Source of the DNA: Prolixibacteraceae bacterium
Lineage (GTDB): Bacteria > Bacteroidota > Bacteroidia > Bacteroidales > Prolixibacteraceae
Assembly (NCBI GenBank): GCA_027859005.1
Contig: JAQIBQ010000311.1
Coordinates: forward strand, 1 to 53,477
Reading direction: 5' to 3'
DNA length: 53,477 bases
Positions 1 through 53,477 of the stretch are shown here, one piece after another. How positions within the stretch are numbered: the first letter of the stretch is position 1; each line of letters starts with the position of its first letter. The position numbers and the translations under genes are program-made. The notes under the pieces were generated by a model that was not told the DNA's origin, searched no databases, and worked only from the letters and a program-made list of their open reading frames with translations.

Positions 1-2
1 AT

Positions 3-584
3 GAAGACATTTATCAAATTAAAAATTTTGATTTAATTCATAGTGAAATAAACATTCAAATAAAGCAACAACTAGGTCGTTTGCTCGACTACAATAACAA
101 ACTTTACAATTGGACAAAACTAAGCTTTGATTCGTTGGAATTAAACATTTCCGATGTTTCGCTCGATTTGATGGTTGCCAACCTAAACGGACAGTACGAT
201 GGTAGGTTAAACGAAAAGTCAATTAAATTACTACTTAACGTTGATAAACAAGTTGATCTTAAGACTGATTATGTGTTACTAAATCAGGTAGTTGTGAACT
301 TACTCGATAATGCCATCAAATTTTCAAAAGAGAACAGTGAAATCAAGATTGAAGTAAATCAACATTCACTCAAACTTTCCGATTCAGGAGTTGGTATGTC
401 AACTGAAAAAATCGACGAGATATTAAACGGATATTCGTTGAAAAGTAGCAACGGAACCAAAGGTGAACCAGGAACTGGTTTGGGCTTGAACATTGTAACT
501 CGAATAATTCATGCTTTAAATTTCAAACTAAATATTGAATCTGAATTAGGAAAAGGAAGCACCTTTACAATTACATTTAACTAG
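3..584 (+). CDS. Sensor histidine kinase, C-terminal part (truncated by window start)
   Basis: Frame 3 is open from the first base (EDIYQIKNFDLIHSEINIQIKQQLGRLLDYNNKLYNW...). HATPase motifs: N box VVNLLDNAIKFS, G1 LSDSGVGM, G2 GTGLGLNIV. The listed TTG start at 81 is probably internal. Confidence 0.85.
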   Translation, partial: EDIYQIKNFDLIHSEINIQIKQQLGRLLDYNNKLYNWTKLSFDSLELNISDVSLDLMVANLNGQYDGRLNEKSIKLLLNVDKQVDLKTDYVLLNQVVVNLLDNAIKFSKENSEIKIEVNQHSLKLSDSGVGMSTEKIDEILNGYSLKSSNGTKGEPGTGLGLNIVTRIIHALNFKLNIESELGKGSTFTITFN

Positions 585-620
585 CGAATTACGAATAAAT
601 AGTATAAAAAAAATCAAAAA

Positions 621-1973
621 ATGAACCAAGGTAAATATAAAATATTTGTTGTCGACGACAATGCTTTGTTTTTAAGGGTATTACAGAAAACATTAGCTGT
701 TAACGAAGAATACAATGTAATCCCAATTTCCTCTGGAAAGGAATGTATTAATCGATTAAACGAAAAGCCAGATATTGTTTCGCTAGATTATACCCTGCCT
801 GATTACAACGGAAAAGAAATTTTAGAGAAAATTAAAGAGCTTACACCCGAAACTCAAGTGATTATTGTTTCTGGTCAGAACGATATAAATACTGCCATTG
901 AATTATTAAAAATTGGTGCTTACGATTATATCGTAAAAAGTGTTGATACACGAGAGAAAATTTCAATTGCTATAAAAAAAATAATTGAACGATTAGAATT
1001 AACCAAAGAGAACAAAATTCTAAAGGAGGCTATTTCGCAAGAATACAGTTTCCGTAGTTTAATTAAAGGCAGTAGTAAAGCCATGGAAATGGTTTTTAAA
1101 ATGATGGGAAAAGCTGCGCAAAGCAACATTACTATTTCTGTTTTTGGCGAAACAGGAACAGGAAAAGAATTGGTAGCAAAAGGTGTTCATTACAATTCAG
1201 CTCGAAGCAATAAGCCCTTTGTTCCTGTTAATATATCATCAATACCCGAAACGCTAATTGAAAGTGAATTGTTCGGTTACGAGAAAGGTGCATTTACAGG
1301 TGCTGAAGGTAGTAAACAGGGTAAAATTGAATTGGCCCACGAAGGAACTTTATTCCTCGACGAAATTGCTGAAATGAACTTAAATATTCAAGCTAAGCTA
1401 TTGCGTGTATTACAAGAGCGTGAGTTGGTTCGTTTAGGTAGTAATAAAACCATAAAATTCGATGTGCGCATAATTATTGCTACCCATCGCGATCTACAAG
1501 AACAAGTGCAGAAAGGAAATTTCAGAGAAGATTTATATTTCAGATTATTAGGTCTATCAGTGAATTTACCTCCATTACACGAGCGCGATAACGACTGTAT
1601 ACTGTTAGGAAAACATTTTGTAAATGAGTTTTGTGATGAAAATAAAATGGATCATAAACAATTATCCGATAGTGCACGTCAAAAAATTAAATCGTATAGC
1701 TTTCCAGGGAATGTACGCGAACTAAAAGCTCTTATGGAGCTGGCTTGTGTTTTATCTGATGATGATGTTATTGATGAAAGCCACATTAATATCAATCCCG
1801 TAAATCTTAATAAGAATTTGCTTTCGAAAGAAAAAACCTTGCAAGAATACAACGAAGACATTATTCAGCATTTTGTCGATAAATACAAGAATGTTCGTGA
1901 AGCAGCGCGTAGATTAGGTGTTGGTAAATCAACTATATATCGTTATTTACAAGCAAAAGAAGAAAAGGAATAG
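621..1973 (+). CDS. Sigma-54-dependent response regulator (NtrC family)
   Basis: Receiver domain ([25 protein letters not shown]), AAA+ domain ([38 protein letters not shown]), C-terminal Fis-type HTH ([19 protein letters not shown]). Confidence 0.95.
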
Positions 1974-1976
1974 AGT

Positions 1977-2930
1977 TTAAAAACTTCTTTTTGGAAATAA
2001 TTGTGACGCTTTACTTTTGAAATCGTAACGAAGCATAATTTCAAAACTTCCTACATTAAAATCGCCTAATCGGGTGAGTGAGTAGTCGTATGAAAATCCG
2101 ATTTTCAAATTTTCAACCTGAACTTGAAAATAGGCACCTGCAGCATCACTAATGCGGTATTTTGCACCAAGCCAAAATGCATCGTAAAACATCATGCTAA
2201 GGTCAAAATCAGCGGTTACAGGAGCACCTGCTACCAATATTGTTGTAAGAGCTGGCTTGAAAATAATATTGGGTGCTAAATCGAATAAATAAGCACCGTG
2301 TAAAAAGTAGTGTCGTTCTTCAGCTGAAACTTCAGCTGTACTTACGTATTCATTATTGTATTTATTTTCAAGTAAGCGTGGGACAGAAATACCGGCATAA
2401 AACTGATCGTTAAACCAAAACATGCCTACTCCAAAGTTGGGCATAAAGTTGGAGTAATCGCCATAATCTGTTATTTTCTCATCGATAAGGTGGTAACGAT
2501 CAAGCGACGATAAATAAGACTGCAAATAGTTAAATCCAGCTTTAAGCCCGAAGCTTATTTGAGTATTTTGAGTTGCTCTAATACGGTAGGCATAATCGAC
2601 AAATATTCCAGTATGTGATACCGGTCCAGTATTGTCGTAAATGAAGTCTAAGCCTCCACCCATGTGTAAACTATCAACAGGTAAACATATACTTAATGCA
2701 GTAGTGAAAGGTGAATTTTTTATACCCAACCACTGTTTTCTAGAAATTAATGAAGCACTTCCCACACCGCGTGTGCCAGTATATGCCGGGTTGATCGACA
2801 TCATGTTATTCATGTACTGCGAATAGATAGGCTCTTGTTGTGCTTTTGCAGTATGAATGCATAGCACAAGCAGAACAGCTACCAAAATAGCAGTACAAAA
2901 GTGTGTCGATATATTTTTAATATGCTTCAT
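1977..2930 (-). CDS. PorP/SprF family type IX secretion-associated membrane protein
   Basis: Signal peptide followed by QQEPIYSQYMNNMMSINPAYTGTRG, the family hallmark; beta-rich body; adjacent to a CHU_C-terminated giant protein. Confidence 0.9.
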   Translation of the reverse strand: MKHIKNISTHFCTAILVAVLLVLCIHTAKAQQEPIYSQYMNNMMSINPAYTGTRGVGSASLISRKQWLGIKNSPFTTALSICLPVDSLHMGGGLDFIYDNTGPVSHTGIFVDYAYRIRATQNTQISFGLKAGFNYLQSYLSSLDRYHLIDEKITDYGDYSNFMPNFGVGMFWFNDQFYAGISVPRLLENKYNNEYVSTAEVSAEERHYFLHGAYLFDLAPNIIFKPALTTILVAGAPVTADFDLSMMFYDAFWLGAKYRISDAAGAYFQVQVENLKIGFSYDYSLTRLGDFNVGSFEIMLRYDFKSKASQLFPKRSF

Positions 2931-2939
2931 TCTTATTGC

Positions 2940-5900
2940 CTATCGATAGATGTATATCAATCCGGCTTGTTTGTTTCTTCCTTCGTTATATAGTAAAGTA
3001 TAATAATAGCTTCCTGTTGGTAGTGGTTTATTTCCACCTAAACTACCTTGATTAGAATAACCTCCCCAATTGTTTTCGTAGCCTTTGCTTTGGAATACTA
3101 CGTGTCCATATCGGTTAAATATTTGCAACATGGCATTGGGGAAATATTCTATACCATCAATTATCAGAACATCGTTTTTGGTATCGTTATTTGGTGTAAT
3201 TATTTCAGGAACTCTTAGCTCTTCAATCATGAAAATAACCTTACCATTCGTTTGGTTACCACAAGGTGAAACCAATTCGTAGGTCATGCTGTCGTTGCTG
3301 CCAAAATCGGCATATGGATTGAATATAAAGCTTGAATCTCCAATTTGTTCAATGCTTCCCCATTCGGGTTCGGTGTAATTGTTAATGTAGGGCAAGAAAT
3401 ATCCTTCATCATTCGTAAGCACATTAAATTCTACGGGAACACCAGGCCATGTTTTTACGGTGTCGTTGTTGGCAAATAGAGGTGCTTCTTCTGGTAATCC
3501 AATACTAACTGTTGTACTTGCCGAATCCCCTTCGTTGTCGAAAATGGTATAGCTAAACTGATCGGCCTCGCATGTAAATTCAATTGGTGTATATTCAAAA
3601 TAACCTGAATCAGGATTGAACCATACAGTTCCATTGCTTGGTAAGTTATCGTAAACTAAGTTGGTGAATATAGTATCGATGTATCCATCAGGATCAGGAT
3701 CATAGTCATTCTCTAAGATAAAAATTTGTATTGACTCACCAAAATCATTCGTGACAGCATCGGGATCTGCTACTGGTGGCTGATTGCGTTGAATTACATT
3801 TATTAGAACCCAAGCTGAATCAGTTTGTCCCCAAATATCTACAATTTCATATTCGAGAGAATCGGCTCCGTAATAATGATCTGTTGGACGGTATTCAATT
3901 GTGTTTTGTTCGTTCGATGCAGCAATGCCGTTTAGCGGATCGCTTAGAATAACAACCGTATCAATCGTACACAATTGCATGTCTTTGAAACTGTCGTTTA
4001 GCAATTCATGAATGGTAATTTGACTGTTTTCATCAACTTCTATAGAGTCGTCTTCAGCAACTATTCCTTCTAGTTCAGGCATTATGAAAACGTAGCCAGT
4101 GTCACTTTCTCCCGATGGATCAGTAATCTCATAGGTGAACCACGAGTCGCACCATAAAATAGTATCGGCTGTAACTGTAATGGTACTATCGGAATTGAAA
4201 ACTACATGTAAGGAATCGCCAAACTCAATTACTCCTTGGCTTAAGAAAATTGAATCGCCATCAACATCAAAATCATTTGAGAGTATGGTGTTAAAATCAA
4301 TAATTAATTTGTCAGTATCCGTTGTCCATGTTACTGAATCTAAAACGGCGACAGGCGCATCGTTTACAGGTAATATATCAACGATAACTATTAAGTCGGC
4401 AGTATCGGAATTCGGGAAGTAAAGCTGAATGTTATAATAGTCGGCACCAATTGAATCGTGCAGAGGTGTATAAACCAGTTGTGTATTGTTGTTGATGAAT
4501 TCCCAGTTTCCAACTATAGGACCACCATTCCCAATGTAACTGTCAACAGTTTCCAAGAAATTAAATTTGGCCAATAATGGAGCTAAATCGATAGTGTCAG
4601 GAGTGTCTTCTTCGGTTACCTGGTTGTAAGGGATGGTTGAGCCCAAATCGACCAATACCATCACGGTTGCCTCAGCGCATAAGCCTTCGTTATCACATAT
4701 TCGATATTTGAATTCGTCGATATCTGCATTAATCGAAGGAGTGTAGAGTATGGTTCCTGTCAGAGTATCGATAACGATAGTGCCTTTACTAGGTCCTGTA
4801 ATTGTATCGAGGGTAGACCAATCTAAATTACCATCATAGTCAAAGTCGTTCGATAAAATCGAGAGTCTTTTCTTCGTGTTTTCGGTTACCACGAAATTGT
4901 CGTCGTTGGCAATAGGAGCGGTATTTACTTCGTTTATCCATATGTTTATTTCAGCAAAATCGCAGTTGCCAACCGTATCACAAACCTGATAGGTAATCCA
5001 ATCGGGACCAAAATAATTATCGAAAGGGGTATAAATTATTCCATAGGCTCCATCGCTTTCAAAAGTACCATGTTGCGGGCCTGTGATTACAAATAAGCTT
5101 GTAGGATCCAGAACACCAGTGAAAACTTCATCGTTTGCTGTAATAAATTCATAAGTAATAGTTATCGTTGAATCTTCTTTAGTTGAAATTTCATCGTTGC
5201 CAGCATTAATTCCATCTGTTTTCGATTTTACAAGAAGGAAAACATTGGCTGTGTCACAGCTGGTATTATCTTCATCTAAATCGCAAACTCGGTACGAGAA
5301 ATAATCTTCACCTAAGTAATCTAAATCAGGAATGTAGGTAATTACACCGTTTATGGTATCGTAGCTTATTGAACCGTTTTGAGTGCCCTGAAGCGTATCT
5401 ACAGACCAGTAGTCGATTCCGTTGTCAATATCGATATCATTCAGTAAAATTTGAATAAACTTGGTTTTATTCATGAAGGTTGTTGTGGCATCGTCGTTGG
5501 CAATTATTGGGCTGTTTATTGGTTCTACGGTAATGTAAACGGTAGCAAAATCCCATGTGCCGGTTTTTGATTCCACTAAATAAGTTAGGCTGTCGATTCC
5601 ATTAAAATTATTGGCAGGTTCATAATCAATAACGTGATTGAAAGGATCGTAAGATGCAATACCGTGTTTGGCATAGATACGAATATCAACAGAAAGTGGA
5701 TTCGCAACAAAATTATTTAAGGTATCGTTTGCCAATATATTAATTTGAATGGCTGTGTTTTCTGATGTTGTTGCAAAGTCGTTTTGTGCACCGTCGCCAT
5801 CATCAGGGATAGAAACCGTAACAATAACATAGGCTCTTTCATCGCTGTAGTCGGCCAATGAATAAATAAATTCATCACGTCCAATAAAAAAGGAGTCAGG

Positions 5901-8900
5901 CATATATGTGAAAATAGAATCACTAATGCTAAGGTTTCCTTCTGGAAAATCTAACGAAGCTGGATCAATTCCATCATCGATATCAACTACCTGATCGAAG
6001 GCGTTGAAATCAACTGGAATATTTACATCGGTTTGTAAGTTGAGGTGGGTTGCAACAGGAGGATCGTTAACCTCGTGCACGTCGATAACTAACCATGCGG
6101 TATCACAGTAAACAGGATCGCCTTTATCACAAATTTGATAAAGTAGGCTGTCGGTTCCAAAATAATTTTCATTGGGGAAATAATAAATTTCACCATTGGC
6201 ACTGTTTACGGATGCCTCTCCATTTATAGGTTGAATTTGAATGTTTAATGAATTATAGTCAAAGTTGCCATTTTCATTATTATCCAAGTCTTCATCGTTT
6301 TCAACTACATTTACAATACTGTATCTGTCTTCGTATATGGTATCATAATCATTACGCGCAATAATAGGGTCGTTTTCGCCAATTATTAAAATTCTTAATA
6401 TGGCTGTATCTCTTAGTCCACCTTCGTCAACTATTGTGTATTCATATTCTTCTATTGCATTTTCTCTTGCACCTAATTGATCAATAACCTGGCGGTTCGG
6501 AGTAAATACAACATCGCCTTTGCTGTTCCAGAATACTTCACCATATAATCCGGTAAATACACCTGTTGTGTCGTCTTCAATTTTCGAAACGAAAAGCGTG
6601 TCATTATCGACATCATAGTCTCTGAAAATTAAGCTGTTTTCAAGTGCTTTACTTTGCTCGTCTTCATAAATAATCAACGTATCGTTATCAGCAATAGGGG
6701 CATTGTTAATTCCTAAAATACTAAAGTTGATAATTGAAGTGTCGGTAGCTCCAAATTCATCTTCCAAGGTATATTCAAATATATCGTTGCTTACTTCATC
6801 TGGTCGAAGAGCAAGGGCAAGTGCAGAATCCGGGAAATATTCAAAACTTCCATCGGGCATCCAAATTAAAGTTCCCCATTCGCCAATGATGGTATCGTTG
6901 GGTAAATTATTGATTAAAGTAATTAGACTTGTATCACCATCTACATCGAAATCGTTATCGAGAATATCGTTGGTGCTGTCTGTTGTAATGCTAATTGCAT
7001 TGAATTCGAAGGTTGAATAGAAGTTAGACATTGCAACTGGAGGATCGTTCACTCCAATTAGTTCAATCAGTAGTTGAGCGCTATCCAATCCATCGAAAGG
7101 ATCGCGAACAAGGTAGGTGAAGGTATCGTATGCGGTATCGCCTTCGGCCAATTGATCGGCTCTGCTTTTATCGGTAATGTAAGTATAGGCTCCGGTTGAG
7201 TCCCAGTACAATTCGCCGTAGTTTCCAAATGCAGGAATCAAGCTTGTATCACTGACTGTTGAGACCATGAGCATGTCGTTGTCCACATCGTAGTCGTGGA
7301 ATAACAATGCATTTACATCTTCAATAGGAGCGAATATTGAATCGGTATCTTCTAAAATACTTACAAAATCATCTACCGCTTCGGGTTTATCATTGTCTCC
7401 TGTGATGGTAATAAGAATTAATGCATTCGATGTGTAATTGTGTTCATCAACGATTGTATAACTAAAAGTCTCGAAAACTTTTTCACCTGAATAAAGTGAA
7501 TCCATTTGTGCATTTAGTTTGTATTGGGCTTGTCCGTTTTCATAAATGGTCAGCAGTCCGTATTTGCCATTTAATGTTTTTATGGTGTCGGTACCTGTAA
7601 TAAGAATAAATATCCGATCGCCGTCAACGTCGTAATCGTTCCAAAGCAAACCTTCGTTCAAGGGATGGATTGAAATTGAATCGTCATCTTCTGAAATAAA
7701 TATGGTATCGTTTAATGCTACTGGTTTATCGTTTACACCAGAAATTGTTATGTCGAGAGTATCTGTTGTTGTGGCACCTTGTAAATCGGTAATGGTATAG
7801 GGGAATAAATCATGCACTCGTTCAGAACGATAGAGCGAGTCGGTCGCTTCATAATTGTTGTAATAAGTATAGTTCCCGTCGTAAGTCCATTTTAAATAGC
7901 CAAATACACCTGCTACTGAGTCACTGGTGATTTCGTTAATGTTTAGTAATACAATTGAATCTCTACGATCAACATCATAATCGTTTTCTAAGATGAAATT
8001 GTTCGCATTACTCGAAACCTGAGTACTTGATTCATTAATAAAATTGGCATCTCTTCCTGTAGTTGGTGCATCATTTACTCCCTGAATTTGAAGGTGTAGT
8101 TTAGATTCGGATTCAACACCATGTTCGTCAATAATGCTATAGCTTATGGAATCTACAATTAAATCGTCGAAGGCAAGGGTGTCCAATCCATTGTAGATAC
8201 GATTGTAGGTATAACGGTTGTAGGTAAAGTAGCCTGTGCTATCCCAGTCAAATGATGCAAAAGTTGTTTCCGTAGGACTTGTGGTATCGTAACTGAAACT
8301 ATAGAGTTCAATAAAGTCTCCATCGGTATCGGCATCGTTTAGAAGAAGTGACCATGCCGGACTTATCTCAATGTCGTTTTCTGTTAATTCCAAGGTGTCT
8401 CTTGAAGCTTCGGGCTGATCATTCTCTCCTGTAATTTCGATGTAGAACCATGCTGTTGCAGTGGAGTCGAAAGCATCCTCAATTAGGTACAGAAACGAAT
8501 CAACAACCACTTCATATTCAGCTAAAGAATCGGTTAATTGGTTGAGTGTATAAATGAAGGTTCCATCTTCATGCCAAACTAATGAACCGTAAGTACCGAT
8601 AGCCGGAATTATTGTACTGTTATTTATTTGTTTTATTTCAAAGTTTTCATTGTCGTCGATATCTGAATCTTCCGAAATAATGCCAGCGTTTCTATCGTTA
8701 AGCACTAAAACGATGTCTTCTTCGTACATGCTTTCGTAATGGTTTTCAGCTACTGGAGCATCGTTCTCACCAATAATTGTAATGTAGAGGTTGGCAAAAT
8801 CGGTTTCACCCGATGGATCGTTCACGGTATAGGTGAAAACGTCAATAACATTTTCATTATAATACAATGTGTCGACTAAATTAGGATCGGTAATGTAAGT

Positions 8901-11900
8901 GTATGCACCCGTTGAGTCCCAGGTAAGTGTTCCGTATTCTCCGTTCAGAGTTCTTGAGCCAACACCATTTACTGCCACAACAATTGGGTCCTGATCAACA
9001 TCTCCATCGTTTGGTAATAAGCCATTTGCTGAATCAACAACTGTTACTTGAGTATCTTCGTAAATGCTTATATAATCGTCGTTAGCAAAAGGTTCATCGT
9101 TTACACCTGTTATTGTTATTATCAGTTGAGCAGTGTCAGTCGCGCCAAAATCATCAACTATACTATAATTGAAAGTGTCGTCGATTGATGTTCCTCCAGC
9201 CAATTGATCTACGATGTCAGGGTCAGGTATGTAGGTGTAAGAACCATCGCTATCCCAATTTAAAGTTCCCACATCACTTGTTGTCGATTTTGTCGAACTG
9301 CCTTCAATTTCATTGACCCAAAAATCATCACCGTCAACATCACTGTCGTTCAATAACAATGCTTCAACTTGGCTAATTGTAATGCTAATTGATTCAGTGT
9401 CTTCAGAAATATTGAGGTAATTGTTCTCGGCAATTGGAGCATCGTTCACACCGGTAATTGAAAAGCTTATTGTTGATGTATCGCTTTCGGTAACGCCGTC
9501 GGAATTGGTGTAGGGATATTCTATTTGAACCAACTCATCTTGGTACAACGAATCGGTTGCATCTAAATTTTGAGTAAAAATCCACGATCCATCTGTTTGC
9601 CAATTAAATGTTCCAAATGGAGATGTAATGTTGTGTAACGTGTTGTTGTTAACAGTGGCTACTGAAATCTGATCATTTTCGGGGTCGCTATCGTTGTACA
9701 GGATAGAAAATTCATCGGTGCCATCGCTTGAGATAGAAGCTTCACCTTCTATTGTTGCATAAGAATCAGCCACAGCAATAGGTGCATCGTTGCGTCCCAG
9801 AATAGTAATCACAAATACCGAACTATCTTGTAAATTGTGGACGTCTCTGATTTTATAGTTGAATGAAAGAGGGATTTCATCGCCGGCTTTTAATGTATCT
9901 AAACCAGAGTTTAAGGTAAAAGTAATGTTGCCGTATGGATTCCATTCGAGTTCACCATATTCGGTTGTAATGTTTCTGGTGTATGAACTTTCAACGGTGT
10001 TAAGTGAAATGTTGTCGCCATCAATATCGACGTCGTTGAACAAGCAATCAAAGGTTTTTGGATCTTCATCTTCATAGATGTAGAATGAATCAATTGCTGC
10101 AACAGGAGCATCATTTATTGGCTCAATTGTAATGAATACTGAGTCTTTTGCACAGGCATTGTCGTCGTCGCAAACGGTATAAATAAAATAGACAAAACCG
10201 TTAAAATCCTTATTTGGGGTATAGGTTAAATAACCTAAGTTGTTCAATGTTATTGTTCCATTTTCACCTGCCGAAGCACTATCAATTTCCGCGACTGAAA
10301 ATCTTAATACGGAATGGTTATCATCTATATCTTTGTCGTTATCGCCTACATTTTTCCCGGTTAATACTTCATCTTCTTGAATGGAATAATAAACAGTACT
10401 TGGAGTTGGAGCATCGTTTACCGGTTGAATGTTAAGGTAGACGAGCGTGTCGTTATTGGCCCAGTCGGTTCCATCAAAAGCATTGTAGTCAAATTGGTCG
10501 CTTCCGTTCCAATTGTTTGCTGATAAATAAGTAAGCAAATTAATATTACCTCTGTTGATAGTAAGATCTGGAGAAACGCTAAATCCATCGTACAAAAGTT
10601 CTCCATGTTGAGGAAGGCTAACAATTTCAATCATTTCCAATTGATCCCAATGGTCATCGTCTTCAAAAGGAGTAGTTGAAGGCTGAGTACTTGGGTTGAA
10701 ATTAGAAACATCGAAAGTAAAAACTTCGTCTTCGAAACCATCTACATTTACATCGTGCAAATAAGGTGGCGTATTTACAAATTCGAATTGAATAAGCGCA
10801 AAGCTGGTATCAACACCATCGGAAATACCCCAATTTACTTGAGTTGTTCCTTCGAAACCCCAGGCAGGATCGAACCTAAAGTTGATCAATTCGTCATAAG
10901 AAATTGAAAAATCATTTGGTCCAACTTCTTGTCCGTTTATCCAAAATTTGCCTTCATTAGCTAGTGGTATATTGCTTAAGAAAAATACCTGAGGTGAATC
11001 GTATTGATCAATATCGAAATAATGATCTTCAAATTCACTTTTTGTGATAGTTTGAAAATCATCTTCTTTTAAATCGAGACGAACAATATTAGTAAGTGTT
11101 GGTGCTGTGTTGTAGTAATTGATAATTACCTGACCAGCTGTTTCAGCAAAATTATAGCCGTCGTGGGCATTCCAATTAAAGCTAAGTGTACCGTTATAGC
11201 CTTGAGTTGGGTAGTATTTGAAAACGGTATCGCTGTTGTTGATTTGGTTTTCCAAAATTAATTGAGGCGCAGAAAAAGCGTTTCCATTAAATGTAAGCGT
11301 TCCAACAGCAGGTGTTAGATCCGATAAAATCCAAAGGCTGTCAAACTCAAATAAACTTCCAACAGAATAATTAATGTGATCGATAAAATCTTGCTCGGTT
11401 ATTTGAATAACTGAATCTTCTGGTAAATCGAAAGTAATGTTTAATAATTTTGGTGGTTCAGGTTCTTCTAGTACCACCACATATATTAATTCAGGCGAAA
11501 GCGACCAATCAAAACCGTCAAAGGCATTCCAAATAAATTCGGTACTTCCATTCCAGTTAGCATCTGGTACAAATTCTAATTGTGTTATTTGACTGTATGG
11601 AATTGACGTGCCAATTGTATACGCACTTCCGTTTAATCTAAAAGAACCATTTGCCGGTGACGTTTCAATTCGAACGGCATTCATGGTATGACCGGGATCT
11701 TCATCACTAAAACGATCTTCAAATTCGAAAATACGGAAGAAATAAGTTGAATTTTCAATTGAGGTTATGGTGAAGGTATCAACCACCGGAGGGTTGTTCA
11801 AAACATCAACCAGCAAAAAAGTAGTATCGCTACAGGTGTTGTTGTTGGTAACAATAAGTTGAATTTTATTGTCGATTCCAATACTTGAAAAATCAATGTC

Positions 11901-14900
11901 TTGAGGATCTTCTATAGCCGAACTGGAAGGACTTCCATTTTCGAAACTCCAATTCCAACCGTTTGGATTGGGACCAAAATCGTTGGAAGATTGATCTTCA
12001 AAATCAACAAGGCTGCCTCGGTATACGGGTTGCGGGTCGTATCCGAAGGCAGCTTGAAGATTGTCGATTTCCACTGTGCGTAATGTAGAATCAATACAAA
12101 ATTTATCATCGGTTACCCGATGAATAACATTTATCGTTTGTCCTTTCAAAGAATCATGGTAAGTGTGGGTTTGCATGGTGTTGGCCGCATTTGTTCCATC
12201 TCCAAAATCCCATTCGTACGAAACAATTGTTCCGGTTCCGGCATCGGCTATACTGGTGAAGTTTAATTCTTGCCAAGCACAAGCCAAGCTGTCGTCAATA
12301 ATAAAACGGGCCGAAAGTTGGTCGTTGCCATAAATATAAATGTAGTCGTCTTTTTGTAAGGTATCAGTACATCCTAAAGTATTGCTCACAATAAGTTGAG
12401 GACTATAAACTCCCTGCATTTGATATGCAAATTTTGGATGCTGAACTACTGATGTGTCGTTAAATACTGTTCCAAAATCCCATTTCCAAGAGCTTAAGGC
12501 ATTTTCTGGGTCGTTCGAAACACTAGAGTCGGTAAACTGGATTTCAACACCTTTACAAATACTGTCGTTGTCTACACCAAAATTTACAACAGGTGGCGTG
12601 CTGGTATAAATACTTCCTAAATAGGCGTTGTCGTAAGCATATTCTCCACAAACCTCATCGGTTAAAATTACCGAAGGAAAATTAAATCCTAGTTCAGTGT
12701 AGGTGGTGTCTGATTCAAAATAGCTAGTTGTTCCAGTGGGCAATGTATCTATTTTTGTAAAACCAGCACCATAATCCCAGGTAATGTAGTCTACATTTCT
12801 CATGTTACTCACCGAAAAGAGAACCGCGTTGGGAGCACAACCTATGGTTTTATCGTAGGAGAAATCTCCGTTGGCACCTTCAGCTGTAATATATTCTGTT
12901 CGCGTTAATGATTCTGAGCAATCGCCTTTGAAATTAATTGTTAAGGATACGGTATAATCACCTGGTGAAACGTAGTAATTTCGGGGTGCTCTTTCAGTTG
13001 AACTATTACCATCGCCAAAGTTCCATGAATAGCTTAAAACATCACTATCATTAGTTGCTGGAGTAAAATGAGCAAAGGCAGGAGCACAGCCTATATTGGT
13101 CGCTGTTGCCGTGAAATTAGCCGTAGAATTGATTACTCTTATTGTTTCAACATAGGTTTTTGTACAACCGTTTGCAATGGCAACTTCAAGTGTAACATTA
13201 TAGTTTCCGGGTGAGGTATAAGTATGGCTTACTGCATCGGTATTAGTGCTTGTTAAATCAATTGAACCGTTTCCATCAAAATCCCAACGATATTCACTAA
13301 TCGCTCCGGTTGAATTGTTTGAAAATGTGATTGCTGTATTGTTGCAAACTAAACTATCAGAAGCTTCAAACAAAGGCTCAAAAGGAATGAGTTCAATTAA
13401 GTTTGTTTTCTCTAGTGTAGTAGAGCACCCTTGACTATCGTTTACTGTTAACGAAACTGAAAAGGTAGTGTCGCTATTGAAACTATGTGTTGGATTTTCT
13501 TGTGTGCTTTCTGTCCCGTCGCCAAAGTTCCATAGATATCCGGTAATTGTAGCGGTATCGAACGAAGGCTGAGTACTTGTATTGTTGAAATCGACAGAAG
13601 TTCCTAAACAAACTAAAGCAGGCGAATGAGAAAAACTACTGATTGGTCCGCTTGCACTTACAAGGTTGCTTTCGGTAAACGAATAGTTACATCCACTGCT
13701 GCTTATTACTTCCAAATGTACATCGTATTCACCTGGAGTAGTATAAGTGTATATAACTGGGTCACCTGCATTGGTTGAATCATCGATAATTCCGTCGTTG
13801 TTATAATCCCACAGTAATTTATTAATCGGATAGTTGCTTGAAAGCCTGTTTGTGATGTCTTCAGTAAATGAAACCGTTAGGGGAGCACAACCTGTATTGT
13901 CCGTTGCACCAATTATTCCCGTTGCATTGTCGAAGTTGAAAATATTAATTTCTTCGGAATATTGATGAGAACAGGTTCCGTTATCAACTGTTAGTGTAAC
14001 GTTATAGTTGCCAGTAGTTGCGTATAAATGTGATGGTGAAGGGTCTGTACTTGAGTTGCCATCGCCAAAATCCCAAGAGAAAGTGGTAAGTGGATCGCTG
14101 TATGAACTTCTATTATCAAACGAAACATTGTAGGGAGGCGTACAAAAGGTGTTTTGATCAGGGTTGAAAAAAGCACGTGGTTCATTTGCCAAAATATTTG
14201 TAACCGAAAAAGGAGTTGATGTACATCCAAAGCGTGTTGCCATAACATCGATGGTAAAGGAACCTGTATCGGGGAATTCATAGTTAAATGCATGTGGGTT
14301 TCCACTTAGCGATTCTTGAACTTGCCCCGATGGTGTGTCAAATGTTAATAGCTCAGTGCCTGCAGAGTAATCTACATTCAATTGAACACCAAGACTGAAA
14401 CAATTCAAAGGGTCTTGAATGATGTTTACTGAATTTATGGTTGGCTGGCTAGTTACTTGAACTGCGCTATTGCGTGTTTCGGTATAGGTGCATCCGCTTG
14501 AAGTATTAACAACAAGCGTAACATTGAAACTTCCTGAAGTGGCATATGTATTTGAAACATTCTCGCCGCTGGCTGTATTGCCATCTCCAAAGGTCCAGTT
14601 GTATGTGTTTGGTGTTTCAAAATCGGAATTAAAAACGGCTTGGAAGTTCGTCGCACCTGCAGGCAAACAACCCGAAGTTGTTCCACTTATATTTATCGAC
14701 AACGAAGGTTTTTTTAATACAATATCATCAGAGTAACTTGCAGTACATCCGTCTTCGCTTACCACATCTAAACGAATTGAATGAGAGCCCGAACCACTAA
14801 AGGTATAATTGAAAGAGGGCGATGTGCTAATCAGTACATCAGTTCCGCCAGTTGTGTGATACCAATTTGTAGCTGAAATCGTTCTTCCAAGAACAGTTTT

Positions 14901-16427
14901 GGAGGTACTTGAGAAAAAAACTGGGTAATTGTTATCTGTACAGTTGTAAAACGAGCTGTAACTGAAATCGGCTATGGCTTCGTCAACATTGACTGTATGT
15001 GTGGTTTCAATTTGACAATCGTCGTCGAAATGTACTGTAAGCTTAACGGGGAAATTTCCTGCAGATGAAAAAAGATGATTGTAATTTGGATCTGTGCTTT
15101 CAACACTTCCGTCGTTATTTATGTCCCATTCGTAGGCCGTAACTCCTGAAGAAGTTAGAGCATTTAATGCAACGGTATCGCCAGAGCAATAATAGGCGTT
15201 TGTTGAAAAGTCGGCTGTATTGTTGTTGTTAAATCGAACGGTTTCGGTATGTGCTGCAGAAGCACAACCTTTCTCGGAAATTGAAGTTAAGCTAACGTCG
15301 TAATTACCTGCACCAAGGGTTGAGAAATCGAAGTCGACCGATTTAGTATGTTCGTCAAGTGCCGTTCCGTTCACTGTCCAGTTGTAGTCCGATATTGTGC
15401 TATTAATTACGGAACTGTTGTCGGTAAAGGTAGTTAGCGATGGTCCGCAATCATCGGCTTTGTTGATGGTAAATGCAGCTTCGGGTTTATCATCAACTTC
15501 AAATAAGTTAAAATTTGTTTTTGATCCTTGGCATCCATTTTCATCAGTTACCTCGAGTACCACATTGTAAATTGCTCCCTCAAAATCTGTGGCAGTTAAA
15601 GGAGCAGGCGGATTGGTATTGTATACTTCTTCATGATCGTCGAAGAAAAACCAGTAGTGGTAGGCTTCTGTTCCACTTGATATCGCCCCAATTACCTGAC
15701 CATTTACTGTTCTGCTTGGTTCCGTAACTGCGCCACCTGTAGATTGCAGCGTTACATCTGCAAGTTCACATCCTGGATTGTTTATATCGCCTATGTTGGG
15801 TTTAGGTCTTGGATAGATGTTAATTACATCGGAGAAAGTATTTTCGGTAGCTAATCCTTGATCGATGGTAAGACTTACGGTATAGCTCCCTGGTTTGTCG
15901 TAAACGGCCGAAGGATTATATACATTGGAAAAAGGTTCATTCCCATTTCCAAGCGTCCATTCGTATGTCGAAGCATTTTTTGAGAGGTTGGTAAATTGAA
16001 CCCTACGGTACTTACAGCCCATTTGGTAGTCCATGGTAAAAGCGGCATAGTTGTCACCTGTATGAATAAATATTTTAAAGCTGGTGGTGTTTGTTGCATT
16101 TGATTCATCGGTTGCTGTTACCGAAATGGTGTAAGTGCCTGCATTTATTGGCGTTCCGCTGATTAGTCTTGACGATTCAGTATAAGTTAGTTCCGAAGGT
16201 AAGCCAGTTACGGTATAGCTGATTGCATCGTTGTTTTCGTCTTTAAAAGCATTTGAAGGAATGGTATACGAGAAATAATCTTCCACTTCGGCATGTTGAT
16301 TGGTTAGGCCAATATTCAACACCGGAGGAAGATTTTGTGAATACGTAAAATTCGGAATAAGAAGCAGATTGAGAACCACAATCAGCCACCCGATTCTACA
16401 CCAGTTTACACTCTCGCACAGTTTCAT
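2940..16427 (-). CDS. Giant (4495 aa) PKD / cadherin-like repeat surface protein with gliding-motility-associated (T9SS type B) C-terminal domain
   Basis: Signal peptide; N-terminal Ig-like domain (NPPVLNIGL..TNTTSFKIF); many PKD motifs (WDFGDGN..H.Y...G.Y.V.L.V); many (V/E)ND(A/x)P-type cadherin-like/VCBS repeats; C-terminus VPEIITPNNDTKNDVLIIDGIEYFPNAMLQIFNRYGHVVFQSKGYENNWGG. Confidence 0.93.
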   Translation of the reverse strand: MKLCESVNWCRIGWLIVVLNLLLIPNFTYSQNLPPVLNIGLTNQHAEVEDYFSYTIPSNAFKDENNDAISYTVTGLPSELTYTESSRLISGTPINAGTYTISVTATDESNATNTTSFKIFIHTGDNYAAFTMDYQMGCKYRRVQFTNLSKNASTYEWTLGNGNEPFSNVYNPSAVYDKPGSYTVSLTIDQGLATENTFSDVINIYPRPKPNIGDINNPGCELADVTLQSTGGAVTEPSRTVNGQVIGAISSGTEAYHYWFFFDDHEEVYNTNPPAPLTATDFEGAIYNVVLEVTDENGCQGSKTNFNLFEVDDKPEAAFTINKADDCGPSLTTFTDNSSVINSTISDYNWTVNGTALDEHTKSVDFDFSTLGAGNYDVSLTSISEKGCASAAHTETVRFNNNNTADFSTNAYYCSGDTVALNALTSSGVTAYEWDINNDGSVESTDPNYNHLFSSAGNFPVKLTVHFDDDCQIETTHTVNVDEAIADFSYSSFYNCTDNNYPVFFSSTSKTVLGRTISATNWYHTTGGTDVLISTSPSFNYTFSGSGSHSIRLDVVSEDGCTASYSDDIVLKKPSLSINISGTTSGCLPAGATNFQAVFNSDFETPNTYNWTFGDGNTASGENVSNTYATSGSFNVTLVVNTSSGCTYTETRNSAVQVTSQPTINSVNIIQDPLNCFSLGVQLNVDYSAGTELLTFDTPSGQVQESLSGNPHAFNYEFPDTGSFTIDVMATRFGCTSTPFSVTNILANEPRAFFNPDQNTFCTPPYNVSFDNRSSYSDPLTTFSWDFGDGNSSTDPSPSHLYATTGNYNVTLTVDNGTCSHQYSEEINIFNFDNATGIIGATDNTGCAPLTVSFTEDITNRLSSNYPINKLLWDYNNDGIIDDSTNAGDPVIYTYTTPGEYDVHLEVISSSGCNYSFTESNLVSASGPISSFSHSPALVCLGTSVDFNNTSTQPSFDTATITGYLWNFGDGTESTQENPTHSFNSDTTFSVSLTVNDSQGCSTTLEKTNLIELIPFEPLFEASDSLVCNNTAITFSNNSTGAISEYRWDFDGNGSIDLTSTNTDAVSHTYTSPGNYNVTLEVAIANGCTKTYVETIRVINSTANFTATATNIGCAPAFAHFTPATNDSDVLSYSWNFGDGNSSTERAPRNYYVSPGDYTVSLTINFKGDCSESLTRTEYITAEGANGDFSYDKTIGCAPNAVLFSVSNMRNVDYITWDYGAGFTKIDTLPTGTTSYFESDTTYTELGFNFPSVILTDEVCGEYAYDNAYLGSIYTSTPPVVNFGVDNDSICKGVEIQFTDSSVSNDPENALSSWKWDFGTVFNDTSVVQHPKFAYQMQGVYSPQLIVSNTLGCTDTLQKDDYIYIYGNDQLSARFIIDDSLACAWQELNFTSIADAGTGTIVSYEWDFGDGTNAANTMQTHTYHDSLKGQTINVIHRVTDDKFCIDSTLRTVEIDNLQAAFGYDPQPVYRGSLVDFEDQSSNDFGPNPNGWNWSFENGSPSSSAIEDPQDIDFSSIGIDNKIQLIVTNNNTCSDTTFLLVDVLNNPPVVDTFTITSIENSTYFFRIFEFEDRFSDEDPGHTMNAVRIETSPANGSFRLNGSAYTIGTSIPYSQITQLEFVPDANWNGSTEFIWNAFDGFDWSLSPELIYVVVLEEPEPPKLLNITFDLPEDSVIQITEQDFIDHINYSVGSLFEFDSLWILSDLTPAVGTLTFNGNAFSAPQLILENQINNSDTVFKYYPTQGYNGTLSFNWNAHDGYNFAETAGQVIINYYNTAPTLTNIVRLDLKEDDFQTITKSEFEDHYFDIDQYDSPQVFFLSNIPLANEGKFWINGQEVGPNDFSISYDELINFRFDPAWGFEGTTQVNWGISDGVDTSFALIQFEFVNTPPYLHDVNVDGFEDEVFTFDVSNFNPSTQPSTTPFEDDDHWDQLEMIEIVSLPQHGELLYDGFSVSPDLTINRGNINLLTYLSANNWNGSDQFDYNAFDGTDWANNDTLVYLNIQPVNDAPTPSTVYYSIQEDEVLTGKNVGDNDKDIDDNHSVLRFSVAEIDSASAGENGTITLNNLGYLTYTPNKDFNGFVYFIYTVCDDDNACAKDSVFITIEPINDAPVAAIDSFYIYEDEDPKTFDCLFNDVDIDGDNISLNTVESSYTRNITTEYGELEWNPYGNITFTLNSGLDTLKAGDEIPLSFNYKIRDVHNLQDSSVFVITILGRNDAPIAVADSYATIEGEASISSDGTDEFSILYNDSDPENDQISVATVNNNTLHNITSPFGTFNWQTDGSWIFTQNLDATDSLYQDELVQIEYPYTNSDGVTESDTSTISFSITGVNDAPIAENNYLNISEDTESISITISQVEALLLNDSDVDGDDFWVNEIEGSSTKSTTSDVGTLNWDSDGSYTYIPDPDIVDQLAGGTSIDDTFNYSIVDDFGATDTAQLIITITGVNDEPFANDDYISIYEDTQVTVVDSANGLLPNDGDVDQDPIVVAVNGVGSRTLNGEYGTLTWDSTGAYTYITDPNLVDTLYYNENVIDVFTYTVNDPSGETDFANLYITIIGENDAPVAENHYESMYEEDIVLVLNDRNAGIISEDSDIDDNENFEIKQINNSTIIPAIGTYGSLVWHEDGTFIYTLNQLTDSLAEYEVVVDSFLYLIEDAFDSTATAWFYIEITGENDQPEASRDTLELTENDIEISPAWSLLLNDADTDGDFIELYSFSYDTTSPTETTFASFDWDSTGYFTYNRYTYNRIYNGLDTLAFDDLIVDSISYSIIDEHGVESESKLHLQIQGVNDAPTTGRDANFINESSTQVSSNANNFILENDYDVDRRDSIVLLNINEITSDSVAGVFGYLKWTYDGNYTYYNNYEATDSLYRSERVHDLFPYTITDLQGATTTDTLDITISGVNDKPVALNDTIFISEDDDSISIHPLNEGLLWNDYDVDGDRIFILITGTDTIKTLNGKYGLLTIYENGQAQYKLNAQMDSLYSGEKVFETFSYTIVDEHNYTSNALILITITGDNDKPEAVDDFVSILEDTDSIFAPIEDVNALLFHDYDVDNDMLMVSTVSDTSLIPAFGNYGELYWDSTGAYTYITDKSRADQLAEGDTAYDTFTYLVRDPFDGLDSAQLLIELIGVNDPPVAMSNFYSTFEFNAISITTDSTNDILDNDFDVDGDTSLITLINNLPNDTIIGEWGTLIWMPDGSFEYFPDSALALALRPDEVSNDIFEYTLEDEFGATDTSIINFSILGINNAPIADNDTLIIYEDEQSKALENSLIFRDYDVDNDTLFVSKIEDDTTGVFTGLYGEVFWNSKGDVVFTPNRQVIDQLGARENAIEEYEYTIVDEGGLRDTAILRILIIGENDPIIARNDYDTIYEDRYSIVNVVENDEDLDNNENGNFDYNSLNIQIQPINGEASVNSANGEIYYFPNENYFGTDSLLYQICDKGDPVYCDTAWLVIDVHEVNDPPVATHLNLQTDVNIPVDFNAFDQVVDIDDGIDPASLDFPEGNLSISDSIFTYMPDSFFIGRDEFIYSLADYSDERAYVIVTVSIPDDGDGAQNDFATTSENTAIQINILANDTLNNFVANPLSVDIRIYAKHGIASYDPFNHVIDYEPANNFNGIDSLTYLVESKTGTWDFATVYITVEPINSPIIANDDATTTFMNKTKFIQILLNDIDIDNGIDYWSVDTLQGTQNGSISYDTINGVITYIPDLDYLGEDYFSYRVCDLDEDNTSCDTANVFLLVKSKTDGINAGNDEISTKEDSTITITYEFITANDEVFTGVLDPTSLFVITGPQHGTFESDGAYGIIYTPFDNYFGPDWITYQVCDTVGNCDFAEINIWINEVNTAPIANDDNFVVTENTKKRLSILSNDFDYDGNLDWSTLDTITGPSKGTIVIDTLTGTILYTPSINADIDEFKYRICDNEGLCAEATVMVLVDLGSTIPYNQVTEEDTPDTIDLAPLLAKFNFLETVDSYIGNGGPIVGNWEFINNNTQLVYTPLHDSIGADYYNIQLYFPNSDTADLIVIVDILPVNDAPVAVLDSVTWTTDTDKLIIDFNTILSNDFDVDGDSIFLSQGVIEFGDSLHVVFNSDSTITVTADTILWCDSWFTYEITDPSGESDTGYVFIMPELEGIVAEDDSIEVDENSQITIHELLNDSFKDMQLCTIDTVVILSDPLNGIAASNEQNTIEYRPTDHYYGADSLEYEIVDIWGQTDSAWVLINVIQRNQPPVADPDAVTNDFGESIQIFILENDYDPDPDGYIDTIFTNLVYDNLPSNGTVWFNPDSGYFEYTPIEFTCEADQFSYTIFDNEGDSASTTVSIGLPEEAPLFANNDTVKTWPGVPVEFNVLTNDEGYFLPYINNYTEPEWGSIEQIGDSSFIFNPYADFGSNDSMTYELVSPCGNQTNGKVIFMIEELRVPEIITPNNDTKNDVLIIDGIEYFPNAMLQIFNRYGHVVFQSKGYENNWGGYSNQGSLGGNKPLPTGSYYYTLLYNEGRNKQAGLIYIYR
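3230..11790 (-). repeat. Cadherin-like / VCBS-type tandem repeats inside the giant protein (approximate limits)
   Basis: Repeated 'VNDAPxAxxDxxxIxEDxxxxxxxxLLxNDxDVDxDxxx...YGxLxWDSxGxYTYxxD' units at a spacing of roughly 340 nt, judged by eye over about 6.4-10.4 kb. Confidence 0.75.
11800..16050 (-). repeat. PKD-domain tandem region inside the giant protein (approximate limits)
   Basis: Recurrent 'YxWDFGDG(N/T)xS..xPxHxYxxxGxYxVxLxV' motifs from about FTMDYQMGCKYRRVQF to about IQLIVTNNNTCSDTTFLLVDVL. Confidence 0.75.
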
Positions 16428-17167
16428 TTAGTATCTTTTTCCCAGATATTCTGAATTTCCGCAACGCTCAGAATTCCTTTGTTAATGACAGAATAGTTTG
16501 AAAAAACCCAGTACATTATTCTGTCTGTACTATTGAAAAGTTAAAAATAGAAAAATATAGTGAAGACCTATAATTTTCAAGTGTTTAATTCATGGAATGA
16601 TTGAATCTTCTTTCTTTTTGGATTAAAAGAGATAAGTTAAATTGAGTTGTATGAAAAAGCCATGGAATTTCTTTCAGACTCTTTTCGTTGATATCGAATT
16701 TTATAATTATAGTATTATGTCTTTCTGCTTGCTTAATCTTATGTGTATCAATATCAGCATTGTAATTACAAACTTTTAATGCTGATAGATTTCCTGCTTT
16801 ACACTCTTGTCTTTTTTTTTACATGGGAGATACTACTTTGTTTAGAACTGTAATACTATTTTATGATGAACTCGAATATCCAGTAGCTTAATTTTTTCTT
16901 AAAGCAATAGCGTAGTACAGAAATGCGACTCATGATACATATCATATTTGATTTTGTGGTTTATTGTCAATGGTTTAATTAGGTGTTGTGTATGTTGCAC
17001 ATTAATAGTTAAATAAAGACAATAATGTCTTAAAATAGAAAGGCAATATGTATTTGGATTAATTCTAATTTACTGGAGTGGTGTGATTTTAAATAATATC
17101 TGTCATTGTTTTGTGTTGAATATGGTAAATTGTGATGGTACAAATAGAGGTAATGGTTTAAATACAT

Positions 17168-18031
17168 ATGAGATCAACTAGAAATATTTTGCATAATCTA
17201 ATATTGGTTGCATACTATGGTATAGTTTTGGGAACTTTAGTTCTACTAATTGTTCTTGGATATGATTATTATTCAACAAGTATTGAAGAAAGGTATTTTC
17301 ATGAATTAAACAATCAATTTAAAGCGAGTGGTATTTATGGTCATGGCTTTGGAATTATTGGTTCGTTGTTAATTGTTATAGGCGTTTTTAGTTATATGAT
17401 AAGAAAACGTGTTCGAAGGTATACTCGCATTGGCTATTTGCGAGACTGGTTACATTTCCATATTTTCCTTTGTGTTGAAGGTTCAATTTTAATTGTATTT
17501 CATACTACATTTAAGTTTGGTGGTTTAGTCGCAATAAGTTTCTGGAGTATGGTGGCTGTTGTATTGAGTGGTGTTGTTGGCCGTTATATTTATTTGCAAA
17601 TACCTAGAACCATTGAGGGTAGAGAAATGAGTAGAATGGAGATGGACGATGAGAATTTGGAATTGAATAAGCAAATAAGAACTAGCGTAGTTTTAGATGA
17701 AAACCTATATCAAATACTGGATGAAAATACAGCTTTGAAAGTTGGTTTCTTAGGTTTTCTTTTTAAAAGTAAAGTTGAAAAAGATGCAATTAGAAATTTG
17801 AAAAATGCTCTTGATAGTCAGCAGATTTCTAAATCTGAAAAAAATAAAATACTGAATTTATTTAAGAAACAGCTTGCGCTAAAAAAACGGATAGTAAAAT
17901 TGGTTGGCATGCAAAATTTGCTGAAGTATTGGCATGTAGCGCATTTGCCTTTCGCATTAATTATGTTGATTATTATGGTTATACATGTTGCAGTAGCCTT
18001 GGTTTTTGGGTATGTCTGGATATTTAGTTAG
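17168..18031 (+). CDS. Multi-pass membrane protein, putative b-type cytochrome / ferric-reductase-like
   Basis: Several hydrophobic helices; histidines at helix ends (YGHGFGI, WLHFHIF, IVFHTTF, KYWHVAHLPFALIMLIIMVIHV) suitable for heme b; first gene of the cytochrome operon. Confidence 0.6.
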   Translation: MRSTRNILHNLILVAYYGIVLGTLVLLIVLGYDYYSTSIEERYFHELNNQFKASGIYGHGFGIIGSLLIVIGVFSYMIRKRVRRYTRIGYLRDWLHFHIFLCVEGSILIVFHTTFKFGGLVAISFWSMVAVVLSGVVGRYIYLQIPRTIEGREMSRMEMDDENLELNKQIRTSVVLDENLYQILDENTALKVGFLGFLFKSKVEKDAIRNLKNALDSQQISKSEKNKILNLFKKQLALKKRIVKLVGMQNLLKYWHVAHLPFALIMLIIMVIHVAVALVFGYVWIFS

Positions 18032-18037
18032 ATAATT

Positions 18038-19375
18038 ATGGACGTTTTAATTGAAAAAATATTGACTTATGGTTTGCTTACTCTTTTCTTGGTATTTGTA
18101 GTATGGATCTATTTAAGAAAGCAAAAAAGAGAATCATTAATTGTTGAGCAAAAAATTGCAAAAGCAAAAGAAGAAGGTATTCACGAACCAGTTACGCTAC
18201 ATCCAGTAATTGATCCAAATAGTTGTATTAAGAGTGGTGCTTGTATTACCGCTTGCCCTGAAAAAGATATTATTGGTATAAAGGATGGCAAAGCAACCAT
18301 AATTAATGGTTCAAGATGTATTGGACATGGCGCTTGTTTTCATGCTTGTCCGGTACAAGCCATTACACTTTGCATTGGAACCGAAAAAAGAGGTGTGGAC
18401 TTACCTCATGTAGATCAAACATTAGAGTCGAATGTGCCAGGGGTTTATATTTGTGGTGAAATGGGCGGAATGGGCTTGATAAAAAATGCGGTGGAACAAG
18501 GAAAGCAGGCGGTCGATAATATGGCCAAAACAATTAATAAAAAAACTGAAGCAGATTACGACCTAATTGTAGTTGGTGCTGGGCCAGCTGGTATTTCGGC
18601 CTCATTACAAGCAAAGAAACTAAAGCTGAAAACGATAACTTTTGAACAAGACTCATTAGGCGGAACAGTCTACACTTTCCCACGATCTAAAATTGTGATG
18701 ACTTCTGCAATGGATCTGCCATTTAAAGGAAAAGTGAAATTATACGAGACCAGCAAACAGGAACTGATGGACATTTGGACTGAGGTAATAGAACAAAACG
18801 GAATTGAAATAAAAGAACATACCAAAGTTGAAGCAATAAATCCAATTAATAATCATTTTGAAGTGCTAACTCAGGCGGGTGAAAAATTTACTTCCAGAAA
18901 AGTATTACTCTCCATTGGACGGCGAGGAACTCCTCGAAAATTGAATGTCCCTGGTGAAGAAAGCATGAAAGTAGCCTATCGATTATTGGAACCTGAAGAC
19001 ATTCGCGATAAGCATATATTGATTGTTGGAGGTGGGGATTCAGCGGTTGAATCGGCCATGTTATTGGCCGATCGGAATAAAGTAACTTTGTCGTATCGGA
19101 AAGAAAATTTTAGTCGAATTAAACCGATGAATAGTGAGCGGATTAAAGAGGCTATAAATTCGGGTAAAATTGAAATATTGTTCAACTCAAATGTGTTGTC
19201 TATTGCTGAAAACGAAATAACAATAAAATTGGAAGATGAAGAGAAGCAACTTAAAAACGATTTGGTTTATATATTTGCTGGAGGTGAATTGCCAACTCAG
19301 TTTTTAGAAAAGATAGGTATTGCAATAACAACAAAATTTGGCGATGCAATTTTAAAGCACGAAAAGAAAAGATAG
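18038..19375 (+). CDS. Membrane-anchored ferredoxin-like / FAD-NAD(P) oxidoreductase
   Basis: N-terminal TM helix (TYGLLTLFLVFVVWIYL); two ferredoxin-like motifs CIKSGACITACP and CIGHGACFHACP; FAD motif VVGAGPAGISASLQA; NAD(P) motif ILIVGGGDSAVESAMLLA; thioredoxin-reductase-like segment VPGVYICGEMGG placed before the FAD domain. Confidence 0.8.
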   Translation: MDVLIEKILTYGLLTLFLVFVVWIYLRKQKRESLIVEQKIAKAKEEGIHEPVTLHPVIDPNSCIKSGACITACPEKDIIGIKDGKATIINGSRCIGHGACFHACPVQAITLCIGTEKRGVDLPHVDQTLESNVPGVYICGEMGGMGLIKNAVEQGKQAVDNMAKTINKKTEADYDLIVVGAGPAGISASLQAKKLKLKTITFEQDSLGGTVYTFPRSKIVMTSAMDLPFKGKVKLYETSKQELMDIWTEVIEQNGIEIKEHTKVEAINPINNHFEVLTQAGEKFTSRKVLLSIGRRGTPRKLNVPGEESMKVAYRLLEPEDIRDKHILIVGGGDSAVESAMLLADRNKVTLSYRKENFSRIKPMNSERIKEAINSGKIEILFNSNVLSIAENEITIKLEDEEKQLKNDLVYIFAGGELPTQFLEKIGIAITTKFGDAILKHEKKR

Positions 19376-19397
19376 CATTACTCAACTGTTTTCATTC

Positions 19398-20996
19398 ATG
19401 AGCAATAAAATAGGACACAACAAAATTCAGCTAATTCTACTGTTGATTTTTATTTTTCAGGCTAGAAGCTATGGGCAGATATCTCCTGGAGACTTAACAT
19501 CGGCTCATGCCAATCTTGAAGGTATGAGTAAGTGTGTCAATTGTCATGTGTTAAGAGAGAATGTTACTGATGAGAAATGTCTCGATTGTCATACTGAAAT
19601 TAAGTCACTTGTTAATGCGAACAGCGGTTATCATGTTTCGGTTGAGGTAGAAAACAAGCAATGCTTCGAATGCCATAATGAGCACCACGGGCGTAATTTT
19701 CAGATAATTCGTTTTGAAAAAGACAGTTTCGATCATCAATTAACCGGTTATCAGTTGGATGGAAAGCATGCAGAAGTAGAATGTATCGATTGCCACAAAA
19801 ATGAATTTATTAAAGAAAAAATAAGTCAAAAAACACAAGGGGAATCCTATCTCGGTTTGCAACAAGAATGCCTTTCGTGCCATACCGATTACCATCAAGA
19901 AAGCTTGGGTGCTAATTGCTTCGAATGTCATTCCTTTCAGGCATTTAAACCCGCAGAAAAATTTAATCACGATAATGCAAATTTTCGTTTAGTTGGTGCT
20001 CATAAAAATGCCGATTGTGTTAAGTGCCATAAAATTGATGAAGTTAATGGTCAGAAGTTTCAACACTTTAAAAATGTTGTTGCCAATAATTGTACCGACT
20101 GTCATACCGATGTGCACAATGGAAAACAAGGAAACGATTGTTTAAAATGTCACAATCAGGTTTCTTTCAATAAAATTAGTGACTTGCAGTCTTTTGATCA
20201 TTCAACAACAAATTTCCCATTAATAGGATTGCATCAAAAAGTAGATTGTGACAAATGCCACGAGGCTAGTTATACTCAAGATATCGCTTATCAAAAGTGT
20301 ACTGATTGCCATGATGATTTTCACCGCGGCCAGTTAACAAGCAATAGGAAAACAACTGAATGTAATTCTTGTCATAATGAATATGGCTTTTCTCCTTCAC
20401 AATATACTATCGAACGACATAATCAATCTTCTTTTGTATTAGATGAATCGCATTTGGCAACTCCTTGTATTTTTTGTCATTTGAAAGAAGACCAATGGGA
20501 ATTCAAACAAATTGGGAAAAAATGTGTGGATTGCCATGAGGATATACACAATGGTATAATTGAAAAGAAATTCTATCCTAAAAAGAACTGTGAAAGTTGT
20601 CATTCTGTTTCGAGTTGGAGTGAAGTGGAATTTGATCATAAGCTCACCGAATTTGAATTGGAAGGTGAACACCAAAATCAAAATTGCAGAGCATGTCATT
20701 TTAACCTGGATAATAGTCAGCAATTCAATGTTCTGGATCGAAAATGCGAGCAATGTCACAACGATGTTCATTTTGGACAATTTGAAACAAAAGAAAACAA
20801 CAACTGTGAATTGTGTCATACATTTACGAATTGGTTACCTGAGCGTTTTGAACACGATAGCACTCGCTTTAAGCTTGATGGTGGTCATGAAAATGTTGAT
20901 TGTTTCAAATGTCACGAAAATGTTAGTGTAGATGAAAATTCATATATTAATTATTCATTTGAAGATATAAAATGCGTGCTCTGTCATACACCATAA
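19398..20996 (+). CDS. Multiheme c-type cytochrome (20 CxxCH motifs)
   Basis: Signal peptide; 20 CxxCH motifs counted by eye (CVNCH ... CVLCH); repeated FxHxxTxFxLxGxHxxxxCxxCH modules. Confidence 0.92.
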   Translation: MSNKIGHNKIQLILLLIFIFQARSYGQISPGDLTSAHANLEGMSKCVNCHVLRENVTDEKCLDCHTEIKSLVNANSGYHVSVEVENKQCFECHNEHHGRNFQIIRFEKDSFDHQLTGYQLDGKHAEVECIDCHKNEFIKEKISQKTQGESYLGLQQECLSCHTDYHQESLGANCFECHSFQAFKPAEKFNHDNANFRLVGAHKNADCVKCHKIDEVNGQKFQHFKNVVANNCTDCHTDVHNGKQGNDCLKCHNQVSFNKISDLQSFDHSTTNFPLIGLHQKVDCDKCHEASYTQDIAYQKCTDCHDDFHRGQLTSNRKTTECNSCHNEYGFSPSQYTIERHNQSSFVLDESHLATPCIFCHLKEDQWEFKQIGKKCVDCHEDIHNGIIEKKFYPKKNCESCHSVSSWSEVEFDHKLTEFELEGEHQNQNCRACHFNLDNSQQFNVLDRKCEQCHNDVHFGQFETKENNNCELCHTFTNWLPERFEHDSTRFKLDGGHENVDCFKCHENVSVDENSYINYSFEDIKCVLCHTP

Positions 20997-23900
20997 TTCT
21001 ACTACTCATTTCTATATTGGGTATTGCACAATCTCCACATGGTGAAGCATTGGAGCTAGATTGTGCCCTATGTCATACTTCCAATAACTGGTTGGTTAAT
21101 GGAAGTGATATTGAATTCACGCACGACAGTACAAATTATAAGCTCGTTGGTCAGCATCAGTTTGTAAATTGCAAAGAATGTCACCAAAGCCTGGTTTTCC
21201 CCGATGTGGATAATGAATGTAGCCAATGTCATTCCGATATTCATTACAATACTGTTGGAAAAGAATGTGCACGTTGTCATTCTCCTATAACTTGGAAGAT
21301 AAGTGAAGTGGCAGAGATGCACCAAAAAAGCAGGTTTGAATTATTGGGAGCTCACAAAAATGCAACATGTACGGCTTGTCATAAATCGGCCAGTGAATTG
21401 TTATTTGAACCCATTGCAGTAGAGTGTGTTGAGTGTCATATTGTAGATTTCCAACAAAGTAGTGAGCCAAATCATATCGAAAGAGGTTTTTCCCAATCTT
21501 GTATAGAGTGTCATAATCCTGAATCAAAAAACTGGAATGCCGAGGATATCGATCATGAGTTCTTCCCTTTAACAGGTGGTCATAATACAGGATGTATTGA
21601 TTGTCATGCTTCGGGAAGCTTTAAAAAGATACCGGCTAATTGTGTAGAATGTCATCGTGAAAATTACAATAGTGCACAAATGCCAGAACATATTTCGGCT
21701 GGTATTCCTACCGAATGTGAACAGTGTCATACCATTATTGAATGGACCCCATCTGCATTTAACCATGCATCAACCGGATTTGAATTAAGCGGAGGGCACA
21801 ATCAAATTGAACAGTGCAATGCCTGTCATATCAATGCAATTGATGGAGCACAATCGGAATGTATTTCCTGTCATCAGGTACAATACGATAATGCACCTGA
21901 TCATAAAACACTTAATTTCTCTACTTCTTGTTTAGAATGCCATACTGCTGAAAGTTGGACGGATGCTACATTTGATCATTCCAAAACTAATTTTCCATTG
22001 AAAGGGCAACATGTTGGTATCGATTGCGCTAGTTGTCACGAAAACGGGTTTGCTGGAACATCAACAGAATGTAGTGCTTGTCATATTGAGAATTATAATG
22101 TTGCTGAACAACCCAATCATAAAGCAGCAGGAATTGAAAAAGGATGTGCAGAATGTCATACAGAGTCTGGCTGGCATCCTTCGTCATTTAATCATGCTTC
22201 AACTGGTTTTGGATTAACAGGTGGTCACAGTACTATCGAGCAATGTTCAAGTTGTCATAAAGGAACAACAAAAAATACAAGTTCAGATTGTATAAGCTGC
22301 CATCAGGTTCAATACAATAGTGCCAATAATCATGAGGAATTAAATTTCCCAACAGCATGTTTAAATTGTCATACAACTGAATCGTGGTCTGCTACAACTT
22401 TTGATCATTCAACAACAAGCTTTCCATTGAATGGCAAGCACATTGAAGTCGATTGTGCTAGCTGTCATGTAACAACTTTAGCAGGTACTTCTAATGAATG
22501 TAGCTCGTGTCATATTGAAAATTACAATGCAGCAATGGAGCCCAATCATGGTGCTGCAGGTATCGCAACTGAATGTGTCGATTGCCACAATGCAGAAGGC
22601 TGGACTCCTTCAGCATTTGATCATGCAAGCACTGGTTTTGCATTACAGGGGGCGCATTTGAGCATAGAACAATGTTCGAATTGTCACGATGGATCAACTG
22701 CAACTGCTAATCCGGCGTGTATTAGTTGCCACCAAAGTCAATACAATGAAGCTCCTGAACATGTTGACCTTGATTTTCCTAAAGAATGTTTGAATTGTCA
22801 CAACAGCGATAGTTGGGCTAATTCTGTTTTTGATCATTCCATTACGAATTTCCCATTAACCGGATTGCACGTAAATGTTGAATGTTCAAGTTGTCATCAA
22901 GATGGTTATAAAGGTACTTCAACACTCTGTAATGCCTGTCATATTGAAAATTATAATAGTGCAGAAATACCCAACCATAAACAGGCCGGAATAGAAAAAA
23001 CTTGTGAAGAATGCCATTCAACAAATGGATGGAAACCGTCATCGTTTGATCATGACCAAACAGGATTTGAACTTACTGGAGCTCACTTGAATTTAGAGCA
23101 ATGTTCTAATTGTCATGAAGGAAGTGTAGTAAATGCTAGTTCAGAATGTATAAGCTGTCATCAACAACAATACAATTCGGCACCTGATCATTTGGAACAA
23201 AATTATCCTGCCACTTGTACCATGTGCCATAGTACCGAAAATTGGCTTAAAACCAGCTTTGACCATTCACAAACCGGATTTCCATTAACCGGATTGCATG
23301 TAGATGTTGACTGTGCGAGTTGTCATAAAAACGGATTCTCTGGAACATCAACAGAATGTAGCAGTTGTCATACCGAACAACATAATACTGCCCAAATGCC
23401 CAATCATATAAATGCTGGTATTCCACCGAACTGTGAAGAATGTCATACTTCCTCTGGTTGGAACCCATCGGAATTCGAACACATTTCAACTGGTTTTGAA
23501 TTAACCGGAGGGCACTTGTTGGTTGAGCAGTGTTCTGATTGCCACAAAGGAACTTTAGTTGGAGCAAATCAGGAATGTATAAGTTGTCATCAAATTCAAT
23601 ACGATTATGCGCCTGGTCATAAACAAAATGCATATCCGCTGGAATGTACCATGTGTCATACCGACAATAATTGGATCGAAACAAATTTTAACCATAACCT
23701 AACTGCATTCCCACTTACAGGCCAGCATGTTTCAGTTGATTGCAGTAGTTGTCATACTTCAGGTTTTGCAGGTACATCAACAGATTGCAATAGTTGTCAT
23801 AATGGGAATTACAACAATGCACAACTTCCCAATCATACAGCTGCAGGAATTCCAACTACTTGCGAGGAATGTCATTCTACTTCAGGTTGGCAGCCTTCCT

Positions 23901-24985
23901 CTTTTGATCATGTAACAACTGGTTTCACTTTAACAGGTGGGCATTTAAACGTAGAACAATGTTCTGAATGTCACTTAGGAAGTGTTTCCAATGCAAGTGC
24001 CGACTGCTTTAGTTGTCACCAAACACAATACAATACTGCTCCCAGCCATGTTCAACAAGGATATCCGCAAGAATGTATCCTATGTCATTCAACCAACAAT
24101 TGGATTGAAACCAGTTTTAATCATAACCTAACTGCATTCCCACTTACAGGGCAGCATATTTCTGTTGATTGCAGTAGTTGTCATCGCTCAGGATTTGCGG
24201 GAACATCAACAGATTGTAATTCTTGTCACAGCGGAAATTACACAACTGCGCAACTTCCCAATCATAGCGCTGCTGGAATACCAACTACTTGTGAGGAATG
24301 TCATTCTACCTCAGGTTGGCAGCCTTCCTCTTTCGATCATGTAACAACCGGTTTTACCTTAACGGGAGGGCATTTAAATGTTGATCAGTGTTCTGAATGT
24401 CATTTAGGAAGTGTTTCCAATGCAAATGCCGATTGCATAAGTTGTCATCAATCACAATACAATACTGCACCTGATCATTCGCAATTGGGCTATCCAACAA
24501 CTTGTACGATGTGCCATTCCACGAATAATTGGCTCGAAACCAATTTCAATCATTCACAAACAAGCTTTCCGTTAACAGGTGCTCATACTTCTGCTTCCTG
24601 TTCCGATTGTCATAGTAGTGGATTTTCTGGAACATCAATGCAATGTTATAGTTGTCATAGCTCAGATTATAATTCAACCAACGATCCAAATCATGCTGCA
24701 GCTCATTTTCCCACTGAATGTCAATCGTGCCACACAACAAGTGCATGGGAGCCTGCAAGCTTTAATCACGATTCACAGTACTTTCCAATATATAGTGGAG
24801 AACATAGAGGGGAATGGAATTCGTGTACCGACTGTCATACAAATTCGTCCAATTATTCAATATTTAGTTGCATCGATTGTCATGAACATAACAGAAGCGA
24901 AATGGACGATGAACATAGAGATGTAAACGGTTACTCATACCTTAGTAGTGCATGTTACAGTTGTCATCCAAGAGGAGATGATTAA
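20972..24985 (+). CDS. Giant multiheme c-type cytochrome (1337 aa, 55 CxxCH motifs)
   Basis: Signal peptide (MRALSYTIILLLISILGIAQ); 55 CxxCH motifs counted by eye; additional His at FDH, GGH and PDH/PNH positions consistent with distal ligands; internal 143-aa tandem units. Confidence 0.95.
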   Translation: MRALSYTIILLLISILGIAQSPHGEALELDCALCHTSNNWLVNGSDIEFTHDSTNYKLVGQHQFVNCKECHQSLVFPDVDNECSQCHSDIHYNTVGKECARCHSPITWKISEVAEMHQKSRFELLGAHKNATCTACHKSASELLFEPIAVECVECHIVDFQQSSEPNHIERGFSQSCIECHNPESKNWNAEDIDHEFFPLTGGHNTGCIDCHASGSFKKIPANCVECHRENYNSAQMPEHISAGIPTECEQCHTIIEWTPSAFNHASTGFELSGGHNQIEQCNACHINAIDGAQSECISCHQVQYDNAPDHKTLNFSTSCLECHTAESWTDATFDHSKTNFPLKGQHVGIDCASCHENGFAGTSTECSACHIENYNVAEQPNHKAAGIEKGCAECHTESGWHPSSFNHASTGFGLTGGHSTIEQCSSCHKGTTKNTSSDCISCHQVQYNSANNHEELNFPTACLNCHTTESWSATTFDHSTTSFPLNGKHIEVDCASCHVTTLAGTSNECSSCHIENYNAAMEPNHGAAGIATECVDCHNAEGWTPSAFDHASTGFALQGAHLSIEQCSNCHDGSTATANPACISCHQSQYNEAPEHVDLDFPKECLNCHNSDSWANSVFDHSITNFPLTGLHVNVECSSCHQDGYKGTSTLCNACHIENYNSAEIPNHKQAGIEKTCEECHSTNGWKPSSFDHDQTGFELTGAHLNLEQCSNCHEGSVVNASSECISCHQQQYNSAPDHLEQNYPATCTMCHSTENWLKTSFDHSQTGFPLTGLHVDVDCASCHKNGFSGTSTECSSCHTEQHNTAQMPNHINAGIPPNCEECHTSSGWNPSEFEHISTGFELTGGHLLVEQCSDCHKGTLVGANQECISCHQIQYDYAPGHKQNAYPLECTMCHTDNNWIETNFNHNLTAFPLTGQHVSVDCSSCHTSGFAGTSTDCNSCHNGNYNNAQLPNHTAAGIPTTCEECHSTSGWQPSSFDHVTTGFTLTGGHLNVEQCSECHLGSVSNASADCFSCHQTQYNTAPSHVQQGYPQECILCHSTNNWIETSFNHNLTAFPLTGQHISVDCSSCHRSGFAGTSTDCNSCHSGNYTTAQLPNHSAAGIPTTCEECHSTSGWQPSSFDHVTTGFTLTGGHLNVDQCSECHLGSVSNANADCISCHQSQYNTAPDHSQLGYPTTCTMCHSTNNWLETNFNHSQTSFPLTGAHTSASCSDCHSSGFSGTSMQCYSCHSSDYNSTNDPNHAAAHFPTECQSCHTTSAWEPASFNHDSQYFPIYSGEHRGEWNSCTDCHTNSSNYSIFSCIDCHEHNRSEMDDEHRDVNGYSYLSSACYSCHPRGDD
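21716..24718 (+). repeat. Seven in-frame tandem units of exactly 429 bp (143 aa, 6 CxxCH each)
   Basis: First Cys codon of the equivalent motif lies at 21716, 22145, 22574, 23003, 23432, 23861, 24290 and (terminal partial unit) 24719: eight positions separated by exactly 429 nt. Confidence 0.95.
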
Positions 24986-24997
24986 AAAAAGAAACTA

Positions 24998-26023
24998 GTG
25001 AGAAAAATAAAATTAATACTATTGTTTTTGCTGATTGTGTATCAGGGAGTAGGTCAATCACCTCATGGAGAAGATCTTGAGTTTGATTGTGGAGTTTGCC
25101 ATACATCAGAGAGTTGGAAGCTGGATCCGAATCAGCTTACTTTTGATCATAGTCAAACTGGATTTGCATTGAACGGACAACATAAAAACCTTGAATGTTT
25201 AATGTGTCACGAAGATCTGGTTTTGTCAAATGTCAAGAATGATTGCGTCGCTTGTCATACCGATATTCATGAACAAACTTTAGGGAATGATTGTAGGCAA
25301 TGTCACAGTGAAAATAACTGGTTAATTTTTAATCCGGTTAAGTTGCATCAAAATAGTCGCTTCCCTTTGTTAGGGGTTCATGCTGTTGCTGATTGTGAGC
25401 AGTGTCATACATCAGTATCTTTACTGAAATTTGAACCCTTAGGTATTGATTGTTACAATTGTCATCAACAAAATTATACTTCAACCACTCAGCCAAATCA
25501 TGTTGAAGAAGGGTACTCTACCAATTGTTTAGATTGTCATAGTGCTAAAGCATATGAATGGTCAGCAACTGGTTTTAATCACGATTTTTTTCCGCTTACT
25601 CAAGGTCATTTTTCATTGGAGTGTGCACAATGTCATACCGAAAATGTTAATTCGAGTATTTCGGCTGAATGTGTTGAATGCCATTTGGAAGATTTCAATA
25701 ATGCTGAAAATCCAACGCATGATCGGGATAATTTTTCATTGTCGTGTACTGAATGTCATTCAATTAGTGTCGATTGGCAACCTGCCGATTTTCGTATTCA
25801 CGATGCCGTTTCATTTCCTGTTTATTCAGGAAAGCATAGAGGGGAATGGAAATCATGTACTGAATGCCATACAAATTCATCTAATTATGCTGTATTTACC
25901 TGTATTGATTGTCATGAACACAATCGATCAAAAATGAATAATGAGCATGACGATGAACGTAATTATGTATACGAAAGCAATGCATGTTATGAGTGTCATC
26001 CAAGAGGAACAGAAGACGATTAA
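24998..26023 (+). CDS. Multiheme c-type cytochrome (341 aa, 13 CxxCH motifs), short paralogue of the 55-heme protein
   Basis: GTG start; signal peptide; 13 CxxCH counted by eye; N-terminus QSPHGEDLEFDCGVCHTSESW and C-terminus HRGEWKSCTECHTNSSNYAVFTCIDCHEHNRSKMNNEH closely match the upstream giant. Confidence 0.93.
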   Translation: MRKIKLILLFLLIVYQGVGQSPHGEDLEFDCGVCHTSESWKLDPNQLTFDHSQTGFALNGQHKNLECLMCHEDLVLSNVKNDCVACHTDIHEQTLGNDCRQCHSENNWLIFNPVKLHQNSRFPLLGVHAVADCEQCHTSVSLLKFEPLGIDCYNCHQQNYTSTTQPNHVEEGYSTNCLDCHSAKAYEWSATGFNHDFFPLTQGHFSLECAQCHTENVNSSISAECVECHLEDFNNAENPTHDRDNFSLSCTECHSISVDWQPADFRIHDAVSFPVYSGKHRGEWKSCTECHTNSSNYAVFTCIDCHEHNRSKMNNEHDDERNYVYESNACYECHPRGTEDD

Positions 26024-26035
26024 ATAGAAAACACC

Positions 26036-27643
26036 ATGAAAGTTAAGCTAACACTGATTTTATTATTTAGTATTTTCTCTATAGCTTTTGCTCAGGCAGA
26101 AAAAGAGGAAATAAAAGGTGTGGTTACCTATATGACTTCGCAGAATGTGTATGTAAAATTTGCTTCTGCAAAAAAAATAAGCGAAGGTGATCAATTGTTT
26201 GTTAAAGTTGAGGGTGTATTAAAACCGGTATTACTAGTGAAAAACCGTTCATCGGTTTCATGTGTTGGTAATATCGTTGGTGAGAATTTACTTAAAATTG
26301 GTGACCAAATAATTGCTTTCATCGAAAAGGATCCTGAAAAAGTTGAGCCAGATGTTGTGGGGCTTACCGTTGAAAATGCAGTGCAAGATGAGAAAATTCA
26401 TGAGCAAGATGAAAGTGATAAAGACGGTAAGAAGTTGGAACAAAAAGTACAAGGTCGATTTTTGATTTCCTCTTACTCCAATATTTCAAACCTGGAAACC
26501 GATAACAATTATAAGTTCAGGTATACTTTTTCACTTAATGCGGCCAATATTGCCAACTCCCGATTTTCATTTGAAAACTACATTTCGTTTACGCATAAAA
26601 CAAACAATTGGGATGAGATAAGCACTAATATTTTTAACGGATTGAAAATTTATAGTTTAAATGCCAGCTATCGTTTGGGAGAAAGAACTTCCATAGCTAT
26701 GGGTAGAAAAATTAATCCTAAAATTTCAAGCATTGGTGCTGTTGATGGGGTTCAGTTTGAGTCTTCTTTTAAAAGCTTTTACTTTGGGGCTGTTGCAGGA
26801 TATCGTCCTGATTATAGTGATTACAGTTTTAATTTTGACTTGTTGGAATACGGTGCTTTTTTGGGGCATACCTTGAAGTCAAAAACAGGACGAATGCAAA
26901 CATCGGTAGCCTTATTTGAGCAAACAAATGCTGGGAATACTGATCGTAGATTTGCCTATTTTCAACACGATAATACACTTCTAAAGAATTTTAGTTTCTT
27001 TATTTCATCAGAATTAGACTTGTATCGCTTATTGGATGGAGTACCTACAAGCGATTTAATATTAACTAGTTTGTATGCGTCTGTTCGCTATAGGCCAATT
27101 CGTGAGTTTTCAATTATGTGTTCATACGATAACCGCCGAAATATTATCTATTATGAAACCTTCAAAAATTATATCGACCAATTAATCCAAGATGCTACCA
27201 GGCAAGGGTTTCAAATGCGATTAAATTTTAAACCAATAAAGTACATGTATGCTGGTTTGTCGGGCAGTTATCGAATGCGTGATAATGATACTAGAGCAAC
27301 TAGAAATGTTAATGGATTTTTAAGCTACAGTAATTTGCCTTGGATAAAAAGTTCGATAACCTTGACAACAAATTTCTTGCAGAATAGTTATTTATCGGGA
27401 AGTGTTTATGGTGCCCGATTAACACGCGACTTTATGAAAGGGAAAATGAATGCTGGTTTAAATTATCGCTATGTTAATTACCTTTTTGAGCACAACGAAA
27501 ATGGATTGTCTCAAAATATTGGAGAAATTGATGTATCGTATCGTTTCAATCGTAAGTTTTCACTTTCATTGAATTATGAAGGTACATTTGAAAATAGTGC
27601 AAATTATCACCGAATTTATTTTAATGCAGTAAAACGATTTTAA
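26036..27643 (+). CDS. Putative outer-membrane beta-barrel protein with N-terminal periplasmic domain
   Basis: Signal peptide; small beta domain (KGVVTYMTSQNVYVKFASAKKISEGDQLFVK..IGDQIIAFI); acidic linker; then alternating aromatic/hydrophobic strands ending in a terminal Phe (IYFNAVKRF). Confidence 0.75.
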   Translation: MKVKLTLILLFSIFSIAFAQAEKEEIKGVVTYMTSQNVYVKFASAKKISEGDQLFVKVEGVLKPVLLVKNRSSVSCVGNIVGENLLKIGDQIIAFIEKDPEKVEPDVVGLTVENAVQDEKIHEQDESDKDGKKLEQKVQGRFLISSYSNISNLETDNNYKFRYTFSLNAANIANSRFSFENYISFTHKTNNWDEISTNIFNGLKIYSLNASYRLGERTSIAMGRKINPKISSIGAVDGVQFESSFKSFYFGAVAGYRPDYSDYSFNFDLLEYGAFLGHTLKSKTGRMQTSVALFEQTNAGNTDRRFAYFQHDNTLLKNFSFFISSELDLYRLLDGVPTSDLILTSLYASVRYRPIREFSIMCSYDNRRNIIYYETFKNYIDQLIQDATRQGFQMRLNFKPIKYMYAGLSGSYRMRDNDTRATRNVNGFLSYSNLPWIKSSITLTTNFLQNSYLSGSVYGARLTRDFMKGKMNAGLNYRYVNYLFEHNENGLSQNIGEIDVSYRFNRKFSLSLNYEGTFENSANYHRIYFNAVKRF

Positions 27644-27664
27644 TAATTTTTTAAAAATTAGAAT

Positions 27665-28390
27665 ATGAGGCTATCAATTTTTATCTCAGTTTTTTTCCTA
27701 TTAATTACATCATGTTCACAAAAACCAAAAGTTGAAAAGGAAGTCAATTCAAATGAATTTGCAATGCATAAAGTGTTAATTGAGGATGTGATTCAAACAT
27801 CAAATTACACTTATTTGAAAGTAAAAGAGAATAGTGATGCTTTTTGGATTGCAGTTATGAAGGATAGTTTTCAGGAGGGGATGGAATTGTTTTATTTTCA
27901 AAATAAGGTTACTGTTATGCAAAACTTTCATAGTGAGGAATTGAATCGCAACTTTGATAAAATATTGTTTATAAGTCAGGTATCCGTTGGAGAAGGAACT
28001 GCAGCAGTTGTGAAGCAACCCGGCACTATTGTCAGTAAAGCACATAGTGGTAGAAAACAAAGTGATGTTGAAAAAAGTATAAGAATTGAAAAAGCAGAAG
28101 GTGGAATTACGATAGCTGAATTGTATTCTAATCCTTTAGAATTTAAAAATAAAACAGTCAGAATTAAAGGTGAGGTTGTAAAAGTGAACAACCAAATAAT
28201 GGGTCGCAATTGGATTCATATTCAGGATGGAACTAAAAGTGGAAAAGAATTTGATTTAACAATTACAAGTAATGAAGTAGTTGAATTAAATGAATTGATT
28301 ACTTTCGAAGGAGTAGTTGGCTTGGATAAAGATTTTACCTCGGGTTATTTTAATCCAGTTATTTTGGAAGAAGCACTTGGTGTAAAATAA
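27665..28390 (+). CDS. Putative lipoprotein with C-terminal OB-fold-like domain
   Basis: Lipobox LLITSC; C-terminal VRIKGEVVKVNNQIMGRNWIHIQDGT...FDLTITSNEVVELNELITFEGVV resembles OB-fold domains; last gene of the operon. Confidence 0.65.
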   Translation: MRLSIFISVFFLLITSCSQKPKVEKEVNSNEFAMHKVLIEDVIQTSNYTYLKVKENSDAFWIAVMKDSFQEGMELFYFQNKVTVMQNFHSEELNRNFDKILFISQVSVGEGTAAVVKQPGTIVSKAHSGRKQSDVEKSIRIEKAEGGITIAELYSNPLEFKNKTVRIKGEVVKVNNQIMGRNWIHIQDGTKSGKEFDLTITSNEVVELNELITFEGVVGLDKDFTSGYFNPVILEEALGVK

Positions 28391-28596
28391 AATTTGCACA
28401 CTGTCTCACTAAAATGGGTATTGTTTTGTCCTTATTATAAAAAAAACAGGAAGAAGCAATTCTGGTTAAATTGGAATATCCACGAAGTTCAAGGATTAAA
28501 AGAAATCGTTATTGGATTTATTAAGCCGAATTAATCGAATTATAATTTATCTCACAAATAGCTTTTAGGCCAACATTATTTCATAAATCAAATCAG

Positions 28597-28625
28597 AAAA
28601 AAAGCCCAGGAATTTCTCCCAGGCT
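28597..28625 (-). terminator. Rho-independent terminator of the EF-G-like gene
   Basis: Minus-strand agcctggga-gaaa-ttcctgggct (stem including G-U pairs) followed by ttttttt. Confidence 0.6.
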
Positions 28626-28664
28626 CTCTTGTTGATTTAGTATTCGGTATTGATTGGTTCTATT

Positions 28665-30824
28665 TTATTCTTCAGCTTGTTCTGCCGCATAAGCTTTTAG
28701 TAATTCATCCTGAACCTCTGACGGTACTTTCTCATAATCACTTAATTCTAGTGTGAAATAACCACGTCCACCAGTCAATGAACTAAGAGATGTTGAGTAT
28801 CTGTCCATTTCTTTTAATGGAACTTTGGCTGATATTTTCTCAAATCCTTTTTCGCTTCCCATTCCCATGATTAATGCACGACGTCCTTGAAGGTCGCTCA
28901 TAACATCGCCCATACGGTCGCTAGGAGTGAAGACTTCCAAATTGCAAACAGGTTCCAAAATTTTTGGACTGGCTTTTTTGAATGCTTCACTAAAGGCATG
29001 ACGTCCAGCTAATTTGAATGAAATTTCATTTGAATCAACTGGGTGCATTTTTCCATCATAAATACATACGCGAATATCACGAGCATACGATCCGGTTAGT
29101 GGGCCTTCGTCCATCTTTTCCATAATTCCTTTGAGGATTGCAGGGTGGAAGCGAGCATCAATTGAACCACCAACAATGCAGTTACAGAAAACCAGTTTAC
29201 CTCCCCAAGGTAATTCGTGTTCCTCGGTTTTCTTAAGGTTAACAACAAGGTCCTTCCCTTCACCAATTTTGAAAACTATTGCGTCAGGCATTCCTTCGGT
29301 AAATGGCTCAATAACCATGTGTACTTCACCAAATTGACCAGAACCACCTGATTGTTTTTTATGTCGGTAATCGGCTTGTGCGGCTTTTGTGATTGTTTCG
29401 CGGAAAGGAACTCTTGGAGATAATATTTCTATTTGGATTTTATATTCGTTGTCGAAATACCATTTTAATACATTGATATGGTATTCGCTTTGGCCTTCAA
29501 CGATTAATTGCTTTAATTCTTTTGAATAGTTTACGGTGTAGGATGGATCTTCGTCGCGTAATCGGTGTAGTACTTCGCCAACTTTTTCATCGTCCGATTC
29601 GTTAACGGCTTTAATTGCAACAGTTATGAGCGGTTTTGGAAATTCAATAGGAACAAATTGATAGCTTGCTTCTTTTGAACTCAAGGTGTGATTCACTTTG
29701 GTATCTTTTAGCTTTACAGTAGCTCCTAAATCTCCTGCAGCCAATTCTGTAACTTTGGATCGTGTTTTTCCTGCAACAGCAAATAATTGAGAAATACGTT
29801 CTTTGTTCGATTTGTTTGTATTGATTAAGTCAACACCTTCGGTAATTTTACCCGACATTACTTTGAAATAGGTAACCTCACCAATGTGTGATTCAATACT
29901 TGTTTTAAAGACAAACATTGAAGGTTGATCGGTTTCATCAACTTTAGCTTCCTTTCCATTAATTTCTTTGCGAGGAGCTACCTCGTTTGGCGCTGGTACA
30001 ATGTTAATGATGAACTCGATTAAACGACGTACGCCCATGTCTTTTTTAGCGCAAGTACAGAAAATAGGATATAGGCTATGATCGGTCATCCCCATTTTCA
30101 TTCCCTGACGCATTTCATTTTCGGTCAGCGTGCCTTTGTCGAAATACAATTCCATCAAGGCTTCGTCGTTTTCTGCTGCTTTTTCAACCAACTCGTTGTG
30201 TAATTCATCTGCTTTTTCCTTTTCAGAAGCAGGAATATCTAGAATTTCAGGAGTTCCACCATCGGCACCCCATTCGTACATTTTCATTTTCAATACATCA
30301 ACCACTTGATTGAAGCCAGTTCCCGCATTTACTGGGTACTGAACAATAGTTGTTGCGCTACCGTAACGGTTTTTTGCTTCGTCAATCATTTGATCGAAGT
30401 TTACATTTTCATGATCAAGACCATTGGCAATAAAAACAATTGGAGTATTTGTTTTGTTAGCAACACGCATTGCACTTTCGGTTCCAGCACCAATTCCATC
30501 GGCTGCATTTAGAACACATAAAGCCATCTCTACAACATTTAGTGAAGAGGTGATATGTCCCGAGAAGGCTTTCATTCCGGGAGTGTCAATGATATTTATT
30601 TTTTTGTTGTTGAATTCAGTGTAAAGGAGAGTAGGAAAAATTGAATTACCATAGTCTTGTTCGATGGTTGTGTAGTCTGAGGCTGTATTTTTATTGGTTA
30701 CTTCACCTCTTCTGTTTATGATACCACCCTCGAAAAGCATTGCTTCAGCAAGGGTGGTTTTCCCAGCCCCAGCATTACCGATCAATGCTATGTTTCTAAT
30801 GTCTTCTGTTTTGTAAGTTTTCAT
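28665..30824 (-). CDS. Elongation factor G paralogue (EF-G2-like)
   Basis: P-loop GNAGAGKTTLAEAML, IDTPGMKAF, EF-G domain IV/V features (SGGSGQFGEVHMVIEP, ARDIRVCIYDGKMHPVDSNEISFKLAGRHAF, GRRALIMGM). Canonical DTPGH and NKMD are altered. Confidence 0.88.
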   Translation of the reverse strand: MKTYKTEDIRNIALIGNAGAGKTTLAEAMLFEGGIINRRGEVTNKNTASDYTTIEQDYGNSIFPTLLYTEFNNKKINIIDTPGMKAFSGHITSSLNVVEMALCVLNAADGIGAGTESAMRVANKTNTPIVFIANGLDHENVNFDQMIDEAKNRYGSATTIVQYPVNAGTGFNQVVDVLKMKMYEWGADGGTPEILDIPASEKEKADELHNELVEKAAENDEALMELYFDKGTLTENEMRQGMKMGMTDHSLYPIFCTCAKKDMGVRRLIEFIINIVPAPNEVAPRKEINGKEAKVDETDQPSMFVFKTSIESHIGEVTYFKVMSGKITEGVDLINTNKSNKERISQLFAVAGKTRSKVTELAAGDLGATVKLKDTKVNHTLSSKEASYQFVPIEFPKPLITVAIKAVNESDDEKVGEVLHRLRDEDPSYTVNYSKELKQLIVEGQSEYHINVLKWYFDNEYKIQIEILSPRVPFRETITKAAQADYRHKKQSGGSGQFGEVHMVIEPFTEGMPDAIVFKIGEGKDLVVNLKKTEEHELPWGGKLVFCNCIVGGSIDARFHPAILKGIMEKMDEGPLTGSYARDIRVCIYDGKMHPVDSNEISFKLAGRHAFSEAFKKASPKILEPVCNLEVFTPSDRMGDVMSDLQGRRALIMGMGSEKGFEKISAKVPLKEMDRYSTSLSSLTGGRGYFTLELSDYEKVPSEVQDELLKAYAAEQAEE

Positions 30825-31097
30825 ACTTATTTGATGTTTTTATTAGTTATAATTTTGTGTCGGTTTTTTAATGCGAACATCAAAATTAGTAATAATTTGG
30901 TAACAATCAAGTGTTGTATAGTTAATGCAATTGATTAATGGGTATAAGCTCTGTATCGCCTATGTGACAAGTGTTTTAGAAATGTCAAAATATGTTAAAA
31001 GCTTGTTGTATAGTAGTTTTAACTCTTGAGATTCGATCCTATTATTTTTCCTTTCTTACGCAAGAATACTTGAGTTTTTATTCTTCGGTTTTAAATG

Positions 31098-31105
31098 TAT
31101 TTTTG
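31098..31105 (+). promoter_or_regulatory. Possible Bacteroidota -7 element (TAnnTTTG) upstream of the C39 ABC exporter
   Basis: TATTTTTG about 20 nt before the ATG at 31126; no clear -33 element seen. Confidence 0.3.
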
Positions 31106-31125
31106 TTTACGTAGATTTTTGTTGT

Positions 31126-33315
31126 ATGGCAAGTTTCCCTCATTTTTTTCAACTCGATGCTATGGACTGTGGTCCAACATGCCTTCGTATGCTTGCTAAA
31201 TTCTATGGCAAAACCTATTCAATTCAAACACTTCGCGAACGAAGTTCAATAACACGCGAAGGAGTTTCGTTATTGGGAATAAGTGATGCTGCCGATTCAA
31301 TTGGATTTCGGAATGTAGGAGTGAAGCTTTCTTATGAAAAATTACAAAATGAAGTGCCCTTGCCTTGTATTGTTCACTGGAAACAAAAGCATTTTATTGT
31401 AGTTTACAAGATTAAGAAAGATACAATATATATTGCCGATCCTGCTAAGGGATTGATAACCTTATCGAAAGAGGATTTTCTAAACGGATGGATCGGAACA
31501 CGTTCAAACGACCAAGATATGGGGCTTTGTCTGTTGTTGGAACCTACTCCCGCCTTTTTTTCTTTCGATGATGAAAAACCAAATAGAAACTCTTTTCGCT
31601 TTTTATTAAGCTATATTAAACCTTACAAGAAATATATAACTCAACTTTTTCTAGGTTTGCTATTAGGAAGCATTTTCTTATTAATTTTTCCCTTCTTAAC
31701 TCAAGCTGTTGTCGATATTGGTATTAACAACAGCGACATGGGATTTATTTCTTTGGTACTTGTTGCTCAACTTCTTTTGTTTGTTAGTATTACATCGGTT
31801 GAAGTGATTCGAAGCTGGATTTTATTGCACCTAAGTACTCGAATTAATATTTCGTTGATATCCGACTTTTTGGTAAAATTAATGAAATTGCCTCTAGGCT
31901 TTTTCGATTCGAAATTAATAGGCGATTTATTGCAGCGAATTGGCGATCAGTCTAGGATTGAAAGCTTCCTTACTTCGGCAACTTTGAATATTTTATTCTC
32001 TGTTTTTAACCTCATTATTTTCAGTATTGTATTGGTGATTTATTCCTGGCAAGTCTTTCTCGTTTTTCTAATTGGAACCTTGCTATACTTAATCTGGATT
32101 CAGCTTTTTATGCGCAAAAGACGAAAGCTCGATTTTATGCGCTTTGAACAGCGTAGTAAAAACCAAAGCAAACTAATCGAATTAATAAATGGCATCCAGG
32201 AAATTAAGCTGAACAACTGCGAAAAACAAAAACGATGGGAATGGGAGAGTATTCAAGCCCGTTTGTTTCGAGTTAACTTGAAATCTTTATCCTTAAGTCA
32301 AACGCAAGATCAAGGTGCCAATTTTATCATGCGCATGGTTACAATTTTTACTACATTTTTAGCCGCTAAATTTGTTGTTGAAGGTCAGCTTACCTTGGGT
32401 GCAATGTTGGCAATTACTTATATTATTGGTCAGCTAAATGGGCCAATAGATCAGTTGCTGGATTTTATGCAAACAGCTCAAGATGCCAAAATTAGCTTGG
32501 AACGTTTTGGCGAAATTCACGACAAAGAAGATGAGGAAGTTGCCGGAAGTCATAAAATTACTGAACTCCCATCTGACAAATCAATTTATTTGAAAAACGT
32601 TGCTTTTCAATACGAAGGGCCTCGATCTCCATTGGTGCTCAAAAATATAGATCTGGAAATAACACAAGGAAGAACAACTGCAATTGTTGGCTTGAGTGGT
32701 AGTGGAAAAACCACTTTAATGAAACTTATCTTGGGGTTTTTTGAACCTGTTGAGGGAGAGGTATCTATTGGAAGTACAAAATTTAAGAATATTTCGGGAA
32801 GGTTTTGGCGAAGCAAGTGTGGTGCTGTAATGCAAGACGGTTTTCTTTTTTCTGATACCATTGCCAATAACGTAGCCGTTGGCGATGAATTTATAGATAA
32901 AAAACGTTTGTACGAAGCTGTAGACATGGCTTGTATTCGGGAATTTATAGAAGGATTGCCTTTGGGTTACAATACAAAAATTGGACAAGAAGGTATTGGT
33001 TTAAGTCAAGGGCAAAAACAGCGTTTATTAATTGCTCGTGCTTTTTATAAACAAGCTGAGTATTTGTTGTTCGACGAAGCAACCAATGCGCTCGATGCTC
33101 AAAACGAACGGAAAGTAATTGAAAACATCAAGCAATTTTCGAAAGGTAGAACAGTACTTGTAATTGCTCATCGTTTAAGTACTGTAAAAAATGCCGACCA
33201 AATAGTAGTACTTGACCAAGGCGAAATAGTTGAAAAAGGAACACATCAGGAGCTCACCAAATTGAAGGGGAAATACTATCAATTGGTGAAAGAGCAATTG
33301 GAATTGGGGAGTTGA
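31126..33315 (+). CDS. Peptidase C39-domain ABC transporter (bacteriocin/peptide exporter type)
   Basis: N-terminal C39 domain QLDAMDCGPTCLRMLAKFYGK, HFIVVYKI, IADPAKG; TM region; NBD with Walker A GLSGSGKTTL, signature LSQGQKQRL, Walker B YLLFDEATNALD. Confidence 0.93.
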   Translation: MASFPHFFQLDAMDCGPTCLRMLAKFYGKTYSIQTLRERSSITREGVSLLGISDAADSIGFRNVGVKLSYEKLQNEVPLPCIVHWKQKHFIVVYKIKKDTIYIADPAKGLITLSKEDFLNGWIGTRSNDQDMGLCLLLEPTPAFFSFDDEKPNRNSFRFLLSYIKPYKKYITQLFLGLLLGSIFLLIFPFLTQAVVDIGINNSDMGFISLVLVAQLLLFVSITSVEVIRSWILLHLSTRINISLISDFLVKLMKLPLGFFDSKLIGDLLQRIGDQSRIESFLTSATLNILFSVFNLIIFSIVLVIYSWQVFLVFLIGTLLYLIWIQLFMRKRRKLDFMRFEQRSKNQSKLIELINGIQEIKLNNCEKQKRWEWESIQARLFRVNLKSLSLSQTQDQGANFIMRMVTIFTTFLAAKFVVEGQLTLGAMLAITYIIGQLNGPIDQLLDFMQTAQDAKISLERFGEIHDKEDEEVAGSHKITELPSDKSIYLKNVAFQYEGPRSPLVLKNIDLEITQGRTTAIVGLSGSGKTTLMKLILGFFEPVEGEVSIGSTKFKNISGRFWRSKCGAVMQDGFLFSDTIANNVAVGDEFIDKKRLYEAVDMACIREFIEGLPLGYNTKIGQEGIGLSQGQKQRLLIARAFYKQAEYLLFDEATNALDAQNERKVIENIKQFSKGRTVLVIAHRLSTVKNADQIVVLDQGEIVEKGTHQELTKLKGKYYQLVKEQLELGS

Positions 33316-33355
33316 TTTTTCAAAGATCTTTTTTAAGCAGGTTTATAAACTGAGA

Positions 33356-34657
33356 ATGGAACAAAACAACAACATAGAATTACGAACCGACGAAGTGCGC
33401 GACATATTGCAAAAAATGCCGCATTGGACCATTCGTTGGGGAATTAGCATTATTGCTGGTGCTGTAATTTTACTTTTACTGTTTAGTTATCTGTATCGCT
33501 ATCCCGATTTAATTCGTTCCGAAATTGTTATATCAGCAGCCAATCCACCTGCTGAAATAAAAGCACGTTCTACTGGAAAAATAACCAATTTACTGGTTGC
33601 TAATGACGAAGAAGTAGTTGAGGGGCAAACACTGGCTGTGATCGAAAATTCAGCGAGCTTATTGCATATAACTGAGCTCGAATCATATTTAACTAAATTG
33701 AAGCCTTACGTTTCAACACTATCAAGCGATGATGAGATTCTATCTCCGAAAACTCTGAATTTGGGCTCAATTCAAACAGTTTTTTCCGAATTGCAAAAAC
33801 AAATTGCCGATTATAATTACTTCATTCAACAACGGTTTTATGACGAAAGATTAACCGCTATTGATGGTCAGATTGAAATGAAAAAGCAATTATTAGAGCG
33901 TTTGGACTTGCAAAAAGGCTTGGAAAACGAACGCTATAAATTAGCAACAAATAGTTATAAACGCGATTCTCAATTGATGAGTAAAAGCATTATTTCGCAA
34001 GAAGATTACGACAATTCACAATCAGTATGGTTAAATGCAAGTTTAGCATACGAGGCTGTGCAAAAGGAATCAATGCAAACACAATCTTCGATTTATGAAT
34101 TGCAGCAGCAAAAAGCAGGTCTTCAATTGGCTTACGACGATGAATTGAAAGCCTATCGCACCAACATTTTAAGAGCCTATGAATTGGTTACTATGCAAGT
34201 TCAAAGTTGGTATTTGAATAATGTATTGCTTAGCCCAACAAAAGGTAAAATTAGCTTTAATCGAATCTGGGCAGTTAACCAGAATGTAAATCAAGGTGAA
34301 ACCGTATTAACGGTGGTTCCAGCGAACCCCGAAGGAATTATTGGGAAAGCCTACGTTTCTGTTCGTGGTGCTGGTAAGGTAAAGCCAGGGCAGCGTGTAA
34401 ACATTAAGTTGAGCAATTATCCTTACATGGAATACGGAATGTTATTGGGTGAAGTGAAGCGTAAAGCGCCAGTGCCTGTCAATAATTTATATGCCATTGA
34501 AATCGGCTTGCCTAATAAACTTACTACCAACTACGGAAACAAGCTAGATATGCAGCAAGAACTCCACGGCAACTGCGAAATCATTACCGAAGATCTGCGC
34601 TTAATCCAAAGAGTGGTTTATCCTATTAAAGCATTGATTGAGCGGAATAGGAGGTAG
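33356..34657 (+). CDS. HlyD-family membrane fusion / periplasmic adaptor protein
   Basis: Single N-terminal TM helix; biotinyl-lipoyl halves (AEIKARSTGKITNLLVANDEEVVEGQTLAVIE ... GKISFNRIWAVNQNVNQGETVLTVVP); coiled coil; directly after the C39 exporter. Confidence 0.9.
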   Translation: MEQNNNIELRTDEVRDILQKMPHWTIRWGISIIAGAVILLLLFSYLYRYPDLIRSEIVISAANPPAEIKARSTGKITNLLVANDEEVVEGQTLAVIENSASLLHITELESYLTKLKPYVSTLSSDDEILSPKTLNLGSIQTVFSELQKQIADYNYFIQQRFYDERLTAIDGQIEMKKQLLERLDLQKGLENERYKLATNSYKRDSQLMSKSIISQEDYDNSQSVWLNASLAYEAVQKESMQTQSSIYELQQQKAGLQLAYDDELKAYRTNILRAYELVTMQVQSWYLNNVLLSPTKGKISFNRIWAVNQNVNQGETVLTVVPANPEGIIGKAYVSVRGAGKVKPGQRVNIKLSNYPYMEYGMLLGEVKRKAPVPVNNLYAIEIGLPNKLTTNYGNKLDMQQELHGNCEIITEDLRLIQRVVYPIKALIERNRR

Positions 34658-34714
34658 AGTTTATTCTCGACAGTATGGAAGCCGTCGTACTCAGGTTCTT
34701 TCGGATTCCTGGTT

Positions 34715-34738
34715 AAGCGGATTTCAATCCGCTTTTTA
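34715..34738 (+). terminator. Rho-independent terminator after the HlyD gene (convergent genes)
   Basis: Perfect 8-bp stem aagcggat-ttca-atccgctt followed by tttata. Confidence 0.75.
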
Positions 34739-34746
34739 TATGAAAC

Positions 34747-36522
34747 CTAGCCTGCAAACTGCAATTCACTTAAGGCTGAATACAAACCCGATGTGTCGTC
34801 GATTAGTTCTTCGTGTGTGCCTTGCTGAATAATTTGGCCGTTATCTAGAACAATAATCTGATCGGCTTTTCGGATGGTTGCAAGGCGGTGAGCAATTACA
34901 ATTGATGTACGTCCTTTCATCAGTTTTTCTAATGCCTCTTGAACTAATCGTTCCGATTCTGAATCGAGAGATGAGGTGGCTTCATCTAGCACTAGTATTC
35001 TTGGATTTTTCAATACAGCACGTGCAATAGCTAAACGTTGGCGTTGTCCTCCCGATAGTTGAATACCACGTTCACCCACAATACAGTCTAATCCTTCGGG
35101 AAACGACTGGATAAAGGTCCAAGCATTGGCTTGTTTGGCAGCTTCAATTATTTCTTCTTCACTAGCACCTAATTTTCCATAAGCAATGTTTTCTCGTATA
35201 GTTCCGCCAAACAAAAATACATCTTGTGGTACCACAGCTATTTGCGATCGCAGTTCAGTTAAGGGAATGTCCTTACTTTCTTTGCCGTTGAGCAATAGTT
35301 GTCCTTCTTTTAGCTCGTAGTAACGCAGCAAAATATTCACAATAGTTGATTTTCCTGCTCCACTTGGTCCAACTAAAGCAATTAGTTTATTTGAGTCGAT
35401 GTTGAGCGATAAATTTTTTAACACATCAATATCGGTACGGGTAGGGTAGTGAAATGTTATGTTGTTAAAGGAGATGTTGCCGTTCAATACATTTTCGGGA
35501 GCAATTTCTTGTTGAGGGAGAATTTCCTCGGAACGTTCATCCAAAATTTCAAATAGGTTTTCAGTTGCGCCAATGGCTTTTTGAAGTTGAGCATAAACTT
35601 CGGCTAAACCGCTAATCATTCCGGCTATAAAAACAGTATACAACACAAAGGAAAACAGTTCACCGGCTGCCATTTTATTTTGTCCAATAAGAATGGTTCC
35701 TCGCCATATAACTGAAGCCATTGCACCTGTCATTCCTAAGGTCATAAAAGCTGAAAAACCACCACGGTACAAACCTCCCACAATTCCCGTTTTTGCGACT
35801 TCGTTTGTTTTTTTTGTATAACGTTCAATTTCAAAATATTCATTGGCATAGGCTTTAACATTTTGAACCCCCTGCAGTGTTTCTTCAACAATGGTATTGG
35901 ATTCGGCTATTTGAGCCTGCATTTTTTTGGACAAACTTCGAATGAATTTCCCAAAATACTTTGCGATCAGTACAATTACCGGTACAATTGCCAACATGAA
36001 TAGCGTGAGCTGAGGAGAAATGAAAAACATAAAAATAAGCGCTCCAATAATAGTTATGGTATTTCTGAGAAAACTAGCTATGGTAGATGTAAGTGTTTCC
36101 TCCAAAATAGTAATGTCAGAAGTGATTCGGCTGTTTAATTCACCAACTCTTCTTTTTAGGAAAAAGCCCATGGGGAGTTTTATCAGGTGTGCGTATACAC
36201 TTTGTCGAATGGCAGCCAATGTTTTTGAGGTAACACGTACAAAAAGGTTGGTTCGCATAAATCCTGCAAAAGCTTGGATCAGTAGCATTCCAGACAGCAA
36301 TAGCATGACCTTGTTTATCTCTGCCTGTGGCTTCGACTCATTACCAAAATCAACCAATACCCCCAGAAATTTGGGTAGGGCAATGTTGCCTAAACTATTT
36401 AGTAAAAGGAAAAATAATCCAATTCCAAATTGTACTCTATAGGGTCTTAAATAGGAGTATATGCGTAAACTTTTCTTGAATGCTTTTTTACTAAACCCTT
36501 TTTTCTTCTTCTTTTCGCTCAT
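34747..36522 (-). CDS. ABC exporter, MsbA-like (TMD-NBD fusion)
   Basis: ABC TM domain; Walker A LVGPSGAGKSTIVNIL, signature LSGGQRQRLAIARA, Walker B ILVLDEATSSLD. Confidence 0.92.
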   Translation of the reverse strand: MSEKKKKKGFSKKAFKKSLRIYSYLRPYRVQFGIGLFFLLLNSLGNIALPKFLGVLVDFGNESKPQAEINKVMLLLSGMLLIQAFAGFMRTNLFVRVTSKTLAAIRQSVYAHLIKLPMGFFLKRRVGELNSRITSDITILEETLTSTIASFLRNTITIIGALIFMFFISPQLTLFMLAIVPVIVLIAKYFGKFIRSLSKKMQAQIAESNTIVEETLQGVQNVKAYANEYFEIERYTKKTNEVAKTGIVGGLYRGGFSAFMTLGMTGAMASVIWRGTILIGQNKMAAGELFSFVLYTVFIAGMISGLAEVYAQLQKAIGATENLFEILDERSEEILPQQEIAPENVLNGNISFNNITFHYPTRTDIDVLKNLSLNIDSNKLIALVGPSGAGKSTIVNILLRYYELKEGQLLLNGKESKDIPLTELRSQIAVVPQDVFLFGGTIRENIAYGKLGASEEEIIEAAKQANAWTFIQSFPEGLDCIVGERGIQLSGGQRQRLAIARAVLKNPRILVLDEATSSLDSESERLVQEALEKLMKGRTSIVIAHRLATIRKADQIIVLDNGQIIQQGTHEELIDDTSGLYSALSELQFAG

Positions 36523-36861
36523 ATATTGTTAGATGACGGATAAGAGCTTTTTATATTTTACAAAAAATGAAGTTTCTTATCTCTTATTTAATGCTCATTT
36601 TGTGTTGTTTTTGGTATAACATCGGGTTTCCTTTATTGTTGCGAATTAATGCCTGCAATTAGAAAAGAATGAGAAGTGGAAAGTTGTTTATCGAATGTTT
36701 CATTTGTATAAATGCACCTATTTAAATGAAGTACTTTAATTTGGATTTAGATTTGAGAAATTGAAAAGATCAACAAATAATTGCATCATTGAAAAGTTGA
36801 ACAACAATTGGGTGTTTGAAGTGTTGTCAGTTAGCTTATTCAATCTACTTAATACTATGTA

Positions 36862-37805
36862 ATGAGAATTCCTTCATCATTATTTCGTTTTCCTTTCAAG
36901 TTTTCTCTAATCACTAAGAGTCTTATCGGTACTCTATTTTTCTTCTATTTGTTACCAGTAGTAAAGGCTTTGCTCAATCCGATACAATAAGCGGACGTTT
37001 GGTAAAAGTCAATAGTGTTTCATTAGGTGTGGGTTCAAACGCTGGGTTTCCAATAGGTATTATTGTAGATAAGTTTATTTCTCCACATTTTTTGCTAGAA
37101 TTTGGGTTGGGAATAACAGCCGGTGGTTTTGGGGTGAATTATAATTTTACAAATCCTCTGGAGAGGAAGTTTAATTATTATTCTGGCTTTCGATTGTTGT
37201 ATAACTACGCTGACAATTTACCAATTTTTTGTTTGCCAGTTGGCATTTCCTTTCTAAGCGACAATAATTATCAATTTTCATTTGAGTCGGGACTTATGTA
37301 TAGTGATAACATTAGTCCAAAACCAAGTCCAATGGTCGGACTAAAGTTCGGCTATCGTTTTGGTGACATGTTGAGGGAGGATTATCGCTATGGAAAAGAG
37401 GTGGCAATTTTGGATCGAAGCGATGAAATTCTAACGAATACAAAATCGACATTAAGCCTTTCCCTTGGAGCAACAACTCCTTTTGTTGGCATTGTATATG
37501 AACGATTATTATTCCCTCACCTTAGTATTGAGGCAGGTATTGGTCTATTGAGTTTTGGTGCCGGTATGAAGTATTATATTCATCCCTTGGCCTACAATAA
37601 GCTGGCCTATCACATTGGTGTTTCGCACTATGCTTTTATCATGCCTTGGCTTGGAGGTTGGAAAACCTATTTCCCAATAGGAGTAAGTTTGCAAAAGGAT
37701 AAAATAAGAATGAGTCTAGATGCAGGCCCCTCAATTTGGTGGTACAATGGTTCCATAGACATGGTGATGCCAGGTGCTAATTTAAGAATAGGAAAGACGT
37801 TTTAG
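36862..37805 (+). CDS. Outer-membrane-type beta-barrel protein with two homologous halves; 5' end apparently frameshifted (listed ORF starts at TTG 36999)
   Basis: Frame of the listed ORF continues upstream as ..YSIFLLFVTSSKGFAQSDTISGRLVKV.. to a stop with no ATG; the only good start (ATG 36862, MRIPSSLFRFPFKFSLITKSLIGTLFF) is in another frame. Confidence 0.5.
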
Positions 37806-37806
37806 T

Positions 37807-39060
37807 TTACATCCTTTCGTTCACCACATTATTATAGATCGAGCCAAATTGGTACACAATTCCAATTTGGCCAGATAGTTCAAACGTAGAAGGAAGTTTA
37901 CGCAGGTCTAATAACAATTCTTCGTCGCTTAATTCGCTTGCTGGCAAGTACAATTGGTTGTTAATACTTTCGTGTTGGAAATTGAGTTCAAGGGATAAAC
38001 CTTTTGCAATATTTATTGCTGTTCTAATGCCAGTTTCAACGCGGAAGAAATTAAAGTCGGGTATAAAACTATTTCCTTCTAACCATAACTCAAGGGTTCC
38101 CCATGTTGCTACTTTTTCCATATCTATTTTAAGGTTCTGACCCCATTTGAATTCCGTGGTTTTTTCAAAAATTGTTGGTGTATAGTATTTGAACCAATTT
38201 GGACCAATTGTATACGAAACTGTTAACTGATGTTCGTCTACCTGTTCCCACGTGAAGAAGTTGTATTCAACAATCGGATTTACATTTAAATTGAATGCCG
38301 TATTACGATAAGTATTTTGTTGGCTTTCAATAAATATTCCTGCCGACCAGTGTGACGAAATTGCGTACGCCAAACGCGATTCAAAATCCTGTTCCTGATT
38401 AAGTGCTTTAATAATTTCATTGCCACTCTCTACAATTTTTACAATACGGGTATCCTGGCGTTGAAATTGATATTCGTTTCTGATTCGCCATTTGGGCGTT
38501 ATTCGATTGGCATTTAATTCTGTTTCGTATTCATAAATCTGCTTTTGTTCTTCAGCCTGAACTCCACCAGCAAAGCCAATGGAGAAAACCCAATTTTTCC
38601 ATTTGTCAGGTGCCGTATTCCCCTCAGAACTATTCGTGTTGACATTAATTGCAGCCATGGTTTCAACGTTGTAAACAAGGTCGTATTCATTTGCATAAAC
38701 AAGCAAGCCTGATTTTAATGATTGTAAAAAGAGCTGTCTTTTTTCTTCATGGCTGGCATTGGCCGAAGTGTAAAGTTGAATTTTGAACGATGGAATGGCG
38801 CTTCCATTTAAGGTATTGAAATGAATAAAGTATTGTTCTCCGCCACTACCGGTTGATATTTCGGTTACAATAATATGAACGTTGGCACTGTGGGAGTCGT
38901 TAACAAAATCGACCATGGTAATTTGGTTGCGTATGTAATTAAAATCAATCACACGGCCGTTCAGAAATACTTTCTTCTTTAAATGGTTTTCCTGTGATAA
39001 CGTGGGATTAATTAAAAAAAGTAGAAGCACAATACTTCCAATGATTTTGATTTTATTCAT
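37807..39060 (-). CDS. Secreted / outer-membrane protein of unknown function
   Basis: Signal peptide MNKIKIIGSIVLLLFLINPTLSQ; beta-rich C-terminal half resembling a porin-like barrel; no family recognised. Confidence 0.6.
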   Translation of the reverse strand: MNKIKIIGSIVLLLFLINPTLSQENHLKKKVFLNGRVIDFNYIRNQITMVDFVNDSHSANVHIIVTEISTGSGGEQYFIHFNTLNGSAIPSFKIQLYTSANASHEEKRQLFLQSLKSGLLVYANEYDLVYNVETMAAINVNTNSSEGNTAPDKWKNWVFSIGFAGGVQAEEQKQIYEYETELNANRITPKWRIRNEYQFQRQDTRIVKIVESGNEIIKALNQEQDFESRLAYAISSHWSAGIFIESQQNTYRNTAFNLNVNPIVEYNFFTWEQVDEHQLTVSYTIGPNWFKYYTPTIFEKTTEFKWGQNLKIDMEKVATWGTLELWLEGNSFIPDFNFFRVETGIRTAINIAKGLSLELNFQHESINNQLYLPASELSDEELLLDLRKLPSTFELSGQIGIVYQFGSIYNNVVNERM

Positions 39061-39084
39061 CGCGGTCTTTTCCTGTTAATATAG

Positions 39085-40311
39085 CTACAGTAATTTAATT
39101 ATAGCTTCTGCTTTTCGCTCTTTGGCTGAGGCTTCGCTTACAATAATCTCACCTGAAATTATTTCTAGCCCTTTTGCAACATCTTCAGCATTGATGGGTG
39201 AATCACATACGAAAAGGAGCGTATCACGACCCAGACCTTCTTTAAATTTCAATACAAGCCCATTGTTCGTTTTTAGCTGGAGTTCTCCTCTAATGGTAAG
39301 TAATTCTGAATAGAATAGGTACAGTTTATTACTTTCAAATTTATAGCCTGTAGGTTTAGGACTTTTGGTTCCTTCTGGATTCCAAAGTCCGTCAAAGGTC
39401 CATTCAGGATTAATTATATTTGCTTCAACCGGAAGGTTGTCTAACATCCATTCGAAGTTGCCACCTTTACGGGAACATTGGTGAAAATAGTGACGGTCGC
39501 CCCAGAAGTAAGGCCGATTTTTCGACGGATCGTCGTAACGGTGAAAATAGATGGGCTTGTCAATCATGGTTTCAGAAAAAGTACAGTTCAGTAAATAAAA
39601 CTGTGCTTCGTAATGATGACGTCCTAGGTAGTAGCCCTGCACTCCATCGAATGAACAATTCTCCAAAACAAACTTTTGATTTTTATTTTCAGGTGCAGCA
39701 TGCCAAATAGCGGCTGTTTTTTTCACTTCATAAAATTTACTGTCGCGGATATAACACCAACCCCTAGGACAAACAAAATCAACTGCGCCTTCGAAATAAC
39801 AATTGGAATGGTAATACATTCCGGTTTTGTAATTCCAAAGCGAAACCGTATCGCCACCTTTGCTTTTTACATTACAGTTTTGAATAATAGTTCGGGTTCC
39901 TGTTCCGTAAATAGCAAAAGCATGTGGACCAATTTCGGGTTGTGTATTTTCAATGGTGAGGTTATCCAATATGATATCATCGGCATGGATGTTGATAACT
40001 GCAGGACCAATCACATCTTTGTTTTCTACCCAATCGGAACGCAATTGGGAGTATTGAATTATGGTGCTGTCGCGGCTTTCTCCTAGTAAAGTTATATTGT
40101 GCTGTTCCAAACGAATCTTTTCGTTGTAAACACCATTTTTTATGAAAATCACATAACGTTGGTATTGGTACATAGGAAGTTTATTTATTGCTTCGCTAAG
40201 TGTGGTGAAATCACCCGTTCCATCCTGTGCTACGATTAAGTCGACATGCCTGTTTCCCCAACTACCAATAAAATTGAAAAGCAAAAAACTTAGAAGAATG
40301 ATGTGTTTCAT
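39085..40311 (-). CDS. Pectinesterase (CE8)
   Basis: Signal peptide; VAQDGTGDFTTLSEAINKLP; CNVKSKGGDTVSLWN, GAVDFVCPRGWCYIRDS, GYYLGRHHYEAQ: pectin methylesterase beta-helix motifs. Confidence 0.85.
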   Translation of the reverse strand: MKHIILLSFLLFNFIGSWGNRHVDLIVAQDGTGDFTTLSEAINKLPMYQYQRYVIFIKNGVYNEKIRLEQHNITLLGESRDSTIIQYSQLRSDWVENKDVIGPAVINIHADDIILDNLTIENTQPEIGPHAFAIYGTGTRTIIQNCNVKSKGGDTVSLWNYKTGMYYHSNCYFEGAVDFVCPRGWCYIRDSKFYEVKKTAAIWHAAPENKNQKFVLENCSFDGVQGYYLGRHHYEAQFYLLNCTFSETMIDKPIYFHRYDDPSKNRPYFWGDRHYFHQCSRKGGNFEWMLDNLPVEANIINPEWTFDGLWNPEGTKSPKPTGYKFESNKLYLFYSELLTIRGELQLKTNNGLVLKFKEGLGRDTLLFVCDSPINAEDVAKGLEIISGEIIVSEASAKERKAEAIIKLL

Positions 40312-40323
40312 TTCGTTTCTGAT

Positions 40324-41658
40324 TTATTGGAGTATTACAATTCTTTTTATGAGTTGATTCGTATTTGAATCGGTGAGTTTCAAGATATAAACTCCTTGTT
40401 GCATTCTGTCGGTATTTATAGTCATTTGGTTTTCGCCGTGCTTCATTTGAATTTGTTTATTCAATGCAATACGTCCACTAATATCGATAAGTTGAATTGC
40501 AAGTAAATCTCTATCTTGTGCATTAAGTGATAGGTTCAGTTGATTGTAAGCTGGGTTTGGATAACATTTTAGTTGTTGTAACGAAAAGTCATTTATACCA
40601 TCTTTAATTTCGCTAGTGTCGCTTTCTACTGTGCTTTCAAAAATGTTGATTATACCAACTCCTGTATTTTGGATTAACAATGAATCAAGTCCACCGGAAT
40701 TATCCAGTTCATAAGAATAGGGTAGGTCGTTCCAAAATTCACAATCGGTTTTAGTAATGGAATTCTTAGATTCAAGAGATGTGCCTGTATAGATGTTTCC
40801 TGTTGTACAAGCAATTCCAACACCATCGAATTTATTGGTGCTGATACAAGTATTTACATTGTTGAACTGATTGTTTTCAATAAAACCATGTGCACCCTGT
40901 CGAAGTGCTATGGCATAATCGTCAATATTGTTGTAATAGTTGTTGTAAATATGTGCAGCTCCCCAACGTAAACTAGGATTGCGTCCGTTCGTATTTTCAA
41001 ATACATTGTGGTGAATTGTGATTCGCATGTTTTTATCTTCCTCACCCTGAGAAGAGTTGTCGGTATGGCCAATAAGCATGCATTTCATATGGTCGTGCAG
41101 GTAATTCCACGAAACTGTTACATAACGCGATCCTTTTTTGATATCGAGCAAACCGTCGTAAGTGTCCACTCCAATTCCTGCACCAATTTTACTGTGCAGT
41201 TCGTTGTGGTCGATCCATACATGTTGACATTCTTCCACGCTAAGTGCATCGTTAGGGTAAAATATTTCGTGTATTTTAAGGTTACGAATTATAACATTGT
41301 TATAGTCCCAAATGCGAATCCCAACTCCTTTCAATTCTGCTCCATTGTTGCCTCCTAAAATTGAAAGGTTGGCGCCGTGTTTAAACGTTACAACAATTGA
41401 AGGTGACGCTTCGAATAAACCGCTTAAAACAATAACTTGTGGTTTTGTTTCTTTTTCTCGACTTTTTGCAAAGCTTTCTAATTCCGAAATTGTAGTTATA
41501 AAAGTAGTGTCACCACCTTCACCACCAGTGGTTGTATTATAACCTTCTCCTTCAAGAGTTGCATATCCTTGCATCGAAAAATTAAAATCCTGTGCATAGC
41601 AAATTGAGCTAAATACGAGAATAAAAGTAAGGCTTACTATTGACTTCAATTTTATCAT
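40324..41658 (-). CDS. Pectate lyase (PL1-like) with C-terminal T9SS type A sorting domain
   Basis: GYATLEGEGYNTTTGGEGGDTTFITTISELESFAK, NVIIRNLKIHEI, HVWIDHNELHS, NTNGRNPSLRWGAAHIYNNYY; C-terminus CYPNPAYNQLNLSL..GVYILKLTDSNTNQLIKRIVILQ. Probable start at ATG 41658 (MIKLKSIVSLTF); the listed ORF extends too far upstream. Confidence 0.9.
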   Translation of the reverse strand: MIKLKSIVSLTFILVFSSICYAQDFNFSMQGYATLEGEGYNTTTGGEGGDTTFITTISELESFAKSREKETKPQVIVLSGLFEASPSIVVTFKHGANLSILGGNNGAELKGVGIRIWDYNNVIIRNLKIHEIFYPNDALSVEECQHVWIDHNELHSKIGAGIGVDTYDGLLDIKKGSRYVTVSWNYLHDHMKCMLIGHTDNSSQGEEDKNMRITIHHNVFENTNGRNPSLRWGAAHIYNNYYNNIDDYAIALRQGAHGFIENNQFNNVNTCISTNKFDGVGIACTTGNIYTGTSLESKNSITKTDCEFWNDLPYSYELDNSGGLDSLLIQNTGVGIINIFESTVESDTSEIKDGINDFSLQQLKCYPNPAYNQLNLSLNAQDRDLLAIQLIDISGRIALNKQIQMKHGENQMTINTDRMQQGVYILKLTDSNTNQLIKRIVILQ

Positions 41659-41659
41659 T

Positions 41660-42637
41660 TTATTGTTTTTTAATCTTATATAGAAACTGTTCCATTTGAT
41701 TAACAGTAGGGGTGAACCATGGTTCGAATAGCCAAAATGGATGCGGTGTATCGGGTATGGTATATACTTCGGAATAAATATTAAGTGAGTCGAGAATCGC
41801 AATCATATCGTCACGTCCTGCATGGAATCTTGGCCGTGAACTATTGACAAAAAGAATAGGTGGCATGCTTTCATTTACATGTGTTAAAGCTGACGCTTCG
41901 TTCCAATCATTTGTTTTTTCGTATTGGTTTCCTCCAAACCAAAGTGTAGCTGCCGATGGTTTTCCTGGTTTATCGGCTCCTTCGCCCGATTCTGGATGGA
42001 TGAATGCCAAAACCCCGTCGATATCAATTATTGCTTGAACATTGCTGGAGAATTCAGGATAAAAAGTTGAATCGATAAATAAGCTACTATTATTTGTTGC
42101 ACCAAGCAATGCGGCTAATTGTCCTCCTGCCGATGTGCCCGATATTATAATTTGATTGGGATCAATATTTAATGCTTCAGCATTTTTATGCATCCAACGA
42201 ATGGCTGTTTTAATATCGATAACAGCCGCTGGATAAATTGCTTCGGTTGAAAGACGGTATTCTATAGTTGCAGTAACATATCCTTTTTGTGCAAAATGAA
42301 TGGCCATAGGTGCTTCCATTTCTTTGTTCCCTGACTTCCAGCCACCACCAAAAATAAATAAGATGGCTGGTTTTGGCTTTTGTGTATTTTTTGAAAAATA
42401 AATATCGAGATGCATATCACGGCCGCCATAGGATGCGTAAACCAAATCTTTTTTCACATCGATCGTAGCGGGTAAAACAGGAAATACAGGTTTTATAAAA
42501 GGATATTTTTTGACTTCTTTTTGATAGGCTGAATTTAGGGTAAAAGAGGTGTCGGTAGGGAAAGATTTAGATTCTTGGCCTATGCAAAACATATAACTAA
42601 AAACAAGAAGAATTAACAGCGTCGATTTCATTTTCAA
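41660..42637 (-). CDS. Alpha/beta hydrolase, esterase-like (secreted)
   Basis: Signal peptide; AILFIFGGGWKSGNKE oxyanion motif; nucleophile elbow GTSAGGQ; C-terminal catalytic His DTPHPFW. Confidence 0.85.
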   Translation of the reverse strand: MKMKSTLLILLVFSYMFCIGQESKSFPTDTSFTLNSAYQKEVKKYPFIKPVFPVLPATIDVKKDLVYASYGGRDMHLDIYFSKNTQKPKPAILFIFGGGWKSGNKEMEAPMAIHFAQKGYVTATIEYRLSTEAIYPAAVIDIKTAIRWMHKNAEALNIDPNQIIISGTSAGGQLAALLGATNNSSLFIDSTFYPEFSSNVQAIIDIDGVLAFIHPESGEGADKPGKPSAATLWFGGNQYEKTNDWNEASALTHVNESMPPILFVNSSRPRFHAGRDDMIAILDSLNIYSEVYTIPDTPHPFWLFEPWFTPTVNQMEQFLYKIKKQ

Positions 42638-42663
42638 ATTTTTTATTTGGCCTTTTTATATTC

Positions 42664-42738
42664 TGTCATCTCGACGTTAGGAGAGATCCCATCCTATTAT
42701 AAACAGATCCCTCGTCGCTGCGCTTCCTCGGGATGACA
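42664..42738. repeat. Palindromic intergenic element (GTCATC..GGATGAC type), copy 1
   Basis: Begins tgtcatctcgac and ends ctcgggatgaca, imperfect inverted ends. Confidence 0.55.
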
Positions 42739-42751
42739 AACTTTTAACAAC

Positions 42752-42803
42752 TGTCATCTTCTCATTATGCTCAAATAAATTTGAGTGAACCCTCGGGATG
42801 ACA
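42752..42803. repeat. Palindromic intergenic element, copy 2
   Basis: Begins tgtcatc and ends cctcgggatgaca, same terminal sequences as copy 1; internal ctcaaataaatttgag hairpin. Confidence 0.55.
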
Positions 42804-42820
42804 TTCTATTTTATTATTTT

Positions 42821-44461
42821 TTATTCAACTCTGAACCAATCAAAATCTGCGTATCCTGAATCATTTGTGTTTGCTGCTTTTTGTGCAAATATTCCAACTT
42901 TGGCTCCAATCCATCGTCCAGCACTTGCTGTGAATTTAGTTCCTATCGCTGTATAAGTGATTCCATCTTCGCTAAATGCGAATTGACATAAACCACCTTT
43001 TCTAACTGCAACTTTTAGAAAACAGGTGTTTGGATTTATTTCAATCTTATTGATTTTTTTTTCTTTGTTTCCTTTTGACGCTTCGTAGCAAGTATTGAAA
43101 GAGATCCACGTTTTTCCCTCTAGTTGTTCAATAGCAATGTAGGCATAATCTTCACCCATAATTAGTAATCCTGCTTTATCTCCTTCCTGCTTTGGAAACA
43201 AGGTGAGCTTTGTGATAGCTGAAAATTTTTCTTTCGGGAATTTCTGAAGTAGCAAATTCGGGACGTCCCATAAGTTGGTCCATTCATCGTTAAACAGAAC
43301 GGTATTCAATCGGAGGTATCCTAATTCCGATGTAAAATACCATTCGGGTTTAGGGCTTGCATGCCATTGCCATTGTAAGCCTAATTTATTTGAATTGAAT
43401 TCGTCGGAAGTAGTGATTTGCTGATGAGTTTGAACTGATGCTGTTTTCGGTTTATTATAGGAATGAACTGGCTCTCCAATTCCATCGTTATTTACATCAA
43501 TTCCAATTTGAGGCCAGTTATTTTTCCATTGCATGGGTTGCAAATGCACAATTCTACCGTAAGCATCTTTATCCTGAAAATGAATAAACCACGATTCACC
43601 TGAATCTAATTCAACATAGCCGCCTTGATGGGGACCGTTAATATTTGTATTGCCTTGATGAAGTACAACTTTTTCTTCATAAGGGCCATAAATATTTTTG
43701 CTTCGTAATACGGTTTGCCAACCTGGTTTTACGCCTCCAGCTGGCGCAAAAATGTAGTAATAATCGTTTCGTTTATACAACTTGGGTCCTTCAATGGTTG
43801 GATGATTTTCATGACCATCGAAAACTAAGCTTGCCTGAGGATTTATGCTTAATCCATCGGGACTCATTTCGTTGATTACTAAAATGCTTTTGATTCCTGC
43901 CCTGCTTCCTGCAAAGGCATGTACCAGATATGCTTTACCATTTTCATCCCATAATGGACACGGGTCTATCCAGCCTTTGGCTTCGTGTACCAAGTGAGGT
44001 TTACTCCAAGGTCCTTTAGCTTTTTTAGCCTTTACCATGAAAATGCCTAAGTCGGGGTCACCCCAATAAATATAGAATTCATTATTGTGGTATCGAATAG
44101 CAGGTGCCCATACTCCATTTCCATGTTGAGGCCGCTCGAACATCTCATTGTACAATTCGGGTAGGGCATAGGTGATAATCTCCCAGTTAACGAGGTCGGT
44201 AGAATGAAGTATTGGTAAACCTGGAACACAATTGAAACTTGAAGCGGTTAGGTAGAAATCGTTCCCAACTTTGCAGACGTCAGGATCGGAATAATCGGCA
44301 TGAAGTATTGGGTTGGTGTAGGTTTCATTGTCGTTATCGGCATTCCAAACCCCATTGTTCCTGTTTTGAGAATAGCTTATGTTTGCCAATGAAAGTAGAA
44401 CAAGAACCATAGTTGCTAAATGGTAAATAGTTTTAGCTTTATTTGATTTCTTTTTAGCCAT
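42821..44461 (-). CDS. Glycoside hydrolase family 43 (five-bladed propeller) with C-terminal beta-sandwich
   Basis: NPILHADYSDPDVCKVGNDFYLTASSFNCVPGLPILHSTDLVNWE, GVWAPAIRYHNNEFYIYWGDPD, GPKLYKRNDYYYIFAPAGG; C-terminal DUF1349-like sandwich. Confidence 0.9.
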   Translation of the reverse strand: MAKKKSNKAKTIYHLATMVLVLLSLANISYSQNRNNGVWNADNDNETYTNPILHADYSDPDVCKVGNDFYLTASSFNCVPGLPILHSTDLVNWEIITYALPELYNEMFERPQHGNGVWAPAIRYHNNEFYIYWGDPDLGIFMVKAKKAKGPWSKPHLVHEAKGWIDPCPLWDENGKAYLVHAFAGSRAGIKSILVINEMSPDGLSINPQASLVFDGHENHPTIEGPKLYKRNDYYYIFAPAGGVKPGWQTVLRSKNIYGPYEEKVVLHQGNTNINGPHQGGYVELDSGESWFIHFQDKDAYGRIVHLQPMQWKNNWPQIGIDVNNDGIGEPVHSYNKPKTASVQTHQQITTSDEFNSNKLGLQWQWHASPKPEWYFTSELGYLRLNTVLFNDEWTNLWDVPNLLLQKFPKEKFSAITKLTLFPKQEGDKAGLLIMGEDYAYIAIEQLEGKTWISFNTCYEASKGNKEKKINKIEINPNTCFLKVAVRKGGLCQFAFSEDGITYTAIGTKFTASAGRWIGAKVGIFAQKAANTNDSGYADFDWFRVE

Positions 44462-44503
44462 AATCTTGCAAATTACGTAGAGCTCAAAGTCCCCTAGAAG
44501 GGA

Positions 44504-45265
44504 TCAGGGGTTCTTGTTTTTTAAATACATTGCGAACTCAAGTTCTTGTTTTTTAACCTCATCAACAAAAAGCCCTGCAATAGCAATTGCTCCTTGCTCT
44601 GAAAAATGGGTGTTGTCTATTTTTCCTTCAGGGTATTTTTCATAAATACCAGCTGGAATTTGCAGGAATAACGGCAACGATTCTTTTTCACCTAAGTCTG
44701 ACACTAAGTCCCAACTCTTTTTATGCATATCAATAAAAGGAATGTTCATTTCCGATGCAATTTCTTCAACAATTTTTGGATATTCTCCATGTGTTTCAAC
44801 CAATACGCCATCTTTAAATTTACGGCGAATGACTGGTGTACATAAAATAGGCTTTGCCCCTTTGTTCTGGGTGTCTTTTACAAATTTAGTAAGGTTGTAT
44901 CGGTATTCAACGGGTGTTGCATAGCGCTCGGTTTTAGAGATGCTTCCGTCGTTATGGCCAAATTGGATTACAACAAAATCTCCTTTTTTTAACTTGCTTT
45001 GTACCGAGTCCCAGCGAGCTTCGTATAAAAAAGATCGAGTACTACGTCCGTTACGCGAATGGTTGTCAATTACAAAACTTGTATCGAAGAAAGTGGGAAG
45101 CAATTGTCCCCATCCTCTTTCAGGGTAGTCTAAGTCAGGCTTATTGGCCATGGTTGAATCGCCAATCAAAAACATAACAGGTTGAGATTTTTGACAGGAA
45201 AAGGCAGTTACTGAAATCAGTATCAATAGCCAGGCTTTGATATTATTCTTTGCTTGTGAATTCAT
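44504..45265 (-). CDS. Rhamnogalacturonan acetylesterase-like SGNH hydrolase (CE12)
   Basis: FLIGDSTMANK, RGWGQLLPTFFD, FVVIQFGHNDGS, NTHFSEQGAIAIAG. Confidence 0.88.
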   Translation of the reverse strand: MNSQAKNNIKAWLLILISVTAFSCQKSQPVMFLIGDSTMANKPDLDYPERGWGQLLPTFFDTSFVIDNHSRNGRSTRSFLYEARWDSVQSKLKKGDFVVIQFGHNDGSISKTERYATPVEYRYNLTKFVKDTQNKGAKPILCTPVIRRKFKDGVLVETHGEYPKIVEEIASEMNIPFIDMHKKSWDLVSDLGEKESLPLFLQIPAGIYEKYPEGKIDNTHFSEQGAIAIAGLFVDEVKKQELEFAMYLKNKNP

Positions 45266-45333
45266 TTGTATATAGTTGTCTGTTTATTCTGATCACTAAG
45301 TTAATAACTGAAATATTTATATTTACAGAATTA

Positions 45334-46650
45334 CTACTTGTTGCACAAACTGTTCAGGTATACTTCAAGGTTGGTGAAATTTTTTTGAATAGTGTAGGCT
45401 GGTCCATCGCTTGATTCAGATGGATTTAGATTATGCAAGGTCTCCCAACTATCAGCCATTCCATCTTGGTCGCTATCATGTATTGTTTGTTTGCTTGATA
45501 AGTCGGGCCAATTGCCTACTTGCTCTTGAGAATTAATAATGCCAAAGTTGCCGTAGGTGAATGTTCCGTTTTTAACTTCTTGAATTATACGCAGGTCAAC
45601 TGTATCGCGATGTTGTGATACGCCTGCCTCTGAAAGTACCTTACTATAGGCTTCAGTGGCCAACTCTATTTTGTAATCACTTATTTGAAAGGGGTATTCT
45701 GTCAGAAATACTGGAGTTTTGTCGTCTTTCTGTTTTATTGACAAATGATTATTCTTTGTAAGCGCTTGCTTTCCTTCAATAATATTGTTCTGAAAATAGT
45801 AAGCACTAAATGGTTCGTAAGGTTCAAGTATTGCACGGCTCGATTTTTTTCCTGTTGCTGGCCCTGCTTTGAAATAATTTTGGCTTAAAGCATAGGTGCC
45901 ACCTTCGCCACCGTAAACGCATTTCATTTCCCAATTATAAACGACATTATTTATGATCTCAGCTTTTTCTAATTCCGGTTGTTTGTGATATCTGCTTCCT
46001 TGTAGTCGAGGATTGCGGCTAATGTGATGTGCTAATAAATTATGATGGAAGGTAGCTTTTTTCCCACCCCAGATACCACCGTAACCGTGTTCGCCCTTGT
46101 GATGAGCAGAGTTGTTAAGACTTTCGGATATTATACACCATTGTAAAGTGAAGTTGGTATTGTCGTAGCACGAACAGGTTTCGTCGGTACTCCAACTCAT
46201 GCTGCAATGATCGATAATTACATTTGTACTTCGTTTTACAGTTAATGCATCGGTTTCGTCGTGTTTGATATCACCAGGCCGAAAGCGGATGTAGCGAATA
46301 ACAATGTTATCGGCTTCGATATCGAGCCCATACCCTGCAATACAAATGCCCATGCCAGGAGCCGACTGACCTGCTAACGTGAAATTTCCTTCTTCTACCT
46401 TTAAATCAGTTTCTAGAATAATTGTTCCTGCAATTGAAAAGAGAATCGTTCTTATCCCTTTAACTTCATTCAATGCATATCTCAGACTTCCTTCTCCTGA
46501 ATCGTTTATGTTGGTAACATAAACTACTTTTCCACCACGCCCTCCAGTAGTGTATTTGCCGCAGCCTTCGGCACCTGGGAAAGCTATTGGGTTAGTACTG
46601 TATGCGTTGAAGGCAAAAAAAAAGAATAAAAATAGTAGTTTAAATTTCAT
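45334..46650 (-). CDS. Pectate lyase-like secreted polysaccharide lyase (PL1 type)
   Basis: NPIAFPGAEGCGKYTTGGRGGKVVYVTNINDSGEGSLRYALNE; NVIIDHCSMSWSTDET; ISRNPRLQGSRYHK. Start reassigned to ATG 46650 (MKFKLLFLFFFFAFNAYS signal peptide). Confidence 0.85.
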   Translation of the reverse strand: MKFKLLFLFFFFAFNAYSTNPIAFPGAEGCGKYTTGGRGGKVVYVTNINDSGEGSLRYALNEVKGIRTILFSIAGTIILETDLKVEEGNFTLAGQSAPGMGICIAGYGLDIEADNIVIRYIRFRPGDIKHDETDALTVKRSTNVIIDHCSMSWSTDETCSCYDNTNFTLQWCIISESLNNSAHHKGEHGYGGIWGGKKATFHHNLLAHHISRNPRLQGSRYHKQPELEKAEIINNVVYNWEMKCVYGGEGGTYALSQNYFKAGPATGKKSSRAILEPYEPFSAYYFQNNIIEGKQALTKNNHLSIKQKDDKTPVFLTEYPFQISDYKIELATEAYSKVLSEAGVSQHRDTVDLRIIQEVKNGTFTYGNFGIINSQEQVGNWPDLSSKQTIHDSDQDGMADSWETLHNLNPSESSDGPAYTIQKNFTNLEVYLNSLCNK

Positions 46651-46663
46651 ATGCAGTTTTTGT

Positions 46664-47848
46664 TTAACGATCAAGCTCAAGTGCGGCCATAATAAACGGA
46701 GCAACTCCTTTTGTGTCGTTCACTACTACTTTTTCAGTGATGTAGTAGTTATAGCTACCATCACGGTATGGATTTCCACCTAGGCCGCAACCGCCACAAA
46801 TATTCTTGAATAGCAGATTGCCGTTTTCATCGGTATCAATCAAGTTCTTTACAATAGAACTGAATTTATCATTGGCAATGGTTTTGTATTTGCTGTCGAT
46901 ATATCCTTTGTTGGCAGCTTTAGCCATGGCGTAGGTATACATGCTGGATCCAGATCCTTCTAAATAATTTCCTTCTCTGCCTCCTTGGTCAAGTACCTGA
47001 TACCACAAGCCAGTTTCGATGTCTGCTACTTTCAAAAGTGCATCAATTTCACTTTGAAGAATGTTTATCAATTGTGCTCTGTCTGCATGGTTTTCAGGTA
47101 GGAAATCTAGAATATCAACTATTGCCATAACATACCAACCTATTGCACGACTCCAAAAGTGTGGTGAGAGTCCTGTTTCTGGATCACTCCAGCGTTGTTC
47201 TCGACTTTCATCCCATGCATGATACAATAATCCTGTAGTGGGATCTTTTGTCTTTTCATAAATTAGTGTTACTTGATGTGTAACTACATCGAACCACTGG
47301 GGCTGGTTGTACTCTTTTGCGTATTGTGCTAAAAAAGGAGAGCCCATGTAAATGCCGTCGAGCCACATTTGATTTGGATAAACTTTCTTGTGCCAAAAAC
47401 CACCTGATTTTGTTTTGGGATGGCTTTCCATTTGTGTTACGAAATGTTGAATGGCTTTGTTGTATTTTTCTTCTCCAGTGCGTTTGTACAGTGTAAACAA
47501 ACTTTTAGCTGGATTAATTCTATCGATATTGTATTCTTCAATCTTGTACTTATTTACAGTTCCATCATCAGCAATGAAATAGTCGAAGTAGGTTTTCATA
47601 TAATCAGAATATTTCTGATCAACAACACCTAGTTTGTCGATAGTCATCGCCAACATTGCAACATCGTAGCTCCATTTGATGTTTTTCTGTCCGTTAAAAT
47701 AGATTAGACTATCGTATTCATTCATTACGGAATTAGCCATTTTAACCGACCATTTTAACTCTGTATTCTTAGCAGAAGTTGTTTTTGATTCTACTTTACA
47801 TCCATATGAAAAAAGTAGAAGTATAAATAGAGGTAGTATTATTCTCAT
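46664..47848 (-). CDS. GH105-like unsaturated (rhamno)galacturonyl hydrolase
   Basis: Lipoprotein signal LLLFSYGC; KVYPNQMWLDGIYMGSPFLAQYA, HAWDESREQRWSDPETGLSPHFWSRAIGWYVMAIVDILD. Confidence 0.9.
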   Translation of the reverse strand: MRIILPLFILLLFSYGCKVESKTTSAKNTELKWSVKMANSVMNEYDSLIYFNGQKNIKWSYDVAMLAMTIDKLGVVDQKYSDYMKTYFDYFIADDGTVNKYKIEEYNIDRINPAKSLFTLYKRTGEEKYNKAIQHFVTQMESHPKTKSGGFWHKKVYPNQMWLDGIYMGSPFLAQYAKEYNQPQWFDVVTHQVTLIYEKTKDPTTGLLYHAWDESREQRWSDPETGLSPHFWSRAIGWYVMAIVDILDFLPENHADRAQLINILQSEIDALLKVADIETGLWYQVLDQGGREGNYLEGSGSSMYTYAMAKAANKGYIDSKYKTIANDKFSSIVKNLIDTDENGNLLFKNICGGCGLGGNPYRDGSYNYYITEKVVVNDTKGVAPFIMAALELDR

Positions 47849-48107
47849 AGTCTGTTTTTTTTATCAAATTTGAAAGTAATCAAAAATAGTATCAATTCTT
47901 TTATGCTATGGGTATCAAATTATTTATTCTTAGGTTTCATTTCGATTGATTTGTAAATATTCAAACGAACTATTTATCGTTTTCTTTTAATAAAAAAAGC
48001 AAGCATTCTATCTAAAAGCATACTAATAAGTGGCTTAAGAAGAATGTTGCTTGTTTAAATTAAAAAGACTGATATTTATAGTTGCTCTTTAAACTTATCA
48101 AAAAGAA

Positions 48108-48144
48108 ACAAGCCCCTTTTACCAGTATGATAGATGGGGCTTGT
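48108..48144 (-). terminator. Intrinsic terminator downstream of the susD-like gene
   Basis: Perfect 9-bp inverted repeat acaagcccc / ggggcttgt, followed on the minus strand by ttctttttg. Confidence 0.6.
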
Positions 48145-48155
48145 AATTGAAACTA

Positions 48156-49787
48156 TCAATAACCGGGATTTTGAGCAAAGTCTTTGTTTTGATTAAGGTC
48201 GATAGCAGACTGAGGAATAGGTCTCAGAATTTTTTTACCGCCATCACCATTAAAGAAACTTGCTTCTACATCTTTATTGTACATGTCGCAACGTTCTATT
48301 AAGGTTCCTGTACGTTTAAGGTCAAACCAACGGTGGTATTCACCTGCTAACTCAAGAGCACGTTCATCTAAAATAGTATTGATATTTATTGACGAAACTG
48401 AAATGTCAGTTCCTTCTTTAGCTGCACGACGTCGTACTTCGTTAAGTCGATCTAAAGCTTTACCATTATCACCTGATTTTAAATAAGCTTCTGCAGCAAT
48501 CAAGTATGTTTCACCCAAACGAGCAATAATCAAATCGCGGGTACTAACCATACCAGTAGTAGAGAAAGCTGATGTTGGATCGTCAAATTTCTTAATCGCT
48601 GGATGCATGTAATCGGTAGCTGAGTTTTTCGAAGCTTCCCATGTTTCGTATTTGTAAACAATTGTTTCGTTACGGTTACTCGGATCAGCATCTCTCCATG
48701 CTTTAATATCGGCATCGGAACTTGCCCATTTTGGGGCGTAGTAGTAATCAACTAAAGTGGCTGATAAGTCAGCTACGTTATAATAATCGTAGTAATTGTC
48801 GTATATGTTCAACATCATGGTTGCCTCTAAACGACTATCGTTTTCGGTAAACAAATCGAAGAAATACATGGTAGGACACAAATTGTATGAACGCCAAGGA
48901 GCCATGCCTGCAACATCGGAGCCACCCATGTAAGGGCCAAAATAACTTGACTGTGATTGACCCAAATTTTCAGGGTCGGTTGCAATAGAAACTGCATCGT
49001 ATTGAACTGAAAAAAGTACTTCTTCGTTTTGTTCGTTTCCTGGTGTCCATAATTCTTCAAATGAAAGATTCAACGATTGTCCGGCAATTGCTGCATCGGC
49101 ATATGAGGCTGCTTTTGAAAAATCGTCGTTTGAAGCAAATGATTCGTATCCACGTGTTAGGTGGATTTTAGCTAAGAAATGCTGAACGGCTCTTTTCGTA
49201 ATGTGACCATCAAAAGCTGCATCGTTAACCATTCCGAGTGCTTCAGTCATTTCGGGAACTAAATACGCATATATTTCTTCGGCACTATTTCTTTCAAATG
49301 AAAGAACTGGACTTGAAATGAAATCCGTTACCAACGAAACCCCACCATAAGTTTGAACTAATAAGAAATAGCTCCATGCTCTAATGGCTTTTATTTCACC
49401 TATACGAGCATCTAAATTGGCATTGTCTTCGGTTAATTCAGCATAATGCAATGCCATGTTACAGGTCTGAATTGCATTGTAGCATACGTCGTAAAGTACA
49501 CCTGCTTCAACTTCCGATGGAGTTAAAAAGCGGTATTCGCTTAGACCTACAGGTTGTGACTGACGGCCTTCGACATACATATCGGTACCCGCACAAAATA
49601 ACCAAGGAGCTCCTCCATAAATGGTTCTTAATTCAGAATAAGTTGCATTTACTAATGCATTGAAACCATCTTCGGTTGCGTAGAATGTTTCGGCATTAAT
49701 ATCCGATTTGTTTTCTTCTGTAAGGAAATCTTCACACGCAGTGAAAAGTAGCCCCAGAATTCCTATGATTAAAAATATTTTCTTCAT
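48156..49787 (-). CDS. SusD/RagB-family outer-membrane glycan-binding lipoprotein
   Basis: Lipobox LLFTACEDFL; NAETFYATEDGFNALVNATYSELR; C-terminal RLNEVRRRA..ILDERALELAGEYHRWFDLKRTG. Confidence 0.95.
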   Translation of the reverse strand: MKKIFLIIGILGLLFTACEDFLTEENKSDINAETFYATEDGFNALVNATYSELRTIYGGAPWLFCAGTDMYVEGRQSQPVGLSEYRFLTPSEVEAGVLYDVCYNAIQTCNMALHYAELTEDNANLDARIGEIKAIRAWSYFLLVQTYGGVSLVTDFISSPVLSFERNSAEEIYAYLVPEMTEALGMVNDAAFDGHITKRAVQHFLAKIHLTRGYESFASNDDFSKAASYADAAIAGQSLNLSFEELWTPGNEQNEEVLFSVQYDAVSIATDPENLGQSQSSYFGPYMGGSDVAGMAPWRSYNLCPTMYFFDLFTENDSRLEATMMLNIYDNYYDYYNVADLSATLVDYYYAPKWASSDADIKAWRDADPSNRNETIVYKYETWEASKNSATDYMHPAIKKFDDPTSAFSTTGMVSTRDLIIARLGETYLIAAEAYLKSGDNGKALDRLNEVRRRAAKEGTDISVSSININTILDERALELAGEYHRWFDLKRTGTLIERCDMYNKDVEASFFNGDGGKKILRPIPQSAIDLNQNKDFAQNPGY

Positions 49788-49808
49788 ATTATTTTCTTCG
49801 TTTTAGGT

Positions 49809-52800
49809 TTAGAATTTAAGATTTACACCAAATTGGTAGGTAATTGAACTCACTCCACCTTCAGCTAAGCTTGCACCAGCCCATTCAGGATCCCATCCTT
49901 CGTAGCTTGTAAATACAAACGGATTTATTACGTTCAAATAAATTCTGCAGCTTTTAATATTTGCTGTGCTTAACACTTTTTGGTCGAATGAATATCCAAG
50001 CGTTATGTTTTTCACTTTTGCAAATGATGCATCTTTAATGTAACCAACTTTATCGTTTCTCCAGTAAGTACCTGCATTACGAGGTTGTGGATAAGTGTTT
50101 GATACTTTTGGTCCATTTGGAGCGGTAGCAGGGTTTTGTGGTACATACCAGCTGTCGATATTCAGTTTTTGACGGCCACGGTCACGTACGTCGGCAAAGT
50201 TGGCATGGAAACCACTGTTAACCAATACGCCTTGGTTGGTAAACAGTGAAACTGCAAAGTCGAAGTTTTTGTATTCTACTTGAGTTGAAATGCTTCCTGT
50301 CCAGTCGGGCATTGGTGAACCTTGAATAATACGATCTTCTTCAGGAGTAATTCCTTTTTCACCAAAGTCTTTTACTTTTGCTTGTCCTTCGGTTTGACCA
50401 TACTCCGCAGCTTCCGTAGCTTCGTTGGCTTGCCAGATTCCATCAAACTCGTAGTTGTAAATTACATCTACTGGTTGACCAATAAACCATAGATTACCTA
50501 CGTCATCGTCAGTTCCACCATAAATTTCAACAATTTTGTTATTGTTTTTTGCAAAAGTAACATTCGCATTCCATTTCAGATCTTTCTTATCAATGATAAC
50601 GCCTGTTAAAGCAAGTTCAATACCTTTATTGCTAACAGAACCCACATTAGCCGTTAAGCTACTCCAGCCTGCTTCTAAAGGTAGTTTTTGGGTCATTAAT
50701 AATTCTTTCGAAAGTTTGTCATAAACATCAACAGAACCCGATAAACGGTTGTTGAATAAACCAAAGTCTAAACCAATGTTCATTTCACGAGTGCGTTCCC
50801 AAGTGAGTAGGTCGTTAGCCACTTGGCTAAAAGTGAATCCGTTAGACAAAGCTCCAAAATAATCGTAGAATGCTAAGTTGTTTGCAAATTTTTGTGTTTG
50901 GTAAGGATCGATTGCATTGTTTCCGGTGTAACCAAAACTTACTCGCGCTTTCAAGTTTGAAATAGTTTCCATGTCTTCCATGAAATCTTCTTCAGTAACT
51001 CTCCATGCAACGGCTCCCGATGGGAAAGCATTCCATTTGTTGCCTTCTGATAGTTTTGATGATCCATCCCAACGATTTGAAACGGTCAATAAATATTTAT
51101 CTTGGAATGAATAATTGGCACGTAGAACATACGATAACATGGTTTGTTTCGAATAAGTTGAACCAACACTATTAACAGTACCTGCTGAACCCACATTGTA
51201 GATTCCTGAATCGAAAGGTAAATTCTTTACACTAATTGACGATGATTCATTTTTATTTGAATACACACTGTACAAAGCCATGGCATTAAGGTTGTGATCA
51301 CCAAAACTTTTATCAAAATTAATTTGATTGTCCCAAGTATAGTTCATGCTTGAAGAATTCTTCAATTTTGCAAGAGGTTGATTATCATTTGAAGAACCTT
51401 CGTTGGTCAAAACACCCCATGTTTGTCCGTTATTTGTATTGAAAACGCCATATGATAAGGTTGTTTTCATAGAAATATACTCAACAGGTTTATATTCAAG
51501 AAACGTATTGCCTACAACATTGTATGTTTTTGTTGCATCACTAGAATTTGCAATTTGAAGTAATGGATTATAAGTACTTGTTTTATTTATTACTTGTGTT
51601 CCGTCAGCTAATTTGAATTTACCAGGCTGAGCATATAATTCACCAAATTCGTCGTAAGGAGAAAGAAGTGGATTTAAGCGAAAAGCCTCTTGCATTGCAA
51701 TGCTACTTCCATCTTCTTGTTCAATCATTGAAAAGTTAATGTTAGTACCTGCCGATAATTTCTCTGTAATTTGTTGGTTGATACTCGCTTTCACTGAGTA
51801 TTTATCAATTGATTCTTGGTCAATTAAGCCTTCTTCGCTTTGGTAACCAATACCAAAAACATAAGAAGTATTTGCGCTAGAACCTGATACATTGATATAA
51901 TGGTTTTGTTGAGTACCATCTTTAAGTACCAAATCATACCAGTCGTAATATTCACCATTGGCAGCACGTTCGAAAAGTAAGTCGTTTGAACCTTTGCCAC
52001 TTAAACCTGAATCATAAGCTGTCATCCAATCGGCTTCAGTATCGCCTGATGTGGTTGCAACATAGGCATCCTGATGGTAATCCCACCATTTGTCGCCACT
52101 CATCATTTTTGGTAAACGAGCCGCTGTTTTAATGCCATAATATCCATCGTATGAAACTGATGTGCCACCTTTGGCATCTGAACCACTCTTGGTAGTAACT
52201 ATTACAACACCATTTGTTCCGCGTGAACCATAAATGGCTGTTGATGAAGCATCTTTTAAAATGTCGATGCGCGAAATGTCTTGTGGGTTAAGAAAGTCAA
52301 TATTGTTAGTTGGAACACCATCAACAACGAACAGGGGTGATTTCTTATCACTATTCAAGGTATTTACACCTCTGATATTGATGTCAAAACCGCCACCAAT
52401 TCTTCCATTATTCGATGTAATTTGAACACCAGCCATTTGTCCTTGCATGGCTTCTAATGCAGATGTTGAACCTCTTTCAACAAGAGCATCGGAGCCTAAA
52501 CTTCCAACAGAACCAGTTATGTCCCGCTTTTTAATTGTACCGTATCCAATTGCAACTACTTCATCGAGTTGAAGTAAATCTTCCTTCAATTGCACATTGA
52601 TAGTTGATTGGTTGCCAGCAACTATTTCTTGACTGGTAAAGCCCATGAATGAATAAACCAGTACGGTTTTGTTGCTGATATTAGCACTAATAGTGTATGT
52701 ACCATCAATTTGAGATACAGTACCTGTTGTTGTTCCTTTAACTACAATATTAACACCCGGTAACTGTTCGCCTTCGGTACTTGTAATTTTTCCTGTTATT

Positions 52801-52883
52801 TGCCTGTCCTGTTGGGCAGAAACAAACAGATTGGTTAAAACCAAAATGCTTGCCAGGAGTAACTTGTAAATGTTTCTTTTCAT
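49809..52883 (-). CDS. SusC/RagA-family TonB-linked outer-membrane transporter
   Basis: Carboxypeptidase-like domain (QITGKITSTEGEQLPGVNIVVKGTTTGTVSQIDGTYTI), plug (DEVVAIGYGTIKKRDITGSVGSL, SRIDILKDASSTAIYGSRGTNGVVIVTTK), terminal YQFGVNLKF. Confidence 0.96.
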   Translation of the reverse strand: MKRNIYKLLLASILVLTNLFVSAQQDRQITGKITSTEGEQLPGVNIVVKGTTTGTVSQIDGTYTISANISNKTVLVYSFMGFTSQEIVAGNQSTINVQLKEDLLQLDEVVAIGYGTIKKRDITGSVGSLGSDALVERGSTSALEAMQGQMAGVQITSNNGRIGGGFDINIRGVNTLNSDKKSPLFVVDGVPTNNIDFLNPQDISRIDILKDASSTAIYGSRGTNGVVIVTTKSGSDAKGGTSVSYDGYYGIKTAARLPKMMSGDKWWDYHQDAYVATTSGDTEADWMTAYDSGLSGKGSNDLLFERAANGEYYDWYDLVLKDGTQQNHYINVSGSSANTSYVFGIGYQSEEGLIDQESIDKYSVKASINQQITEKLSAGTNINFSMIEQEDGSSIAMQEAFRLNPLLSPYDEFGELYAQPGKFKLADGTQVINKTSTYNPLLQIANSSDATKTYNVVGNTFLEYKPVEYISMKTTLSYGVFNTNNGQTWGVLTNEGSSNDNQPLAKLKNSSSMNYTWDNQINFDKSFGDHNLNAMALYSVYSNKNESSSISVKNLPFDSGIYNVGSAGTVNSVGSTYSKQTMLSYVLRANYSFQDKYLLTVSNRWDGSSKLSEGNKWNAFPSGAVAWRVTEEDFMEDMETISNLKARVSFGYTGNNAIDPYQTQKFANNLAFYDYFGALSNGFTFSQVANDLLTWERTREMNIGLDFGLFNNRLSGSVDVYDKLSKELLMTQKLPLEAGWSSLTANVGSVSNKGIELALTGVIIDKKDLKWNANVTFAKNNNKIVEIYGGTDDDVGNLWFIGQPVDVIYNYEFDGIWQANEATEAAEYGQTEGQAKVKDFGEKGITPEEDRIIQGSPMPDWTGSISTQVEYKNFDFAVSLFTNQGVLVNSGFHANFADVRDRGRQKLNIDSWYVPQNPATAPNGPKVSNTYPQPRNAGTYWRNDKVGYIKDASFAKVKNITLGYSFDQKVLSTANIKSCRIYLNVINPFVFTSYEGWDPEWAGASLAEGGVSSITYQFGVNLKF

Positions 52884-53185
52884 AGAAAAAAATTTAGTTA
52901 TAGTTATTAAAGATGTTAGATTAAATGCGTTTATATCGGTTGTTTATAAAAGCCTTTTACTGGAACTATTTTCAATTATCGAAAGTATTTCAAAGTGTTA
53001 ATGTAAAAGGTTGGTAAACTGTTTGAAAATGAGGGGTGAATTATCTTTTATGTGGCGTGTGGTATTTGTAATACGCAGATATATAGTCGAATACAGCTGT
53101 GTGGATTTTGTTGTAAATACCAATTTGTCACCAAAGAAGTGATAATTTACCTACTTTTGGAAGAACCTAAACTTATTTAAAAATC

Positions 53186-53477
53186 ATGCTTGAATTGAAC
53201 TTGAAATGTAACAAGTGGACAATACTTATTATTGCGTTGTTATCATTTTGTTTATCCGGATTTTCTGCTGAAATCGAACGGTTTGAGCATTATACATCCG
53301 ATGAAGGTTTGTCGCAAAATACAATAACGAGTATACATTGCGATAACAATGGTTTTATGTGGTTTGGAACCATGAATGGTTTAAACCGATTCGATGGGTA
53401 CAATTTTAAAGTTTATCAGAATTCAGAAAGGACTCCTGATATTTTAACAAACAACCGAGTAATTTCAATTTGGGAAG
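53186..53477 (+). CDS. Hybrid two-component system-type sensor, N-terminal part (truncated by window end)
   Basis: Absent from the supplied ORF list: ATG 53186, MLELNLKCNKWTILIIALLSFCLSGFSAEIERFEHYTSDEGLSQNTITSIHCDNNGFMWFGTMNGLNRFDGYNFKVYQNSE.. is the typical first beta-propeller repeat; open to the last base. Confidence 0.85.
   Translation, partial: MLELNLKCNKWTILIIALLSFCLSGFSAEIERFEHYTSDEGLSQNTITSIHCDNNGFMWFGTMNGLNRFDGYNFKVYQNSERTPDILTNNRVISIWE

What the first reader, a model, noticed from the sequence alone, without database searches (positions are those of the whole stretch)
21716..24718. Seven tandem 6-heme units with an exact 429-bp (143-aa) period and no indels
The equivalent Cys codon recurs at 21716, 22145, 22574, 23003, 23432, 23861, 24290 and 24719, always 429 nt apart, although the units have diverged in sequence. 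Such strict length conservation suggests that geometry (heme spacing along a filament-like chain) is under selection. Each unit is two related 3-heme halves (xxCxxCHxxxxWxxxxFDHxxTxFxLTGxHxxxxCxxCHxxxxxxxxxxCxSCHxxxYNxAxxPxH).
Basis: seen in the sequence. Interest (0 to 1): 0.9.

Follow-up and report, generated by a model that had tools for sequence, protein, structure and literature searches.

The report
Modular 55-heme electron-wire cytochrome
A sediment-type Bacteroidota bacterium encodes a protein predicted to carry 55 heme groups, mostly in seven copies of a 143-residue, six-heme block, inside a seven-gene set that looks like a machine for moving electrons across the cell envelope; its relatives change the number of heme blocks almost only in steps of three hemes, so the protein may be a wire whose length evolves by adding links.

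Summary
Gene 20972-24985(+), 1337 aa, has 55 CXXCH motifs. Eight Cys anchors lie exactly 429 nt apart, bounding seven gap-free 143-aa units (46-74% identical). Each unit is a 71-aa plus a 72-aa triheme half. The next gene (24998-26023, 13 hemes) has the same start and end without the array: 55 = 9+42+4 and 13 = 9+4. Both sit in a seven-gene operon: a five-helix di-heme b-type membrane protein, a Fe-S/flavoprotein, a 20-heme cytochrome, these two cytochromes, an outer-membrane-barrel candidate and a GW lipoprotein. The operon order is conserved across Prolixibacteraceae, other Bacteroidota and Ignavibacteriota. The 20-heme partner is nearly constant; the array protein has 13+3n hemes (13 to 70) in 84 of 99 complete relatives. 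The 143-aa unit is exact in 73 of 81 A/B units from 33 proteins, but other lineages use triheme modules of 69-77 aa. Exact length is therefore a property of one module pair, not of the whole family. Lack of indels in the window alone is only mildly unusual (P about 0.02-0.12). Best reading: a PCC3-like extracellular-electron-transfer conduit with a length-variable heme wire. Heme geometry and secretion are untested; AlphaFold models were poor. New variant of a known kind.

The parts
17168..18031 (+). five-helix inner-membrane protein (287 aa), predicted di-heme b, with WX3HX13H at residues 94 and 255 and SGXXG at 134
   Evidence: motifs and hydropathy; 18-row family alignment keeps W94, H98, H112, S134, G135, G138, W255, H259, H273 invariant; no Pfam match
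18038..19375 (+). membrane-anchored 2x ferredoxin-motif + pyridine-nucleotide-disulphide-reductase-type flavoprotein (445 aa)
   Evidence: Fer4_10 and Pyr_redox_3 matches; most conserved gene of the set, median 65.5% identity
19398..20996 (+). 20-heme c-type cytochrome (532 aa), constant partner
   Evidence: 20 CXXCH; 20 hemes in nearly all intact relatives; best PDB relative GSU1996 3ov0, E 3e-8
20972..24985 (+). 55-heme c-type cytochrome (1337 aa) containing the reported array; overlaps the previous gene by 25 bases
   Evidence: Cytochrome_C7 4e-57
20972..21715 (+). signal peptide and N-terminal 9-heme region, homologous to the start of the 13-heme protein
   Evidence: same heme spacing 36-16-16-34-19-25-31/32-16-25; 41% identity
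21716..22144 (+). unit 1 (71 + 72 aa, 6 hemes)
22145..22573 (+). unit 2
22574..23002 (+). unit 3
23003..23431 (+). unit 4
23432..23860 (+). unit 5
23861..24289 (+). unit 6
24290..24718 (+). unit 7
24719..24985 (+). C-terminal 4-heme cap (35-15-28), shared with the 13-heme protein
24998..26023 (+). 13-heme cytochrome (341 aa, GTG start): the zero-unit form of the same protein
   Evidence: fused to the array protein in Draconibacterium-type genomes
26036..27643 (+). 535-aa outer-membrane beta-barrel candidate with an N-terminal SH3-like (weak ExtJ) domain
   Evidence: weak ExtJ match E 0.008; present after the cytochromes in relatives; barrel nature inferred from sequence, not predicted by a tool here
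27665..28390 (+). 241-aa lipoprotein with a GW domain, present in part of the relatives
   Evidence: GW 1e-5; 40 loci

Best explanation
The array is a tandem polymer of c7-like triheme modules forming a single-chain heme wire. It is the length-variable cytochrome of a porin-cytochrome-type electron conduit. Proposed flow: a cytoplasm-facing flavo-iron-sulfur protein and/or quinol gives electrons to the di-heme b membrane protein; these pass to the constant 20-heme periplasmic cytochrome, then to the 55-heme and 13-heme cytochromes and through or along the barrel to an outside acceptor (or inward in reverse). The array grew by tandem duplication of a 429-bp A/B pair in this lineage. Duplication in whole modules keeps reading frame, heme register and all bis-His ligands, so the wire can lengthen without being redesigned. 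Shown: units, register, ligand counts, operon conservation, 3-heme quantisation, lineage-specific expansion. Inferred: heme contact along the chain, cell location, barrel insertion, direction and partner of electron flow.
For: 55 CXXCH, 24.3 residues per heme. 639 of 640 triheme modules in relatives carry at least three extra His and 591 exactly three, as all-bis-His ligation needs; the whole protein has 58 for 55 hemes. Heme number is 1 mod 3 in 84 of 99 complete relatives; most exceptions are broken frames, single-motif losses or altered ends. Gene order membrane protein / Fe-S flavoprotein / 20-heme / variable cytochrome / barrel is conserved with few exceptions, including a plasmid of Emticicia oligotrophica that also carries ccsA. 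The membrane protein has exactly the two WX3HX13H and SGXXG motifs described for PCC3/PCC4 (PMC5566968). The window's seven units form one group on the unit tree (support 83). The 20-heme partner's best solved relative is the Geobacter triheme-domain wire GSU1996, whose hemes lie 3-5 A edge to edge (PMC10138318). The genome has cytochrome c assembly genes.
Against: No structure: AlphaFold gave pLDDT 62 (three units) and 44 (13-heme protein), Foldseek found nothing. No lipobox or type IX sorting domain was seen on the 55-heme protein, so extracellular placement is not shown. The barrel has no family match. No tested function for any relative was found; in Prolixibacter, which has a 16-heme version, iron corrosion is ascribed to nitrite, not to direct electron uptake (PMC8368055). 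The genome also has oxygen reductases, so the acceptor is unknown.
Confidence: 0.6

Rival explanations
1. The protein is a periplasmic electron store (capacitor): many hemes accept electrons when the acceptor is short, and length matters for charge capacity, not for reach.
For: Sec signal but no visible outer-membrane anchor; multiheme proteins of this kind have been proposed as capacitors (GSU1996, PMC10138318; Burkholderiales 49-heme, PMC7399161). Copy number varies freely (13-70 hemes) while partners stay constant.
Against: Nearly always encoded between a 20-heme partner and a barrel candidate in one operon, an arrangement typical of trans-envelope conduits; a store would not need a barrel.
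Confidence: 0.22
2. The exact 143-aa period reflects only tandem duplication and the general scarcity of indels in densely heme-packed proteins; there is no selection on long-range geometry. (This rival concerns the period, not the function, so its confidence is not exclusive with the others.)
For: Window units form one group, with units 5-7 closest; indel rates at similar identity predict only 2-4 indels, P(0) about 0.02-0.12; relatives use modules of 69-77 aa.
Against: Most unit pairs are synonymously saturated (dS above 1), and the 143 period is kept exactly in 73 of 81 units across two phyla.
Confidence: 0.5
3. The protein polymerises between molecules into an extracellular filament as OmcS/OmcE/OmcZ do.
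For: Very long, acidic, heme-rich chain; cytochrome filaments are known in Geobacter (PMC6584659, PMC9473688, titles and abstracts).
Against: Known filaments are built from many copies of small subunits (OmcS: six hemes); here the repeats are already joined in one chain and capped at both ends by conserved non-repeat regions; no sequence match to a filament cytochrome in PDB.
Confidence: 0.12

Closest known systems
PCC3 porin-cytochrome clusters (He et al. 2017, PMC5566968)
   Same: A ~300-aa membrane protein with two WX3HX13H motifs and SGXXG; a periplasmic cytochrome of about 21 hemes; a second, very heme-rich cytochrome (median 34, up to 85) with repeats; a barrel gene; large variation in heme number
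   Different: PCC3 was reported from Alpha-, Beta- and Gammaproteobacteria; here Bacteroidota/Ignavibacteriota, with an added Fe-S/flavoprotein and GW lipoprotein, a smaller barrel candidate (535 aa), a separate or fused 13-heme form, and 3-heme modules. Sequence homology to PCC3 proteins was not tested
Burkholderiales S13 24/49-heme pair with porin (PMC7399161, 2020)
   Same: Smaller conserved cytochrome plus larger one that gains or loses CXXCH domains between close relatives; 22-23 residues per heme
   Different: Different phylum; OmbB-like porin; no exact module period described
Geobacter GSU1996 dodecaheme wire / NCBIfam TIGR04257 nanowire_3heme
   Same: Tandem triheme c7-type domains in one chain; best PDB relative of the 20-heme partner; TIGR04257 just over cut-off for the 55-heme protein (41.8 vs 40 bits)
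   Different: GSU1996 has 4 domains, each with one His-Met heme; here each module has three spare His (all bis-His expected) and there are 14 array modules plus flanks
PCC4 / FRD-like membrane protein clusters (PMC5566968)
   Same: Same membrane-protein motifs plus, in one subgroup, an accompanying Fe-S gene
   Different: PCC4 has three periplasmic cytochromes and no very large one
OmcS/OmcE/OmcZ filaments
   Same: Heme chain idea
   Different: Those are polymers of separate subunits

Membership tests
PCC3 porin-cytochrome complex | Inner-membrane protein ~300 aa with five helices, two WX3HX13H and SGXXG | tested here: met
   287 aa, motifs at 94, 134, 255; invariant in the family. These motifs are shared with PCC4 and other clusters, so they place it in a superfamily
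PCC3 porin-cytochrome complex | Periplasmic cytochrome of about 21 hemes next to a much larger, variable cytochrome with repeats | tested here: met
   20 hemes constant; 13-70 variable. Cell location itself not tested
PCC3 porin-cytochrome complex | Large beta-barrel porin in the cluster | tested here: inconclusive
   535-aa gene in the right place, no Pfam match, barrel not predicted by a dedicated tool
PCC3 porin-cytochrome complex | Sequence homology of cytochromes and porin with the proteobacterial PCC3 proteins | not tested
   Proteobacterial PCC3 sequences could not be fetched; plasmid hits in Methylophaga and Bradyrhizobium are distant membrane-protein/7-heme loci
Triheme c7 wire (GSU1996, TIGR04257) | Tandem triheme CXXCH domains | tested here: met
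   14 modules of 71/72 aa plus flanks
Triheme c7 wire (GSU1996, TIGR04257) | Score over curated cut-off of TIGR04257 | tested here: inconclusive
   41.8 vs 40 bits for the whole 55-heme protein but no single stretch passes; best 26-32 bits, below cut-off, in four relatives' genomes
Triheme c7 wire (GSU1996, TIGR04257) | One His-Met heme per domain (GSU1996) | tested here: not met
   Exactly three spare His per module in 591 of 640; Met absent from 506 of 640
Triheme c7 wire (GSU1996, TIGR04257) | Continuous heme chain, 3-5 A edge to edge | not testable with these tools
   Apo model pLDDT 62, coordinates not readable
OmcS-type filament | Intermolecular polymer of cytochrome subunits | not testable with these tools
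   needs cryo-EM

The most novel reading that the evidence does not exclude
A modular, length-tunable molecular wire: in Bacteroidota and Ignavibacteriota one conduit keeps all its parts constant except the number of triheme links in one cytochrome (13+3n, from 13 to at least 70), expanded independently in many lineages. Wire length would be an evolving trait matched to envelope thickness or to the distance of the acceptor.
Probability: 0.35. Interest if true: 0.72.

Novelty: new variant of a known kind. Interest (0 to 1): 0.55.

Why it matters
If right, the family is a natural series of heme wires of graded length (13, 16, 19 ... 70 hemes) with the same ends and partners, including members in cultured genera (Draconibacterium, Maribellus, Mariniphaga, Prolixibacter, Emticicia). 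That makes a direct test of how length sets conduction, reach or charge storage possible, and it points to electron exchange outside the cell in a group of sediment and groundwater Bacteroidota where I found it little described.

Tried and rejected
AlphaFold on three units (35-row alignment) and on the 13-heme protein (19 rows): pLDDT 62 and 44, no usable heme geometry; Foldseek of the better model found nothing. phmmer of the 55-heme protein against PDB: no hit; profile: only weak cytochrome c554 and MtrF. Assembly artefact considered and rejected: the units are at most 75% identical in DNA, so they cannot be a collapse or stutter, and single-contig relatives show the same architecture. Chance rejected: seven exact repeats with homologous sequence. 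Link to iron corrosion in Prolixibacter considered and not used: published work ascribes it to nitrite. Promoter and terminator scans gave no more than shuffled sequence.

Full report
Observation. ORF 20972-24985(+) encodes 1337 aa with 55 CXXCH motifs. The units are 46-74% identical in protein, align without gaps, and most pairs are saturated at synonymous sites. Each unit is a 71-aa and a 72-aa triheme half; the halves differ from each other by +1 and -2 residues.

Anatomy. The next gene, 24998-26023(+), has 13 hemes and the same beginning and end: nine hemes with spacing 36-16-16-34-19-25-31/32-16-25 and a four-heme end with spacing 35/37-15-28. The long protein is thus this short protein plus seven six-heme units: 9+42+4 = 55. 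The genes stand in a tight operon, with gaps of -25 to 22 bases. It starts with a membrane protein that has two WX3HX13H motifs and SGXXG on predicted helices 3, 5 and 4. Then come a ferredoxin-flavoprotein, a 20-heme cytochrome, the 55-heme and 13-heme cytochromes, a 535-aa barrel candidate and a GW lipoprotein. The three cytochromes begin with Sec-type signal sequences (by eye).

Relatives. In the same family (Prolixibacteraceae, by matching contigs to named records) 61 of 140 genomes have the protein. A scan with the 20-heme partner brought 80 best loci, nearly all from Bacteroidota and Ignavibacteriota by their titles (one MAG is titled Alphaproteobacteria), and 39 of 395 genomes sampled over the phylum have it. 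Gene order is conserved with few exceptions, including a plasmid of Emticicia oligotrophica. The partner has 20 hemes in nearly all intact cases (23 = 20+3 in Emticicia). The array protein has 13+3n hemes in 84 of 99 complete cases, from 13 to 70; most of the remaining 15 are frame breaks, single lost motifs or altered ends. In Draconibacterium-type genomes the 13-heme protein and the array are one fused ORF.

How strict is the length? A/B-type six-heme units are 143 aa in 73 of 81 cases from 33 proteins in two phyla, otherwise 140, 142 or 144. But over 640 triheme modules of all kinds the length runs from 69 to 77 aa, and some lineages use 73+73. At similar identity, neighbouring proteins show about 0.5-0.8 gap openings per 100 aligned residues, so seven units would be expected to show about 2-4; zero has a probability of about 0.02-0.12 (a rough estimate that treats seven units as 3-3.5 independent comparisons). 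So strict length is real for this module pair, but the window alone does not prove selection on long-range geometry. The most constrained features are the heme register and the ligand count: 639 of 640 modules have at least three His outside CXXCH, and 591 have exactly three, as expected if every heme is bis-His.

How the array grew. On a tree of 81 units the window's seven form one group (SH-aLRT 83), as do the six of L105 and the four of L048. Arrays were therefore amplified separately in several lineages, by the same 429-bp step, and the copies then diverged. The tree has few columns and modest support.

Mechanism. The most likely reading is a single-chain heme wire in a porin-cytochrome-type conduit: flavo-iron-sulfur protein and/or quinol, di-heme b membrane protein, 20-heme periplasmic cytochrome, 13/55-heme cytochromes, barrel, outside acceptor, with the direction open. 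Heme contacts, cell location and acceptor are inferred. AlphaFold models without heme were too poor to test geometry. The genome also encodes cytochrome c assembly proteins and oxygen reductases.

Known systems. The closest is PCC3 of He et al. 2017 (PMC5566968): same membrane-protein motifs, a ~21-heme partner and a repeat-rich, very large cytochrome, reported from Proteobacteria. A 2020 bioanode study (PMC7399161) saw gain and loss of CXXCH domains in a 49-heme relative from Burkholderiales. GSU1996 of Geobacter is the solved example of a tandem triheme wire (PMC10138318) and is the best PDB relative of the 20-heme partner. Homology to PCC3 proteins could not be tested here, so I call this PCC3-like and do not file it as PCC3. 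New here are the wide spread in Bacteroidota and Ignavibacteriota, the 13+3n rule, the zero-unit sister gene and its fusions. I found no paper describing these, but searches covered only the open library.

Verdict. Real, exact and informative, a new variant of a known kind.

Noticed in passing
18038-19375 (+): Both ferredoxin motifs lack the second Cys: CxxS/TxxCxxxCP and CxxHxxCxxxCP, with the His in all 121 readable relatives. This suggests unusual 3Fe-4S or His/Ser-ligated clusters.
   Followed up: partly
24998-26023 (+) and L041-L059: The 13-heme and array cytochromes are separate genes in the window and its nearest relative but one fused ORF in Draconibacterium-type genomes.
   Followed up: partly
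20972-24985 (+): The 55-heme protein is very acidic: Lys+Arg 2.7%, net charge about -111.
   Followed up: no
L183 (Emticicia oligotrophica plasmid pEMTOL02): The whole operon plus a ccsA cytochrome-assembly gene is plasmid-borne in a cultured strain; the partner has 23 and the array protein 40 hemes.
   Followed up: partly
L132:11572-16788: A 70-heme member in a Bacteroidales MAG, the largest seen here.
   Followed up: no
2940-16427 (-) and 1977-2930 (-): A 4495-aa Ig/cadherin-like giant protein with a type IX secretion C-terminal signal next to a PorP/SprF gene.
   Followed up: no
31126-34657 (+): Peptidase-C39 ABC exporter and HlyD pair, likely a peptide exporter.
   Followed up: no
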